Assembly (NCBI GenBank): GCA_001485605.1
Contig: FAON01000006.1
Span: 1-53,097 of the forward strand
Origin: Candidatus Kryptobacter tengchongensis
Lineage (GTDB): Bacteria > Bacteroidota > Ignavibacteria > Kryptoniales > Kryptoniaceae
Direction of reading: 5' to 3'
DNA length: 53,097 nt
How positions within the stretch are numbered: the stretch's first letter is position 1; each line of letters begins with the position of its first letter. The notes beneath the pieces were generated by a model. It did not search any database, was not told the origin of the DNA, and saw only the letters and a program-made list of their open reading frames with translations. Positions 1 through 53,097 of the stretch are shown here, piece after piece. The position numbers were made by a program, and so were the translations under genes.

Positions 1-50
1 TCTTTCAATGTCTTTTGAGGATGTGATTTGGCTATTATTTCATCCACCAT
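1..50 (-). CDS. cas3: Cas3 nuclease-helicase, N-terminal start only (partial)
   Basis: An ATG on the minus strand at position 50 opens a frame reading MVDEIIAKSHPQKTLKE that runs off the left edge of the window. The pattern I-x-AKS-x-P-x-K-TL-x-E resembles the usual beginning of the HD-nuclease domain of Cas3, which nicks and degrades DNA recruited by Cascade. It overlaps the end of cas5 by 16 bases, and cas3 is the expected next gene after cas5 in type I-B (Tneap) operons. Only 16 complete codons are visible, so the call rests on order plus a short motif. Confidence 0.55.
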   Translation of the reverse strand, partial: MVDEIIAKSHPQKTLK

Positions 51-739
51 ATTGGTATTCCATCTATATGTATTTTTAATTTTTTCGCAACTGTTTGTTC
101 TGCATGAGCATATTTGACTTTTATCATTTCAAAATTTCTAAAGATTTCTTGAGGTTTTCTTTTTTTTGTAGGTTTAGATAAAAGTTGATAGTAAGAAGGT
201 ATTAAATAAGGTATTCCCTCTAATTCTAAATACTGAGCAATTTCAAAAGGTATATAACTATTATAAGGAAGAGTTATTCCACCCTTTTCTGTTTTTGAGG
301 GATCAAGTTCAATTTCTTCACTTTCGCAAACTTTCATCTCAATTATTAAATCTTCAGGTCTCCCAAGATATAAAAAGTAAGGAGGATTTGAAAGAGAACA
401 TAAAAGTTTACTGTGAAGTTTTTCATTTGACATTTTTATATGAATTATCAATTCAAGATCAATTAAAGATGTCACAATAATAGGGTAGCGCTTCCCTTCC
501 TTTTTATCCTTTTCATATTTGTGATAACTAATAAACTCGCGAACTAAATTCCCATATTTGCCTTGAACAGAAATATTTATATCATTTATGGTGGTTGAAC
601 TTGAAAGAACATTATGAACTAAACCAAGAATTGTAGAATAGGGTGGTAATGGATAAGTCTCAATTACTTCCATTGAATATGGAACCCTAAAAACTGCTTT
701 TTCCTGGAATGTTTTGAGTTTTATTATTCTATTGTTCAT
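35..739 (-). CDS. cas5: CRISPR Cascade subunit Cas5 (type I-B, Cas5t-like)
   Basis: This 234-residue protein starts with the Cas5 signature: a first strand (IIKLKTFQEKAVFRVP) followed by the proline-rich TYPLPPYSTILGLVHN segment. That segment forms the conserved N-terminal part of the RAMP fold gripping the crRNA 5' handle. Its length is normal for Cas5t. It overlaps cas7 upstream by 11 bases and the predicted cas3 start downstream by 16, so translation of the operon is probably coupled. In type I-B systems Cas5 caps the Cas7 backbone of Cascade and contacts Cas8. No truncation is seen. The subtype comes from the neighbours rather than from this protein alone. Confidence 0.85.
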   Translation of the reverse strand: MNNRIIKLKTFQEKAVFRVPYSMEVIETYPLPPYSTILGLVHNVLSSSTTINDINISVQGKYGNLVREFISYHKYEKDKKEGKRYPIIVTSLIDLELIIHIKMSNEKLHSKLLCSLSNPPYFLYLGRPEDLIIEMKVCESEEIELDPSKTEKGGITLPYNSYIPFEIAQYLELEGIPYLIPSYYQLLSKPTKKRKPQEIFRNFEMIKVKYAHAEQTVAKKLKIHIDGIPIWWMK

Positions 740-1634
740 TATATGCCTTTACTACCTCCTCTTTAATTTTGTCCAAAGTCTCAAAAGGGGATTCATTAAT
801 GCCCAAATCGTCACCAAATTCTCCTTTTTGGATTCCTTTGAATGTGAAATTCTCTATTTTTCTTTTATTTTTTTCATCAATCTTATATTCTGTTTCAAGG
901 ACTTGTTTTATCCCTTCCCATTTTATGTAAGGTTTAGAACCTTTAAACTCTATATTTACAGCGTTATGGAAAAATGGAGATTTTATATGATATACTCCAC
1001 CAATTATAAAGAGAGGTATTAAACTTTCTCTTTTTCCTCGTATGTCACGAAATAGGAATTTAGTGGCTTCTATCAAGTCGCATACTCTTTTTATTTTTTC
1101 TTCCTTTGTGAGATGATGGTTGAAGTTCTTATCTTCACCGACTCTATCTAAATCAACGGAAAGGGTATATTTGTAATAATTATATCCCGTTTCAATGTTC
1201 GCCATATCAGGATTTCTTTTTAATCTATCCGCAAAATTTTTATTTGTCAAAAGCTCCTGATCACCATACCATGGTTCCAGAGAAATCAAATGTGTTAATT
1301 TAGCGACCGCTGCTCTTGTTTGTGCCTGTTGTCCTTTTCCAGCAGTTATCATATACCCAAAAAGATCTGCTTCTTCTGGAAATTCTTTTCTTAATTGATC
1401 AGGATTATATTGTATTACACCCTCAGCTGGTGTTAATTGTGCATATTTCCATATATTGTGTTCTACTAACCAGTTCACTATAGAATATCTTAACGCCTGC
1501 CGAGAAGTAAAAAGATAAGTTTCTCCACTACCTCTATGAACCTTTTTTGCTATAGAGACATTTCCATACCCTTCATCATAATTACATGGAAATGCCTTAA
1601 CAATATAAGTTATTGTTAGAGATGGTCTATTCAT
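729..1634 (-). CDS. cas7: CRISPR Cascade backbone subunit Cas7 (Cst2/DevR family)
   Basis: This 301-residue protein begins MNRPSLTITYIVKAFPCNYDEGYGN and continues with GSGETYLFTSRQALRYSIVNWL, matching the Cst2/DevR branch of Cas7. That branch forms the repeated crRNA-binding filament of type I-B Cascade. The Thr/Ser-Arg-Gln-Ala-Leu-Arg segment near residues 43-49 is characteristic of the family. The gene starts 8 bases inside the end of cas8 and its own stop overlaps cas5. The C-terminal tail (residues about 255-301) is Lys/Glu rich. No frameshift or missing segment is apparent. Confidence 0.85.
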   Translation of the reverse strand: MNRPSLTITYIVKAFPCNYDEGYGNVSIAKKVHRGSGETYLFTSRQALRYSIVNWLVEHNIWKYAQLTPAEGVIQYNPDQLRKEFPEEADLFGYMITAGKGQQAQTRAAVAKLTHLISLEPWYGDQELLTNKNFADRLKRNPDMANIETGYNYYKYTLSVDLDRVGEDKNFNHHLTKEEKIKRVCDLIEATKFLFRDIRGKRESLIPLFIIGGVYHIKSPFFHNAVNIEFKGSKPYIKWEGIKQVLETEYKIDEKNKRKIENFTFKGIQKGEFGDDLGINESPFETLDKIKEEVVKAYNEQ

Positions 1635-3390
1635 TGTTCACCTCCTTTTTATTTATCTCTAGTTCTTGTTTTTCTGTGCTTTCAGGATTTATAAATCCTG
1701 TTAAAAAAGCTAAAGCTTTCTCTTGAAAGGAAACTTCTTCACTTTCTGTTAACAATGAAAAAAGAGTTTCTGGAACAGGTTTTTTATATACTACAAAGAG
1801 CCTTAGGAGTTCATTATAAAAATCTTCCTTTCTTGCTCCTCTGATTAATGTTAAAAACCTTTGAGAAATATGAAATCGCTTCTCCTTATCAATCTCCTCT
1901 AGTGAAAAACTAATTCTTCCTGCCTCTTGAATACCCTTCAATATCCCATAAGATGTTTTTGCACTCATGTTTGACCTCCTCTTTTGGTTTATTAAAAATT
2001 CTAATAAAATTATGCTCCATATAGGGAGCAAATAAGTATCTTTATCCTTGATTTTCTCAGAAAGCATTTTAAAGGCAATATAAATTAAAGGTTTTTTCTC
2101 TAACAATCTTTTTAATATTTCCGTTGAAAGATATACTTCATTATTTTTATAAATCTCATACCTGAAAGAAAGATTTTTAAAAAGCTCCCTGACATCAAAT
2201 TCACTAAATACTTCGGCAAATGCTTTATCAATATTAAAATATACAAATTTAGGTTTTCCTTCCTTCTTATTCGGCGATGTCTTTATTTCTGCAAAGTAAG
2301 TATTTTCCAATAACCATCTTGTCTTTTTTTCTGAAATAGTTAAGATTAATTCAAGGGATTTCATATAGGTGTTAATCCTTTCGGTAATCGTTCCAAACTG
2401 ATAGTTCTTAAATTCCTCTTGAATTTTATTGTTCACATAAAATGCTTCTTTAAAAGATGGATAATTTACAAAAATATAATCTGTCCCATCCAATTCCCTC
2501 AGTGGAAAAGGTTTTAAATTAAAACCTGCAAATGCACAAAGAAGAAGTAACTGACATAAAGAGCATTTTCTATTGTAAGAAATACCATCCTTGCTGTAAT
2601 AATGGTAGAAATTAGCGAATTTCTTACTACTAATACCCAAAATAGAAAAATCACCTTCAGCAAGTTCTGAAATATTTTTTTCTGAATATTTATTACCACA
2701 AAAATTACACAATATATCTCCAGATTTAACTCCTATCACAGGAAGTAAATACTTATCCTTAAATTCTTGGGGTCTTCCCAATCTCTTTCCTTTTGGATTT
2801 GCAACTACACTTTTGTTAAAATAAAAACTACCTAAAAAATCAGCCTGAGTTTTAAATTCAACAATTGAATTAAAAAACTCTTCAAAATTCTTCTCAATTT
2901 TATTGATGTTTTGTTCTATCTTTTTATCTTTCTCTTCTTTAAAGATATTTTTTAACTCTTCCTTAATTTCATTAAGTTTTTGAGATAAAATATTTCGTAT
3001 ATCGTTTATCATTTCTACAAAATCATTCCAATCTTTATTCGCCTTAATACTAAGAATTTTATTTTGAATTTCATTTTCGCTTTCTTTTACTTTGCTTTCT
3101 ACTTTCCCTATTTCATTTCTCTCCTCCTCGCTCCCTTTATTCTTAAGATTTTTAACAAAACTTGTCAGCTCTCTTAAAGAAAATCTTTGCATTAAATATA
3201 GCTTGGAGACATATTCAAAATAGTAAATTTCAAAATTATCCAATGCTGTTTTTTCTATCTCAACACTTCCATCATCTTTAAATTCAAAAGTATCTCCCTT
3301 TCCTGCAAACTCCAGCACCCTCAAAAATCCGACAACTCCTGCGTTATAAAGCCAGTTGGATGGATATAAAATTATTTTGTTTTGCTGCAT
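1627..3390 (-). CDS. cas8: CRISPR Cascade large subunit Cas8 (Cst1, CXXC-CXXC type)
   Basis: The protein has two cysteine pairs, CNFC and CSLC, about 45 residues apart in its middle third. This is the hallmark of the Cst1 (CXXC-CXXC) family, the large subunit of type I-B Tneap systems, expected to recognise the PAM and bind target DNA. A Lys/Glu-rich coiled-coil stretch separates the N-terminal part from the zinc-binding region. I place the start at the ATG at 3390 (MQQNKIILYPSNWLYNAG), because family members begin close to the YP-x-NWL-x-N-x-G motif. An ATG at 3438 would add 16 residues and overlap cas6. The chosen start leaves a 16-base gap to cas6. The product is about 587 residues. Confidence 0.8.
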   Translation of the reverse strand: MQQNKIILYPSNWLYNAGVVGFLRVLEFAGKGDTFEFKDDGSVEIEKTALDNFEIYYFEYVSKLYLMQRFSLRELTSFVKNLKNKGSEEERNEIGKVESKVKESENEIQNKILSIKANKDWNDFVEMINDIRNILSQKLNEIKEELKNIFKEEKDKKIEQNINKIEKNFEEFFNSIVEFKTQADFLGSFYFNKSVVANPKGKRLGRPQEFKDKYLLPVIGVKSGDILCNFCGNKYSEKNISELAEGDFSILGISSKKFANFYHYYSKDGISYNRKCSLCQLLLLCAFAGFNLKPFPLRELDGTDYIFVNYPSFKEAFYVNNKIQEEFKNYQFGTITERINTYMKSLELILTISEKKTRWLLENTYFAEIKTSPNKKEGKPKFVYFNIDKAFAEVFSEFDVRELFKNLSFRYEIYKNNEVYLSTEILKRLLEKKPLIYIAFKMLSEKIKDKDTYLLPIWSIILLEFLINQKRRSNMSAKTSYGILKGIQEAGRISFSLEEIDKEKRFHISQRFLTLIRGARKEDFYNELLRLFVVYKKPVPETLFSLLTESEEVSFQEKALAFLTGFINPESTEKQELEINKKEVNNE

Positions 3391-3406
3391 ATCTTTCACA
3401 CCCTGT

Positions 3407-4150
3407 TTAGGTTCCCTTGTATAAATCAACCATTCCAAATCCTTCCCCTCTCCTTGAGCCTAACCCAGCTTTATTTACAAGGTTCAGGATATGCGGATCA
3501 GATTCCAACGAGAAAACCCCAACGAAACCAGGAAACTTCAAATTTCCATATTTTGTCATATGTTTAACGACAATCTTTCTGAGGTTTATTGATTTGAACT
3601 CAGCTTTAGTTGGTTCAATGTTAAGCAAATTTCTTGCAAGTTCATTCAAGTTGAATTTGAAAGCTTCATAGAAATCTTCATCACCTTTGAAATTTTTGCA
3701 CTCAGGACAAAGATAGTGATTTTGGTTTTTATGACTTCTTATCAAAACGGGGGAAAGAGTTTTGAAGATAGCGAATGAACCTTTTATTTCCCTTTTCTCC
3801 ACAAATCTCATATGTGAAACCTCAAAACCCCGATTGAAGATATTGACATGTTTATTTTTGACGAGGTAGTTATAAACATAGATTTCATATTCTAACTCAA
3901 AAGAACTGAACTTAAACTCAATTGGCTTCATAAAGAATATCTTATCATTCTCAACCTTCATCTCATTCCCGAAGGAAACTGCAAATGTGTATGGCTTAAC
4001 GGTTCTTCTATTAAACATCAGCTCATATTGAATTTTTGATTCACTCTCAATGGCACTTTTGATAATTGACATGAATCCAGGTCTGTAATCAACAGGTAGA
4101 TAAATTCCCCCTTCGTTTGAAGCCTCAGTTATGAAGGTAACATCAAGCAT
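3407..4150 (-). CDS. cas6: CRISPR pre-crRNA endoribonuclease Cas6
   Basis: This 247-residue protein ends with the glycine-rich loop GLGSRRGEGFGMVDL, the diagnostic C-terminal motif of Cas6 RAMP endonucleases, which cut CRISPR transcripts within the repeat. The N-terminal half carries the family features YLPVDYRPGFMSIIKSAI and a SPVLIRS segment at mid-length. Cas6 is the first gene of the visible cas operon, and the 58 bases upstream separate it from a methyltransferase gene on the same strand. The catalytic histidine cannot be assigned with certainty by eye. A leader and repeat array would be expected nearby but none occurs in this window. Confidence 0.85.
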   Translation of the reverse strand: MLDVTFITEASNEGGIYLPVDYRPGFMSIIKSAIESESKIQYELMFNRRTVKPYTFAVSFGNEMKVENDKIFFMKPIEFKFSSFELEYEIYVYNYLVKNKHVNIFNRGFEVSHMRFVEKREIKGSFAIFKTLSPVLIRSHKNQNHYLCPECKNFKGDEDFYEAFKFNLNELARNLLNIEPTKAEFKSINLRKIVVKHMTKYGNLKFPGFVGVFSLESDPHILNLVNKAGLGSRRGEGFGMVDLYKGT

Positions 4151-4208
4151 AAATTATCCCTTCATATCTATGATTTCGGAATAAATTTAAGTTAAGATTT
4201 ACAAACTT

Positions 4209-5081
4209 TCAAGCTTTTTCGCATGAAAACTCAATCCAATTTCGGGCAAACGGGTTTAATCCCGGGCTTTTCTCCTGAACCTGTGCGATGATCGTTCTAA
4301 CTGCTAATTTAAGGGCGTCGCTTTTTTGTTTAAGTGTAAAGTCGTCTGAATTTTCCATATCAATGAAAACTCCCTTTACAAAGGCATCGTATTCACAAAT
4401 TGCGAGCATTGCCCTTTCACTCAGCTCAACCCTGACGGTATTAATTTCATTTACAATAAATCCAGCATTAGTAAGTTTTTCTTTGTAATCATCAATGGAT
4501 AAAATTTCAAATGATGGTGCATTTTTATCTCTTTTCCCACCGAGCGTTTGAAAAGCGATGAGCTTAAGCATCCCCCAAAACTTAAGTGTATCAGGTGTGT
4601 AGGATTCTTTTGTAAAGGTGCTGTTTATAAAAAGTTTTCCATTTGCTTTTAGGATTCCAGCTATTGCCTTGAGGGCATCCATCTTCGCTTTATCAGATGG
4701 TATTTCATGAATCGCATTGCAAAAATAAACCACATCAACACTTTGAGGTGTGATCAAATTTAAAAGATCTTGAGCGAAACACTCGTGAAATTCAACTTCT
4801 GTTTCCCCAGTTGATCTCACTTTGTCAGAAGCTATTTTAATTGCTGCTGGATTGGGGTCTACCCCAATTATTTTACATCTCTTGCCTTGGAGTTTTTCAA
4901 GCAAAATGGAAGTTATTAAACCAGTTCCACAGGCGACATCAACTATTGTCAATCCATTGGAAGACAAAATTTTACCCACAGGAAGAGTTCTATCAATGAA
5001 CTGTAAATTAACATTATAATATTCTTCCTGCTGGCTAAAAAGATCAAAATTAAAATAAAGCCTTTCCTCTGAGATATTCAT
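4209..5081 (-). CDS. class I SAM-dependent methyltransferase, substrate unknown
   Basis: This 290-residue protein has the Rossmann methyltransferase motif I (VDVACGTGL, residues 47-55). An acidic motif II (IIGVDPNP) follows, then a motif near residue 120 (VDVVYFCNAIHEIP) where many small-molecule methyltransferases position substrate. The N-terminal 40 residues (LYFNFDLFSQQEEYYN) resemble a substrate-capping segment. The domain layout points to a soluble small-molecule or lipid methyltransferase rather than a DNA enzyme, as no NPPY is present. It lies just upstream of the cas operon on the same strand, 58 bases away. A role in CRISPR is not supported. Confidence 0.7.
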   Translation of the reverse strand: MNISEERLYFNFDLFSQQEEYYNVNLQFIDRTLPVGKILSSNGLTIVDVACGTGLITSILLEKLQGKRCKIIGVDPNPAAIKIASDKVRSTGETEVEFHECFAQDLLNLITPQSVDVVYFCNAIHEIPSDKAKMDALKAIAGILKANGKLFINSTFTKESYTPDTLKFWGMLKLIAFQTLGGKRDKNAPSFEILSIDDYKEKLTNAGFIVNEINTVRVELSERAMLAICEYDAFVKGVFIDMENSDDFTLKQKSDALKLAVRTIIAQVQEKSPGLNPFARNWIEFSCEKA

Positions 5082-5187
5082 GTTTTATTTCCTCTAAGTT
5101 TATTAAAAAATTAATTAAACGCCGTCCATTTCAATTAACTCTTCCCCCTCAAAATAACTGAAGGTAAGAAACGGGTTTCAGAATTAA

Positions 5188-5430
5188 TCAATCTTCAAAA
5201 TTTTTTGAAAATCTTTTCTCTTCAAACTCACCACCAAATTCATAAGGTATTGCATACCCATACCAGTCCAGTTTGGACTTCTTTATGAGGGAAAGAACAT
5301 GTTTTTTCGTTTTTTTCTGCACTTCAATTACTCCCTCCGCCTTTTCAAAAGCGCTTGGCAGAGGTTCACCTGGGAAAAGAAACTTTAACATTGCAACGAT
5401 CATTTTTTCGTCTTGCCCGAGCATAGCCAA
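5188..5430 (-). CDS. small hypothetical protein, 80 aa
   Basis: I do not recognise this gene. The predicted 80-residue protein has an N-terminal amphipathic or hydrophobic segment (MIVAMLKFLFPGEPLP), a Lys-rich centre (VQKKTKKHVLSLIKKSK) and an acidic C-terminus rich in Glu, Phe and Lys. It has no signal peptide, no cysteine pairs and no obvious enzyme motif. It sits alone between the methyltransferase and the divergent purC, with about 140 bases upstream that could hold a divergent promoter pair. The frame is open and uses codons like its neighbours, so it is probably real. Confidence 0.5.
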   Translation of the reverse strand: MAMLGQDEKMIVAMLKFLFPGEPLPSAFEKAEGVIEVQKKTKKHVLSLIKKSKLDWYGYAIPYEFGGEFEEKRFSKNFED

Positions 5431-5584
5431 AATTCCTTTAATTTTTCTGCTTTAATTTACAAACAAAGTTAAAACAAGGCAAATTAAAAGTTCAAAACCC
5501 ACAAAGCACAGACAAAATTATATTTGTTTTTTAAACATAATTTTTTTATCATTATTTTTGATAAAATTTTAATTGCCAAAGGCA

Positions 5585-6310
5585 ATGCTTAAAAAGAATA
5601 AAATTCAGGTTTTCACGCCTGAGTTAGTTTTTGAAGGAAACAATAAAAAATTTTATACCTCTGAAGAAGAAAATTGCTTGATAATGAAATTTAAAGATTC
5701 AATTGTTTTGCGAAACGGGACTGTTTTCAAAATGAAAGGACAAGGAGAATTGAGAAACAAAATTTCAACCATTATTTTTGAATATCTGCGAAATTTTAAC
5801 ATACTCACACACTACATAAAACCCGTTGACGAAAGCTCAATGCTCGTAAGAAAACTTAACATGATACCTATAAAGGTCGTCGTAAGAAACATAGCTGCTG
5901 GAAATTTTTGCGATAGATTTGGAATTGAGAAGGGGACATTGCTTGATCAGCCTGTTATTGAGCTTTACTATAAAAACAACAGCCCACAATATCCATTTGT
6001 AAACGAATATCACATTTATGCTTTGCATATCTCCACACCAGAAGAAATTGCCATGATGACCAGAATAGCTTCAAAGGTAAACGCAATTTTGAGATCGTTT
6101 TTTGAGCGAAGGAATTTAAAATTTGTTGATGCAAGATTTGAGTTTGGAATCATTGGAGATGATATAGTTCTTGGGGATGAAATATCGCCAAGGACATGTA
6201 GGATTTGGGATATGGAAACGAATGAACCCCTTGATTTTGAAAGAGTTCGCTTCAACATGGGAAATGTTCGTGAAAGCTATATGGAAATTTTAAGGCGAAT
6301 TTCAATTTAA
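5585..6310 (+). CDS. purC: phosphoribosylaminoimidazole-succinocarboxamide synthase (SAICAR synthetase)
   Basis: PurC joins CAIR and aspartate, using ATP, in purine synthesis. The sequence shows the family motifs in order: LVFEGNNKKFY near the start (ATP binding), KGQGELRNKIS, THYIKPVD, VVVRNIAAGNFCDRFG, and the C-terminal DEISPRTCRIWD. Its length of about 241 residues is normal for bacteria. I prefer the ATG at 5585; an in-frame TTG at 5573 would add four residues (MPKA) without a clear ribosome-binding site. The stop overlaps the psd start (TAATG), so the two are probably translated together. purS follows three genes later. Confidence 0.9.
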   Translation: MLKKNKIQVFTPELVFEGNNKKFYTSEEENCLIMKFKDSIVLRNGTVFKMKGQGELRNKISTIIFEYLRNFNILTHYIKPVDESSMLVRKLNMIPIKVVVRNIAAGNFCDRFGIEKGTLLDQPVIELYYKNNSPQYPFVNEYHIYALHISTPEEIAMMTRIASKVNAILRSFFERRNLKFVDARFEFGIIGDDIVLGDEISPRTCRIWDMETNEPLDFERVRFNMGNVRESYMEILRRISI

Positions 6311-6981
6311 TGGGTAAAGGGAAATTGATAGCAAAGTATGGAGCTTCAACTGTTGCATGGATAATCGGCTTTTCCATAGTTTTATTGCTATTCTCTTTCT
6401 TGATTAAACCTTTTCTGATAAAAATATTTTTGATAATACTCGCTGTTAGCATAAGCGGCTTTGCGCTCTTCTTTTTCAGAGATCCAGAAAGGAAAGTTCC
6501 CAGTGGAGATGATATTATAATTTCACCTGCTGATGGTAAAGTCTTTTTAATCCGCGAGTTTTTTGAAAATGAATTTATACTTGATGATGCAATTCAAGTT
6601 AGCATTTTCATGTCGCCATTAAATGTTCATGTTAATAGAATTCCAATAAGTGGGGAGATAAAATTTCTGAAATATGTCCCTGGTAAATATACTGTTGCAT
6701 TTGACGAAAAATCTTCCGAAAATAATGAGAGAAAGATAATCGGAATAGAAACAGAGGATGGTTTAAAAGTTATAGTAAAGCAAATAGCTGGTTTCATTGC
6801 AAGGAGGATCGTTTGCGGAGTTGAAAAAGGTGATAAAGTTAAAGCTGGGCAAAGATACGGCATGATTAAATTTGGCTCAAGGGTTGATGTTATAATGCCC
6901 AAAAATAAAGTTGAAATAATTATTTCAGAAGGTCAAAAGGTGAGAGCAGGGGAAACAATAATAGCAAAAGTTAAGAGGTGA
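6310..6981 (+). CDS. psd: phosphatidylserine decarboxylase, short (PSD-A type) form
   Basis: This 223-residue protein has two N-terminal membrane segments (about 15-35 and 37-56), then FFRDPERKVP, ISPADGKV and SIFMSPLNVHVNR. Near the end is the self-cleavage site KFGSR (Gly189-Ser190), where the serine becomes the pyruvoyl group. These are the landmarks of the short bacterial phosphatidylserine decarboxylase, which turns phosphatidylserine into phosphatidylethanolamine at the inner membrane. The next gene, pssA, makes its substrate, so the pair completes the pathway. The start codon overlaps the stop of purC by one base. The length fits the short family. Confidence 0.92.
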   Translation: MGKGKLIAKYGASTVAWIIGFSIVLLLFSFLIKPFLIKIFLIILAVSISGFALFFFRDPERKVPSGDDIIISPADGKVFLIREFFENEFILDDAIQVSIFMSPLNVHVNRIPISGEIKFLKYVPGKYTVAFDEKSSENNERKIIGIETEDGLKVIVKQIAGFIARRIVCGVEKGDKVKAGQRYGMIKFGSRVDVIMPKNKVEIIISEGQKVRAGETIIAKVKR

Positions 6982-6988
6982 GTTTAAA

Positions 6989-7759
6989 ATGAGAAAAAAC
7001 AAATTTATATTTGTTCCGAGTTTATTTACGGTTTTGAATATGTTTTCAGGGTTTCTTGCGATTTTAAACGCAATAAATGAAGCATATATTCAATCAGCTT
7101 GGTTTATAATTCTTGCTGCTGTGTTTGACTCACTTGATGGAGCAATGGCAAGATTGACTAAATCAGCAACGGAGTTTGGAGTTGAACTTGACTCGCTTGC
7201 TGATGTAATATCATTTGGCGTCGCTCCGTCTGTTCTTGTTTATAAATTTTATTTTCACGAATTCGGTGAAATAGGGATTTTTCTCAGTGCATTGTTAATG
7301 ATCTTTGGAGCGATGCGGCTTGCCAGATTCAATGTTGAGCTTACCGGTTTTGATAAGGAATTTTTCAAAGGTCTACCAATCCCATCATCTGCTTCAACGA
7401 TCGCTTCTTATATAATTTTGTTTTACAATAGTGAAACGGGGATGACAAACCTTGAAAAATATGCCCTGATACCCATGGTTATTGCGCTTTCCCTTCTTAT
7501 GATAAGTTCAATCAAATATGATACAATACCAAAACTTTCCGTAAAATCAATTAAGTCATCCCCTGTTAAGTTTTTATACTTTTACCTCGGGATAATACTT
7601 GCAATTTTAACACGAGGTAAAATTATATTCCCATGGTTTGTTATATTCATTCTTTTCGGCGCCATAAGGTCATTGATCAACACTTTTAAGCCAGTTCTTG
7701 GTCTTGCTGGGACAAATTCATCCGAAGAAGATGAGGATCTTCAAGATTTTGACATTTAA
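6989..7759 (+). CDS. pssA: CDP-diacylglycerol--serine O-phosphatidyltransferase
   Basis: The CDP-alcohol phosphotransferase signature is complete: D50-G-x2-A-R-x8-G-x3-D68-x3-D72, embedded in a polytopic membrane protein of 256 residues. The opening MRKNKFIFVPSLFTVLNMFSGF is typical of the PssA subfamily, which makes phosphatidylserine from CDP-diacylglycerol and serine. About seven or eight hydrophobic helices can be drawn. The C-terminal tail after residue 240 is acidic (SSEEDEDLQD) and probably cytoplasmic. A GAGGTGAG ribosome site lies at the end of psd, seven bases upstream of the ATG, so co-translation with psd is likely. Confidence 0.92.
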   Translation: MRKNKFIFVPSLFTVLNMFSGFLAILNAINEAYIQSAWFIILAAVFDSLDGAMARLTKSATEFGVELDSLADVISFGVAPSVLVYKFYFHEFGEIGIFLSALLMIFGAMRLARFNVELTGFDKEFFKGLPIPSSASTIASYIILFYNSETGMTNLEKYALIPMVIALSLLMISSIKYDTIPKLSVKSIKSSPVKFLYFYLGIILAILTRGKIIFPWFVIFILFGAIRSLINTFKPVLGLAGTNSSEEDEDLQDFDI

Positions 7760-7775
7760 TAAGGGATATAAGTAA

Positions 7776-8030
7776 ATGATTAAAGCAAGGATCATAGTTA
7801 GGTTAAAAGACACAATACTTGATCCGCAAGGGAAGACAATACATCACGCTCTTAAAACGCTTGGCTATAATGAGGTTGAAGGTTTGAGGACGGGGAAATT
7901 TTTTGAGGTGAGTTTAAATATTGATGAAGAAGAAAAGGCAAAAGAAGTTATTGATGAAATCTGCAGGAAAATCCTTGCAAATCCCGTGACTGAGGAATAT
8001 AATTTCACTTTGGAAAAAATTAAATCATAA
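7776..8030 (+). CDS. purS: phosphoribosylformylglycinamidine synthase subunit PurS
   Basis: This 84-residue protein has the PurS signature (ILDPQGKTIHHALKTLGYNEVEGLRTGKFFEV). PurS is the small dimeric subunit that bridges PurL and PurQ in the three-part FGAM synthase. A small-type PurL of about 740 residues occurs in this window at about 40 kb, which fits the split enzyme; purQ is not in the window. The gene ends the plus-strand operon, and its last six bases overlap the end of the convergent potB. Confidence 0.93.
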   Translation: MIKARIIVRLKDTILDPQGKTIHHALKTLGYNEVEGLRTGKFFEVSLNIDEEEKAKEVIDEICRKILANPVTEEYNFTLEKIKS

Positions 8031-8900
8031 AACATCAATTTTCCCGCCTAAAAATTTTCTGTAAACATAAAGCAAAGCCAAAACAAACGAACTTAACACA
8101 AACGCAATCGCAGAGCCAAATGGTTTATCTCTCGCCACGATGAACTGATTTTGAATCAAATTTCCCACAAGCATACTTTTTGCCCCACCGAGCAAATCAG
8201 AAACTATAAATGAGCCAAGCGTTGGGATGAAAACAATCACAACTCCAACTATCACACCTGGTAATGTTAGAGGCAAAATCACCCGTTTTAAAGTTCCAAA
8301 TTCGTCAGCACCAAGATCTTTTGATGCCTCAATCAGGCTGATATCAATTTTTTCAAGTGATGAATAAATCGGCAAAATCATAAATGGAAGCTCACCATAA
8401 ACAAGACCAAGTAAAACTGAAAACTCATTATAAAGCAAAGGCAAAGGTTTTTCTATCAAGCCAATTTTAATCAAAAACAAATTTATCAATCCCTCATCAC
8501 GCAAAATTAAAATCCATGCATAAGTTCGTATCAAAAAACTTGTCCATAGAGGGACAATTATGAGAAAAAGATAGAAAATTTTATGTTCTGGTTTAACTTT
8601 CATAGCAATGTAATACGCAACTGGATATCCAACCAACAGGCAGATAATCGTTGTCATCAAAGCGATATAAAGGGAACGAATGTAAATTGGTATATAAAGT
8701 GAATCAAAAACACGAATATAATTTTTAAGCCATACAAGCGAGAGTATATATTCCTTAACATTTTCAATTGGTTCAAATCCGCCATAAACTCCACGCTGGA
8801 GGAAGCTATAATAAAACATTATCAAAAGTGGGAAAAGGAAGAAAAAAACAAGAACCATAGCAGACGGTATGATAAAAAGATGATAAACTCTTGTCTTCAC
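8025..8900 (-). CDS. potB: spermidine/putrescine-type ABC transporter permease (PotB-like)
   Basis: This 291-residue inner-membrane protein has about six hydrophobic segments and a binding-protein-dependent permease loop near residues 190-210 (EASKDLGADEFGTLKRVILPLTLPG). That is the EAA motif that docks the ATPase. The opening (MKTRVYHLFIIPSAMVLVFFFLFPLLIMFYYSF) and the NYIRVFDS segment fit PotB/PotH-type permeases for polyamines. The start is a GTG overlapping the potA stop (GTGA), so translation is coupled. The partner permease PotC and the binding protein PotD are absent here and would have to lie elsewhere. Polyamine specificity is inferred from family resemblance. Confidence 0.82.
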   Translation of the reverse strand: MKTRVYHLFIIPSAMVLVFFFLFPLLIMFYYSFLQRGVYGGFEPIENVKEYILSLVWLKNYIRVFDSLYIPIYIRSLYIALMTTIICLLVGYPVAYYIAMKVKPEHKIFYLFLIIVPLWTSFLIRTYAWILILRDEGLINLFLIKIGLIEKPLPLLYNEFSVLLGLVYGELPFMILPIYSSLEKIDISLIEASKDLGADEFGTLKRVILPLTLPGVIVGVVIVFIPTLGSFIVSDLLGGAKSMLVGNLIQNQFIVARDKPFGSAIAFVLSSFVLALLYVYRKFLGGKIDVL

Positions 8901-10012
8901 GCTGGCTCAAGAAAAACTATGTTTCTCTTCTCCCAAACTGCGTAAACTTCTTCGCCGGGATAAAATTCATTTTTAAACTTAACATTTTTGTTTTGTTCCT
9001 CAACAAAGATCATAAATCCATTTGCCTTCAAAACCCAGCTTGTTGATGCTCCGTAATAAAGTTTTGACTCAACGATCGCTGGCACAGATACAAATGAGTT
9101 ATTCTTTACAGGTGTTTTTCTTATTAAAATTTTTTCAGGTCTTACGATAAATTTAAACTCACTCTTATTTAATTTTAAACTCTCACCGCCTGAAATTCTA
9201 AATCTCACAAGATTTGGGAGCTCAACTTCAAATACATGTTTATTTAGCTTGTGTAAAATTCCCGTAAATAAATTCCTTGCTCCCATAAAGTTTGCAACAA
9301 ATTCAGTTCTGGGTCTTTCAAATATCTCATAGCCAGTGCCAACTTGCTCAATTTTCCCCGCATTTATAACTGCAATTCTATCCGAAATTGAAAGTGCTTC
9401 TTCCTGATCGTGCGTCACAAATATAAATGTTATTCCAACATTGTGTTGAAGTTTTTTAAGTTCAATTTGCATTTCTTTTCTCAATTTTGGATCAAGTGCG
9501 TTCAATGGCTCATCAAGTAGCAGGACCTTTGGCTTAAGAACGAGAGCCCTTGCAAGCGCAACTCTTTGTTTTTGCCCACCGCTTAGCTCAGAAGGCTTCC
9601 TATTTTCAAGCCCTGTTAATTGAACAAGGTCAAGTATTTCAAAAACTCTTTTCTTTATTTCATCTCTGTCAAGATTTTGATACCTTAAACCAAATGCGAC
9701 ATTTTCAAAAACATTCATGTGTGGAAAAAGGGCGTAATTCTGAAAAACCATGTTTACTGGTCTCTTGTAAGGAGGAACATAAGTATAATCCACACCGTCA
9801 ATTATAATCCTGCCCGAATCAGGATTTTCAAATCCAGCAATGATTCTTAGGAGGGTTGTCTTTCCACACCCACTTGGACCGAGGAGTGAGAAAAATTCCC
9901 CTTTCTTTATTGAAAGCCAGATATTGTTAAGAACCTTAACAGTTCCAAAAGATTTACTTATGCCCTGAATTTCAATCAGGGCTTGTCCTGAAGATGAAGC
10001 AAACTTCTCCAT
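8897..10012 (-). CDS. potA: spermidine/putrescine-type ABC transporter ATPase (PotA-like)
   Basis: This 371-residue ATPase has a Walker A (GPSGCGKT, residues 45-52), Q-loop (FQNYALFPHMNVFENV), signature (LSGGQKQRVALARAL), Walker B (KVLLLDEPLNALD) and H-loop (FVTHDQEEAL). A C-terminal TOBE-type regulatory domain of about 130 residues (FIVRPEKILIRK, then a beta-rich region) follows, as in PotA/FbpC/MalK types. The DYTYVPPYKRPVNMVFQ segment is typical of PotA. It is the first gene of a two-gene transporter unit with potB. About 160 bases upstream contain no gene and separate it from the next minus-strand gene. Confidence 0.87.
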   Translation of the reverse strand: MEKFASSSGQALIEIQGISKSFGTVKVLNNIWLSIKKGEFFSLLGPSGCGKTTLLRIIAGFENPDSGRIIIDGVDYTYVPPYKRPVNMVFQNYALFPHMNVFENVAFGLRYQNLDRDEIKKRVFEILDLVQLTGLENRKPSELSGGQKQRVALARALVLKPKVLLLDEPLNALDPKLRKEMQIELKKLQHNVGITFIFVTHDQEEALSISDRIAVINAGKIEQVGTGYEIFERPRTEFVANFMGARNLFTGILHKLNKHVFEVELPNLVRFRISGGESLKLNKSEFKFIVRPEKILIRKTPVKNNSFVSVPAIVESKLYYGASTSWVLKANGFMIFVEEQNKNVKFKNEFYPGEEVYAVWEKRNIVFLEPA

Positions 10013-10174
10013 CTTCTCTAAGTTCCCTCCAGATTAATTGGTTTAATTATGTTTAACTGCACAAGCTCAAATATGTTTTTCCTGTCATAGTTCATGGCTT
10101 TGTCTGATTTCTTTGTAAATAAATATAAAATTCTTTTTGAAAAAATCAAGTAAACTATAAACATAGCGATTTGG

Positions 10175-11899
10175 TCAGCCAAGCTTTCTCACCTTGGCGA
10201 CATTTTTAAAGCTTATGTTAATGTAAAATTGAAACATTAATCCCGATAGATCAACGCTTGAGAATTTTATTTTTCTTCTTTTTTTGTCTTCCCCAGCTTT
10301 TCTTAAAAACGACCACTCGTTAGATTTAGAGGTTATTTGATAAAATGCTTTTGCTCCCATATTTACATCTGGATTTATAACAAATTCAACTCCAGCGCCA
10401 GCCGAGGCACCCCAAAACCACTTTGCTGGGCTTACCGCATATTTAACAGTATCTTTTTTAATTGAAAATTCAAAATTGGAAAAACTCATGTCAACTTCAA
10501 AAGCAAGCGCTAATCTTCTGAAATAAAACTTTTTCATCAAACCGAAATTAAGCGAACCAAATAAAGCCGACTTAACATCTTCGCCAAAAAATTTCGCCTC
10601 AATCGGAATAAAACCTATGCTACCACCAAAAGTAATCCAGAGCTGTGATATTTGGGAATTAGATAATCTTCCATAGTTTGAGTTTATATTAAATTGCACT
10701 GTGTAAGCAAATTTACCATGTGATGATATTTCAATCGTATCATTACCGACTCCTTGTTCGTTCAATTTAAACTTTCCAGTTTGAATTTTAACAGGGGAAA
10801 GCAATCCACCGATGACACCATCAAAGGGAAATCTTGGTCTTTCTTCAACAATCATTCCGCTTGCAATCCTCCCAGCGAATATACCCCCGATTATAATTTG
10901 AGCCTTGCTGAATTCATTTCTTTTTGTATTATCCGCAACCTTTATTACCCGAACAAATCCAACATTTTTAGGTCTTATACTGCCATCTGGCTGTTCAACA
11001 AATTCAATAACATCAAAACCATCGTCAATTCCAATCCCCTCCCTTTTACCAAGTGGAAAACTTACTGTGTTAAATCCGGCTTCAGAGATTTGAGCGGATA
11101 GCTTAAAAATTTCTCTCACAGCAAGCTCAAAACTAAAAACAAGATCATTTGAAGCTTTTTTAAATGCGCTATCTTCAGCTGCAGTTACATTCCCATCTTT
11201 GATTTCAAATGCCGAACGAGCTTCTTCCTCAATCATTACCTCTGGCTTTACGAAATATCGGTTATTTTGGAAATTAACTTTAAAAAATGTTAATCCACCT
11301 TTAAGATAAACTCTAATAATAGGAACACGAACTTTTTCCTCTTTTTTATCCTTTGGCTTTATAAGCATAATAACGGTGTCTTTAGAAGCAAGATATCGGC
11401 TGATAAATGGTATAACGACATAACCGGAATTCATAACACGCTCAACCTTCTCTGCGGGAATGCCAAGTGATTTAGCCTTTGTTGCTATGAAACTGTTTCT
11501 CTCAGCCTCTGTTAACAGAGAAAGAGCTCTTATCTCCTTATTGATATCAAGTATCTTGATAATCTCAGGTGCAATATATTCTTCCACATCTTGATTTAAC
11601 TCATTAACTGACTTATATTCTTTCCCCGTATGGACATTTGTAAAGTTTGAAGTTATCTCATCAGGTAAGCTTTCCCAATAGAATCGTGGCAATTTTATTT
11701 GTTTTTCAAGTAAAGATGCAAGATATTTGCGATTATATTCAGCAGGTGGTTTCGGTATCTCACCAACAGGCACCGCATTGGGATAATAGGTAATTGTTTT
11801 GGCTAAATATTTCCCCGATAGCTCTTGCGAATTTAACAAATTAAATGGGGATAAGATCAAGGCAAAAATGATGGGCAAAAAAATTTTAAAGTATTTCAT
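10175..11899 (-). CDS. secreted or outer-membrane protein with C-terminal beta-barrel, function unknown
   Basis: I do not recognise a named family. The product of about 574 residues starts with a signal peptide (KIFLPIIFALILSPFNLLNSQ). A mixed region of about 350 residues follows, including a Lys/Glu-rich central part. The last 180 residues alternate hydrophobic and polar residues in short strands ending FQFYINISFKN, as in outer-membrane barrels. It contains segments such as GKREGIGIDDGFDVIEF and IIGGIFAGRIASGMIVEERPRFPF that may aid searches. The ATG at 11899 follows a GGGAGGAGAA ribosome site; a GTG one codon earlier is less likely. It stands alone between potA and tRNA-Phe. Confidence 0.6.
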   Translation of the reverse strand: MKYFKIFLPIIFALILSPFNLLNSQELSGKYLAKTITYYPNAVPVGEIPKPPAEYNRKYLASLLEKQIKLPRFYWESLPDEITSNFTNVHTGKEYKSVNELNQDVEEYIAPEIIKILDINKEIRALSLLTEAERNSFIATKAKSLGIPAEKVERVMNSGYVVIPFISRYLASKDTVIMLIKPKDKKEEKVRVPIIRVYLKGGLTFFKVNFQNNRYFVKPEVMIEEEARSAFEIKDGNVTAAEDSAFKKASNDLVFSFELAVREIFKLSAQISEAGFNTVSFPLGKREGIGIDDGFDVIEFVEQPDGSIRPKNVGFVRVIKVADNTKRNEFSKAQIIIGGIFAGRIASGMIVEERPRFPFDGVIGGLLSPVKIQTGKFKLNEQGVGNDTIEISSHGKFAYTVQFNINSNYGRLSNSQISQLWITFGGSIGFIPIEAKFFGEDVKSALFGSLNFGLMKKFYFRRLALAFEVDMSFSNFEFSIKKDTVKYAVSPAKWFWGASAGAGVEFVINPDVNMGAKAFYQITSKSNEWSFLRKAGEDKKRRKIKFSSVDLSGLMFQFYINISFKNVAKVRKLG

Positions 11900-12017
11900 C
11901 ACTTGTTCTCCTCCCTACATAATTTTAAAATTAAAAACCACAGGAAATTTAACCGAAAAAATTTTTTATAGCAAGTATTTAAGGTAGGATTTAGAAACGG
12001 TAAGTATAATTAAAAAG

Positions 12018-12090
12018 TGGGCAGGCGCGGAATCGAACCGCGGACACACGGCTTTTCAGGCCGTTGCTCTACCGACTGAGCTACCTGCCC
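12018..12090 (-). tRNA. tRNA-Phe (GAA)
   Basis: Read on the minus strand, the acceptor arms GGGCAGG and CCTGCCC pair fully. The D arm is TAGCTCAGTCGGTAGAGCA. The anticodon arm is ACGGC-CTGAAAA-GCCGT, giving anticodon GAA. The T arm is CCGCGGTTCGATTCCGCGC. The discriminator base is A and CCA is not encoded. Length and arms are standard. Confidence 0.95.
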
Positions 12091-12202
12091 AAATTCAGTA
12101 AAAATATATAAAAATTTCCAAAAGAATGCAAATTTACACTTGTAGAAATATACCTTGTTTTTTTATATTTAAAACAACCCAAAAATAAATCCTCAATCGC
12201 CT

Positions 12203-13375
12203 ATGTTAATTTTTGCATTTTTTATGTTGTCTTTAGTCCTTGCTGTTCAAGTTTATCTATGCAAGAAATTAACACTTTACATAGAATCAACAAATATGCG
12301 AAAAATTTCAAAGTTTATCCCATTCGTCTTTGGGTTTTTCAATTTACCCACGATTTTAATTTTCATCAATAGAACTATAAAATTTCAATTCCTGCTTGAC
12401 CTAAACTCACCCCTTTTTATTTATCCATTTTCAATATGGCAAGGGGCAACACTTTTTATCTTTATTGTGATCACCTTGGGGGAATTAATACAAAAATTTG
12501 TGAGATTTATATCTAAAAAGCTAAATCAGAACAAAGAACGAAAATTGAACGAATCAAGGCGAAAATTTATTCAAACTGCCCTACTTGGTATATCTGCGTA
12601 TGCATTTGCAGGCTCAACGCTTGGAACAATTGCAAGAAATGATTTCAAAGTTGAAAAAGTTAAAATAAAAATTAAAAACTTGCCAGATGAACTCAAAGAA
12701 TTAACGATAGGTCTTATAAGCGATATTCATTCGGGAATTTTCATGAATGAGGAAGATATGAAACCTTATTTTGAAACTTTAAATTCACTTAAACCAGATC
12801 TGATACTTATGCCTGGGGATTTCATAACCTCAAACCTTGAAGAGATTTACCCATTTATTAATGCTTCTAAAAATTTAAAAGCAAAATATGGTATTTTCGC
12901 AACGCTTGGAAATCATGAATTTTTCACAAGACAGCCTCAAAGGATAGCAAAGATAATTGAAGAAAATGGAGTTAGAGTTTTAAGAAATGAAGCAGAGAAA
13001 GTTGAAATTAACGGAAAAAAATTTTTTATAATTGGAATAGACGATCTTCGCTATGGTGCTGATCTTGATAAAGCGACGAGATATCTTGAGCCAGGGGACT
13101 TCAAAATTCTTCTTTCACATAAACCATATGATTTCCCCAAGTTTGCACAAAAAGGAATTCAATTAACTGTTTCTGGACATACCCACGGCGGTCAGATAGT
13201 TTTTGCAAAAATTGACGATACTTATATCGCACCCGCTTCACTTGTCTCAAAATTCATAGCAGGACATTATAAACTTGGTGATTTCCATCTATATGTCACC
13301 AGAGGGATAGGCGTAGTAGGATTACCAATAAGGTTAAATTGTCCTCCTGAGATAACCTATATTACTCTTGTTTAG
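12203..13375 (+). CDS. membrane-anchored calcineurin-like metallophosphoesterase (YkuE/YaeI type)
   Basis: The C-terminal 220 residues carry all metallophosphoesterase motifs: SD174IH176, PGD206, GNH238E, LSHKP and SGHTHGGQ. They bind a two-metal centre that hydrolyses phosphoesters. In front are about 110 residues with three or four membrane segments, then SRRKFIQTALLGISAYAFAGS at residues 118-138, which looks like a twin-arginine-type segment between the membrane part and the enzyme. COG1408-type enzymes have a similar layout, and some remove head groups from lipid A or UDP-sugars. The substrate here is unknown. The catalytic domain is predicted outside the cytoplasm. The start is the ATG at 12203. 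Confidence 0.8.
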   Translation: MLIFAFFMLSLVLAVQVYLCKKLTLYIESTNMRKISKFIPFVFGFFNLPTILIFINRTIKFQFLLDLNSPLFIYPFSIWQGATLFIFIVITLGELIQKFVRFISKKLNQNKERKLNESRRKFIQTALLGISAYAFAGSTLGTIARNDFKVEKVKIKIKNLPDELKELTIGLISDIHSGIFMNEEDMKPYFETLNSLKPDLILMPGDFITSNLEEIYPFINASKNLKAKYGIFATLGNHEFFTRQPQRIAKIIEENGVRVLRNEAEKVEINGKKFFIIGIDDLRYGADLDKATRYLEPGDFKILLSHKPYDFPKFAQKGIQLTVSGHTHGGQIVFAKIDDTYIAPASLVSKFIAGHYKLGDFHLYVTRGIGVVGLPIRLNCPPEITYITLV

Positions 13376-13404
13376 CGGTTATAACTTAAAATACATTTCA
13401 CAAT

Positions 13405-13476
13405 GCCCCCTCTGGAGAAAGTAATTTCTATTTTTGTTTTTCTACAATAACCCAGTTCACACTCTCCAAAGGGGGC
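13405..13476. repeat. imperfect inverted repeat, REP-like intergenic element
   Basis: GCCCCCTCTGGAGA at 13405-13418 and TCTCCAAAGGGGGC at 13463-13476 are inverted copies with 13 of 14 bases matching, around a 44-base AT-rich centre. The element lies between two convergent genes (phosphoesterase and Hc1-like gene). Neither side ends in a clear T-run, so it is a poor simple terminator. It could be a long stem-loop that ends both transcripts or a small REP/MITE-like element. No second copy was noticed in this window. Confidence 0.45.
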
Positions 13477-13484
13477 ACGAATAA

Positions 13485-13712
13485 TTATGACTCCCCAGAA
13501 CCCGCTTCTTTCTTTGCCCCTTTTTTCTCTTGTTTTATCTGCTGTATTTCAACCCTTATCTCCTGCGCAAGCTTTCTTAACTCTTGCATTTTTTTCCTCA
13601 AACGCGTCCCAGCGGACATTACACCCTTTTCATAAAACTTTCTGAAATCATCTTCCAAAGAATTAACGAATTCCTGGAGCTGTTGAAATCTGTGATGCAT
13701 TTTTACCTCCAT
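13485..13712 (-). CDS. histone H1-like (Hc1-type) DNA-binding protein
   Basis: The 75-residue Lys/Arg-rich protein contains the segment FRKFYEKGVMSAGTRLRKKM followed by QELRKLAQEIR. It closely resembles the short Hc1-type histone-like proteins of Bacteroidota and Chlorobiota, which share a KF-x-EKGN-x-AGTR-x-RK-x-MQ core. These small proteins are thought to bind DNA and help compact the nucleoid. The last 15 residues are a disordered Lys/Ala/Glu/Gly tail. The gene is monocistronic, convergent with the phosphoesterase. An internal ATG (MHHRFQQL, codon 5) is an alternative start. Confidence 0.72.
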   Translation of the reverse strand: MEVKMHHRFQQLQEFVNSLEDDFRKFYEKGVMSAGTRLRKKMQELRKLAQEIRVEIQQIKQEKKGAKKEAGSGES

Positions 13713-13747
13713 TTTTGGGTTTTTAATTTGATTCGGGAAATGGAAAA

Positions 13748-14857
13748 CTATATTTTTACTTTCCCTTTTGAAACTGCTTTTAAATGCGCATTTTTTAAAT
13801 TTTCAACAAGTTCATCAAGTCTATAGTAAAGTCCTTTATGTTTCCTCGGTTTTCTCTTCGCAAGGGCGTAGGAAGTAAGGATTGGCATTGCAACGGTAGA
13901 ATCAATATAGCACACAACAGCGTCTGGCAATTTATCTGGGTCAACTTTGCCCCAGCTTACCGCTTCTGAAGGTGTTGCTCCAGATAATCCGCCTGTATCA
14001 GGTCTTGCATCTGTAATTTGAAGAAAATAATCATGCCCTTTTTCATCTATCCCAAGAACTTCTTGAATTTGTGGCTCTGTTTGAAGCAAAAAGTTCTTCG
14101 GTGAACCGCCACCAAAAATTAAAACAGCGCTCTTCCCTCCATTTGATTTAGCCCAATAAACTATACCCGCTGTTTCATTCACATCTCTTGCGATGTCAAT
14201 TTTAATTTGATACCCATTTAGAACCATTGCCGAGATATTCATCCCAATTGAGCTATCTCCAGGCGAGGAAACATAAACAGGAACGCCATATTTATAAGCC
14301 GCTGATAAAATGCTCATATCTTTAATTCCAAGTATTTTTTCCCTTTCATAGACATACTTACCGAGCAAATAATGAAATTCTGCGGTCCCCATTTCTTTTT
14401 GAAATTCTGGCTGTTTTAAAACTTCCCTTATGAATTTATCCGTTGAAAGCAAAACCTCGTAATCAAACAAAATATCATAAATTCTTATCACTCCCTCTTT
14501 CCTTAAAATTCTATCATCAACAAATGGCGTCCCCCGGTGAAGTTTATGTCCGATTGAAAAATGAATATCATGATACAAATTTGCACCTGTTGAAACAATC
14601 CAATCAACGAACCCTGCTTTTATGAGTGGAACTACACAACTTCCACCAAGTCCAGCCGGGGTTAAAGCCCCCGTTAAACTCATCCCCACAGTTACATCAT
14701 CCTGGAGCATTTTTTCAACAAACAATTGACAAGCTTCTCTTAATCGCCCTGCGTTATACGCTTGAAAATATTCATCAACAAGCTTTGTAATTCTTATATC
14801 AGGGTCAATTGGCTTTCGGTTAATTGGTTTACCTGAAAGTAGATTCTTTTTTCTCAA
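13748..14857 (-). CDS. deoxyhypusine synthase-like protein
   Basis: The protein (about 369 residues) matches bacterial members of the deoxyhypusine synthase family. It has [77 protein letters not shown] and a conserved tail. The Lys in EAVSWGK corresponds to the lysine that carries the aminobutyl intermediate from spermidine. In eukaryotes and archaea the target is eIF5A. Bacteria lack it, so some homologues make homospermidine or act on an unknown acceptor. A polyamine-type ABC transporter (potAB) lies 4 kb away. A TTG at 14857 with GAGGTGA upstream is the best start; a GTG two codons earlier is also open. Confidence 0.8.
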
Positions 14858-14953
14858 CCTCACCTCTTCATTTTTTTAATTTTCTGGCTATTGAAATTTA
14901 AAAAAATTTCAAAATAAAGCAAATTTTTTAAAATTTACCCCCATAACGAACCC

Positions 14954-16288
14954 TTAAAAGTTTCCCTTGAAATCAAGTATAAATTGCCCTTTACCTTTTT
15001 GGTTTTTTGCAAACGCAAGGCTCAAAATCAAATCATATGGCAAAAGAAAATTTAGACCCAGACCATAACCTTTCCAAAAGGTTAAACTAAAAAATTTTTC
15101 ATTGTTAAACCAAGTCCTTCCGATATCACCAAAGATTATAAAATCAACCCCGAACCTTAAAATTGAAAACTCCTCAAGCGGTGCCTTTTCTAATTTTAAA
15201 AATTTTTGCTTCACAAGCGGAATTCTGTATTCAACCATTCCACCAAGTATATTTTCACCCTCAAAAATTTCGTTAAAATAACCCCTTATTCTCTCTTCAT
15301 ATCCGAAGTAAAAATGCGAATAAACGGGGATTTTTTGCCCGATTGAATTTAAAATGAAAAATCTACCTGCGATTAAACCCACCCACACCTTTTGATACAA
15401 CCGAGCTTCCAACCCAGTCTGAATGAAGAAAGATTTGTAATTTAAAATCTGATTAAAATTACAAAGAAAATTAAGCAAAATTCCTCTGTTTGGATAAACT
15501 GGTATATCCCTCGTGTCATATTTAAATCCCGTCCCAACGACTAAAATTTTATCTTCACCGGTTGGAGAGATTGTTTTCAATTGAGTAGCCTCGCCTGTTG
15601 TTGCGATGTTTTTAAACCCAACATCTGCCCATATCTTTTTATAAAGCCAAATTCTTTTGCCCAGTAAAAAATTAAAAATGAAAATATCTTCATAAAATGT
15701 CCCTATTCCCTCTTCTAAAATTTTGCTTTTGTTTTTAATTCGTTGATAACTTAATTCAATTGAATAAAACAAGTTATTACTTCCGAGAATCCAAGGGTTT
15801 AAATATTCAATTTCAATCCATGGGTCATATCCAAGCGCAAAACTGAAAATCAACTTCTCATTCCTTCCTCTAAAATTTGTATGAATTAGCCCAGCTCCGT
15901 AATACAATTTTTTTATATCTCTATCTTTCCAGCCGAAAACAGGAAATGGCCAGATATACCATCTTTCGTTCACCCAAACATAAACATTAATGCTATCGGT
16001 TGAGGTGGAGTCTTTTTCAAACCATATTTTAACTTTATTAAAAAGCCCCATCCCATAGATTCTATTCTCGTTAAGTTCAATTTCGGAAGTATCAAGCCTT
16101 GAACCAAGCGTAAAAGTTAATTCCCGTGCTATGACCTCACTTTTTGTTTTTACATTTCCGATGAAAACAATTTTCCTGACAATAAATTTATCCCGCTCCC
16201 TAAATTTTTCATCAGCCAAAAGAAAACACACTACCGAAGATATCAACACCGGGAATAAAATTTTAATAATTTTCATCCAAGCCTTCAT
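14954..16288 (-). CDS. short Omp85-family outer-membrane protein (one POTRA plus barrel)
   Basis: After a signal peptide (residues 1-24), residues about 33-110 form one POTRA domain (IVRKIVFIGNVKTKSEVIARELTF, later FNKVKIWFE). A C-terminal beta-barrel of roughly 300 residues follows, with Omp85 features such as YDTRDIPVYPNRGILLNF, HFYFGYEERIRGYF and a final hydrophobic strand GQFILDFKGNF. BamA usually has five POTRA domains and 750-900 residues, so this is a reduced member of the family (TamA/D15-like). It probably handles protein or lipid assembly in the outer membrane. It is preceded on the minus strand by 130 gene-free bases. Confidence 0.75.
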   Translation of the reverse strand: MKAWMKIIKILFPVLISSVVCFLLADEKFRERDKFIVRKIVFIGNVKTKSEVIARELTFTLGSRLDTSEIELNENRIYGMGLFNKVKIWFEKDSTSTDSINVYVWVNERWYIWPFPVFGWKDRDIKKLYYGAGLIHTNFRGRNEKLIFSFALGYDPWIEIEYLNPWILGSNNLFYSIELSYQRIKNKSKILEEGIGTFYEDIFIFNFLLGKRIWLYKKIWADVGFKNIATTGEATQLKTISPTGEDKILVVGTGFKYDTRDIPVYPNRGILLNFLCNFNQILNYKSFFIQTGLEARLYQKVWVGLIAGRFFILNSIGQKIPVYSHFYFGYEERIRGYFNEIFEGENILGGMVEYRIPLVKQKFLKLEKAPLEEFSILRFGVDFIIFGDIGRTWFNNEKFFSLTFWKGYGLGLNFLLPYDLILSLAFAKNQKGKGQFILDFKGNF

Positions 16289-16380
16289 TTAAATTTTTAA
16301 ACCAAGGCAAGGTTCAAATCCAAAGTATTCCTCCAAGGGTGAGCGAAATTAATTTTTTCTCTGTTATATGAAACTTGAAC

Positions 16381-16408
16381 TTGAAGTTCTTTTTGTTTAT
16401 ATTATAAG
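16381..16408 (+). promoter_or_regulatory. possible promoter of tRNA-Gln
   Basis: TTGAAG at 16381-16386 and TATAAG at 16403-16408 are separated by 16 bases and would start transcription about 5 bases before the tRNA. The spacing fits a sigma-70-type promoter, but the AT-rich context makes chance matches likely and Bacteroidota sigma factors prefer other spacings. Confidence 0.35.
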
Positions 16409-16419
16409 CGTGTCAAGAC

Positions 16420-16491
16420 TGCCCCGTGGTGTAACTGGCAACACGCCTGACTCTGGATCAGGTAATCGAGGTTCGAATCCTCGCGGGGCAG
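16420..16491 (+). tRNA. tRNA-Gln (CUG)
   Basis: Acceptor TGCCCCG pairs with CGGGGCA. The D arm is GTGTAACTGGCAACAC. The anticodon arm CCTGA-CTCTGGA-TCAGG gives CTG. The T arm CGAGG-TTCGAAT-CCTCG is perfect. The discriminator is G and CCA is not encoded. A second Gln(CUG) gene with the same central 40 bases lies at 51665. Confidence 0.95.
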
Positions 16492-16496
16492 CAATT

Positions 16497-17429
16497 TTAT
16501 TTTACCCAAGTTAGCCAACCATAAGGATCGTTCCCGTTTTTAACGATGTCATAAAAAATATTCTGGATACTTCTCGTAATTTTCCCAGGTACCCCACAAC
16601 CTATTTTTATTCTATCAACACTTCGCACTGGCGTTATTTCTGTTGCTGTCCCTGTAAAGAAAATTTCATCTGCGATGTACAGCATCTCTCGTGGTATCAA
16701 TGTTTCTTTAACTTCGTATCCGAGGTCTTTTGAAATTTGAATTACTGAAATTCTGGTTATACCTGGCAAGATGCCAGTTGATATAAGAGGTGTGTAAATG
16801 ACATCATCTTTAACGATAAAGATATTTTCGCCGCTTCCCTCACTTACAAAACCGTTATAATCAAGTGCTATACCTTCAGCGTATCCATCCACGAGAGCCT
16901 CCATCTTAATAAGTTGGGAATTCATATAATTGGCTCCAACCTTTGCCATCATCGGAAGGGTATCTGGGGCTGGTCTTCGCCAGCTTGAAACTCTAACATC
17001 CACTCCTTTTTCTATCGCCTCTTTTCCGAGGTATTCGCCCCATTCCCACACAGCGATCACAACATCAATAGGGCAATTCATTGGATTAACGCCGAGCTCA
17101 TAATATCCCCGAAAGACGATCGGTCTTATATAGCATTGTTTTAGTTTATTGACTTTGATAGTTTCAATGACCGCTTGGGTTAGTTCTTCAATGGTGTAGG
17201 GAATTTCAGCCCGATAAATTTTAACTGAGTCATAGAGTCGCTTCATATGTTCATCAAGTCTGAAAACAGCGGAACCTTTTGGGGTATCGTAGCATCTAAT
17301 TCCTTCAAACCAGCTTGTTCCGTAGTGGATGACATGGGAGAGGACATGAATTTTTGCGTCATCCCAATTAACGAATTTTCCATTCATCCAAATTTTTTCT
17401 ACTTTTGGTAGTGGCATAGTTTTTTTCAC
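16497..17429 (-). CDS. ilvE: branched-chain amino acid aminotransferase
   Basis: This 310-residue class IV PLP aminotransferase shows [21 protein letters not shown] at its start and [14 protein letters not shown]163 in [11 protein letters not shown] is the Schiff-base lysine. [23 protein letters not shown] and TGILPGITR follow. These are the IlvE subfamily features; the enzyme makes Val, Leu and Ile from keto acids using glutamate. Its GTG start overlaps the stop of the upstream GNAT gene (GTGA), so the two are translationally coupled. An ATG four codons later (MPLPKVEK) is an alternative start. The gene ends six bases from the convergent tRNA-Gln. Confidence 0.93.
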
Positions 17430-18553
17430 TTTAATTTTTTTGAATATATGCGATATTTTTTATAAGGGATGGAGCCGATGTTTTCGGCAACTCTTTTCAT
17501 TGGCTCATTATCCTCAAGAACCCAACCAAGTTCAGCTTCTGAATAACCTTTTTCAATTCCGTTTTTAATTGTGTAATAATAAAACGCAGCATCTATTCCA
17601 GAAAGACGATATTCCTGAATTAAACCCATTATCAAAACACGTATCATCGTTATCTTCTTCATATTTTTCATCAATTTGAAAATTCCAAACGGCAGAAGTC
17701 TTCCGTTCAAACCTTTCAGTGCTTGATTTATATCTGGAATGGAAAGTGAAAACCCGATAGGTTTCCCATCAACTTCAGCGAATAAAGCGATTTCAGGAAC
17801 AACTATCTGCTTCAATCCTTTAGCGATGTGGTTAATTTCATCATCTGTAAGTGGGACAAATCCCCAATTTTTACTCCATGCGTTGTTGTAAACTTCTTTA
17901 ACTTTTTTAACCTCTTCATCAAAATTTTTCAAATTAACAGGTCTAATAGTTGCGTTTCTTCTTTTTAGAACAAGTTCAACGCCTCGTTCAAGTCTTTGCA
18001 TAATCTTTGGGGTCAACATCTCTTGAGAGATATAATATGAATATAAGTCCCTTGCCTTCTCAAAACCGTAATTTTCACAAAGTTCTGAATAATACTCATA
18101 ATTGTAGGGCATCATAACGCAAGGTGGTTTATCAAAACCTTCAATTAAAATTCCGCACGAGTCGTTTGTTGAAGGATTTACAGGACCCCTTATCTCATCA
18201 AGCCCTTTTTGTTTTGCCCAATTTTCAACTGTTTCAAAAAGTTTTGCTGAGACATCTTTATCATTGATGCACTCAAAAAAGCCAAAAAATCCTATGTTTT
18301 CACCATGAAATTTGTTATGATTGTGATTCAAAATAGCTGCAATTCTCCCCACGATTTGACCATTCTTGTAAGCCAAATAAAATTCCGCTTCACTGTGCTT
18401 GTAAAAGGGATTTCGCTTCACATCAACAAGATCTTTCTGCTCAATTAAAAGTGGCGGGACCCAATAAGGATGGTTTTTATATAGATTGTAGGGGAATTTA
18501 ATAAAATGGGACATCTCCTTCCGGGACAGTGCCCGGCGAATTTCAATTGACAT
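17426..18553 (-). CDS. GNAT-like N-acetyltransferase family protein, substrate unknown
   Basis: This 375-residue protein has an N-terminal GNAT half ([37 protein letters not shown]), where VGRIAA is the acetyl-CoA-binding beta strand region. A second GNAT-like half follows ([24 protein letters not shown], then [22 protein letters not shown]). The layout matches a widespread uncharacterised family often found near lipid and amino acid genes in Bacteroidota. It is coupled to ilvE downstream and 18 bases after the serine palmitoyltransferase gene, so it may work with acyl-CoA or amino-lipid chemistry. That functional link is inference from position. Confidence 0.65.
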
Positions 18554-18571
18554 TTTCTTACCTTTTATTTT

Positions 18572-19771
18572 TTAATCAATTAATGCAAGTTCCTTTCCTA
18601 CTTTTTCAAACTTCTCAAGCACGATATCAAGATGCTTATCCTCATGTGTTGCCATGAAGCTTAATCTCAGAAGTTGCATTCCTTGTGGGACCGCTGGGCT
18701 TATGACAGCATTAACAAAAACTCCATTGTCAAATAGTTTCCTCCAGAATTTAAATGTTAATAAATCATCACCAATTACAACTGGGACTATTGGTGTTTGC
18801 CCATCAAGGACATTAAAGCCAAGTTTTTTAAGCCCCCGCCTTACTTTATTTGCGTTGTAATGAAGTCGTTCTATTCGTTCTGGCTCTGCTTTTATTATTT
18901 CAAGAGCTTTCAGAACAGCTGCAACCTGCGCAGGGGTCATGCTTGCGCTAAAAATTAACGCTGGAGAGTGATGTTTAATGTAATCAATAACTGGCTTTTC
19001 CCCGGCTATGAACCCACCAAGGGATGCAAAACTTTTACTAAATGTCCCCATTATTATATCAACTTGATCATCAAGCCCAAAATGATTTGCCGTTCCCTTT
19101 CCACCTTTTCCAAGGACGCCAAGCCCATGGGCATCGTCAAGCATTATCCTTGCGTTATAAGTTCTCGCTATTCTAACAAGTTCAGGTAAGTTAACTATGT
19201 TTCCACTCATGCTGAATACACCATCGGTAACAATCAACTTCCCTGCTTCAAGGGGCAACTTTGATATCACTTCTTCAAGATGTTTCATATCATTGTGCCG
19301 ATATCTAACAAGAACATCGCTCCCCCATAAGCCTTTTGAAATCAATGTCCCCTGCACTATACTTGCGTGATTATCCTTGTCAGAGATAACATACTCGTCT
19401 TTACCTATTAGCGGGACTATTGCACCTTGATTTGTTTGAAATCCGGTGCTAAATAGAAGCGCTGCTTCCTTGCCCACAAAATCAGCAAGTTGTTCCTCAA
19501 GTTTAATGTGAATATCAAGTGTTCCATTCAAGTATCTTGAACCTGAACATCCAGTTCCATATTTTTTAATAGCTTCAATTGCTGCTTCCTTAACACGCGG
19601 GTCTGTCGTAAGACCAAGATAATTATTGGATCCAGCCATGATTATTTCCCGTCCGTCCATTTTAACAACAGGTCCATAATTTTCATAAATTGGCTGAAAA
19701 TATGGATAAAGTCCCATTGCCTTTACTTCCTCATGCCTCTTAAACGCATAACATTTGTCAAAAAGGTCCAA
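18572..19771 (-). CDS. spt: serine palmitoyltransferase-type alpha-oxoamine synthase
   Basis: This PLP enzyme of about 399 residues shows the alpha-oxoamine synthase motifs: [55 protein letters not shown], and [11 protein letters not shown] with the PLP lysine. [23 protein letters not shown] at the start and the overall sequence fit Bacteroidota serine palmitoyltransferases more closely than BioF or Kbl, so sphingolipid synthesis is likely. I set the start at TTG 19771, preceded by AGGAGG six bases upstream. An upstream ATG at 19846 would add 25 unconserved residues containing the ribosome site. BioF or Kbl function remains possible. Confidence 0.8.
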
Positions 19772-19777
19772 TTTTAA

Positions 19778-19783
19778 CCTCCT
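19778..19783 (-). promoter_or_regulatory. ribosome-binding site fixing the TTG start of spt
   Basis: A perfect AGGAGG on the minus strand ends six bases before the TTG at 19771, which decides for this non-ATG start over the ATG 75 bases upstream. Confidence 0.75.
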
Positions 19784-19932
19784 ATTTAAATTTTGACTAA
19801 ACCTGTTTCTTTTAATATAAATCACGCAATTGAAAAAGTCAATCACTTTTATTGAACAGCCACAAAATTTTTGAAAATAAACTTTGAATTAATTACATTT
19901 TTAGCAAGTAAAATAAAATTAAGGATTTGAAT

Positions 19933-20538
19933 ATGTCAAAAACTTTAATTGCAGTTCTCGGCGTCGTAGGATTCTTACTTGTAGCAGCATTGCTAATTGT
20001 CGGATGGATAACCTCAACATACAATCAACTTGTTCAGCTTGATGAAATGACCAATCAAGCATGGGCACAAGTTGAAAATCAATATCAAAGAAGGTATGAT
20101 CTTATCCCAAACCTTGTTGAAACTGTAAAAGGATACGCAAAACATGAACGGGAAGTTTTCATCCAGGTAACAGAGGCGAGGGCACGCGTTGGTCAAATAA
20201 ATATAACACCGGAGGTTTTAAAAGATCCACAAGCTTTTGAAAAATTTCAGCAAGCACAGGATGCACTCGGTTCAGCTCTCTCAAGATTACTTGCTGTAGC
20301 AGAAAATTATCCCCAACTTAAAGCCAACGAAAATTTCCTTCAACTTCAGGCTCAATTAGAGGGAACTGAAAATAGAATATCAGTTGAGAGAAGAAGATAT
20401 AATGAAGTTGTGCAAAAATATAATACCTATATAAGGCGATTTCCCACGAATATAATTGCAGGGATGTTCGGTTTCAAAGAAAGACCTTACTTTAAAGCAG
20501 CTGAACAAGCTCAACAAGCACCCAAAGTTCAATTTTAA
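19933..20538 (+). CDS. lemA: LemA family protein
   Basis: This protein of about 201 residues has one N-terminal membrane segment (residues about 5-28). The LemA helical bundle follows: NQLVQLDEMTNQAWAQVENQYQRRYDLIPNLVETVKGYA, then a conserved LKANENFLQLQ-x-LEGTENRI-x-x-RRRYNE-x-V motif. LemA proteins are anchored to the inner membrane with their N-terminus outside; their exact role is unsettled. The ATG at 19933 is preferred; a TTG two codons earlier is open. The TolB-like gene follows 21 bases later and is probably co-transcribed. The usual LemA partner with a TPM domain is not present here. Confidence 0.9.
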   Translation: MSKTLIAVLGVVGFLLVAALLIVGWITSTYNQLVQLDEMTNQAWAQVENQYQRRYDLIPNLVETVKGYAKHEREVFIQVTEARARVGQINITPEVLKDPQAFEKFQQAQDALGSALSRLLAVAENYPQLKANENFLQLQAQLEGTENRISVERRRYNEVVQKYNTYIRRFPTNIIAGMFGFKERPYFKAAEQAQQAPKVQF

Positions 20539-20559
20539 AAATAAACTTGAAAACCTAAT

Positions 20560-21618
20560 ATGAAAAAAGATGCCTTCGTTAAGCTTTTTAACTTTTTTAT
20601 CTTTGTAGTGATTTCATTCCTATTTTTTTCATTTACTCCACAAGAAGAACCATTGAAACATCCACTTGAAAAACATCTGAAAAACATTCGCCAGCTTACA
20701 TTTGGAGGAGAAAATGCGGAGGCCTATTTCTCATTTGACGAAACTAAACTGATTTTTCAATCCACCCGAGATAGTTTTGAATGTGATCAAATTTTCATTA
20801 TGAACATAGATGGGAGCAACCTGCGACTCGTCAGCACGGGAAAAGGAAAAACAACATGCTCTTATTTTTTACCAGGTGATACTGAAATAATTTACTCATC
20901 AACACACCACATAAGCGAAAAATGCCCCCCAAAACCTGATTACTCAAAGGGTTATGTATGGGCTCTTGATAACTATGATATATTCAAGGCAAAAGCTGAT
21001 GGTTCAAATTTAAGACAATTGACAAACACACCAGGATATGATGCCGAAGCAACTGTCTCGCCAAAAGGAGATAAAATTGTTTTTACCTCTATAAGAGACG
21101 GAGATCTTGAAATTTACACGATGGATCTTGATGGGAAAAATGTTAAACGACTTACATATGAAAAGGGTTATGACGGAGGACCGTTTTTCTCATGGGACGG
21201 TAAAAAAATTTGCTATCGTGCATATCACCCGAAAGATTCAGCAGAGATTGTAGAATATGAACAACTTTTAAAAGATGGATACATAAAGCCGATGAAATTG
21301 CAAATCTTTGTGATGGATGCGGATGGGAAAAATAAAAAACAGATAACAAATAATAATGCAGCAAATTTTGCTCCTTTCTTTCATCCAGATGGCAAAAGGA
21401 TAATTTTCTCGTCAAATATGCATGACCCTAAGGGAAGGGATTTTGATCTTTACATAGTAAACATTGAAACAGGCGAGATTGAAAGAGTGACTTATTTCCC
21501 AGATTTTGATGGTTTTCCGATGTTCACTCATGATGGTAAAAAAATTGTTTGGGCTTCAAACAGAAATAGCAAAAAACGAGGCGAAACAAACATATTTATC
21601 GCTGACTGGGTTGATTGA
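20560..21618 (+). CDS. TolB-like beta-propeller (PD40 repeats) secreted protein
   Basis: The 352-residue protein has an N-terminal hydrophobic export segment (residues about 9-26). At least six PD40/WD-like repeats follow, with the recurring pattern F-SFDETKLIFQSTRD, DIFKAKADGSNLRQLT, TVSPKGDKIVFTSIRDGDLEIYTMDLDGKNVKRLT, FHPDGKRIIFSSN and FTHDGKKIVWASNRN. These resemble the TolB six-bladed propeller, but it lacks the TolB N-terminal domain, so it is a TolB-like periplasmic or surface binding protein, not TolB itself. It follows lemA by 21 bases and overlaps the next gene by 8. Confidence 0.78.
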   Translation: MKKDAFVKLFNFFIFVVISFLFFSFTPQEEPLKHPLEKHLKNIRQLTFGGENAEAYFSFDETKLIFQSTRDSFECDQIFIMNIDGSNLRLVSTGKGKTTCSYFLPGDTEIIYSSTHHISEKCPPKPDYSKGYVWALDNYDIFKAKADGSNLRQLTNTPGYDAEATVSPKGDKIVFTSIRDGDLEIYTMDLDGKNVKRLTYEKGYDGGPFFSWDGKKICYRAYHPKDSAEIVEYEQLLKDGYIKPMKLQIFVMDADGKNKKQITNNNAANFAPFFHPDGKRIIFSSNMHDPKGRDFDLYIVNIETGEIERVTYFPDFDGFPMFTHDGKKIVWASNRNSKKRGETNIFIADWVD

Positions 21619-22012
21619 GCAAAAACTTAAAGAGATAGAGGAAATCTTTGAGGAAATAATATCTGGAAAATTTAACATTTTAAAAGTTGAACTGTTTTAT
21701 GATGATTTTGATTTGAGCGATATGTTTATAAAAAAACTTGAAGAGTCAAATTTCACTGCTAAAAAAGTTAAAGATGTAGAAGTTGAGCCGGGATTTCGTG
21801 TCCCGGCTTTCTATTTAAAAAACCGTGAAGCAATTTTTGGCTGGGTCTTTTGGGAAATTTTTACAGAAACTAAAAAGCGTAAACTTTTTGGCTCAGCTTT
21901 GAAAAATCAGCGCGGGGATTGGGAAATTCAAATAACCGAAGATAGAGATGAGATTATTTATGTGAATGAATCAAACAAAATTGAAATTGACCTCTCAACA
22001 ATGGCGTGGTAA
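21611..22012 (+). CDS. hypothetical protein, about 133 aa, overlapping the TolB-like gene
   Basis: I do not recognise this protein. The frame is open further upstream inside the propeller gene, but the likely start is TTG at 21611, where TTGATTGA overlaps the upstream stop. The product is acidic, beginning LIEQKLKEIEEIFEEIISGKFNILKVE and containing EVEPGFRVPAFYLKNREAIFGWVFWEIF with two aromatic clusters. It has no signal peptide or known motif. It ends one base before the stop of the convergent atpG. Its place as third gene after lemA suggests co-expression. Confidence 0.5.
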   Translation: MIEQKLKEIEEIFEEIISGKFNILKVELFYDDFDLSDMFIKKLEESNFTAKKVKDVEVEPGFRVPAFYLKNREAIFGWVFWEIFTETKKRKLFGSALKNQRGDWEIQITEDRDEIIYVNESNKIEIDLSTMAW

Positions 22013-22930
22013 TTATGCAATCTCAGCCTTTCTCAATGCCTCCGCACCGCTTGCAATTTCAAGCATTTCTTTAGTTATCATCGCCTGACGCGTCTTATTG
22101 AAAAGAAGTTGCAAATCTTTAAGAAGCTCGTTTGCGTTTTCCGTCGCATTATCCATTGCGGTCATTCGCGCTGCTTGCTCTGCTGCGTTTGACTCAAGCA
22201 GAATTCTTAAAATATGCGTCTCAAGATACTTAGGCAGCAAACTTTTCAAAATGTCTTGAGCATCTGGCTCGTAAATATATTCAACAAGTGGAACCTTAAT
22301 ACCCTTTGATGGTTTTACAATTTCAAATTTAGGGACTATCGGCAAAAACTGCTCAACAACTATTCTCTGTTGAACTATTGATTTGAATTCGTTGTAAATT
22401 ATCTCAACTTTATCAAATTCATCATTCAAAAATCCCTCAACAATTCTTCCCATTATCTTTTCAACCCAGACATATTCAATTGTTTTTCTGAAAAGCCCTG
22501 TAAAACTATCAATCACCTCAAAATTTCTCCTATGCCTGCTAAAATAATCAAAACCCTTCTTACCCACACAGATCAGCTTAACTTTTCCACCCTGCGGAAG
22601 TTCATTCTGTCTTTCCTCTATCAGGGACAAAGCTTTTCTGATTATGTTCGTATTAAATGAACCACACAGACCTCTATCAGCAGTTACAACAACAAGTGCG
22701 ATGTTCTTAACTTCTCTTTCTTTTAAAAGAGGTTCATCAAAGCCACTTTCAAAAGTAGATATAAAACGTTGTATCAACTCTTCAATCTTCCTGGCATAAG
22801 GTCTTGCAGATATGATTTTATCCTGAGCTCTCCTTAGCCTTGCTGCTGCAACCATCTTCATAGCCTTAGTGATCTTCTGAATGCTTCTTACAGCGTTGAT
22901 TCGTCTTCTGATGTCTCTTAAAGCAGGCAT
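22013..22930 (-). CDS. atpG: F-type ATP synthase gamma subunit
   Basis: This 305-residue protein starts with PALRDIRRRINAVRSIQKITKAMKMVAAARLRRAQ and ends with NAAEQAARMTAMDNATENANELL plus the long C-terminal helix region. These are the two coiled-coil termini of gamma that form the rotor axle inside the alpha3-beta3 head. The length is slightly above the usual 285-290 because of loops near residues 190-230. It ends the ATPase operon in this window. The beta and epsilon genes are not next to it, as often seen in Bacteroidota/Chlorobiota, where they sit in a separate unit. Confidence 0.95.
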   Translation of the reverse strand: MPALRDIRRRINAVRSIQKITKAMKMVAAARLRRAQDKIISARPYARKIEELIQRFISTFESGFDEPLLKEREVKNIALVVVTADRGLCGSFNTNIIRKALSLIEERQNELPQGGKVKLICVGKKGFDYFSRHRRNFEVIDSFTGLFRKTIEYVWVEKIMGRIVEGFLNDEFDKVEIIYNEFKSIVQQRIVVEQFLPIVPKFEIVKPSKGIKVPLVEYIYEPDAQDILKSLLPKYLETHILRILLESNAAEQAARMTAMDNATENANELLKDLQLLFNKTRQAMITKEMLEIASGAEALRKAEIA

Positions 22931-22972
22931 TCAAAATTTTGAATTTATTTTTTAACAAGGTATAAGCCACAA

Positions 22973-22997
22973 CCCCTTCCGCTTTTCACGGAAGGGG
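22973..22997 (-). other. stem-loop between atpA and atpG
   Basis: CCCCTTCCG (22973-22981) and CGGAAGGGG (22989-22997) form a perfect 9-bp stem with a 7-base loop in the 83-base gap between atpA and atpG. The minus-strand transcript has no immediate T-run after it, so it is more likely an mRNA processing or stability element, or a leaky terminator tuning gamma levels. Confidence 0.55.
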
Positions 22998-23013
22998 CAT
23001 AATTTATCGCATA

Positions 23014-24570
23014 TTACAATGTTGCTTTAAATGATGAGATAAAGTCCTTCAAAATTGAATGAAGATTTTGAATTGTTTCTTCGTCAAGGTCTTTCGTCTC
23101 AGCAATTCTATCAAGGATGTCCTTATGTCTTGCTCTCATGAAAGCAAGAAATTCACTTTCAAATCTTCTAACAGCTTCAACTGGCAATTCATCCAGATAC
23201 CCTTGCGTTCCCGCAAAGATTAAAACAACCTGCTCTTCAACTGGCATAGGCTGATATTGATCCTGCTTCAACAATTCAACGAGACGTTGTCCCCTTCTCA
23301 ATTGTGCCTGTGTCGCTTTATCAAGGTCTGAAGCAAATTTTGCAAACGCTTCAAGTTCTCTATACTGTGCAAGCTCAAGGCGTAATCTTCCTGCAACCTT
23401 TTTCATCGCCTTTATCTGAGCATTTCCTCCAACTCGTGAAACCGAAATACCAACATTTATAGCGGGTCTAACACCAGCATTGAAAAGCCCGGGTTCAAGA
23501 TAAATCTGCCCATCCGTAATTGAAATAACATTCGTCGGGATATAAGCTGCAACATCACCCGCCTGAGTTTCAATTATCGGAAGAGCTGTCAAACTTCCAC
23601 CGCCAAGTTCATCGCTTAACTTTGAAGCTCTCTCAAGGAGTCGCGAATGGAGATAAAATATATCTCCAGGGTAAGCTTCTCTACCTGGGGGACGCCTCAA
23701 AAGAAGTGAAACCTGCCTATAAGCCCATGCATGCTTGCTCAAATCATCATAAACAACAAGGGCATGTCTTCCAGAATCCCTGAAATACTCACCCATCGTG
23801 CATCCAGCATAAGGAGCTATATACTGAAGCGGTGCTGGATCACTTGCAGAGGCAACTACCACGATTGTATAATCCATTGCTCCTTCCTCTTCAAGCTTTG
23901 CTACAACCTGCGCCACAGTTGACATTTTTTGACCGATCGCAACATAAATACAATAAACTGGCTTTATCCCCAATTGCTTCGCTCTCTCAGTATGAGTAAA
24001 TCTCTGGTTTATTATTGTATCAATCGCTATAGCTGTCTTACCAGTTTGCCTGTCCCCAATTATCAATTCCCTTTGTCCACGACCTATTGGAATCATAGCA
24101 TCAATTGCCTTTATACCCGTTTGCAATGGTTCCTTCACAGGCTGACGATAAATAACGCCCAAAGCCTTTCGCTCTATTGGCATATATTTCTCAAACTCCA
24201 CAGGTCCTTTATCGTCAAGGGGTTGCCCAAGTGGATTTATCACCCTGCCAAGAAGTTTTTCACCGACGGGGACCGATAAAACTCTCCCAGTTCTGCGAAC
24301 TATATCTCCCTCCTTAACAAGTGTATCCTCACCGAAAAGAATACATCCAACATTATCCTCTTCAAGGTTCATTGCAACCCCCATAACTCCATTTGGGAAT
24401 TCAAGAAGTTCGCTCATCATCACTTTTGATAGCCCATAAACACGTGCGATCCCATCTCCAACCTGAAGAACTGTTCCGACATCATAAACATCAACTTCTT
24501 TTTCAAATCCTGTTAACTGCTTTCTCAATATTGAAGATATTTCATCAGGTCTAATTTCAAGCGTTGCCAT
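23014..24570 (-). CDS. atpA: F-type ATP synthase alpha subunit
   Basis: This 518-residue protein carries the alpha-subunit landmarks: a Walker A-like GDRQTGKT at 172-179, [30 protein letters not shown], the [26 protein letters not shown] block and the [18 protein letters not shown] motif, whose arginine contacts the nucleotide in beta. Length and order are canonical. It follows atpH by 24 bases. Base composition is somewhat more GC-rich than most genes here, as expected for a conserved, strongly expressed gene. Confidence 0.97.
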
Positions 24571-24594
24571 AATTTTTCACCTTTATTTTTCTTT

Positions 24595-25143
24595 TTAACT
24601 TCCGTAAATCAATTGTTCGCGCAAAAGCTGAACTTTCCTTCTTATGCTCGCATCATAAACAGTATCTCCAATCCTTATCACAATTCCTCCAATTATTGAG
24701 GGGTCAACTTTGTAAATTGCTTTAACTTTCTTCGCTCCAGTTAATTCAAGAATTTTTCTCTCCACCTTCTTTTTCTCACTTTCGCTAATCTCAACTGCGG
24801 TCAACACCTCAGCGGTCACAATTCCCATTTTCTCATCATAAAGTTCCTGATACATCTTTACAATGTCATGAAGCAAATTTTCTCGTTTTTTCTCAATCAA
24901 AAGAAGCATAAATTTCAATGTAACAGGGTCAACACGACTATCCGTAAAAATCTCCTGAATTATTTCTTTCTTTTTATCCTCTTTGATTATTGGACTTTTT
25001 AAAAAAAGCTGAATCTCACGCGAACTTCTTATCACAGAATCTATCAGCTGGACATCATGAGTTATCCTGTCAAGTTTTTCAAGTTCCTCAGCAATCTCTA
25101 TCAAAGCTTTTGCGTATCTTTTTGCTACCCTTAAATTTGGCAT
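24595..25143 (-). CDS. atpH: F-type ATP synthase delta subunit
   Basis: This 182-residue protein starts VAKRYAKALIEIAEEL and has the C-terminal IIGGIVIRIGDTVYDASIRRKVQLLREQL signature of the delta/OSCP family. Delta links the top of the F1 head to the b-subunit stalk. It lies 9 bases after atpF and 24 before atpA within the operon. Nothing unusual is seen. Confidence 0.95.
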   Translation of the reverse strand: MPNLRVAKRYAKALIEIAEELEKLDRITHDVQLIDSVIRSSREIQLFLKSPIIKEDKKKEIIQEIFTDSRVDPVTLKFMLLLIEKKRENLLHDIVKMYQELYDEKMGIVTAEVLTAVEISESEKKKVERKILELTGAKKVKAIYKVDPSIIGGIVIRIGDTVYDASIRRKVQLLREQLIYGS

Positions 25144-25152
25144 TTTTCAATC

Positions 25153-25647
25153 TCACGCTCTTTTTTCAGATGAAATCTCTTGAAGATATTTTTCAACAAG
25201 TTTTTTATGTTTCTGTTCATTCAATACTTCTCCAATCAATTTTGATGCCACTTGAATTGCAAGGTCAGCCACCTGAGCTCTTAATTGAAGCATTGCTTGC
25301 TCACGATGTCTTTCAATTTCCTCTTTTGCCCGTTCAATCATAACATCTGCTTCTTTCCTTGCACGTTCAAGTATTTCAGCACGTATCCTTTCGGCAGTTT
25401 CCCTGCCTTCACGAATTATTTTCTGCACCTCTTCCTCAGCACGAGCAAGGTTGCGTTTGTTTTCTTCCATCAATTTTTCAGCTTCCTCCCGAGCTCTTTG
25501 AGCATCTTCAAGCGCCTTTCTTATGCTTTCCTCTCTCCTTGTCAACGCATCAACTATTGGCTTCCACGCAACTTTCTTCAAAATAGCAACAAGTATCAAA
25601 AATGTAATTATAGTCCATATTGCAACACCAGGATTTATCTCAAGCAT
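25153..25647 (-). CDS. atpF: F-type ATP synthase b subunit
   Basis: This 164-residue protein has one N-terminal membrane helix (IWTIITFLILVAILKKVAWKP, residues about 10-30). A long charged coiled coil rich in Glu, Arg, Lys and Ala follows to residue 140, typical of the peripheral-stalk b subunit. A single b gene implies a homodimeric stalk. It is spaced 14 bases after atpE and 9 before atpH. Confidence 0.95.
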   Translation of the reverse strand: MLEINPGVAIWTIITFLILVAILKKVAWKPIVDALTRREESIRKALEDAQRAREEAEKLMEENKRNLARAEEEVQKIIREGRETAERIRAEILERARKEADVMIERAKEEIERHREQAMLQLRAQVADLAIQVASKLIGEVLNEQKHKKLVEKYLQEISSEKRA

Positions 25648-25661
25648 CTTTTAAATAATTT

Positions 25662-25883
25662 TTATTTTAACGCAAGAATAATGCAAATAACTTCTGCAAA
25701 GAGCGTAACGCCTTCAATTAAAGCTGCCGAAATTATCATTGATGTCCTAACCTCACCTGCAACCTCTGGCTGACGACCGCTTGCCTCCATTGTAGCAGCA
25801 GCAAGCTTGCTTATCCCGTATGCTGCGCCAATTACCGATAAAGCTGCGCCAAAGCCACCAGCAAGGTGTGCTAATTCTGGCAT
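25662..25883 (-). CDS. atpE: F-type ATP synthase c subunit
   Basis: This 73-residue two-helix hairpin protein has the polar loop ASGRQPEVAGEV and the ion-carrying glutamate in ISAALIEGVTLFAEVI of helix 2. The glutamate is followed by glycine, and helix 1 lacks the glutamine usually found in sodium-binding rings, so proton coupling is the simpler reading. The gene lies between atpB and atpF with a TCC-rich ribosome site. The size is typical. Confidence 0.95.
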   Translation of the reverse strand: MPELAHLAGGFGAALSVIGAAYGISKLAAATMEASGRQPEVAGEVRTSMIISAALIEGVTLFAEVICIILALK

Positions 25884-25913
25884 ATTTTCCTCCTTTTGTT
25901 TTTATTTTTGTTT

Positions 25914-26786
25914 TTAATGTTGATGTATTGAAAGACCCACAAATAATGCAGTAAGCATTGTGAATATATACGCCTGAATGAAAGCAACAAGTATCTCAAG
26001 AAGATTTATAAAAATTGCAAAGGCAATTGAAATTGGAGCTACAAGAACACTCTTGAAAACAAATATCAAACCAATCAGAGATAAAATCACAATATGTCCA
26101 GCGGTCATGTTTGCAAACAAACGAACAGTCAAAGCAAATGCTTTTGCAAAAAGCCCAAGAAACTCAACTATGAACATAACTGGTGCAACAAACGCTGGAA
26201 CACCGTGTGGGACAAGCCCTCTATAATACCCAATTAAACCATGCTTCTTTATCCCAGCAAGCTGAATCAAAATAAACGATAAAAACGCAAGCCCTCCCGT
26301 AACTGCAAGATTTCCCGTAGCTGTTGCCCCATAAGGAATTAAACCGAAAAGATTACACAAAAGAATGAAAAAGAAAAGCGTTAAGAAATAATGAAGGTAT
26401 TTTAAGCCCTCCTTACCAATCACAGATAAAACTATTTCATCCCGAATGAAAACAACAAAAACCTCAACAAGATTTGCAATCCCATGTGGGACAACACTTC
26501 TCTTATAACTTCTCGCAACAAGCGAAAGAACCACAATCAAAATAATTGAAACAAGCCACATAAAGAAAACATGTTTCGTAATTGAAAGGTCTATTTCTAT
26601 CCCCGCAACATTAATCGTTGGAAATTGCGGAAGAGTTATATGTCCAAATGGTTCAAGGTCAATTGTCCTTGAGTCAGATATGTGATGAAGCATCCAGTTA
26701 GAACTTTCCTCACTGCCATGAGAGGCGTTAGGATGTTTTAGAGTATCAGCTACAGCGACCAGATGACTTAACCACACCTGTGTCAA
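25914..26786 (-). CDS. atpB: F-type ATP synthase a subunit
   Basis: This 290-residue membrane protein has five or six helices. It carries the key LTVRLFANMTAGHIV segment, whose arginine drives proton release from the c ring, and a conserved C-terminal helix region with LLEILVAFIQAYIFTML. The long hydrophilic N-terminus (residues 1-75, with HPNASHGSEES) is typical of Bacteroidota-type a subunits. It overlaps the preceding atpI-like gene by four bases (ATGA), so translation is coupled. Confidence 0.95.
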   Translation of the reverse strand: MTQVWLSHLVAVADTLKHPNASHGSEESSNWMLHHISDSRTIDLEPFGHITLPQFPTINVAGIEIDLSITKHVFFMWLVSIILIVVLSLVARSYKRSVVPHGIANLVEVFVVFIRDEIVLSVIGKEGLKYLHYFLTLFFFILLCNLFGLIPYGATATGNLAVTGGLAFLSFILIQLAGIKKHGLIGYYRGLVPHGVPAFVAPVMFIVEFLGLFAKAFALTVRLFANMTAGHIVILSLIGLIFVFKSVLVAPISIAFAIFINLLEILVAFIQAYIFTMLTALFVGLSIHQH

Positions 26787-27172
26787 AACTCCTTTTTTGT
26801 TGTCAATTTACTTAAGTAGAAAATTTCAACGCCAAGAAAGATAAAGTAAAATAAAAGCAAAGACATAACAAGACCATAGATTTCAAAGTTTAAAACCTCA
26901 AGCATAAGCAAAATTAAACCAGCGATTGCAAATAACCTTATTCCCATACTACCAAATGTCAGCTTCAAAAATTCCTTGTCTGGCTTAGCTATACCTTGCT
27001 TTAGAACAAAAATTCCGATAACTGAATTTACAAAACTTATCAAAGAACCAACGATAAATGACCTTATAAATTCACCAGATGCAAATTTAATAAGTGGATA
27101 AGAAATTAACAACCACACAAGGACAGTAGCAATCAAGATATTTTTTAAAAACTTTTTAACATCAATTCTCAT
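26783..27172 (-). CDS. ATP synthase-associated membrane protein (AtpI/UncI-like)
   Basis: This protein of about 129 residues has four hydrophobic segments and sits between atpZ and atpB. This is the position held by AtpI-like proteins, which help assemble the c ring. It has little distinctive sequence, so the call relies on topology and place. The preferred start is the ATG at 27172 (MRIDVKKFLK), overlapping the end of atpZ by 11 bases. A start at 27202 would add ten Lys/Arg-rich residues. Confidence 0.65.
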   Translation of the reverse strand: MRIDVKKFLKNILIATVLVWLLISYPLIKFASGEFIRSFIVGSLISFVNSVIGIFVLKQGIAKPDKEFLKLTFGSMGIRLFAIAGLILLMLEVLNFEIYGLVMSLLLFYFIFLGVEIFYLSKLTTKKEF

Positions 27173-27428
27173 CTCGTTTCTCTTTCTTTTTTCCAAGTTC
27201 AATTACCGCTTTTATAAAGTTATACATCCCTACAGCTATTCCAAGCATTGCTCCCACGACCATCCACAATGGCGATGTCCCATAATGTTCGTCAATCAAT
27301 TTTCCAATAAACCAAAATATAACCACTGTTACCGCAAGCTGTAAACCAAGTCCGCTATACGGCGCTATCTCTTTTATCGCACGACCAATGCTCTGAAACG
27401 CCTTTTCCCTTTTTTCTTCATCCAACAT
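27162..27428 (-). CDS. atpZ: AtpZ/AtpI-family F0F1-ATPase accessory subunit
   Basis: This 88-residue protein has two membrane helices (about 26-46 and 55-73). It carries the family pattern GLGLQLAVTVVIFWFIGKLIDEHYGTSPLWMVVGAMLGIAVGMYN, seen in small AtpZ-type proteins at the head of ATPase operons. These are proposed to help assemble the enzyme or move Mg/Ca ions. Its first codon directly follows the bactofilin stop, linking the cytoskeletal pair to the ATPase operon. Confidence 0.8.
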   Translation of the reverse strand: MLDEEKREKAFQSIGRAIKEIAPYSGLGLQLAVTVVIFWFIGKLIDEHYGTSPLWMVVGAMLGIAVGMYNFIKAVIELGKKKEKRDEN

Positions 27429-27809
27429 TTAAGAAGTTCTATTAACTGTTGAGGCGCTTGTCATCACACATTTACCATCAAAAATCGCTCCCTCATCAAC
27501 CACAAGCTTTGATGCCTTAACATCTCCCTTGATAACTGCCTTGCTTTCAAAAACAAGCTTTTCAGCAACAACAATTGTCCCGTTAACCTTCCCGCCTATG
27601 ATGACATTTTTGGCTTCAATATCCCCATGAACTTCTCCAGTTGTTCCAATCGTCAAGTTTCCATTAACATGGACATTTCCAATTACCCTTCCATCAATCC
27701 TCATGCTTCCCTGACTTACAATCTTACCTTCAATTACTGTTCCATTCGCAATGATATTAATTTCAACATTTGAACTTTTTCCTTCCCTATTTCCACCGAT
27801 TAAAGCCAT
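27429..27809 (-). CDS. bactofilin (polymer-forming cytoskeletal protein)
   Basis: This 126-residue protein shows the repeating beta-helix pattern of bactofilins: ANGTVIEGKIVSQGSMRIDGRVIGNVHVNGNLTIGTTGEVHGDIEAKNVIIGGKVNG and so on, with turns every six or seven residues. Short unstructured tails flank the core. Bactofilins form non-polar filaments at the membrane. It is 14 bases after an M23 peptidase gene, a pairing known from cell-shape systems (for example Helicobacter CcmA with Csd1), so it probably places the peptidase. Confidence 0.92.
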   Translation of the reverse strand: MALIGGNREGKSSNVEINIIANGTVIEGKIVSQGSMRIDGRVIGNVHVNGNLTIGTTGEVHGDIEAKNVIIGGKVNGTIVVAEKLVFESKAVIKGDVKASKLVVDEGAIFDGKCVMTSASTVNRTS

Positions 27810-27823
27810 TCAATTTTACCCAA

Positions 27824-28648
27824 TTAATTTGGTATATAAAATTTTGGATTTAACGGTTTCCCATTTTTCCAAATTTCAAAATGAAGATGCGGTTCGTTTC
27901 CAGTTTTCCCCGTCTTACCAACAAGTGCAATTGCCTCGCCCTGCTTAACAAAAGAATTCCTTGCCTTTAGGTTCATCTGTCCATGCTTATACACACTCAT
28001 ATAACCCCCACTGTGTAAGATAATGATAACATAACCATCCCTATAAGTCCAGTCAGAAAAAATCACATAACCATCATCAACTGCTCTTACCACATCCCCC
28101 TCCTTTCCAGCTATGTCAATCCCAAAATGCTGAATGTTGGGATCAAAACCACGAGTTATAAAGCCATTAAAGACAGGGAAAATAAATTTTGGTTTAACAC
28201 TTTCAATATCTATCACCTGCAAAACATCAAAACCATTCTCTTCAAACATCATCTGTTTTTTCTGTGACATATTCTCAAGCCGACTTATGCTGACAGCTAT
28301 GCTATCACTTACCTTTTCCCCAAGCGCCTGCCGTAAAAGATTGTTGTAAAGTTTAACCTTCTCAAGCTCATACGCGAAATTTTCAAGTCGTTGATATAAC
28401 TCTTGCATTTTTTTTGCTCTTTCTCTACTTTCAGCAAATGTTTCCGGAAAAACAATGTATTTAACAGGGGTATGAATCACCAATACTAAAACGATCGCAG
28501 AAATAAAGATAACAACAAGCGTAATATATGCAATTAATGCCTGTTTACTTAACTTCACGCCTTTCGGTTTCTCATCCTCATCAGAAAAAAATAAAATAGT
28601 ATATAAACGTTGCCTCTTTCGCTTTAAACCTGAACCTGGAAATATCAT
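27824..28648 (-). CDS. membrane-anchored M23 (LytM-type) peptidoglycan endopeptidase
   Basis: This 274-residue protein has a Lys/Arg-rich cytoplasmic start, one membrane helix (residues 38-59) and a coiled coil (about 74-105). The C-terminal M23 domain has zinc ligands H174 and D178 in HFGID and H254/H256 in HLHFE, with the usual GYVIFSDWTYRDGY and HGQM segments. All catalytic residues are present, so it should be an active endopeptidase cutting peptide cross-links in the periplasm. It heads the run that continues with bactofilin and the ATPase genes. Confidence 0.88.
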   Translation of the reverse strand: MIFPGSGLKRKRQRLYTILFFSDEDEKPKGVKLSKQALIAYITLVVIFISAIVLVLVIHTPVKYIVFPETFAESRERAKKMQELYQRLENFAYELEKVKLYNNLLRQALGEKVSDSIAVSISRLENMSQKKQMMFEENGFDVLQVIDIESVKPKFIFPVFNGFITRGFDPNIQHFGIDIAGKEGDVVRAVDDGYVIFSDWTYRDGYVIIILHSGGYMSVYKHGQMNLKARNSFVKQGEAIALVGKTGKTGNEPHLHFEIWKNGKPLNPKFYIPN

Positions 28649-28707
28649 CAGGTAGAAAGTTTAATTTTCAGGTTTTAAATATAAACAAATAAAACCAAAA
28701 AAACAAA

Positions 28708-29412
28708 CTAAACTTTTCCAGGAAACTTTATCGCAGCACCGTTTATCCCCTTTGCCTCATCTGAACATAAATATCCTATAAATTTCGCAAGCTCCAGCGG
28801 ATCAACCCACCTTGTATAATCAGCTCCTGACATGCTCTTTTTATTATCCTCCGTTGCAATTATACTTGGTAAAATAACATTGCAAGTTATATTGAAATCT
28901 TTAACTTCTTCAGCGATTACCTCTGTAAGCGCTATTAAGCCAGCTTTTGAAATAATATAAGCTCCCCTGCCTGGTGAAGGCTTAACAGCAAGCAAAGCAG
29001 ATATATTTACAATTCTTCCATTTCTTTTTGGGATCATATCACGCAAAGCCCACTTTGAACAAAGAAAAGCAGTTCGCAGATTTAAATCCATCATCTCATC
29101 AAATTTATCTTCTTCAAGCTCAAAAATCATCTTCCCTTCAAAATATCCGCCAGCACAATTTATCAAAAAATCAACCCCACCATATCTTTTCACAAATTTA
29201 AAAATTTTCTGAACATCCTTCTCATTTGTCAAATCAGCCCTGACTTTGTAAAGATTTACATTTTTCAAAACATCTCTGAAAATCTGCTTAAACTTTTTCT
29301 CCTTCCTATACACAGCGAAAACATTTGCCCCATTCTCAAGGAAATATCTTACTACCACAGATCCAAGCCCGCCTGTTGAGCCAGTTATAACAACATTTTT
29401 ACCAGTGAACAT
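28708..29412 (-). CDS. SDR-family NAD(P)-dependent oxidoreductase
   Basis: This 234-residue short-chain dehydrogenase has the dinucleotide motif TGSTGGLG (residues 10-17), an NCAGG segment, the catalytic Ser138 in VNIS and the Y152-x3-K156 pair. It resembles FabG-type and other 3-oxoacyl reductases in fold but is otherwise unspecific, and the substrate cannot be read from sequence. It follows threonine synthase by about 20 bases on the same strand and may be its operon partner. Confidence 0.85.
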   Translation of the reverse strand: MFTGKNVVITGSTGGLGSVVVRYFLENGANVFAVYRKEKKFKQIFRDVLKNVNLYKVRADLTNEKDVQKIFKFVKRYGGVDFLINCAGGYFEGKMIFELEEDKFDEMMDLNLRTAFLCSKWALRDMIPKRNGRIVNISALLAVKPSPGRGAYIISKAGLIALTEVIAEEVKDFNITCNVILPSIIATEDNKKSMSGADYTRWVDPLELAKFIGYLCSDEAKGINGAAIKFPGKV

Positions 29413-29431
29413 ATTTCACACCTTAATTTTT

Positions 29432-30586
29432 TTAAAGATATTTTAATCCAGAAGCAGTATTAAAAATGACGACAACATCTTCCCTTTTCACAAATCCATC
29501 CGAGACAAGTTTTTCAACAGCCACTGCCGTTGCTGAACCCTCAGGGCAAAGGAAAATTCCTTCAAACTCAGCTATTTGCTTCATCATTTTAAGCATATCC
29601 TCATCCTCAACTTCAAGTGCAAAACCTCCGCTCTCACGGATAATTTTAAGAATTAGTCTATCCGCAAAAGGCTTTGGCACACGCAAACCATATGCGATTG
29701 TTTTCGCATCTTCCCAAAACTCAGCTCGTTCCTTCCCTTCCTTAAAAGCCTTAACAATCGGAGCACACCCAGATGATTGAACCGCAACCATCTTTGGAAA
29801 CTTTTTCTCAATCAAACCTGATTTAATCATTTCTTCAATAGCAAGCCATATCCCTATAAGACCTGTTCCACCGCCAGTTGGATAAATTATCCAATCGGGA
29901 ACTTCCCAGCCAAGTTGTTCAACAATTTCAAACCCAAGTGTTTTCTTACCCTGCAAACGATACGGTTCCTTCATAGTTGAAATATCAAAAAATTCACTTC
30001 TACTTTGAACTATCTTCCCAGCATCTGAAATCAAACCATCAACAAGAGTAACTTCAGCACCATAAAATTCGCACTCCTTCAAAATCAATTGTGGTGTATC
30101 TTTCGGTGCACTCACAAAGCATTTAATCCCTGCTTTAGCACAATAAGCACTTAAAGCACTTCCAGCATTCCCAGCAGTTGGCAAAGCAATTTTTTCAATT
30201 CCAAGCTCAAAAGCCTTTGAAACAGCGCACGACAAACCACGAGCCTTAAATGAAAGAGTTGGATTAAACGATTCATCCTTCAAATACAAATTATCCAACT
30301 CAAGCATACTGCCAAACTTTTTCAACTTCAAAAGAGGCGTCCACCCCTCACCCAAGCTTATCACATTTTTCTCATCAATAACAGGCAAAAACTCAAAATA
30401 TCTCCACATGCTTGAAACCCTGCTTTTAAAGCTATCTCTATCAACACTTTCCCTTATCGCATCATAATCATAAACAGCTATCAATGGCGCATTACAATTT
30501 TGGCAAAACCTCTGCACTTGTGTATGCTCAAAAATTTCACCACAAACTGAACATTTCAGATAAATTATAAACGATTTCATTTCCAC
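29432..30586 (-). CDS. thrC: threonine synthase
   Basis: This 384-residue PLP fold-type II enzyme has an N-terminal zinc-ribbon-like region (C12-x2-C15 and C28-x2-C31). Then come LGEGWTPLLKLKKFG, the PLP lysine K114 in SFKARG, and TAGNAGSALSAYCAKAG, which holds the phosphate-binding loop. The C-terminal half has YPTGGGTGLIG and an FLCPEGSATAVAV segment. It converts O-phosphohomoserine to threonine. Its start lies 50 bases inside the upstream eIF2B-like gene, which suggests coupled expression. A start two codons later (ATG at 30580) is possible. Confidence 0.88.
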   Translation of the reverse strand: MEMKSFIIYLKCSVCGEIFEHTQVQRFCQNCNAPLIAVYDYDAIRESVDRDSFKSRVSSMWRYFEFLPVIDEKNVISLGEGWTPLLKLKKFGSMLELDNLYLKDESFNPTLSFKARGLSCAVSKAFELGIEKIALPTAGNAGSALSAYCAKAGIKCFVSAPKDTPQLILKECEFYGAEVTLVDGLISDAGKIVQSRSEFFDISTMKEPYRLQGKKTLGFEIVEQLGWEVPDWIIYPTGGGTGLIGIWLAIEEMIKSGLIEKKFPKMVAVQSSGCAPIVKAFKEGKERAEFWEDAKTIAYGLRVPKPFADRLILKIIRESGGFALEVEDEDMLKMMKQIAEFEGIFLCPEGSATAVAVEKLVSDGFVKREDVVVIFNTASGLKYL

Positions 30587-31433
30587 TTCTGTATTTATTT
30601 ACAAGGATTCCAGCATCAGTTATATAATACCCAATAAATTTGGAGCTTACAATCTCAAAAATAACATCCAAAGTCTCAACACCCCCGCTTTTTCCGATTT
30701 CAAAACATTGTTTAAAAAATTTTCTCTCAATCGCTTTCCTGTTTACAAACTTTGAGAAATCACCAAGAACTATCGTATCCTTCCCTTGCATTCTCGCAAT
30801 TTTAAAAATTGTCAATGTTCCAGCTTTGTTGAGAACATCTCCATTTTTAAAAATTGCATCGCACCCAGAAACCACCTGATCAACTTCCTTAAGGACAAAG
30901 TCGGCACCAAAATCATTCACCAAAAAAACTTTAAATTTTTCATCAACAAGTTTTCTTGCCATCTCATCACCCTCACACCTTGGACACGAGCGAAAAACAT
31001 AAACCTTTGAGATTCTATCTTTCGCATAAGAAAGACACCTCAACACAGTCCCACTGTAGCTTAAAGTTGCAATTGAAACTTTCTTAAAGTTATTCTCATC
31101 AAGCCATATCAAAAAATTTTCCGCAACTTTTTCACTTGCATTTTTAAATCTTTCCTCAACTTTCCTGATAGTTAAAAGCATCTCGCTTTTATCCCCTCTC
31201 ATCAAAGCCAAACGAACGAACTCAACAAGATTTTGAAGTTGAAACAAAAGCGGATGATATCTTTTTAAATCATTTTTTAAATTCCCAATGAAACGCAAGA
31301 ACTCTTTTTTACTTTTGCTCTCCACCGCCAACTTCTCCAAAACATCAAACAACTCTTCGGCAAGAATTGATGCTCCCGATTTTTTATCCCCGTATATTCT
31401 TTTCAACCTAACATCAATCTTCCCACTCACCAT
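30537..31433 (-). CDS. eIF2B/MtnA-superfamily protein, catalytic cysteine absent
   Basis: This 298-residue protein matches the eIF2B alpha/MtnA/ribose-1,5-bisphosphate isomerase fold. It has an alpha-helical N-terminal part (1-110), then VSIATLSYSGTVLRCL, VYVFRSCPRCEGDEMARKL, SGCDAIFKNGDVLNKAGT and a C-terminal conserved region. In the isomerases the loop after the first strand holds a catalytic Cys; here it is Ser125 or Ser127, while the later Asp192 is kept. It is therefore more like the eIF2B subunits or a non-isomerase. It overlaps thrC by 50 bases. A real mtnA gene is also in this window. Confidence 0.7.
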   Translation of the reverse strand: MVSGKIDVRLKRIYGDKKSGASILAEELFDVLEKLAVESKSKKEFLRFIGNLKNDLKRYHPLLFQLQNLVEFVRLALMRGDKSEMLLTIRKVEERFKNASEKVAENFLIWLDENNFKKVSIATLSYSGTVLRCLSYAKDRISKVYVFRSCPRCEGDEMARKLVDEKFKVFLVNDFGADFVLKEVDQVVSGCDAIFKNGDVLNKAGTLTIFKIARMQGKDTIVLGDFSKFVNRKAIERKFFKQCFEIGKSGGVETLDVIFEIVSSKFIGYYITDAGILVNKYRSGNEIVYNLSEMFSLW

Positions 31434-31435
31434 AA

Positions 31436-32239
31436 CTATATCTTCCCTTTTTCCCTCGCAAAGATGAAATAAGCAGAGATGAGAACAAAGAAAGAAATCA
31501 AAGTTGACGCTATAAAGCTTTCGGCAGGACTCAAACCTTCACCTTTTATAACTATTTCAGAAGGAAGTTGTGTCTGAACAAGTGGACCTCTTTTTCTGGG
31601 ATAATAATCCCCGACCACCTTAACATCAACAATCTGAAACTCAAAATAATAATCATAAATCTCGTTATCTGTTTCAACAGGAAGATAAAGCCCGATTTTC
31701 CTTCCGATATTTCCGTAAATTTCTTTCGCCCTTTTTTCATCGTTGAAATCAATATATGGGTAAAAACCAGCAATTTCATAATCTCCCGAACTCATAAGAA
31801 CACGATCTGACGGAACGAGATGCAACTCTACAAAAGCATTTGGGAAAATGTCAATGTTAGTTGAAAAACCAACAGGGGAATAATTAAACTCGTTTAAATA
31901 ATTAAAATTCATAACTTTTGACGCACGAGCATCAATTAAAATCTGTGCATCATTCAAGGAAAGACTGATCTTTTCATTTCTTTTGTTTTTTAACCTCAAA
32001 TGAATAAAAGACTCGTCAATCACAAATTCAACAGATATATTCAGGTCAGAGAAGAAAAGCTTATCCTTTGTCACAGGTTTGATAAGTTTGTAAACATATT
32101 CGTATTTTTTCCCAAAAGGAGACTTTAACTCAGTGTTTGAGGTAGGGATAGAACTTGAATTTTCTTTCAAAGTTTGCTTTGAGCTACCACAGCCAAGGAA
32201 AATGATTAAAAGAACCAGAGAAAAAAAGAACTTTCTCAA
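31436..32239 (-). CDS. lipoprotein of unknown function with C-terminal membrane helix
   Basis: Residues 1-17 form a lipoprotein signal (LVLLIIFLGC, C17), followed by a Ser/Thr-rich linker, a beta-rich domain of about 200 residues and a C-terminal hydrophobic segment (FIASTLISFFVLISAYFIF). The combination of lipid anchor and C-terminal helix is unusual. No named family is recognised. It is the last gene of a minus-strand surface cluster and starts 19 bases after the PorV/FadL-like barrel gene. Confidence 0.55.
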   Translation of the reverse strand: MRKFFFSLVLLIIFLGCGSSKQTLKENSSSIPTSNTELKSPFGKKYEYVYKLIKPVTKDKLFFSDLNISVEFVIDESFIHLRLKNKRNEKISLSLNDAQILIDARASKVMNFNYLNEFNYSPVGFSTNIDIFPNAFVELHLVPSDRVLMSSGDYEIAGFYPYIDFNDEKRAKEIYGNIGRKIGLYLPVETDNEIYDYYFEFQIVDVKVVGDYYPRKRGPLVQTQLPSEIVIKGEGLSPAESFIASTLISFFVLISAYFIFAREKGKI

Positions 32240-32258
32240 TCTATTTCCCTAATTTGTT

Positions 32259-33662
32259 TTAAAACCTATATCGCAGGGTCAAGATAAAGTTCTTTGCTTT
32301 GTTATCCTCATTTGTGATTAAGCTATAGTAATCGCTTCCAAGTTTATAGCTATATTGAGTATGTATTGTGCTCCACTTTCCACTTATGTAGGCAAAATCA
32401 ATTAAAAGCGTCTTTTGTAAAAGAACGGTAAATCCAGAAGTTAGAAGTTTTGTAGCCCTGCTTGAAATCCCCTTATCTTCTGCATAAGGCGAGGGTCTGT
32501 AGCTATACCCAACTCTTACTTTAACTTGCTGTAGAAACGGAATCATGACCTCAACGCCACCACTTAAGCTTACGGTCTCCGTGAATATCTCTTTTATATC
32601 TCTATTAAGTTGAATTAAATCTGGGTTATTTTTGAACTCCATTTGACGCCAATCAACATAAACGACATCGCCTGCAACGAGAACTGCATCTTTCAAATTA
32701 AAAGATAACCCAGCACCAAAATAAAACGGGGAAAGCACACTATATTTTGAAATCCCAGAATAAGAATATGAATACGAATCGCCATTATCAAAAGAACTTT
32801 CCCCGCTTCTTGAATAATTTTCCTTAACACTCAAAGATGCCGGCAATCTCGTCATCAATCCAATTCTAAAGAAATTGCTTCTATACATTAAACCAGCGTT
32901 CGCTGAAAAACCACTTACAGTTGCGTCAATTATATCCGAAACCGTTAATTGAGCAAAATCCCACGGGAAATTTTTATAAAAATCTCTTGTATCGGCTTCA
33001 ATAAATCTTCTATCATACTTATAATTTCCAGTCACAATTGAAATCGTAGCTCCAGCTGATAAATTTTCCGCTATATCAATAGCGCCTGAAACAAACCAAT
33101 GATTTAACCCACCACTTTCATACAAAGTTATCTTTTGCTGAACATTGTTTAAAATCTGAGTTGCCCCTGTTGAATCTTCAAGTCCAAGTTTCCAAGCAAG
33201 ATCAAATTCAGGGTTAGGATCATAAAGCGATGGAACAATGGAACTTTGAGAATTGAAAAGAGAAATTGAAAGAGTCCCCGTGAAATCAGAAACACGCACA
33301 TACCCACCTGCGAAGACCAAACTTCCACGAATTGTTGGAACAGGAAGAACAAGGGCAACTGTATTTAAATTTGTTGTGGTATTCTCAAATGAATTTGAGT
33401 AATCAAAAACCCTTGCAGAATTAGTAAGCGATAAATGATTCAAACCACCTGCAAATTCAAACCTTCTTATTTGAGCAAGCCCCGCTGGATTCCAAAAAAT
33501 TGATGAATAATCATCTGAAACGCCAATGTATGCAAATCCAAACCCAGTTGCTCTCGCTCCAACACCAAAATTTAACATTGAATATCTAAGAGCGTCATCG
33601 GGAAATTGTGCAAAGGTGAAATTAAAAAGTAAAATTATTAAAACTAACGCTAACTTTTTCAT
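32259..33662 (-). CDS. outer-membrane beta-barrel protein (PorV/FadL-like)
   Basis: This 467-residue protein has a signal peptide ending near FTFAQ and the opening MLNFGVGARATGFGFAYIGVSDDYSSIFWNPAGLAQI. That segment is the hallmark of the UPF0164/PorV and OmpP1-FadL type barrels common in Bacteroidota and Chlorobiota. The rest is a series of beta strands ending in a C-terminal Phe (LTLRYRF), the usual signal for outer-membrane insertion. In type IX secretion PorV helps deliver proteins to the surface, but this one may instead be a hydrophobic-substrate channel. It overlaps the small lipoprotein upstream by four bases. Confidence 0.8.
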   Translation of the reverse strand: MKKLALVLIILLFNFTFAQFPDDALRYSMLNFGVGARATGFGFAYIGVSDDYSSIFWNPAGLAQIRRFEFAGGLNHLSLTNSARVFDYSNSFENTTTNLNTVALVLPVPTIRGSLVFAGGYVRVSDFTGTLSISLFNSQSSIVPSLYDPNPEFDLAWKLGLEDSTGATQILNNVQQKITLYESGGLNHWFVSGAIDIAENLSAGATISIVTGNYKYDRRFIEADTRDFYKNFPWDFAQLTVSDIIDATVSGFSANAGLMYRSNFFRIGLMTRLPASLSVKENYSRSGESSFDNGDSYSYSYSGISKYSVLSPFYFGAGLSFNLKDAVLVAGDVVYVDWRQMEFKNNPDLIQLNRDIKEIFTETVSLSGGVEVMIPFLQQVKVRVGYSYRPSPYAEDKGISSRATKLLTSGFTVLLQKTLLIDFAYISGKWSTIHTQYSYKLGSDYYSLITNEDNKAKNFILTLRYRF

Positions 33663-34210
33663 TTTCTTCTTGAACCAATGTTTCTTTTACCTTCAGATTC
33701 TTTATTCCCATCTTTATTTTGTTCCCTTGAATCTCCACTCGTTGAAGACCGAAAACCTGATTGATCTCCTCTATCGTTTGTCGTCTTGGCTTTCCCCATT
33801 GAAGATGATGAACTATCTCCCTCAATCCCAGAAGTAGATTTTGGAGGAGTCCTCGTCGGTGGCGGTGGAGTAAACGAACTATTACCTGAGGCAGTTCTAT
33901 GAGAGCCAAATTCCCTCTGTCTTTCGGAAGGCATCTCCATATTTTGAGTACGAGCGGTATCAACATAATTCCCAGACCACCAAAACCACCACGGTGAATT
34001 ATAATAAGCCCAAGGTGATGCAGTATGCGCTGGAACTAAATCATAGAAATAATTTAATTCAGAAACCGAATGGCATCCGGCACAATCACTTCTGTAAGAA
34101 ATATGCGAAGTGTAAACTTCACCAGATGAATCAATATAATTAACCTCAGGATGCTTTATAACAGTATAGCAACCTGATAAAACTAAAACTACAAGAATTA
34201 ATTTTTTCAT
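33659..34210 (-). CDS. lipoprotein with a single CxxCH motif and Ser/Arg-rich tail
   Basis: The 183-residue protein starts with a lipobox (LVLSGC, C14). It contains C43-A-G-C46-H47, the classic covalent haem-c attachment motif, about 30 residues after the anchor. A Trp/Tyr-rich stretch follows (SPWAYYNSPWWFWWSGNY). The last 90 residues are low-complexity Ser/Gly/Arg/Lys, probably disordered, ending IGSRRK. A single CxxCH in a lipoprotein may mark a cytochrome-like electron carrier, but no other cytochrome feature is visible. It overlaps its neighbour, which has the same tail type, by four bases (ATGA), so both are made together. Confidence 0.6.
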   Translation of the reverse strand: MKKLILVVLVLSGCYTVIKHPEVNYIDSSGEVYTSHISYRSDCAGCHSVSELNYFYDLVPAHTASPWAYYNSPWWFWWSGNYVDTARTQNMEMPSERQREFGSHRTASGNSSFTPPPPTRTPPKSTSGIEGDSSSSSMGKAKTTNDRGDQSGFRSSTSGDSREQNKDGNKESEGKRNIGSRRK

Positions 34211-35184
34211 CTTCTATTTCCTATATGTCTTTTCTGCTCCTGCCTTTGCTCGGGTTGTGAAAATCCCGTTGAACTACTTGGCTGACCTCGCAAAGATGAA
34301 TTATTCAAAACATTCGGCAAATCATGTTTTGGCATCTCAATCAATGTGTTTCTTCCAGTTTCATAATTTCTGTAAATTTGAATTAAACCTCTATTTGCTC
34401 CCATTCTTCTGGGTTGCTCTGTTCTGCGAGGTGGCGTTGAATCCTGCCTTGGTGTCCCTGAGTTCCCATCGTTTGATCTCGGCACGACTCTCGGAGTTGA
34501 AGGAGTTCGCGTTGAACCTTCACCACGCGTTCTTTCACCACCACCTCTCTCAACTGCTGGCGTCCTTCCTCCAGAACTTGATGATTTCCTTAAACTTCCT
34601 TCATCAGAAGATCCACTTTGCACACTTCCTCCAGAACCTCTCAATGGCGCATTCCTTGATGGTTGTGCCACACTTTGCGAACTTGATTCAGTTTTCATCC
34701 TTTCATCACGCACCCCTTCTCGCGTTGAACCAAAATTTCTTGATCTAAACACAACTGTCCTTCCACCACCAGAGTAATACGGATAATTATTGATTACCAC
34801 GATCACAGGAGCTCTATACCACCATGGATAATAATACCAGGTCGGAAGATACCAGTATAGATCCCACCAATAATATCTGTCCCACCAATACCAGTTCCAC
34901 CAGTAATAATCAAACCAGTACGGGTCATAATACCACCATTCGCCCCAACCAATAGCAAAACTTGGAGTATAATACCTGAAAAATAGATAATACCTCGGAT
35001 ATGGTAGATAATAACGATAAACATACCGCTGATAATACCATCCAGCGTAGTCATAATTCTCGGAATAGTATTTATACTCTGGTTTAGAAGTTGAGTATCC
35101 CTCGTCTTCTTTCAGCGTTCCAATTTGAGTATAACAACCCCAGAATAAAGCACTAACAAACGCTATTAAAATTATTTTTTTCAT
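34207..35184 (-). CDS. Trp/Tyr-rich lipoprotein
   Basis: The 325-residue protein has a lipobox (LFWGC, C17). A short linker is followed by a stretch from about residue 38 to 125 dominated by aromatic residues: between W83 and Y123, 28 of 41 residues are Trp or Tyr. The C-terminal 170 residues are a low-complexity Ser/Gly/Arg/Pro tail ending with RHIGNRR, like the tail of the next gene. No catalytic motif is seen. The DNA reads in one frame with normal codons, so it is not a sequencing artefact. It may form a surface layer, adhesin or haem/ring-compound-binding layer. Function is unknown. Confidence 0.6.
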   Translation of the reverse strand: MKKIILIAFVSALFWGCYTQIGTLKEDEGYSTSKPEYKYYSENYDYAGWYYQRYVYRYYLPYPRYYLFFRYYTPSFAIGWGEWWYYDPYWFDYYWWNWYWWDRYYWWDLYWYLPTWYYYPWWYRAPVIVVINNYPYYSGGGRTVVFRSRNFGSTREGVRDERMKTESSSQSVAQPSRNAPLRGSGGSVQSGSSDEGSLRKSSSSGGRTPAVERGGGERTRGEGSTRTPSTPRVVPRSNDGNSGTPRQDSTPPRRTEQPRRMGANRGLIQIYRNYETGRNTLIEMPKHDLPNVLNNSSLRGQPSSSTGFSQPEQRQEQKRHIGNRR

Positions 35185-35256
35185 CCTTCACACCTCCTGT
35201 AATGATGAATTCTATTTCAATAACTTTAACAAATCCAGCACATAAAAAATTCTCAA

Positions 35257-36012
35257 TCAAAATGACTGAATATACTCAAGTTTAACAACTCTTGAATTTC
35301 CAGGCTCCTTATTACGCAAAATATCTTTCCAGTTAAATTCAATTGTAAACCCATTCCCAAGCGACCACCTTATTCCAGCATTTAAATAACCCTTTCCGCT
35401 TCCGATTGCATTTACAGAGTTATCATTTACAGCAAAATTATATTCAGCTGAAAATGTTAAGTCATTCCCAATTGTTTTATCAAAGCCAATATAATAATTC
35501 ACCGATGCATCCCCATCATCTTTTTCAAGTGAGTAATTTACGCCCCCATGAATTGATGAGTAACCAAAAAATTTAAACGACTTGCTACCGACTAAGAAAA
35601 AACCCGGAGACTTAAATTCATACCTTTTTAAATTATCAATGTATCTTTCCCTTCCTTGCGAGTCAAATCCAAGCGCGAGCGCTGGAAAATTTTTTGTTTC
35701 ATCAATTATTCTAATTTTTAAATTTACACCGGGAAGTTTATACCAATTAACATTTCCATCACCGATTATTTTGCTACCGCCGTATGAAATTCCGAAATTA
35801 AGACGATTAAATGCTGAAGCTGTAAGCCTTAGCATAAGTCCCCCATCTGCAAAGAAGTCCGCATCAAGCGAAACACTGTTTGATTTCAAAAGTCCAGCTG
35901 TGGGCATATCAACTATAAATCTTTGCTGAAATGTAGCCCCCGCGCCCGCTGAGCTTTGTGAGAACACATACTCAGAAAATAGAACGAGTAAAAATACAAA
36001 AACTTTTTTCAT
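35257..36012 (-). CDS. outer-membrane beta-barrel protein, function unknown
   Basis: The chosen start is ATG 36012, with GGAGAA two bases upstream. It gives about 251 residues with a signal peptide (KKVFVFLLVLFSEYVFSQ) and a barrel of repeated strands such as RLTASAFNRLNFGISYGGSK and GYLNAGIRWSLGNGFTIEFNWKDIL. A longer frame from 36075 would place the signal peptide internally. It resembles small outer-membrane barrels found beside surface clusters in Chlorobiota. It is 72 bases upstream of the Trp/Tyr-rich lipoprotein gene and may be co-transcribed with it. Confidence 0.65.
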   Translation of the reverse strand: MKKVFVFLLVLFSEYVFSQSSAGAGATFQQRFIVDMPTAGLLKSNSVSLDADFFADGGLMLRLTASAFNRLNFGISYGGSKIIGDGNVNWYKLPGVNLKIRIIDETKNFPALALGFDSQGRERYIDNLKRYEFKSPGFFLVGSKSFKFFGYSSIHGGVNYSLEKDDGDASVNYYIGFDKTIGNDLTFSAEYNFAVNDNSVNAIGSGKGYLNAGIRWSLGNGFTIEFNWKDILRNKEPGNSRVVKLEYIQSF

Positions 36013-36094
36013 TTCTCCGCCAACTGAATTTTGAATTCTTAACTCAAAGATAATAAAAATTTTCCAGCTTGTCAATCTTTGAACTTAAAAACAA

Positions 36095-36121
36095 AAAGGC
36101 GTGGCTTAACGCCACGCCTTT
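36095..36121 (-). terminator. Rho-independent terminator after degP
   Basis: A perfect 11-bp stem (AAAGGCGTGGC with GCCACGCCTTT) around a five-base loop lies nine bases beyond the degP stop on the minus strand. It is followed by a T-rich run (TTGTTTTTAAG), as in intrinsic terminators. Confidence 0.85.
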
Positions 36122-36129
36122 CCCATATA

Positions 36130-37635
36130 TTAAGGTATCGTCAACCCAACATACCTATTCCCTGCTGAGCTCTTAATCCTCAAAAGCACAACCTCACCAG
36201 ATTTATGGCTTTGTACTATCTTCTTCAATTCATCAACATTACGCACCGGCTTTCTATCAGCTTCAATTATTATATCATTTTCTCTTATCCCTTTATCAAA
36301 TGCCTCAGAAAACGGTTCAACCCTTGTAATTATAACACCATTTTTAACTTTATATTTATTCCTTGCCTCATCATCAAGATTTGCGACTGTCAAACCAAGT
36401 TTGTCAAAGCTTATAACTCCTGGCTCAATTTCCTTTGCTGGCGGTTCAGTATTATCCGTTTGCGCAACTTCTTCATCTTCTTTCCTCGGCTTCAATGTAG
36501 CTGTTACTTCAAATGTTTTGCCATCCCGGTAAATTTTCAATTTAACTTTGTCGCCTGGTCTTTTCCTGGCAATTATTTCCTGAAGCTCCCCAGGTCTATT
36601 TACCTCCTTACCCTCGCACTCAAGGATTACATCCCCGGATTTAATTCCAGCCTCTTCAGCTGCACTACCAGAGATAACATCTTGAACTAAAATTCCACGT
36701 GGTTTATCAAGCCCAAATCCTTTCGCTGTTGATTCATCAAGTTGAGAAATTTGCACCCCAAGAACACCTCTTCTCACCTTTCCATATTTTATTATGTCCT
36801 CTGCAACCTTGCGAGCAAGATTTATAGGAATTGCAAAACCATAACCTTGATAATATCCAGTTCTTGAAGCAATCGCTGTATTTATACCAACGACTTCCCC
36901 ATTTAAATTAACAAGCGGACCACCGCTATTCCCCGGGTTGATCGCCGCGTCCGTCTGTATAAAGTTTTCAACGCCATAAGAATCTCTGATTATTCCAATA
37001 TTCCTGCTTAATGCGCTTACAATCCCAGCTGTAACTGTAAGATTCAACCCAAGCGGATTGCCAACAGCAAGAACCCATTGACCAACCTGTAGCTCATCCG
37101 AGTTTCCAAATCTTGCAACTGGGAGATCATTTGCATCAACTTTTATAACAGCAAGATCTGTTAATTTATCTCTTCCAATTAGCTTACCCTTAAATTCCCT
37201 TCCATCCCAGAGCGTCACTGTTATACTGCCTTTTTCTCCACCTTCAACCACATGATTATTTGTCAAAATATATCCATCTTTTGTTATTATCACACCTGAA
37301 CCCATCCCCTCTTGAGGCATCGGCTCGGGAATCTTAAACTCAAAATCAGGTCCAAAGAAATGAAAGAAGTCAAACGGGCGACTTTGGCTTTCTCTTTTGG
37401 TAACAACTTTGATTGACACAACAGTTGGAACAACTTCTTTGGCTACCTGAACAAACGCATTTTGAGTTGAAAGTATATCAAATTTCGTGTTTGTTGGTTT
37501 ATCCTGGGAACCAATAATCGGTACATCAACAGCTGCAATTGGCTTAACAGCATTAAATCCAGACACAAGTATTATCCCGAACAACATTCCAGCAAGTACA
37601 AGTGCAATTGCTCCAGCAATTTGCTTCTTCGTCAT
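36130..37635 (-). CDS. degP: periplasmic serine protease, DegP/HtrA family
   Basis: This 501-residue Do-type protease has an N-terminal membrane or signal segment (residues 4-27). The trypsin-like domain has the complete triad H128 (TNNHVV), D160 (DLAV) and S237 (NPGNSGGP). Two PDZ domains follow (about 285-380 and 405-500), the first with GVQISQLDESTAKGFGL and the second with VITRVEPFSEAFDKGI. It degrades or refolds misfolded envelope proteins, fitting the nearby barrels and lipoproteins. A strong terminator follows its stop. Confidence 0.93.
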   Translation of the reverse strand: MTKKQIAGAIALVLAGMLFGIILVSGFNAVKPIAAVDVPIIGSQDKPTNTKFDILSTQNAFVQVAKEVVPTVVSIKVVTKRESQSRPFDFFHFFGPDFEFKIPEPMPQEGMGSGVIITKDGYILTNNHVVEGGEKGSITVTLWDGREFKGKLIGRDKLTDLAVIKVDANDLPVARFGNSDELQVGQWVLAVGNPLGLNLTVTAGIVSALSRNIGIIRDSYGVENFIQTDAAINPGNSGGPLVNLNGEVVGINTAIASRTGYYQGYGFAIPINLARKVAEDIIKYGKVRRGVLGVQISQLDESTAKGFGLDKPRGILVQDVISGSAAEEAGIKSGDVILECEGKEVNRPGELQEIIARKRPGDKVKLKIYRDGKTFEVTATLKPRKEDEEVAQTDNTEPPAKEIEPGVISFDKLGLTVANLDDEARNKYKVKNGVIITRVEPFSEAFDKGIRENDIIIEADRKPVRNVDELKKIVQSHKSGEVVLLRIKSSAGNRYVGLTIP

Positions 37636-37711
37636 GGCTTCTTTTGCCTCCTAATTAGTGTTTTTGTTTTTTAATTCAATAAATAATAACAGGGTTAAGG
37701 GACACTTTGTT

Positions 37712-38476
37712 TCACTTTAATTTATAATAAATTTCAAGCGATTTCAAATTCACTGGCTCATCAAAATGTGCTTTAATATAATCGCTCAACAAGTTCTGCA
37801 TCTCGCTATTTATATTACTTTGGATTTTCAAATTTGTTACACTTTCAATTTTAGCCCTTTCAAGCCAGGCCAAGCTCTTAAATGTCGCAATAGAATAAGA
37901 ATTCTCCCCTTTGTCAAAGCCACACTTGGAACATAAAAAACCACCTTTATCAACCACGAAAAATATCTTCTGCGCTAAATTTTTCTCCGTAAATTTTTCG
38001 CCACACAAGACACATGAGTTAAAATTAATTTTAAAACCGCTCTCCTCAAGCAAATGTATAATGAAGAACCACAAAAGATTTATCTCATTTTTCCTCACCT
38101 CGTTAAGCTTATCCAGCGTGTCAACAAGCAACTTGAAAATATTCTGATTCCCCTCCTCAAATTTTATGAGTTTATAAACGAGCTCACAAATTGAAAGACC
38201 GAGCGTCATTTTATTATAATCAGAGTAGAGATTTAAAAACGGTTTAATCACATCCGCCTGTGAAAGAAATTGAAGTTCTCTCGTTTCTTTCTTATAAAGA
38301 ACGGCAAGAATATACGACATGGGTTCAAGTGAAGCCCCGAATTTACTTGTAGTAAGCATTGCACCCTTTGCAATCACATTTATCTTACCAAACTTCCTTG
38401 TATATAAAGTTACAATCTTGCTTGTTTCCCTGTATTTCATCGCCTTTAGCACAACAGCTTCCGTTTTACTTAACAT
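37712..38476 (-). CDS. recO: DNA repair protein RecO
   Basis: This 254-residue protein starts with the RecO OB-fold pattern (TEAVVLKAMKYRETSKIVTLYTRKFGKINVIAKGA) and has a C-terminal zinc motif CVLCGEKF and CSKCGF. RecO loads RecA on single-stranded DNA together with RecR. It directly follows mtnA, with no gap between stop and start. The length is normal for this group. Confidence 0.88.
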   Translation of the reverse strand: MLSKTEAVVLKAMKYRETSKIVTLYTRKFGKINVIAKGAMLTTSKFGASLEPMSYILAVLYKKETRELQFLSQADVIKPFLNLYSDYNKMTLGLSICELVYKLIKFEEGNQNIFKLLVDTLDKLNEVRKNEINLLWFFIIHLLEESGFKINFNSCVLCGEKFTEKNLAQKIFFVVDKGGFLCSKCGFDKGENSYSIATFKSLAWLERAKIESVTNLKIQSNINSEMQNLLSDYIKAHFDEPVNLKSLEIYYKLK

Positions 38477-39538
38477 TCAGTCGTGAGATTTGTTCTCTTC
38501 TTTAATTTTTTGAATATTTTCTTCAAAAGGTGGATAAATAATCCCAAGTTCAGTTATAATCGCCGTTATCAAGTGATTTGGCGTGACATCAAAAGCTGGA
38601 GAAAATGTCTTAACACCCTCTGGGGCGATCCTTTTCCCCATTATTTCCACAATTTCATCCGAACCCCGCTCTTCAATCGGTATCTCATCTCCGCTCTTCA
38701 TATTGAAATCAATTGAAGATGTTGGACAGGCAACATAAAAAGGTATATTATGATACTTTGCAGATATCGCAAGATTATAGGTTCCAATTTTATTCGCTGT
38801 ATCACCGTTAAGCGCAACTCTATCCGCTCCAACGATAACACAATCAATTTTCCCAAGTTTCATAAGATAAGCCGACATGTTATCAGTTATCAAGATTGTT
38901 TCAATTCCTCTCTGCATCAATTCCCATGTTGTAAGCCGAGCCCCCTGAAGAAGCGGACGGGTTTCATCAACATAAACTTTTATCTTCTTACCTTGCTCAA
39001 AAGCAGTGTAAATTATCCCAAGCGCAGTACCATAATCACCAGTTGCAAGCCATCCTGTATTACAATGAGTTAAAATACCTGCTTCATCAGGGATTAACTT
39101 CGCTCCATTTAAACCTATCTGTCTACACATCTGTATATCTTCTCTCTGAATTGAAAGCGCCTCATTAAGCAGTTTATCTTTTAGATTATTTACCTCAAGA
39201 TGTAAATTTTCATAGAAAACCTTTCTCATCCTATCAATAGCCCAAAATAAATTCACCGCCGTCGGTCTGGTCCTTGCAAACTCATCACATACGCTTTCAA
39301 AAACAACTTTCAACTTCTCTTTATCATCACCGTTAAAATTTTTAATTCCAAGGTAAATCCCAAACCCCGCTGCAATCCCAATTGCTGGTGCACCACGAAT
39401 TTTAAGTTTTTTTATAGCATCAATCAAAACTTTGTAATCTTCCGTTTCAACAAGAACGAGTTCAAGCGGTAATTTAGTCTGATCAATAAACCTGAACTTT
39501 CCTTCATCCCAATCTATTGAGCGCAATCTTGAACCCAT
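38477..39538 (-). CDS. mtnA: S-methyl-5-thioribose-1-phosphate isomerase
   Basis: This 353-residue protein has the MtnA motifs: RGAPAIGIAAGFGIYLG, the catalytic-cysteine loop LTHCNTGWLATGDYGTALGII, VYVDETRPLLQGARLTTWEL, and the aspartate motif GADRVALNGDTANKIGT. It isomerises MTR-1-P in methionine salvage. All catalytic residues are present, in contrast to the eIF2B-like protein at 30.5 kb. The next gene, recO, starts at the base after its stop. tRNA-Ile2 lies 50 bases upstream on the plus strand. Confidence 0.93.
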   Translation of the reverse strand: MGSRLRSIDWDEGKFRFIDQTKLPLELVLVETEDYKVLIDAIKKLKIRGAPAIGIAAGFGIYLGIKNFNGDDKEKLKVVFESVCDEFARTRPTAVNLFWAIDRMRKVFYENLHLEVNNLKDKLLNEALSIQREDIQMCRQIGLNGAKLIPDEAGILTHCNTGWLATGDYGTALGIIYTAFEQGKKIKVYVDETRPLLQGARLTTWELMQRGIETILITDNMSAYLMKLGKIDCVIVGADRVALNGDTANKIGTYNLAISAKYHNIPFYVACPTSSIDFNMKSGDEIPIEERGSDEIVEIMGKRIAPEGVKTFSPAFDVTPNHLITAIITELGIIYPPFEENIQKIKEENKSHD

Positions 39539-39588
39539 TTTTTCTTGACTTTTTTATTTCAATTTTTTAAATTTATAGTGAATTCAAC

Positions 39589-39662
39589 GGGCCCTTAGCT
39601 CAGTTGGTCAGAGCAGCTGACTCATAATCAGCGGGTCGGAGGTTCGAGTCCTCCAGGGCCCA
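39589..39662 (+). tRNA. tRNA with CAU anticodon, probably tRNA-Ile2
   Basis: Acceptor GGGCCCT pairs with AGGGCCC. The anticodon arm GCTGA-CTCATAA-TCAGC gives CAT. The T arm is GGAGG-TTCGAGT-CCTCC. The discriminator is A. The opening CCTTAGCTCAGTTGG and the C4-G69 and C5-G68 acceptor pairs resemble tRNA-Ile2, where TilS converts C34 to lysidine, more than elongator Met. Met is the alternative. Confidence 0.85.
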
Positions 39663-39669
39663 CAATCCC

Positions 39670-41895
39670 TTATATAACCTCCATAATTCGCCTAATTGAG
39701 TTATAATATAAATCTGCTACTTTCTCAATATCAATTTCAATCCAATCGTTTATCTTCATCTTTTTTTCCTGTGTTACAACACCAATTACAGCGTAAGGAA
39801 CTTTATTTTCAGAGCAAATCTCTTCAAACTTCCCTAAATTCTTTTCATCAATTGTAACTATTATTCTTGATTGTCCCTCGCCAAATAATAAAAAATCGGG
39901 GCGAATTTTATCTTCAAGTTTAATCTCACAACCCAAGATATTCTCTTTATTAATTATGCAACATTCAGCAAGCGCTACAGCAATACCACCATCCGAAACA
40001 TCATGAGCTGATTTTAGTAAACCTTGGCGAATCCCATCAAGACATACCTTTTGAACGCTCTTTTCAAGCTCAAGGTTTATTTCAGGCGCATCACCCAAAA
40101 CCTTACCATGAACCCAGGCAAGATATTCACTTCCACCGATTTCATCAGTGTTTTTACCAAGAAGAATTATTAAATCACCTGGAGATTTAAAATTTGCAGT
40201 TGTCACAAATTTTAAATCATCAACAATTCCCAGCATACCGATAACAGGCGTTGGATAAATTGCACCTTCTGGACTTTCATTATAAAAACTCACATTTCCA
40301 CCCGTCACGGGCGTACCAAAAAATCTGCAAGCATCCCCCATCCCACGAACCGCTTCTTTAAATTGCCAGAATATCTCTGGTTTATATGGATTTCCGAAGT
40401 TAAGACAATTCGTAATCGCAACAGGTTCTGCCCCAGTGCAAACCACATTCCTTGCTGATTCTGCAACTGCTATCATAGCTCCACGATAGGGATTGAGATA
40501 AACATATCTTGCATTGCAATCAGTTTTAACAGAAATTGCCTTGTTTGTTCCTTTTATCCTGATAACAGCAGCATCACCGCCAGGTAAAACAATTGTGTTT
40601 GTTCTTACCATTGTATCATATTGCTGATAAACCCATTCCTTACTTGCTATATTTGGTGAAGAAATCAATTTTAAAAATATCTCGTTTAAATTATCTGGTT
40701 CAGGAAGATCATAAGGATTGAAATTTCTAACTTTTTTAAGATAGTCTGGTTCTTTCGCCTCCCTATAATAAACAGGGGCACCGCCCCCAACGACAAGCGA
40801 ATCCGCAGGTATGTTCGCAACAATTTTTCCATCCTTTTTAATCTTCAACCTCCCATCATTTGTCACATACCCAATCACAACAGCGTTTAAATCCCATTTT
40901 TTGAAGATATCAATTATTTTATCCTCAAATCCTTTCTTTACCACCATTAACATCCTTTCTTGCGATTCAGAAAGCAAAATTTCATATGCACTCATTCCCT
41001 TTTCTCTAACAGGGACACGATCAAGGTCTATTTCCATTCCGCTTTTCCCCCTTGCGCTCATTTCACTTGTTGAGCAAGTTATCCCAGCTGCACCCATGTC
41101 TTGAATTCCAACAACATAACCTGTTTTAATTGCCTCAAGTGTCGCCTCAAGCAGAAGTTTTTCCGCAAACGGATCTCCTACTTGAACAGACGGTCTTTTT
41201 GACTCGGATTCTTCACTTATCTCCTCAGATGCAAATGTCGCCCCATGAATTCCATCCCTACCTGTGCTTGAACCAACTATTAAAACGGGGTTACCCTCAC
41301 CTTTTGCAATTGCACGAACTATTTGGTCATGCTTCACAATCCCAACAGCCATCGCATTTACAAGTGGATTTTGGTTATAACTTTTGTCAAAATAGACTTC
41401 GCCAGCAACCGTTGGGCATCCAAAACTATTACCATAATCCGCAATGCCACGAACAACCCCATTGAAAAGATATTTAACTCTTGGATTTGAAATCTCACCA
41501 AATCTCAAAGAATCAAGGATAGCAATCGGTCTTGCGCCCATCGTGAAAATATCCCTTAAAATACCTCCAACGCCAGTTGCAGCTCCTTGATACGGTTCAA
41601 TTGCAGATGGATGATTATGTGATTCAATTTTAAAAGCAACAGCAAGCCCATCACCTATATCAACAAGCCCTGCGTTTTCCTCACCCGCCGAAACAAGCAA
41701 TCTACCACCGCTTCTTGGCAAAGTTTTTAATACAGCAATTGAATTTTTATAACTACAATGCTCGCTCCACATCACGCTAAACATCCCAAGCTCTTCAAAT
41801 GTTGGTTCTCTCCCTATAAGAGAAATTATTCTATCATATTCCTCAGATGTTAAACCAAGCTCAATTGCAAGCTCGCGCATTGATTTGTTTTCCAT
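39670..41895 (-). CDS. purL: phosphoribosylformylglycinamidine synthase subunit PurL
   Basis: The protein (about 741 residues) is the small-type PurL used with separate PurS and PurQ. It has [11 protein letters not shown] near the start, a conserved ATP-binding [26 protein letters not shown] segment, and [16 protein letters not shown]. The C-terminal half carries [10 protein letters not shown] and [16 protein letters not shown]. The preferred start is ATG 41895, six bases after AAAGGTG; a GTG two codons earlier overlaps the upstream stop. purS at 7.8 kb supplies one partner; purQ is outside the window. A plus-strand tRNA starts beyond its stop. Confidence 0.95.
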
Positions 41896-41897
41896 GT

Positions 41898-42221
41898 TCA
41901 CCTTTGTAAAATTTCTTTAACAATCGGAGCAAGTTTTGTCCCTATTTTTTCAAAATACCGATAAGTTAAAACCACCAAAACAAAAATTATGAAAACAAAA
42001 GTATATATTTTCCATTTTGCGACTTTTCTTCTTGCTTTTTCACCACTACCGAATAATTTAGTTGCTAACCCAATATATCTAAATCCGCGCCAGCCACATT
42101 CACTGCATCTGTAAATTTTAAAAGGTAAAAAGAACTTAACAGCTTTCTCATAAAAATTTCTTGATCTTGACCTGTGCAATGTTCCAAATTTACCGCAATG
42201 CGGGCATGCCTCAAGTCGCAT
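41898..42221 (-). CDS. zinc-ribbon membrane protein, function unknown
   Basis: This 107-residue protein has a four-cysteine zinc ribbon (CPHCG, residues 6-10, and CSECGWRG, residues 39-46) and one membrane helix (residues about 70-88). It has a Lys/Arg-rich linker and a short basic tail. It lies between galT and purL with one- to four-base overlaps on each side, suggesting coupled expression. No named family is recognised. Confidence 0.65.
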
Positions 42222-43222
42222 TAAATTAGTCCCCTATTTATTTTTAAAAAGTTTGCTGTTTCCTCAGGCAATGCTGTTGTTATGTAAATCCCAGAACCAA
42301 GCTCAAAGCCAGCTGGAATAGTAAGTCGTGGAAGTATCTGAATATACCAGTGATAAAATTCTTCGTTCGCGTCTTTAAAAGGTGAGGAATGAATCACATA
42401 ATTATAATCTGGATTATTAAGGGCATCATAAAGTCGTTTTAAAACAAGCCAAACAACTTTTGCAATTCCGCAAGCATCACTTTCAGTTATATTTCCAAAA
42501 CAAGCATTGTGCTTTTTAGGCATAACCCATGTCTCAAATGGAGAAATAGAAGCGAATGGCTCAATCACTATGAAATTATCATCTTCATAGATAACTCTTT
42601 CATTTGAATATGATTCAAACTTTATCATATCACAAAAAACGCAACTGCCATGGTCATCGTAATACCTCGTTGCTTCTTCAAGAAGATATCTGATGTGTGT
42701 TGGAACAATTGGGCTTGCTATAAGTTGCGAATGCGGATGCTCAAGCGAGGTGCCAGCTTGTTTTCCGTTGTTTCTAAAAATTATAACGGTGTTAAGATTT
42801 GGCTCGGACATAAATTTTTTATACAGTTTCAGATAAGTTTTAAAAATTTCGCAGACTTCTTCTGGCTCCATCGTCGCAATAGTTAAATTATGCTTTGGCG
42901 ATTCAATGATGACATAGTGAAAACCGTAACCTGTGATCTTTCTGAAAAATTGGAACTTCGTTTCCCTTTTTAATTCAACATCTGGAACAAGTGCTGAATA
43001 CTTATTTGGCACAACTCTTATCTTCCATCTTCCATCCTCTTCAACTCTAAAAACTTCCGGAGGTGTCATATGTTCATTCCCCGGGCAAAATGGACACTTT
43101 GGATCAAACTCGGGAAGTTGTTTAACATTTTCTTTAACGAGAAAATCATGCGGTCTTTTTGCTCGCTCTGTCGCAACTATAACCCAATTTTTTGTTGCCC
43201 TGTTTTGTCTAAACTCCGGCAT
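42221..43222 (-). CDS. galT: galactose-1-phosphate uridylyltransferase
   Basis: This protein of about 333 residues shows the GalT landmarks: PEFRQNRATKNWVIVATERAKRPHDF near the start, the zinc ligands CPFC, and the nucleophile motif H170-P-H172-S-Q174 (numbered from the longer start), where the second histidine takes UMP. The usual FCDMI and VMPKKHN segments follow. It moves UMP from UDP-glucose to galactose-1-phosphate. I start at ATG 43222 because the family begins near PEFR; an ATG at 43246 adds eight residues. galK and galE are not nearby. Confidence 0.9.
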   Translation of the reverse strand: MPEFRQNRATKNWVIVATERAKRPHDFLVKENVKQLPEFDPKCPFCPGNEHMTPPEVFRVEEDGRWKIRVVPNKYSALVPDVELKRETKFQFFRKITGYGFHYVIIESPKHNLTIATMEPEEVCEIFKTYLKLYKKFMSEPNLNTVIIFRNNGKQAGTSLEHPHSQLIASPIVPTHIRYLLEEATRYYDDHGSCVFCDMIKFESYSNERVIYEDDNFIVIEPFASISPFETWVMPKKHNACFGNITESDACGIAKVVWLVLKRLYDALNNPDYNYVIHSSPFKDANEEFYHWYIQILPRLTIPAGFELGSGIYITTALPEETANFLKINRGLI

Positions 43223-43428
43223 TGAATCTAAAAAATTAATTTTCAATCAGTTAAAAATTTAAAAATAATTTCTCTGCCTTGCAAAAAATAATTTAAGGGG
43301 CTTCCAACATCATCAAATTTAACATCTTCTTTAGAATAGACTTTTACCCTCTTGATTCTAAATTTTGAGTTCATTAAATTACAAAAAAATAAAAACCAAG
43401 GTAATGGGAATGTCTTGGTAAATAAAAA

Positions 43429-43698
43429 ATGGGGGTTACTTTAATGGTTAAAGGGAGGAAACAACCGAAAAAAATTTACAACTTCTTAAATGCTAATAAC
43501 ACCCCAGGTGGAAATCAATACTCACCCTTGGATTTAACATTCATTGTAAATGAACCCGGTAGGACACTTAAAGAAAGGTTTGAGCAATTGATAAAAGATT
43601 GCAGTTTTTTTGATTATGTAACTGTTTTAGCCGTTGAAAAGATGCCCCTACATCCAGAGCTAACGCAAAGAAAATACCAGAAAATATTTATATTTTAA
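43429..43698 (+). pseudogene. possible remnant of a PLD-helicase N-terminus, 89 aa
   Basis: The open frame contains the segment TFIVNEPGRTLKERFEQLIKDCSFFDY, which from memory resembles the first 30 residues of many stand-alone PLD-helicase proteins. In those, a phrase like FFDCLVGYFYxSGF leads into the phospholipase-D fold. Here the frame departs after SFFD and stops 30 codons later. It precedes an intact PLD-helicase gene by 18 bases. It may be a decayed duplicate or a real small gene; the match needs a database comparison, so confidence is limited. Confidence 0.35.
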
Positions 43699-43716
43699 CA
43701 AAAAAGGGAAAATGTT

Positions 43717-46700
43717 ATGAGGGTTATTCCAGACATAATTGATAATGACAAATATAAACTATCTGACATTTTAATTGAACTTATAAATGAAAATTCCTCA
43801 GTTTATATCGCTACTGGATATTTTAATTTAAGCGGTTTTGATCTAATAAAGGATAAACTTAAAATTGCAAAAGAAGTAAAGATTTTAATAGGTAAAGTTC
43901 CAGAATCTATTATAACCTCTGAACAACTGGAATCAATAATTCAGGAAGAGATTGAAGAAAGGTCCGACGAGATAGAAATTGTAAATTTAGTTCAGGAGTT
44001 TGCTTCATTTATTGATAAAGAAAATGTTGAAATTAAAATTTATAAAGATGGGTCGTTTCATGGCAAATTTTATGTGATAGATGGTGGAATACCTACCGTA
44101 GGGTCAATTGCTATAGTAGGTTCTTCAAATTTTACCTATGCTGGTCTTACAAGCAACAGGGAATATAACAGTGTTGTTAAACAAATTGATTCGGTTAACA
44201 GCCATAAACAAAAGTTTTTAGAAATTTTTAATGAAAAATCAGAAGATTATAAGCCTACTTTGCGTTCCCTGCTTTCAAGATTTCTCTATCAATATTCCCC
44301 CTATGAGATTTATATGAAAATTCTTTACTCATATTTTGAAGATAAATTGGCTGAATCGCCAGGCGATGACATAAGCCCCATAATCCTTGCAGATTTCCAG
44401 AGAGATGGATATATATCAGCATTACAATCTCTTGAAAAATATGGTGGTGTGCTTTTGGCTGATTCTGTGGGACTTGGAAAGACATACCTCGGTTTAAGAA
44501 TTTTAGATGATTTTGCTTACCGTTTAAGACAAAAGGCTCTTGTAGTTTGTCCAGCACAAATAAAAGATACAATCTGGGAACCAAAGCTCAGGGAATTTGG
44601 GATAAGAGCCGATGTAATATCACAAGAAAAAATCAGCAGAGATTTTGATATTGATAAGTTCAAAGACTATGATCTTATACTTATAGATGAATCGCATAAT
44701 TTTAGGAATTCTAATACCAAGCGCTGGAAAAATCTGTTTCAAACAATTATAGAAGGAAAAAATACCAAGAAAATAGCCCTTTTAACAGCAACTCCTGTTA
44801 ACAACAATATCTTTGACCTTTACAACCAAATAAGATTTATAACCAGAGATAATGATGAATTTTTCAAATCAGTGGGAATAAATAGTTTATGGGGATATTT
44901 CTTAAAAGCTCATTTTGATAGAGAAACACTTTACGACCTCCTTGAAGAAATCGCCGTCAGAAGAAGCAGACAATTCATCAAAAAGTATTATCCTAATGCG
45001 GTAATAGATAATCATCCCATTAAGTTCCCAGATAGAGAACTTCATACAATTAAATATCACCTTACCGAAGTTTATGCAGGAATCTACAAATATTGCGTTG
45101 AGGCAATAGAATCTCTCACGTTGGCAAGTTACAATCTAGATGTATTCAGAAAGGAAATTTTTAACCAAAAACTTCAAGAATTTGAAAAAATAAAAAAATA
45201 CTTTAAAGGAAAAGGGTGGGATGATAAAAATATTCAAAAATTATTGATGCAAATTGGTAGAAGCAAGGCACTTATAGAAATACTTAAAATACTCCTACTG
45301 AAACGACTTGAATCAAGCATAGAAGCTTTCAGAATAAGTATCTCTAAACTACTTCATTTTCAAAAAACATTTCTTGAAACAATTAAAAAAGGTAAAATTT
45401 TTGACAGGGAAACTTATAGAAATTTCTTTTTATCTCAATCAACTGATGAAGAAAGCGAAGAAAATCAAACTGTACATTTAAAAGACATAGATCCCGATGA
45501 ATATGAAATTGATGAAATTATAAAAAGAACTGAAGAAGACATAAAAATTCTTGAAAATATCCTTAATAAACTCAATATCACCCCGGATAAAGATGTAAAG
45601 CTCCAGAAACTTGTTGAGACACTCGTTGAGTTAAAAAATAAAAAAGTTGTAATTTTTGGATATTTCAAAGATACAATGAGATATATTTATAATTACATCT
45701 CCCAAGATAAAGTACTTAATCAGCTTGGCATTTCAAAAGAAAAAATAGGTATTGTTGACAGTGAAATAAAACCGGAAAAGAGAAAAGAAACAATAGTGCG
45801 ATTCTCACCGCTATCAAATGGTAGAAAAGATTTGAGCAAGGATGAAGAGATACAAATTTTGTTCTCAACCGATGTTCTCTCAGAGGGACAAAATTTACAG
45901 GATGCAGATACAATTATTAATTATGATCTTCCCTGGAACCCTGTAAAAATTGTTCAAAGAATTGGAAGGCTTGACAGAATTGGCTCGCCATATGATGTAA
46001 TACATGTATATAACTTCTTTCCAGAAGATGAACTTGAATCACTCCTCGGACTCTTACAGCGCCTCTATGAAAAACTTGACGCCATTAATAGAAGTGTAGG
46101 GCTTGATTCATCTGTGCTTGGAGAACCACCTAATCCAAAAGATTTTGGTTACATCAGAGATATATTCGCTCAGAAAAAAGCAGTGTTTGATGAACTTGAA
46201 CAATTATCCGAACTCGCCATGGGTGAATTTATGAAGGATGAATTATTAAAATATCTCCAACAAGAAGGATGGAAAAAAATTAGCAAAATCCCCAATGGTG
46301 TGGGAAGTGGTATAAGAAGAGAAAATAAGAAAGGAGTATTCGTTGCATTTAAAGATAAAGAAAGACATTACTGGTATTTTTATGATTTAAACGAAGATAA
46401 AATAATTGAAAATAGATTGGAATGTATAAAAATAATAAGATGTTCAAAAGACGAACCTTTTGTTGAGCCCCCACCTGATATAAATCTTTATAAAGTTATA
46501 AAGAAAGTAAAAAATCATATAATTTCTCGCTTAAAAACATCACAGGTAAAACCTGTGAAACTTGCTCCGCCTCAAAACATTATCGTTAATTACCTTCAAT
46601 CCCTTACGACTAAACCCAAGGACTTAATTGAATATTATTCAACGCCCTTACCTGAAATATATCTTAGAGAGCTAAAAAAATTGTGGACACTTTCTAAGAA

Positions 46701-46833
46701 TTTTAATGAAAATATGATACTGAAAGAACTTGAAGAGTTTAAAAACAAGCATCCCCTTGTTAATAGAGAAACAGTTGATAAACAAGAAGAAATAAAATTA
46801 AAACTGATCGCTTTTATAACTGTATCACAATAA
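43717..46833 (+). CDS. PLD-domain/SNF2-type helicase, putative defence protein
   Basis: The 1038-residue protein has an N-terminal phospholipase-D-like domain (residues about 15-160) with one HxK box in FHGKFYVIDGG and the GSSNFTYAGLTSNREYN segment. A superfamily 2 SNF2-type helicase follows: motif I DSVGLGKT (249-256), DESH at D324, LLTATPVNNN, and the C-terminal QRIGRLDRIGS (motif VI, about 746-757) with TDVLSEGQNLQDADTIINYDLPWN before it. The last 250 residues are Lys/Glu rich. It is followed 23 bases later by a large methyltransferase gene. Together they look like a two-gene DNA-processing defence unit; activity is inferred. Confidence 0.8.
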   Translation: MRVIPDIIDNDKYKLSDILIELINENSSVYIATGYFNLSGFDLIKDKLKIAKEVKILIGKVPESIITSEQLESIIQEEIEERSDEIEIVNLVQEFASFIDKENVEIKIYKDGSFHGKFYVIDGGIPTVGSIAIVGSSNFTYAGLTSNREYNSVVKQIDSVNSHKQKFLEIFNEKSEDYKPTLRSLLSRFLYQYSPYEIYMKILYSYFEDKLAESPGDDISPIILADFQRDGYISALQSLEKYGGVLLADSVGLGKTYLGLRILDDFAYRLRQKALVVCPAQIKDTIWEPKLREFGIRADVISQEKISRDFDIDKFKDYDLILIDESHNFRNSNTKRWKNLFQTIIEGKNTKKIALLTATPVNNNIFDLYNQIRFITRDNDEFFKSVGINSLWGYFLKAHFDRETLYDLLEEIAVRRSRQFIKKYYPNAVIDNHPIKFPDRELHTIKYHLTEVYAGIYKYCVEAIESLTLASYNLDVFRKEIFNQKLQEFEKIKKYFKGKGWDDKNIQKLLMQIGRSKALIEILKILLLKRLESSIEAFRISISKLLHFQKTFLETIKKGKIFDRETYRNFFLSQSTDEESEENQTVHLKDIDPDEYEIDEIIKRTEEDIKILENILNKLNITPDKDVKLQKLVETLVELKNKKVVIFGYFKDTMRYIYNYISQDKVLNQLGISKEKIGIVDSEIKPEKRKETIVRFSPLSNGRKDLSKDEEIQILFSTDVLSEGQNLQDADTIINYDLPWNPVKIVQRIGRLDRIGSPYDVIHVYNFFPEDELESLLGLLQRLYEKLDAINRSVGLDSSVLGEPPNPKDFGYIRDIFAQKKAVFDELEQLSELAMGEFMKDELLKYLQQEGWKKISKIPNGVGSGIRRENKKGVFVAFKDKERHYWYFYDLNEDKIIENRLECIKIIRCSKDEPFVEPPPDINLYKVIKKVKNHIISRLKTSQVKPVKLAPPQNIIVNYLQSLTTKPKDLIEYYSTPLPEIYLRELKKLWTLSKNFNENMILKELEEFKNKHPLVNRETVDKQEEIKLKLIAFITVSQ

Positions 46834-46856
46834 AAAATAAAAGAGGAGGTATAGTT

Positions 46857-49800
46857 ATGCAAATATCAATAAAAGATTTTAAAGACATAGCACAAATATT
46901 TTATGAAAAAGGCTATAAAAACAATTTTTCCCAAATTGACAAATCACAATATGAGCTTCCTCAAAAGGCTAATGAATTAATCCAAGATTTTTATATCATC
47001 TCTGATTACACAAAGTTTCAAATTTATTTAGCATTAATTCCAGCTCTTAGGAGAACAGATTTCAGAACCATTCTTGAACCATTTTACCGCAGATATCCTC
47101 AGGTTAATACGCTTTTCGTTTTCACCCTAAAAGATTTTTCTGAAATTGCGCTTGTTAGTCCCCTAAGGGTTTCAACCGGTCCTGGTAGCTTTAAACTTCT
47201 TTTAAGAACTCTTTATATTGACCCAAGCTATCTTTATCATACTGACCAAGAAGTCCTTGAATTAATTAGAATCTCATCCTCTGAACAGACCCCTGATAAA
47301 ATCTGGGAAAAACATCAAAATGCATTTGATGTTGAAAGAGTAACAGAAGAATTTTTTGAAGCGTATAAACATGCACTTGAAAAGATTAAAGAAATTTTGA
47401 AAAGACAAAGAAAGGGAAATTCTTTAATATGCCACTCCTTTGCTCAACAGCTTCTTTCAAGGATAATGTTCCTCTATTATGTACAAAAAAAGGGATGGCT
47501 TAAATGGAAAGACTATACCCAAGATAAAAAATACATCAAAAATCTCTGGGAAAAATATAAATCATATTCAAGTAATTCTAAAAAAGATACTTTTTATTCT
47601 GAATGGTTATCAAGTTTATTCTTTGGAGCATTTAATAAAAAGCAAACTTTTATATCAAAAAAACTGCCTGAAGAAGTTAAAGAATCATTTGCTCTTATGC
47701 CTTTTTTAAACGGTGGGCTTTTTTCAAAAAATGAACTTGATGAGGTAGGATTCCATGTCCCTGATGAAGTTTTTTCACTCCTTTTTGATACTTCACCATT
47801 TGACAAAAATAAAGGATTTTTAGAAAGATTTAATTTCACAGTCCGAGAAGATACACCCCTTGATGTTGAAGTTGCAGTTGACCCCGAAATGCTTGGCAAA
47901 GTTTATGAATCTTTAGTAACTGAAGAGGAAAGAGAAAGTAGTGCCATTTTTTATACTCAGAGAATTGAAATTGACCTTATGTGTAGGATCTCTCTCGTTG
48001 AATATCTTGCTACAGAAACGGGAATAAATAAAGAAAAAATTATTGACTTTATTTTTGATCCACACAATAGAATTTTTCAATTTTCAAAAGAGGAATTAAA
48101 AGAGATAAAAGAAAAACTGGATAAGGTAAAAATTGTTGATCCAGCAGTGGGTTCAGCATCATTCCTTGTTGGTATGATGAATGTCCTTGTAGAACTCCAC
48201 TCTGTATTAACTAAACAAATTGAAGAAAGAGAGGAAAACCTTTTTGCATTAAAGCAAAGAATTATTCAGGAAAATCTCTATGGAGTTGATGTAAAGGATT
48301 GGGCTTGTATGGTTGGAGAGCTACGATTGTGGCTTTCTTTAATTATAGAAACTGAAGAAAAATATATGGATATTTATACAAAACCACTTTTGCCAAATCT
48401 AAATTTTAAAATAAGGCAAGGCGATTCACTTGTTGAAGAAATTGCAGGAATCCAGTTAAGTTTAAGAGGAGAAACTTCAAGATACTTGCCAAAATCAATT
48501 GAAACAAAAATTAAAGAGCTTATAGATAAGAAAAATGCCTTTTTCTCAGGACAAAGAAGTGCAGATTTAAGAGAAATTGAAGAAATTGAAAAACTTGAGC
48601 ATGATATTTTTACTGAGATTCTGGATGAAAAAGTTAAAGACCTTTCAAAAAAAATTGAAAATCTTAAAAATATAAAGAGGAAATTAGAGGGTCAAAAAGA
48701 TGTTTTTGGCAAAGAGGACAAAAAAGCAAAAGATGAAATAAAAAAGATTGAAGCAGGAATTGAAGAATTAATAAAAGAAAAAGAGAGATATGAATTTGGT
48801 TTAAAAAATCTTAAACGAAAAACCAGAAAGGATTATTTCCTATGGGAGGTTGATTTTGCAGAGGTATTTGCTGAAAGAGGAGGTTTTGATATTGTAATAG
48901 GTAATCCACCTTATGTAAGACAGGAGCTTATTGCCCCACCTCTGGAAAATAAAGATAATTATACTGATGAAAAGTGGAAAGAATTAAAAAGCGAATACAA
49001 AGAAAAACTCATTAATTCAGTTAAAAATATCTGGAGTGATGTCAAAAAGATAGACAAAAAAAGTGATTTATATGTTTACTTTTATTATCATGGACTATCA
49101 CTTTTAAAGCCAAAAGGAATTTTTTGTTTTATAACTTCTAATTCATGGCTTGATGTCGGTTATGGTGCAGATCTTCAAGAATTTTTATTAAAAAATATGA
49201 AGCCAATTTATATAATTGACAATTTAAAAGAGCGTTCTTTTAAAGAAAGTGTAAATACAGTTATTGTTTTAATCCAAAGACCAGAAGAAAAATTAGATGA
49301 TTATACCATAAAATTTGTTGCCTTTAAAAAGTCCTTTGAAGATGTAATAAATGCAGAAGTCATGAAAAAGATTGATAAAGCAGATAAACCTATTTTTGAT
49401 GATGAAGATTTTAGAATTTTTCCAAAAACAAAAAAAGAACTTCTGCTTGAAGGTGTTGAGGAGCCTGAAGAAGAAGGTTTAATTAAAGACCCCGAATATC
49501 TTCCTTATATTGGCAACAAGTGGGGCGGAAAATATTTAAGGGCACCGGAAATTTATTTTAAGATTTTGGAAAAAGGAAAAGATAAACTGAACCCCCTTTC
49601 CACATTTGCAAAAATTATAACTGGATTTAAAGAATCTGGTTATTCTGTATATATTTCTGATTATAAAATAGGGGAGTATCCTATTTTAAAAGATCCTAAA
49701 GTTCATAGAAAGATAACAATCACCACACCGGACCATTGTATATTTAATAAGTATCGTGAGAAAGTTGAAAAAGCTAAAAGAAAAAAGGCTCCAATTCTTT

Positions 49801-50303
49801 GGTTAGCAATGAGAGGGAAAAGGCATATTTGTTATATTAATAAAAATTTTTATTCCTTCACTGGAAATTTTTTCGGCATTATTCCCAAAATTCCTGAACA
49901 AGAAGTATTTATTCTTGGATATTTGAATTCCACCATTTCATTACTTTTTGCAGAAATTTATGGAAGAAAAGGATTTGGTGGTGGAGCTACTATTCTTGTA
50001 GGTATAGATTTAAAGATGTTACCTATTGTTAATCTTGAAATTTTATCTAATCAAGAACAACAATATATTGAAAATGCCTTAGACAGGTTAAAAAATAGAG
50101 AAATCTACTCCATCTTCACTGAGCTTGGTTTTGACCCAGATAAGCCCATCCGTGAGCAGGAGCCAAATCCACTTCCAGATAGAAAAGCCCTTGATGATAT
50201 TGTCTTTGATGCGCTTGGATTAACAGAAGAGGAACGAAAAGAAGTCTACTGGGCAGTTGCCGAACTTGTAAAAACAAGGTTAGAAAAAGCGAGGAGTGTT
50301 TGA
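46857..50303 (+). CDS. Eco57I-type adenine-specific DNA methyltransferase, large
   Basis: The 1148-residue protein has methyltransferase motif I V-D428-P-A-V-G-S-A (usually GSG) and the catalytic N683-P-P-Y in DIVIGNPPYVRQE, the mark of N6-adenine methylation. Before these are 400 residues with a helical region (HSFAQQLLSRIMFLYYVQKKGWLKW), and between them a coiled coil (about 555-655). The C-terminal part (about 840-1060) resembles a TaqI-type target-recognition domain, ending GLTEEERKEVYWAVAELVKTRLEKARS. Together with the PLD-helicase gene this resembles BREX/DISARM-type methyltransferases rather than a simple type II enzyme. A nuclease motif is not evident. Confidence 0.8.
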   Translation: MQISIKDFKDIAQIFYEKGYKNNFSQIDKSQYELPQKANELIQDFYIISDYTKFQIYLALIPALRRTDFRTILEPFYRRYPQVNTLFVFTLKDFSEIALVSPLRVSTGPGSFKLLLRTLYIDPSYLYHTDQEVLELIRISSSEQTPDKIWEKHQNAFDVERVTEEFFEAYKHALEKIKEILKRQRKGNSLICHSFAQQLLSRIMFLYYVQKKGWLKWKDYTQDKKYIKNLWEKYKSYSSNSKKDTFYSEWLSSLFFGAFNKKQTFISKKLPEEVKESFALMPFLNGGLFSKNELDEVGFHVPDEVFSLLFDTSPFDKNKGFLERFNFTVREDTPLDVEVAVDPEMLGKVYESLVTEEERESSAIFYTQRIEIDLMCRISLVEYLATETGINKEKIIDFIFDPHNRIFQFSKEELKEIKEKLDKVKIVDPAVGSASFLVGMMNVLVELHSVLTKQIEEREENLFALKQRIIQENLYGVDVKDWACMVGELRLWLSLIIETEEKYMDIYTKPLLPNLNFKIRQGDSLVEEIAGIQLSLRGETSRYLPKSIETKIKELIDKKNAFFSGQRSADLREIEEIEKLEHDIFTEILDEKVKDLSKKIENLKNIKRKLEGQKDVFGKEDKKAKDEIKKIEAGIEELIKEKERYEFGLKNLKRKTRKDYFLWEVDFAEVFAERGGFDIVIGNPPYVRQELIAPPLENKDNYTDEKWKELKSEYKEKLINSVKNIWSDVKKIDKKSDLYVYFYYHGLSLLKPKGIFCFITSNSWLDVGYGADLQEFLLKNMKPIYIIDNLKERSFKESVNTVIVLIQRPEEKLDDYTIKFVAFKKSFEDVINAEVMKKIDKADKPIFDDEDFRIFPKTKKELLLEGVEEPEEEGLIKDPEYLPYIGNKWGGKYLRAPEIYFKILEKGKDKLNPLSTFAKIITGFKESGYSVYISDYKIGEYPILKDPKVHRKITITTPDHCIFNKYREKVEKAKRKKAPILWLAMRGKRHICYINKNFYSFTGNFFGIIPKIPEQEVFILGYLNSTISLLFAEIYGRKGFGGGATILVGIDLKMLPIVNLEILSNQEQQYIENALDRLKNREIYSIFTELGFDPDKPIREQEPNPLPDRKALDDIVFDALGLTEEERKEVYWAVAELVKTRLEKARSV

Positions 50304-50305
50304 AG

Positions 50306-50638
50306 ATGAAGGGGAAAGAGGATATGAAGGAAATTATCAAAAAGAAAGTAAAAGAAATTTTTGAAGGCAAAGGGATTGATGTCCTGAAAATCATTCTATT
50401 TGGTTCAAGAGCAAGAGGTGATTATAAAGAAAATAGCGATTGGGACATTTTAATTATTGTTAGGAGTGATTTGAACACACAGGAAAAAAGAGAAATTGCA
50501 AAAACCATAAGGAAAGTTTTAGCAGAGATGTTTATTCCATCCGATATAGTAATAAAGTCACAAAAAGAAACGGAATATTATAAAGACTTTCCGGGTTCGG
50601 TCACGAGAGAGGCTTTAAAAGAAGGAATTGAAATATGA
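50306..50638 (+). CDS. MNT-type nucleotidyltransferase (antitoxin-like)
   Basis: The protein of about 110 residues has the minimal nucleotidyltransferase signature ILFGSRARGDYKENSDWDILI, with the GS box and the metal-binding DxD-type residues of SDWD. In MNT/HEPN pairs (type VII toxin-antitoxin, MntA/HepT) this protein adds nucleotides to the HEPN toxin and silences it. The start is ATG 50306; a TTG two codons earlier overlaps the methyltransferase stop. Its stop overlaps the ATG of the HEPN remnant (ATGA), as expected for the pair. Confidence 0.85.
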   Translation: MKGKEDMKEIIKKKVKEIFEGKGIDVLKIILFGSRARGDYKENSDWDILIIVRSDLNTQEKREIAKTIRKVLAEMFIPSDIVIKSQKETEYYKDFPGSVTREALKEGIEI

Positions 50639-50843
50639 TAGATGAAAGAGTTAAAAAATGGAGGATAAAGAATTTGAAAAATTAGATGTGGGAGACCTTA
50701 CATTTTACGCAGTTGAGATAAGGTATCCTGATGAATTTTATACACCAACGCTTGATGAAGCGAAAAAGGCATTTGATATAGCAAAAAAAGTAAAAGATTT
50801 CATTTTTAAAAAACTCTCCGTAAAAGAAGAAGACTTAAAGTAA
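50635..50843 (+). pseudogene. HEPN toxin gene with an internal deletion
   Basis: The first frame reads MIDERVKKWRIKN from the ATG at 50635 and stops at 50685. A shifted frame beginning around 50658 reads EFEKLDVGDLTFYAVEIRYP, followed by DEFYTPTLDEAKKAFDIAKK. These look like the beginning and the C-terminal third of one HEPN protein of about 130 residues. The missing middle normally holds the R-x4-6-H RNase motif, so the toxin should be dead. The junction lies at about 50660-50668, where the frames overlap. Its MNT partner upstream is intact. A real short HEPN gene is a less likely reading. Confidence 0.7.
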
Positions 50844-50866
50844 AATTCTACCAAGAAACTAAATTT

Positions 50867-51592
50867 ATGATTGACCTGAATTATCTTGGTGACAAGTGGC
50901 TTGAACTCAAAAAGCAAAGGATGAAAAATCTTCTCAAAATTGCCCTTCCCGATGAAGCGATTTACAGAGAAATTATGCTTTCACTTGGTTATCCCAAAAA
51001 CAAGGTGAATTTCCTTGAACTCGCTTTAATTACTCCATACGCAGAAATAAGAAAACTAAAAGAAAAATCCATTATAGAAAAAGCACTTTTGTATAGAGCG
51101 GGATTTATAGATGATAAAAATGGCTTGCCGGAGGACTTTGATTTCTCGTTGAGGATGGATAAATCCGTATGGATTTACAAAGGGATAAGACCTACAAATT
51201 TTCCGGAGAAAAGAATTAAGGGTATATCGGTTCTTCTATCAAAAACTACTGAATGCGGCCTTGTGAATTTCTTTTTGGAGAGAATAAAGTCAGGGATAGG
51301 GAGTAAAAACCTCAAAAATTCTCTTAAAAGCATAATGAATTTTGAAGGCATTGGGTTATCAAGGAAGGAAGAGATGTTTTTTAACATAATCATGCCTTTT
51401 ATGATGGTTTACTCGCAGGATGATGAGGTGCGGAATTTTTTAAGGTTTATGTTTGAAAACTATCCGCCACTGTCCGAAAACAGCCTTATTAAATCTTTCA
51501 AGGTGGCTTATCCAGAGGTAAAAATAGAGAACTTAAAAACTTATATGGGCGCTATACTTTTTCAAAAAACAAACCCGAGTCAAAGCCCTTGA
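50867..51592 (+). CDS. DUF2851-like protein, C-terminal part only
   Basis: The 241-residue frame matches from memory the C-terminal half of DUF2851 proteins, which are usually about 400-430 residues: IYREIMLSLGYPKNKVNFLELA, then EKALLYRAGFIDD, and IRPTNFPEKRIKGISVLL. The N-terminal half is not seen upstream; only 24 bases separate it from the HEPN remnant. There is no clear ribosome-binding site before the ATG. It is therefore probably a 5'-truncated remnant, perhaps made by the same rearrangement that damaged the HEPN gene. A naturally short member is possible. Function of the family is unknown. Confidence 0.5.
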   Translation: MIDLNYLGDKWLELKKQRMKNLLKIALPDEAIYREIMLSLGYPKNKVNFLELALITPYAEIRKLKEKSIIEKALLYRAGFIDDKNGLPEDFDFSLRMDKSVWIYKGIRPTNFPEKRIKGISVLLSKTTECGLVNFFLERIKSGIGSKNLKNSLKSIMNFEGIGLSRKEEMFFNIIMPFMMVYSQDDEVRNFLRFMFENYPPLSENSLIKSFKVAYPEVKIENLKTYMGAILFQKTNPSQSP

Positions 51593-51620
51593 AAACTTGT
51601 AACCCCAAAATCAAACCCCC

Positions 51621-51648
51621 TACACTTTAAGAATTTCAGCCTTATAAT
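51621..51648 (+). promoter_or_regulatory. likely promoter of tRNA-Gln-tuf-rpsJ
   Basis: A consensus -10 box TATAAT lies at 51643-51648, with a weak -35 (TACACT, 51621-51626) 16 bases upstream. The predicted start is about ten bases before the tRNA. No other promoter is needed before tuf, which lies 19 bases after the tRNA. Confidence 0.5.
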
Positions 51649-51664
51649 ATCCGCTCATTTTTGT

Positions 51665-51736
51665 TGCGGGGTGGTGTAATTGGCAACACGCCTGACTCTG
51701 GATCAGGAGATCGGGGTTCGAGTCCCTGCCCCGCAG
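51665..51736 (+). tRNA. tRNA-Gln (CUG), second copy
   Basis: Acceptor TGCGGGG pairs with CCCCGCA. The D arm is GTGTAATTGGCAACAC. The anticodon arm CCTGA-CTCTGGA-TCAGG gives CTG. The T arm is CGGGG-TTCGAGT-CCCTG. The discriminator is G. The D and anticodon arms match the tRNA at 16420 with one difference, but acceptor and T arms differ. Confidence 0.94.
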
Positions 51737-51755
51737 TTTAAAGGAGGTAAGGAAA

Positions 51756-52973
51756 ATGGCGAAGGAGAAATTTGTTAGGACAAAACCGCATAAAAATGTT
51801 GGCACCATAGGGCATATAGACCATGGTAAAACCACTCTAACGGCGGCAATAACACATGTTTTGGCCGCCAAGGGTAAGGCCCAACCCAAGAGCTACGACG
51901 AGGTTGCAAAGGCGGATGCAAAGATAGCGAGGAAAGACGAAACGAAAATCCTAACGATAAACATAGCGCATGTGGAATACGAATCGGATAAATACCACTA
52001 CGCCCACATAGACTGCCCCGGGCACGCGGACTACATCAAAAACATGATAACCGGAGCCGCACAAATGGATGGTGCTATTCTCGTGGTTTCCGCAGTAGAC
52101 TCCGTAATGCCCCAGACAAGGGAGCATGTCCTCTTGGCCCGTCAGGTAAATGTTCCGGCGATAGTGGTGTTTATAAACAAGGTTGACCTCGTTGATGACC
52201 CCGAACTTTTGGACCTTGTGGAGCTTGAGGTTAGGGATCTATTAAACCAATACGGATATCCGGGTGATGAGGTTCCGGTCATAAGGGGTTCTGCCCTTAG
52301 GGCCTTACAAAACCCTTCCAATTTTGATGATCCCATAGGGGCCGGGGCCATACTTAAACTCGTGGAGGCCTTGGACGAATATATACCCGAGCCCGTGAGG
52401 GAGATAGACAAACCGTTCCTAATGGCCGTAGAGGATGTATTCAGCATTACGGGTCGTGGAACCGTTGTTACGGGAAGGGTTGAAAGGGGTATATTAAAAG
52501 CCGGTGATGAGGTTGAAATAGTGGGCTTCCGCGATGAACCCCTGAAAACCGTGGTTACATCCATAGAAATGTTCCGCAAAGTTTTGGATGAGGCCATACC
52601 CGGTGATAACATAGGCGCCCTTTTGAGGGGTGTTAGCAAAGATGATGTTGAGAGGGGTATGGTTTTGGCAAAGCCCGGCTCAATAAAGGCTCACAGGAAG
52701 TTTAAGGCGGAGGTTTATATCCTGAAAAAGGAAGAGGGTGGAAGGAGTACCCCCTTCTTCAACGGTTATAGGCCCCAATTCTATTTCAGAACAACGGATG
52801 TTACCGGAACCATCAAACTCGCAGACGGTAGGGAGATGGCAATGCCCGGCGATAATGTACAGATGGAGGTAGAACTCATATATCCCGTTGCAATAGAAAG
52901 GGGTTTGAGGTTTGCAATACGCGAGGGTGGAAGAACGGTTGGAGCCGGGGTTATAACCGAAATCATTGAATAA
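51756..52973 (+). CDS. tuf: elongation factor Tu with divergent switch I
   Basis: This 405-residue protein is plainly EF-Tu: P-loop GHIDHGKT (19-26), DCPGH90ADY with the GTPase histidine, NKVD, GSALRAL and the C-terminal domains ([44 protein letters not shown]). It is odd in switch I: where nearly all bacteria have EEKARGITINT, this one reads [12 protein letters not shown] with about five extra residues, so only the Thr (T67) and flanking residues remain. DGPMPQT is also changed to DSVMPQT. A strong AAGGAGGT lies seven bases before the ATG. GC content is about half, above most of the window. It overlaps rpsJ by one base. Confidence 0.95.
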
Positions 52974-53097
52974 TGGATAAGATTAGGCTAAAACTGAAAT
53001 CGTTTGATCCCGCGGTGTTGGATAGGGTTGCAAAACAAATCGTTGTGACAGCCCGATCCACGGGGGCAACGGTATCCGGGCCGATCCCCCTACCAAC
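52973..53097 (+). CDS. rpsJ: 30S ribosomal protein S10, N-terminal part (partial)
   Basis: The frame opening [20 protein letters not shown] and continuing [22 protein letters not shown] is the N-terminal 41 residues of S10, cut by the window edge. The IRLKLKSFD start and the GPIPLPT motif are diagnostic. S10 binds 16S rRNA and NusB. The ATG overlaps the tuf stop (TAATG), so translation is coupled. Tuf followed by rpsJ is the classic str-S10 order. Confidence 0.95.

Follow-up and report, generated by a model that had tools for sequence, protein, structure and literature searches.

The window analyzed here is a 53,097-nucleotide stretch of Candidatus Kryptobacter tengchongensis DNA (contig FAON01000006.1), and a block of envelope genes lies on its minus strand. 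The first gene of the block (35257..36075, likely true start near 36012) encodes a small outer-membrane barrel of about 250 residues, as judged from its neighborhood and weak profile matches to YjbH (13/19) and OMP_b-brl (an OmpA-like match has an E value of 0.011). The mean column identity of this small barrel is 47%. It is followed by P0001 (34207..35184), a putative lipoprotein of 325 residues rich in aromatic residues and Arg, and by P0002 (33659..34210), a second, smaller CYT lipoprotein of 183 residues with a PWW motif, a CAGCH sequence, and a basic C terminus. Downstream of these, a predicted 14-stranded outer-membrane barrel of the FadL type is encoded at 32259..33662. Two IF-2B family genes 7 kb apart (30537-31433 and 38477-39538) flank the block on either side; their products cluster together, and the second is MtnA-like. 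Elsewhere in the window, type I-B CRISPR genes (Cas5, Cas7, Cas8b, and Cas6) occupy the left edge (35-4150), and a low-GC region (43717-50303) carries a defence-like pair of an HKD (phospholipase D-like) protein and a Snf2 helicase (PADLOC C3a139, DrmD-like), together with a type IIG restriction-methylase/DrmMI-like protein.

P0001 was delineated from its open reading frame, its composition, the alignment of its relatives, and an AlphaFold model. The reading frame starts with ATG, and a DNA search indicates that the sequence is single in the 2.68-Mb genome. The N terminus consists of a signal peptide (MKK...FWGC) with a lipobox ending in GC, as in bacterial lipoproteins, and the chain is probably anchored by a lipid at Cys17. 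The CYTQ motif at residues 17-20 (35125..35136) is the best-conserved stretch in the family alignment, and GCYT, including the GC of the lipobox, is invariant in 34 diverse members. The aromatic head (residues 30-140, 34765..35097) contains 34 Tyr, 16 Trp, and 4 Phe residues, and Trp and Tyr make up 45% of Y30-Y140. Within the head, the core from W83 to Y123 (34816..34938; WWYYDPYWFDYYWWNWYWWDRYYWWDLYWYLPTWYYYPWWY) has 14 Trp and 14 Tyr, that is, 28 of 41 residues. The background frequency of Trp and Tyr in the open reading frames of the window is 5.2%, and the next-richest 41-residue stretches contain 10 such residues, one of them being located in the adjoining P0002. The binomial probability of 28 in 41 is about 8e-27, and shuffling the 123 bases of the core gave at most 9 in 2000 trials. 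A chance reading frame is ruled out by these statistics.

The tail (residues 141-325, 34210..34764) differs from the head in composition, with 29 Arg, 28 Ser, 23 Gly, 4 Lys, and zero Trp. It contains repeated R-x2/3-G-x1/2-R motifs and ends in NRR. In the AlphaFold model of P0001, calculated with 34 relatives aligned, the mean pLDDT is 48, the values in the aromatic region are about 35-54, and no domain is predicted, the sole structured elements being a short hairpin at 269-282 and the helix of the signal peptide. Disorder throughout the chain is therefore well supported as a prediction, though low pLDDT is also typical of poorly aligned repetitive sequence. The initial annotation had described 28 Trp/Tyr in 41 residues, preceded by another aromatic-rich stretch, on a lipid-anchored chain with a disordered Ser/Arg tail. 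Its residue counts are exact, and the anchor and the disorder agree with the lipobox and the model, respectively.

Relatives of P0001 occur in Candidatus Kryptonium, Chrysopegis, Thermokryptus, and other Kryptonia (18 named loci, 11-row alignment scan). With family profiles built from the first 11 and then from 34 diverse members, the family was found in 174 of 294 genomes of the class, mostly as a single copy, and in about 109 of 296 genomes of the phylum, mostly one per genome; the phylum count is approximate because some of the weaker matches rest largely on composition. The architecture is constant: a signal peptide, GCYTQ, an acidic linker, a Tyr/Trp-rich head, a Ser/Gly/Arg tail, and usually a basic C terminus. 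Gln is found at position +4 in 49 of 55 members, which were preselected on C[YF]T. None of the 34 diverse members matched a Pfam family or a solved structure, Pfam and NCBIfam hold no entry for the family, and an open-access literature search for such a lipoprotein found none. One weak match of one member to TIGR00934 was set aside as chance. The family is real, unusual, and ancient, and was previously unmodelled and undescribed.

The positions of the aromatic residues should be noted. The reading frame is free of stops in six congeneric species, where the proteins are 56-68% identical to P0001 in the alignment (58-69% in the search). All six keep the aromatic positions, the Trp and Tyr sites being 86% identical versus 64% for the other head positions. 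In the tail, identity within the genus is 51% overall, with 71% for Arg, 46% for Ser, and 49% for Gly. Conservation thus falls on the unusual residues, and the alignment points to conserved stickers and drifting spacers within the genus. Members outside the genus share 21-29% identity with P0001. Of the residues that class members align with its Trp or Tyr columns, 57% are still aromatic, compared with 10% at other columns. The proposal that the aromatic region is under selection holds, as the homologues keep these sites and the region is neither random nor absent in them. A drifted repeat of low complexity and no function would fit the repetitive TGG and TAT codons of P0001. However, such a reading is scarcely credible, being already contradicted by the conservation of Trp and Tyr as the best-conserved head sites; the family is also single-copy across the phylum and retains Arg over Lys in AT-rich genomes.

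The composition was compared with that of the neighbor genes for 55 members. The heads contain 31% Trp plus Tyr on average, and the median ratio of Trp plus Tyr to Phe is 8.25 versus 0.96 in the neighbor genes. The tails contain on average 17.5% Arg and 2.6% Lys. The tail R/(R+K) is 0.88 versus 0.50 in the neighbor genes and is higher in all 55 members (the Wilcoxon P value for this comparison ignores phylogeny). The Arg-rich tail runs counter to the local trend, since the Kryptonia neighbor genes prefer Lys. A loose R-x-G-x-R motif occurs 180 times in the tails versus 63 +/- 8 times in shuffled tails, an enrichment that serves as a lead only because the pattern was picked after looking. Several diverged relatives from other families have at least as much Lys as Arg in their tails (11 Arg and 16 Lys in L143, 2 Arg and 13 Lys in L151), so Arg is not universal. 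Taken together with the predicted disorder, the preference for Tyr and Trp over Phe and for Arg over Lys and the conservation of stickers above spacers are the features of FUS-type sticker-spacer proteins, apart from the Lys-tailed diverged relatives. In FUS, pairing of Tyr with Arg drives phase separation, and Tyr is conserved while the rest drifts (PMC8847598). FUS resembles the present family in having a Tyr-rich N-terminal part and an Arg/Gly-rich C-terminal part. Contrarily, the P0001 family is bacterial, appears to be lipid-anchored outside the cytoplasm, uses Trp besides Tyr and Ser/Arg instead of RGG, and has no homology to FUS. Self-association of the lipoprotein through such stickers seems to us evenly poised between true and false.

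The conserved neighbor of the lipoprotein, and its candidate partner, is the FadL-type barrel, which the initial annotation did not mention. Among the 41 class loci where gene calling resolved the lipoprotein (three further loci were missed by the calling pattern), 40 carry the barrel on the same strand as the first or second gene downstream, and 37 have the small barrel of about 250 residues ahead of the lipoprotein. Gaps within the unit of lipoprotein and barrel are often shorter than 100 bp, and P0001 and P0002 share an ATGA overlap in Kryptonia. In the phylum search, a homologous barrel was found beside the lipoprotein position at 19 of 20 loci. All 16 loci with a resolved lipoprotein reading frame have the barrel as the next or next-but-one gene downstream on the same strand, and three of the four loci where calling did not resolve the lipoprotein have a barrel gene beside the profile match. 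In the 294 class genomes, as counted by hand from lists, 171 have both genes, three the lipoprotein only, 40 the barrel only, and 80 neither (Fisher odds ratio 114, P 2e-37, a P value that ignores shared ancestry). Genomes lacking the pair reach barrel scores of no more than about 52 bits, except for one partial match of 59 bits, compared with at least 178 bits where the barrel is present.

Twenty-one loci from barrel-only genomes were inspected. A diverged Trp/Tyr-rich reading frame lies directly upstream of the barrel at 18 of them, two run into a contig end, and one lacks such a frame. The diverged reading frames typically follow the pattern C[SAV]ST ... YFGYNN ... PVxVPWW. These three motifs are common to the diverged branch L138-L155 upstream of the barrel, which lacks CYTQ. 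The PWW of this branch resembles that of P0002, suggesting that the two may be related. Near-obligate linkage and co-occurrence of the lipoprotein with the FadL-type barrel are thus well supported by gene order and profile searches, and physical pairing of the two proteins is probable. Presence is near-universal in some families, which hints at a housekeeping role in the envelope rather than a catabolic one.

The second lipoprotein is less constant. P0002 or its equivalent lies between the lipoprotein and the barrel at the seven Kryptonia and five other loci, and thus adjoins the lipoprotein only in a minority of loci. Its CxxCH motif (DCAGCHS) occurs in all 7 Kryptonia and in L049 and is absent in L066, L069, L070, and L076, so that four of the five homologues outside Kryptonia have lost it. 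The Pfam cytochrome match scores 13.4 bits against 27. Considering the poor conservation of CxxCH and the score below the cut-off, a c-type cytochrome partner was rejected, and the earlier idea that the aromatic chain is a scaffold for the CxxCH protein is not borne out. P0002 may bind metal or heme in some lineages only.

The barrel matches PF03349 (FadL/Toluene_X) with 47.1 bits (cut-off 29.7), has an NPA motif at residue 58, and is modeled confidently as a FadL-type fold (pLDDT 90.5). Its structural neighbors are nearly tied by VIA-align Z score: CymD (35.8), TbuX (35.4), TodX (34.4), FadL (34.3), and BamG (33.1). BamG structures rank first in Foldseek, whereas TbuX, TodX, and CymD are among the first matches of the sequence profile. 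Three specific identities were rejected. The AupA alkane uptake model (NF041571) matches only 2 of 28 barrels, with a best E value of 1.4e-4, and the window protein is not among them; the score for PorV of the T9SS (NF033709) is 50.7 bits against a cut-off of 90; and that for BamG (NF053685) is 65.8 bits against 250. A true BamG scoring 259 bits is encoded elsewhere in the genome. The barrel is a paralogue of BamG, not BamG itself.

The N terminus of the barrel bears on its function. The mature protein starts with QxxxDALR, 39 residues before NPA, a length constant in the 14 proteins compared. In FadL the corresponding distance is 32 residues, with NPA numbered from the mutant names N33/P34, so the barrel extension is 7 residues longer. 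The N-terminal extension of BamG, about 10 residues long, threads into and fills the lateral opening and meets the N terminus of BamH (PMC12611786, PMC12578637). Simple transport of the FadL type is not secure, because the barrel carries an N-terminal extension such as marks BamG. One alternative is a second assembly like BamG/BamH: the barrel would be only a dock with its lateral opening plugged by the extension, and the lipoprotein, as a flexible arm, would tether other outer-membrane proteins or lipoproteins or act as their chaperone, without small-molecule cargo. The BamG score above that of PorV, the Foldseek ranking, and the conserved QxxxDALR extension are in line with this. Furthermore, the BamH N terminus wedges into BamG with its lipid at the BamA-BamG interface, Bacteroides thetaiotaomicron and Flavobacterium johnsoniae have unexplained BamG2/BamH2 paralogues, and Bacteroidota BamA has a disordered Tyr-rich loop. 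However, the score is far under the BamG cut-off in a genome that has its true BamG, and BamH is a folded crescent, a form that the predicted disorder of P0001 does not match. We regard this assembly as unlikely, while giving it more weight than any other alternative.

The side of the membrane on which the lipoprotein lies was considered from the residues after the Cys. The sequence is YTQIGT in P0001, and positions +2 to +6 are almost without acidic residues in the 55 members. By the criterion of acidic residues at +2 to +6 for surface export (PMC12578637), this observation favors the default periplasmic face, though the rule was derived for Bacteroidia and may not hold in Ignavibacteria. With such an orientation, the lipoprotein could be a tether anchored in the periplasmic leaflet of the outer membrane. 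The head would follow the membrane interface, and the Arg tail with its basic end would bind either anionic lipid of the inner membrane or peptidoglycan, so that the membranes are bridged or the barrel is fixed to the wall. A basic C terminus is common, the last residue being Arg in 36 of 55 members, and P0002 and its homologues also end in RR or RK. The C-terminal residues vary, however (Asn, Gln, Pro, and Asp in some), no known peptidoglycan-binding domain was matched in the profile and structure libraries, and a tether leaves the preference for Trp and Tyr over Phe unexplained; we judge it quite improbable. Covalent attachment of the Lpp type to peptidoglycan was rejected, since the last residue of most members is Arg instead of Lys.

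The opposite orientation would suit a surface adhesin or a sugar-binding coat, as the initial annotation had offered. Aromatic surfaces can bind sugars, and the acidic residues clustered around +9 to +16 after the Cys could be a shifted export signal. Contrarily, no folded carbohydrate-binding site is predicted, and the near-obligate barrel partner would be left unexplained, which makes such a coat very doubtful. Nothing specific was found here in favor of sugar binding, adhesion, or the UV and redox roles also raised.

Several known systems resemble the pair in part. The monoaromatic hydrocarbon channels TodX, TbuX, and CymD are the best profile matches of the barrel with the top structural Z scores, but the scores lie within 3 of FadL and BamG, and identity is 16-18%. 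To our knowledge, no such lipoprotein accompanies these channels. VolA is, like P0001, a lipoprotein, and it has been connected with the uptake of exogenous fatty acids, in which FadL-type barrels also take part. Unlike P0001, it is a folded lysophospholipase. VolA is named as a surface lipoprotein of Vibrio cholerae in PMC9496633. BamG-BamH of the Bacteroidota BAM (PMC12611786, PMC12578637) likewise combines a FadL-type barrel bearing an N-terminal extension with an outer-membrane lipoprotein whose N terminus is highly conserved; it differs in that the window barrel scores under the BamG cut-off in a genome that also encodes a true BamG, P0001 is predicted to be disordered instead of folded into a crescent, and the BamA link is known only for BAM. 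In Marinobacter alkane uptake (PMC5989066), the FadL homologue AupA and its partner AupB are likewise encoded as a unit of two genes and interact physically, and the system is a precedent for uptake of hydrophobic substrates. However, AupB resides in the inner membrane, few of the present barrels match the AupA model and those only weakly, and aupAB is largely confined to marine hydrocarbon degraders.

We tentatively propose, at slightly less than even confidence, that P0001 is a disordered lipoprotein built of stickers and spacers, and that it docks on its one partner, the FadL-type barrel, and forms a cohesive layer there, perhaps with hydrophobic cargo. By analogy with the BamH N terminus on BamG, the lipid and the CYTQ segment would dock on the barrel; the N-terminal extension is proposed as the site because that of BamG meets the N terminus of BamH. 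Many copies of the lipoprotein might then cohere through cation-pi and aromatic contacts of their aromatic heads and Arg tails, following the grammar of FUS-type proteins, to give a membrane-tethered layer around the barrel. Hydrophobic molecules, perhaps aromatic ones, could be captured by such a layer or passed along for the barrel, as a parallel to AupA-AupB and TodX. Handling of hydrophobic cargo by the pair is possible but on the unlikely side. An extracytoplasmic membrane-tethered condensate of the Bacteroidota, in which heads and tails concentrate hydrophobic molecules and feed a dedicated FadL-type channel, is a more remote prospect.

An envelope protein that is conserved in a major phylum, mostly as a single copy, has gone unnoticed, since it reads like low-complexity noise and lacks a family model. 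The constant link gives an uncharacterized FadL-type barrel a testable partner. If the lipoprotein self-associates outside the cytoplasm, sticker-spacer chemistry would be organizing an outer membrane.
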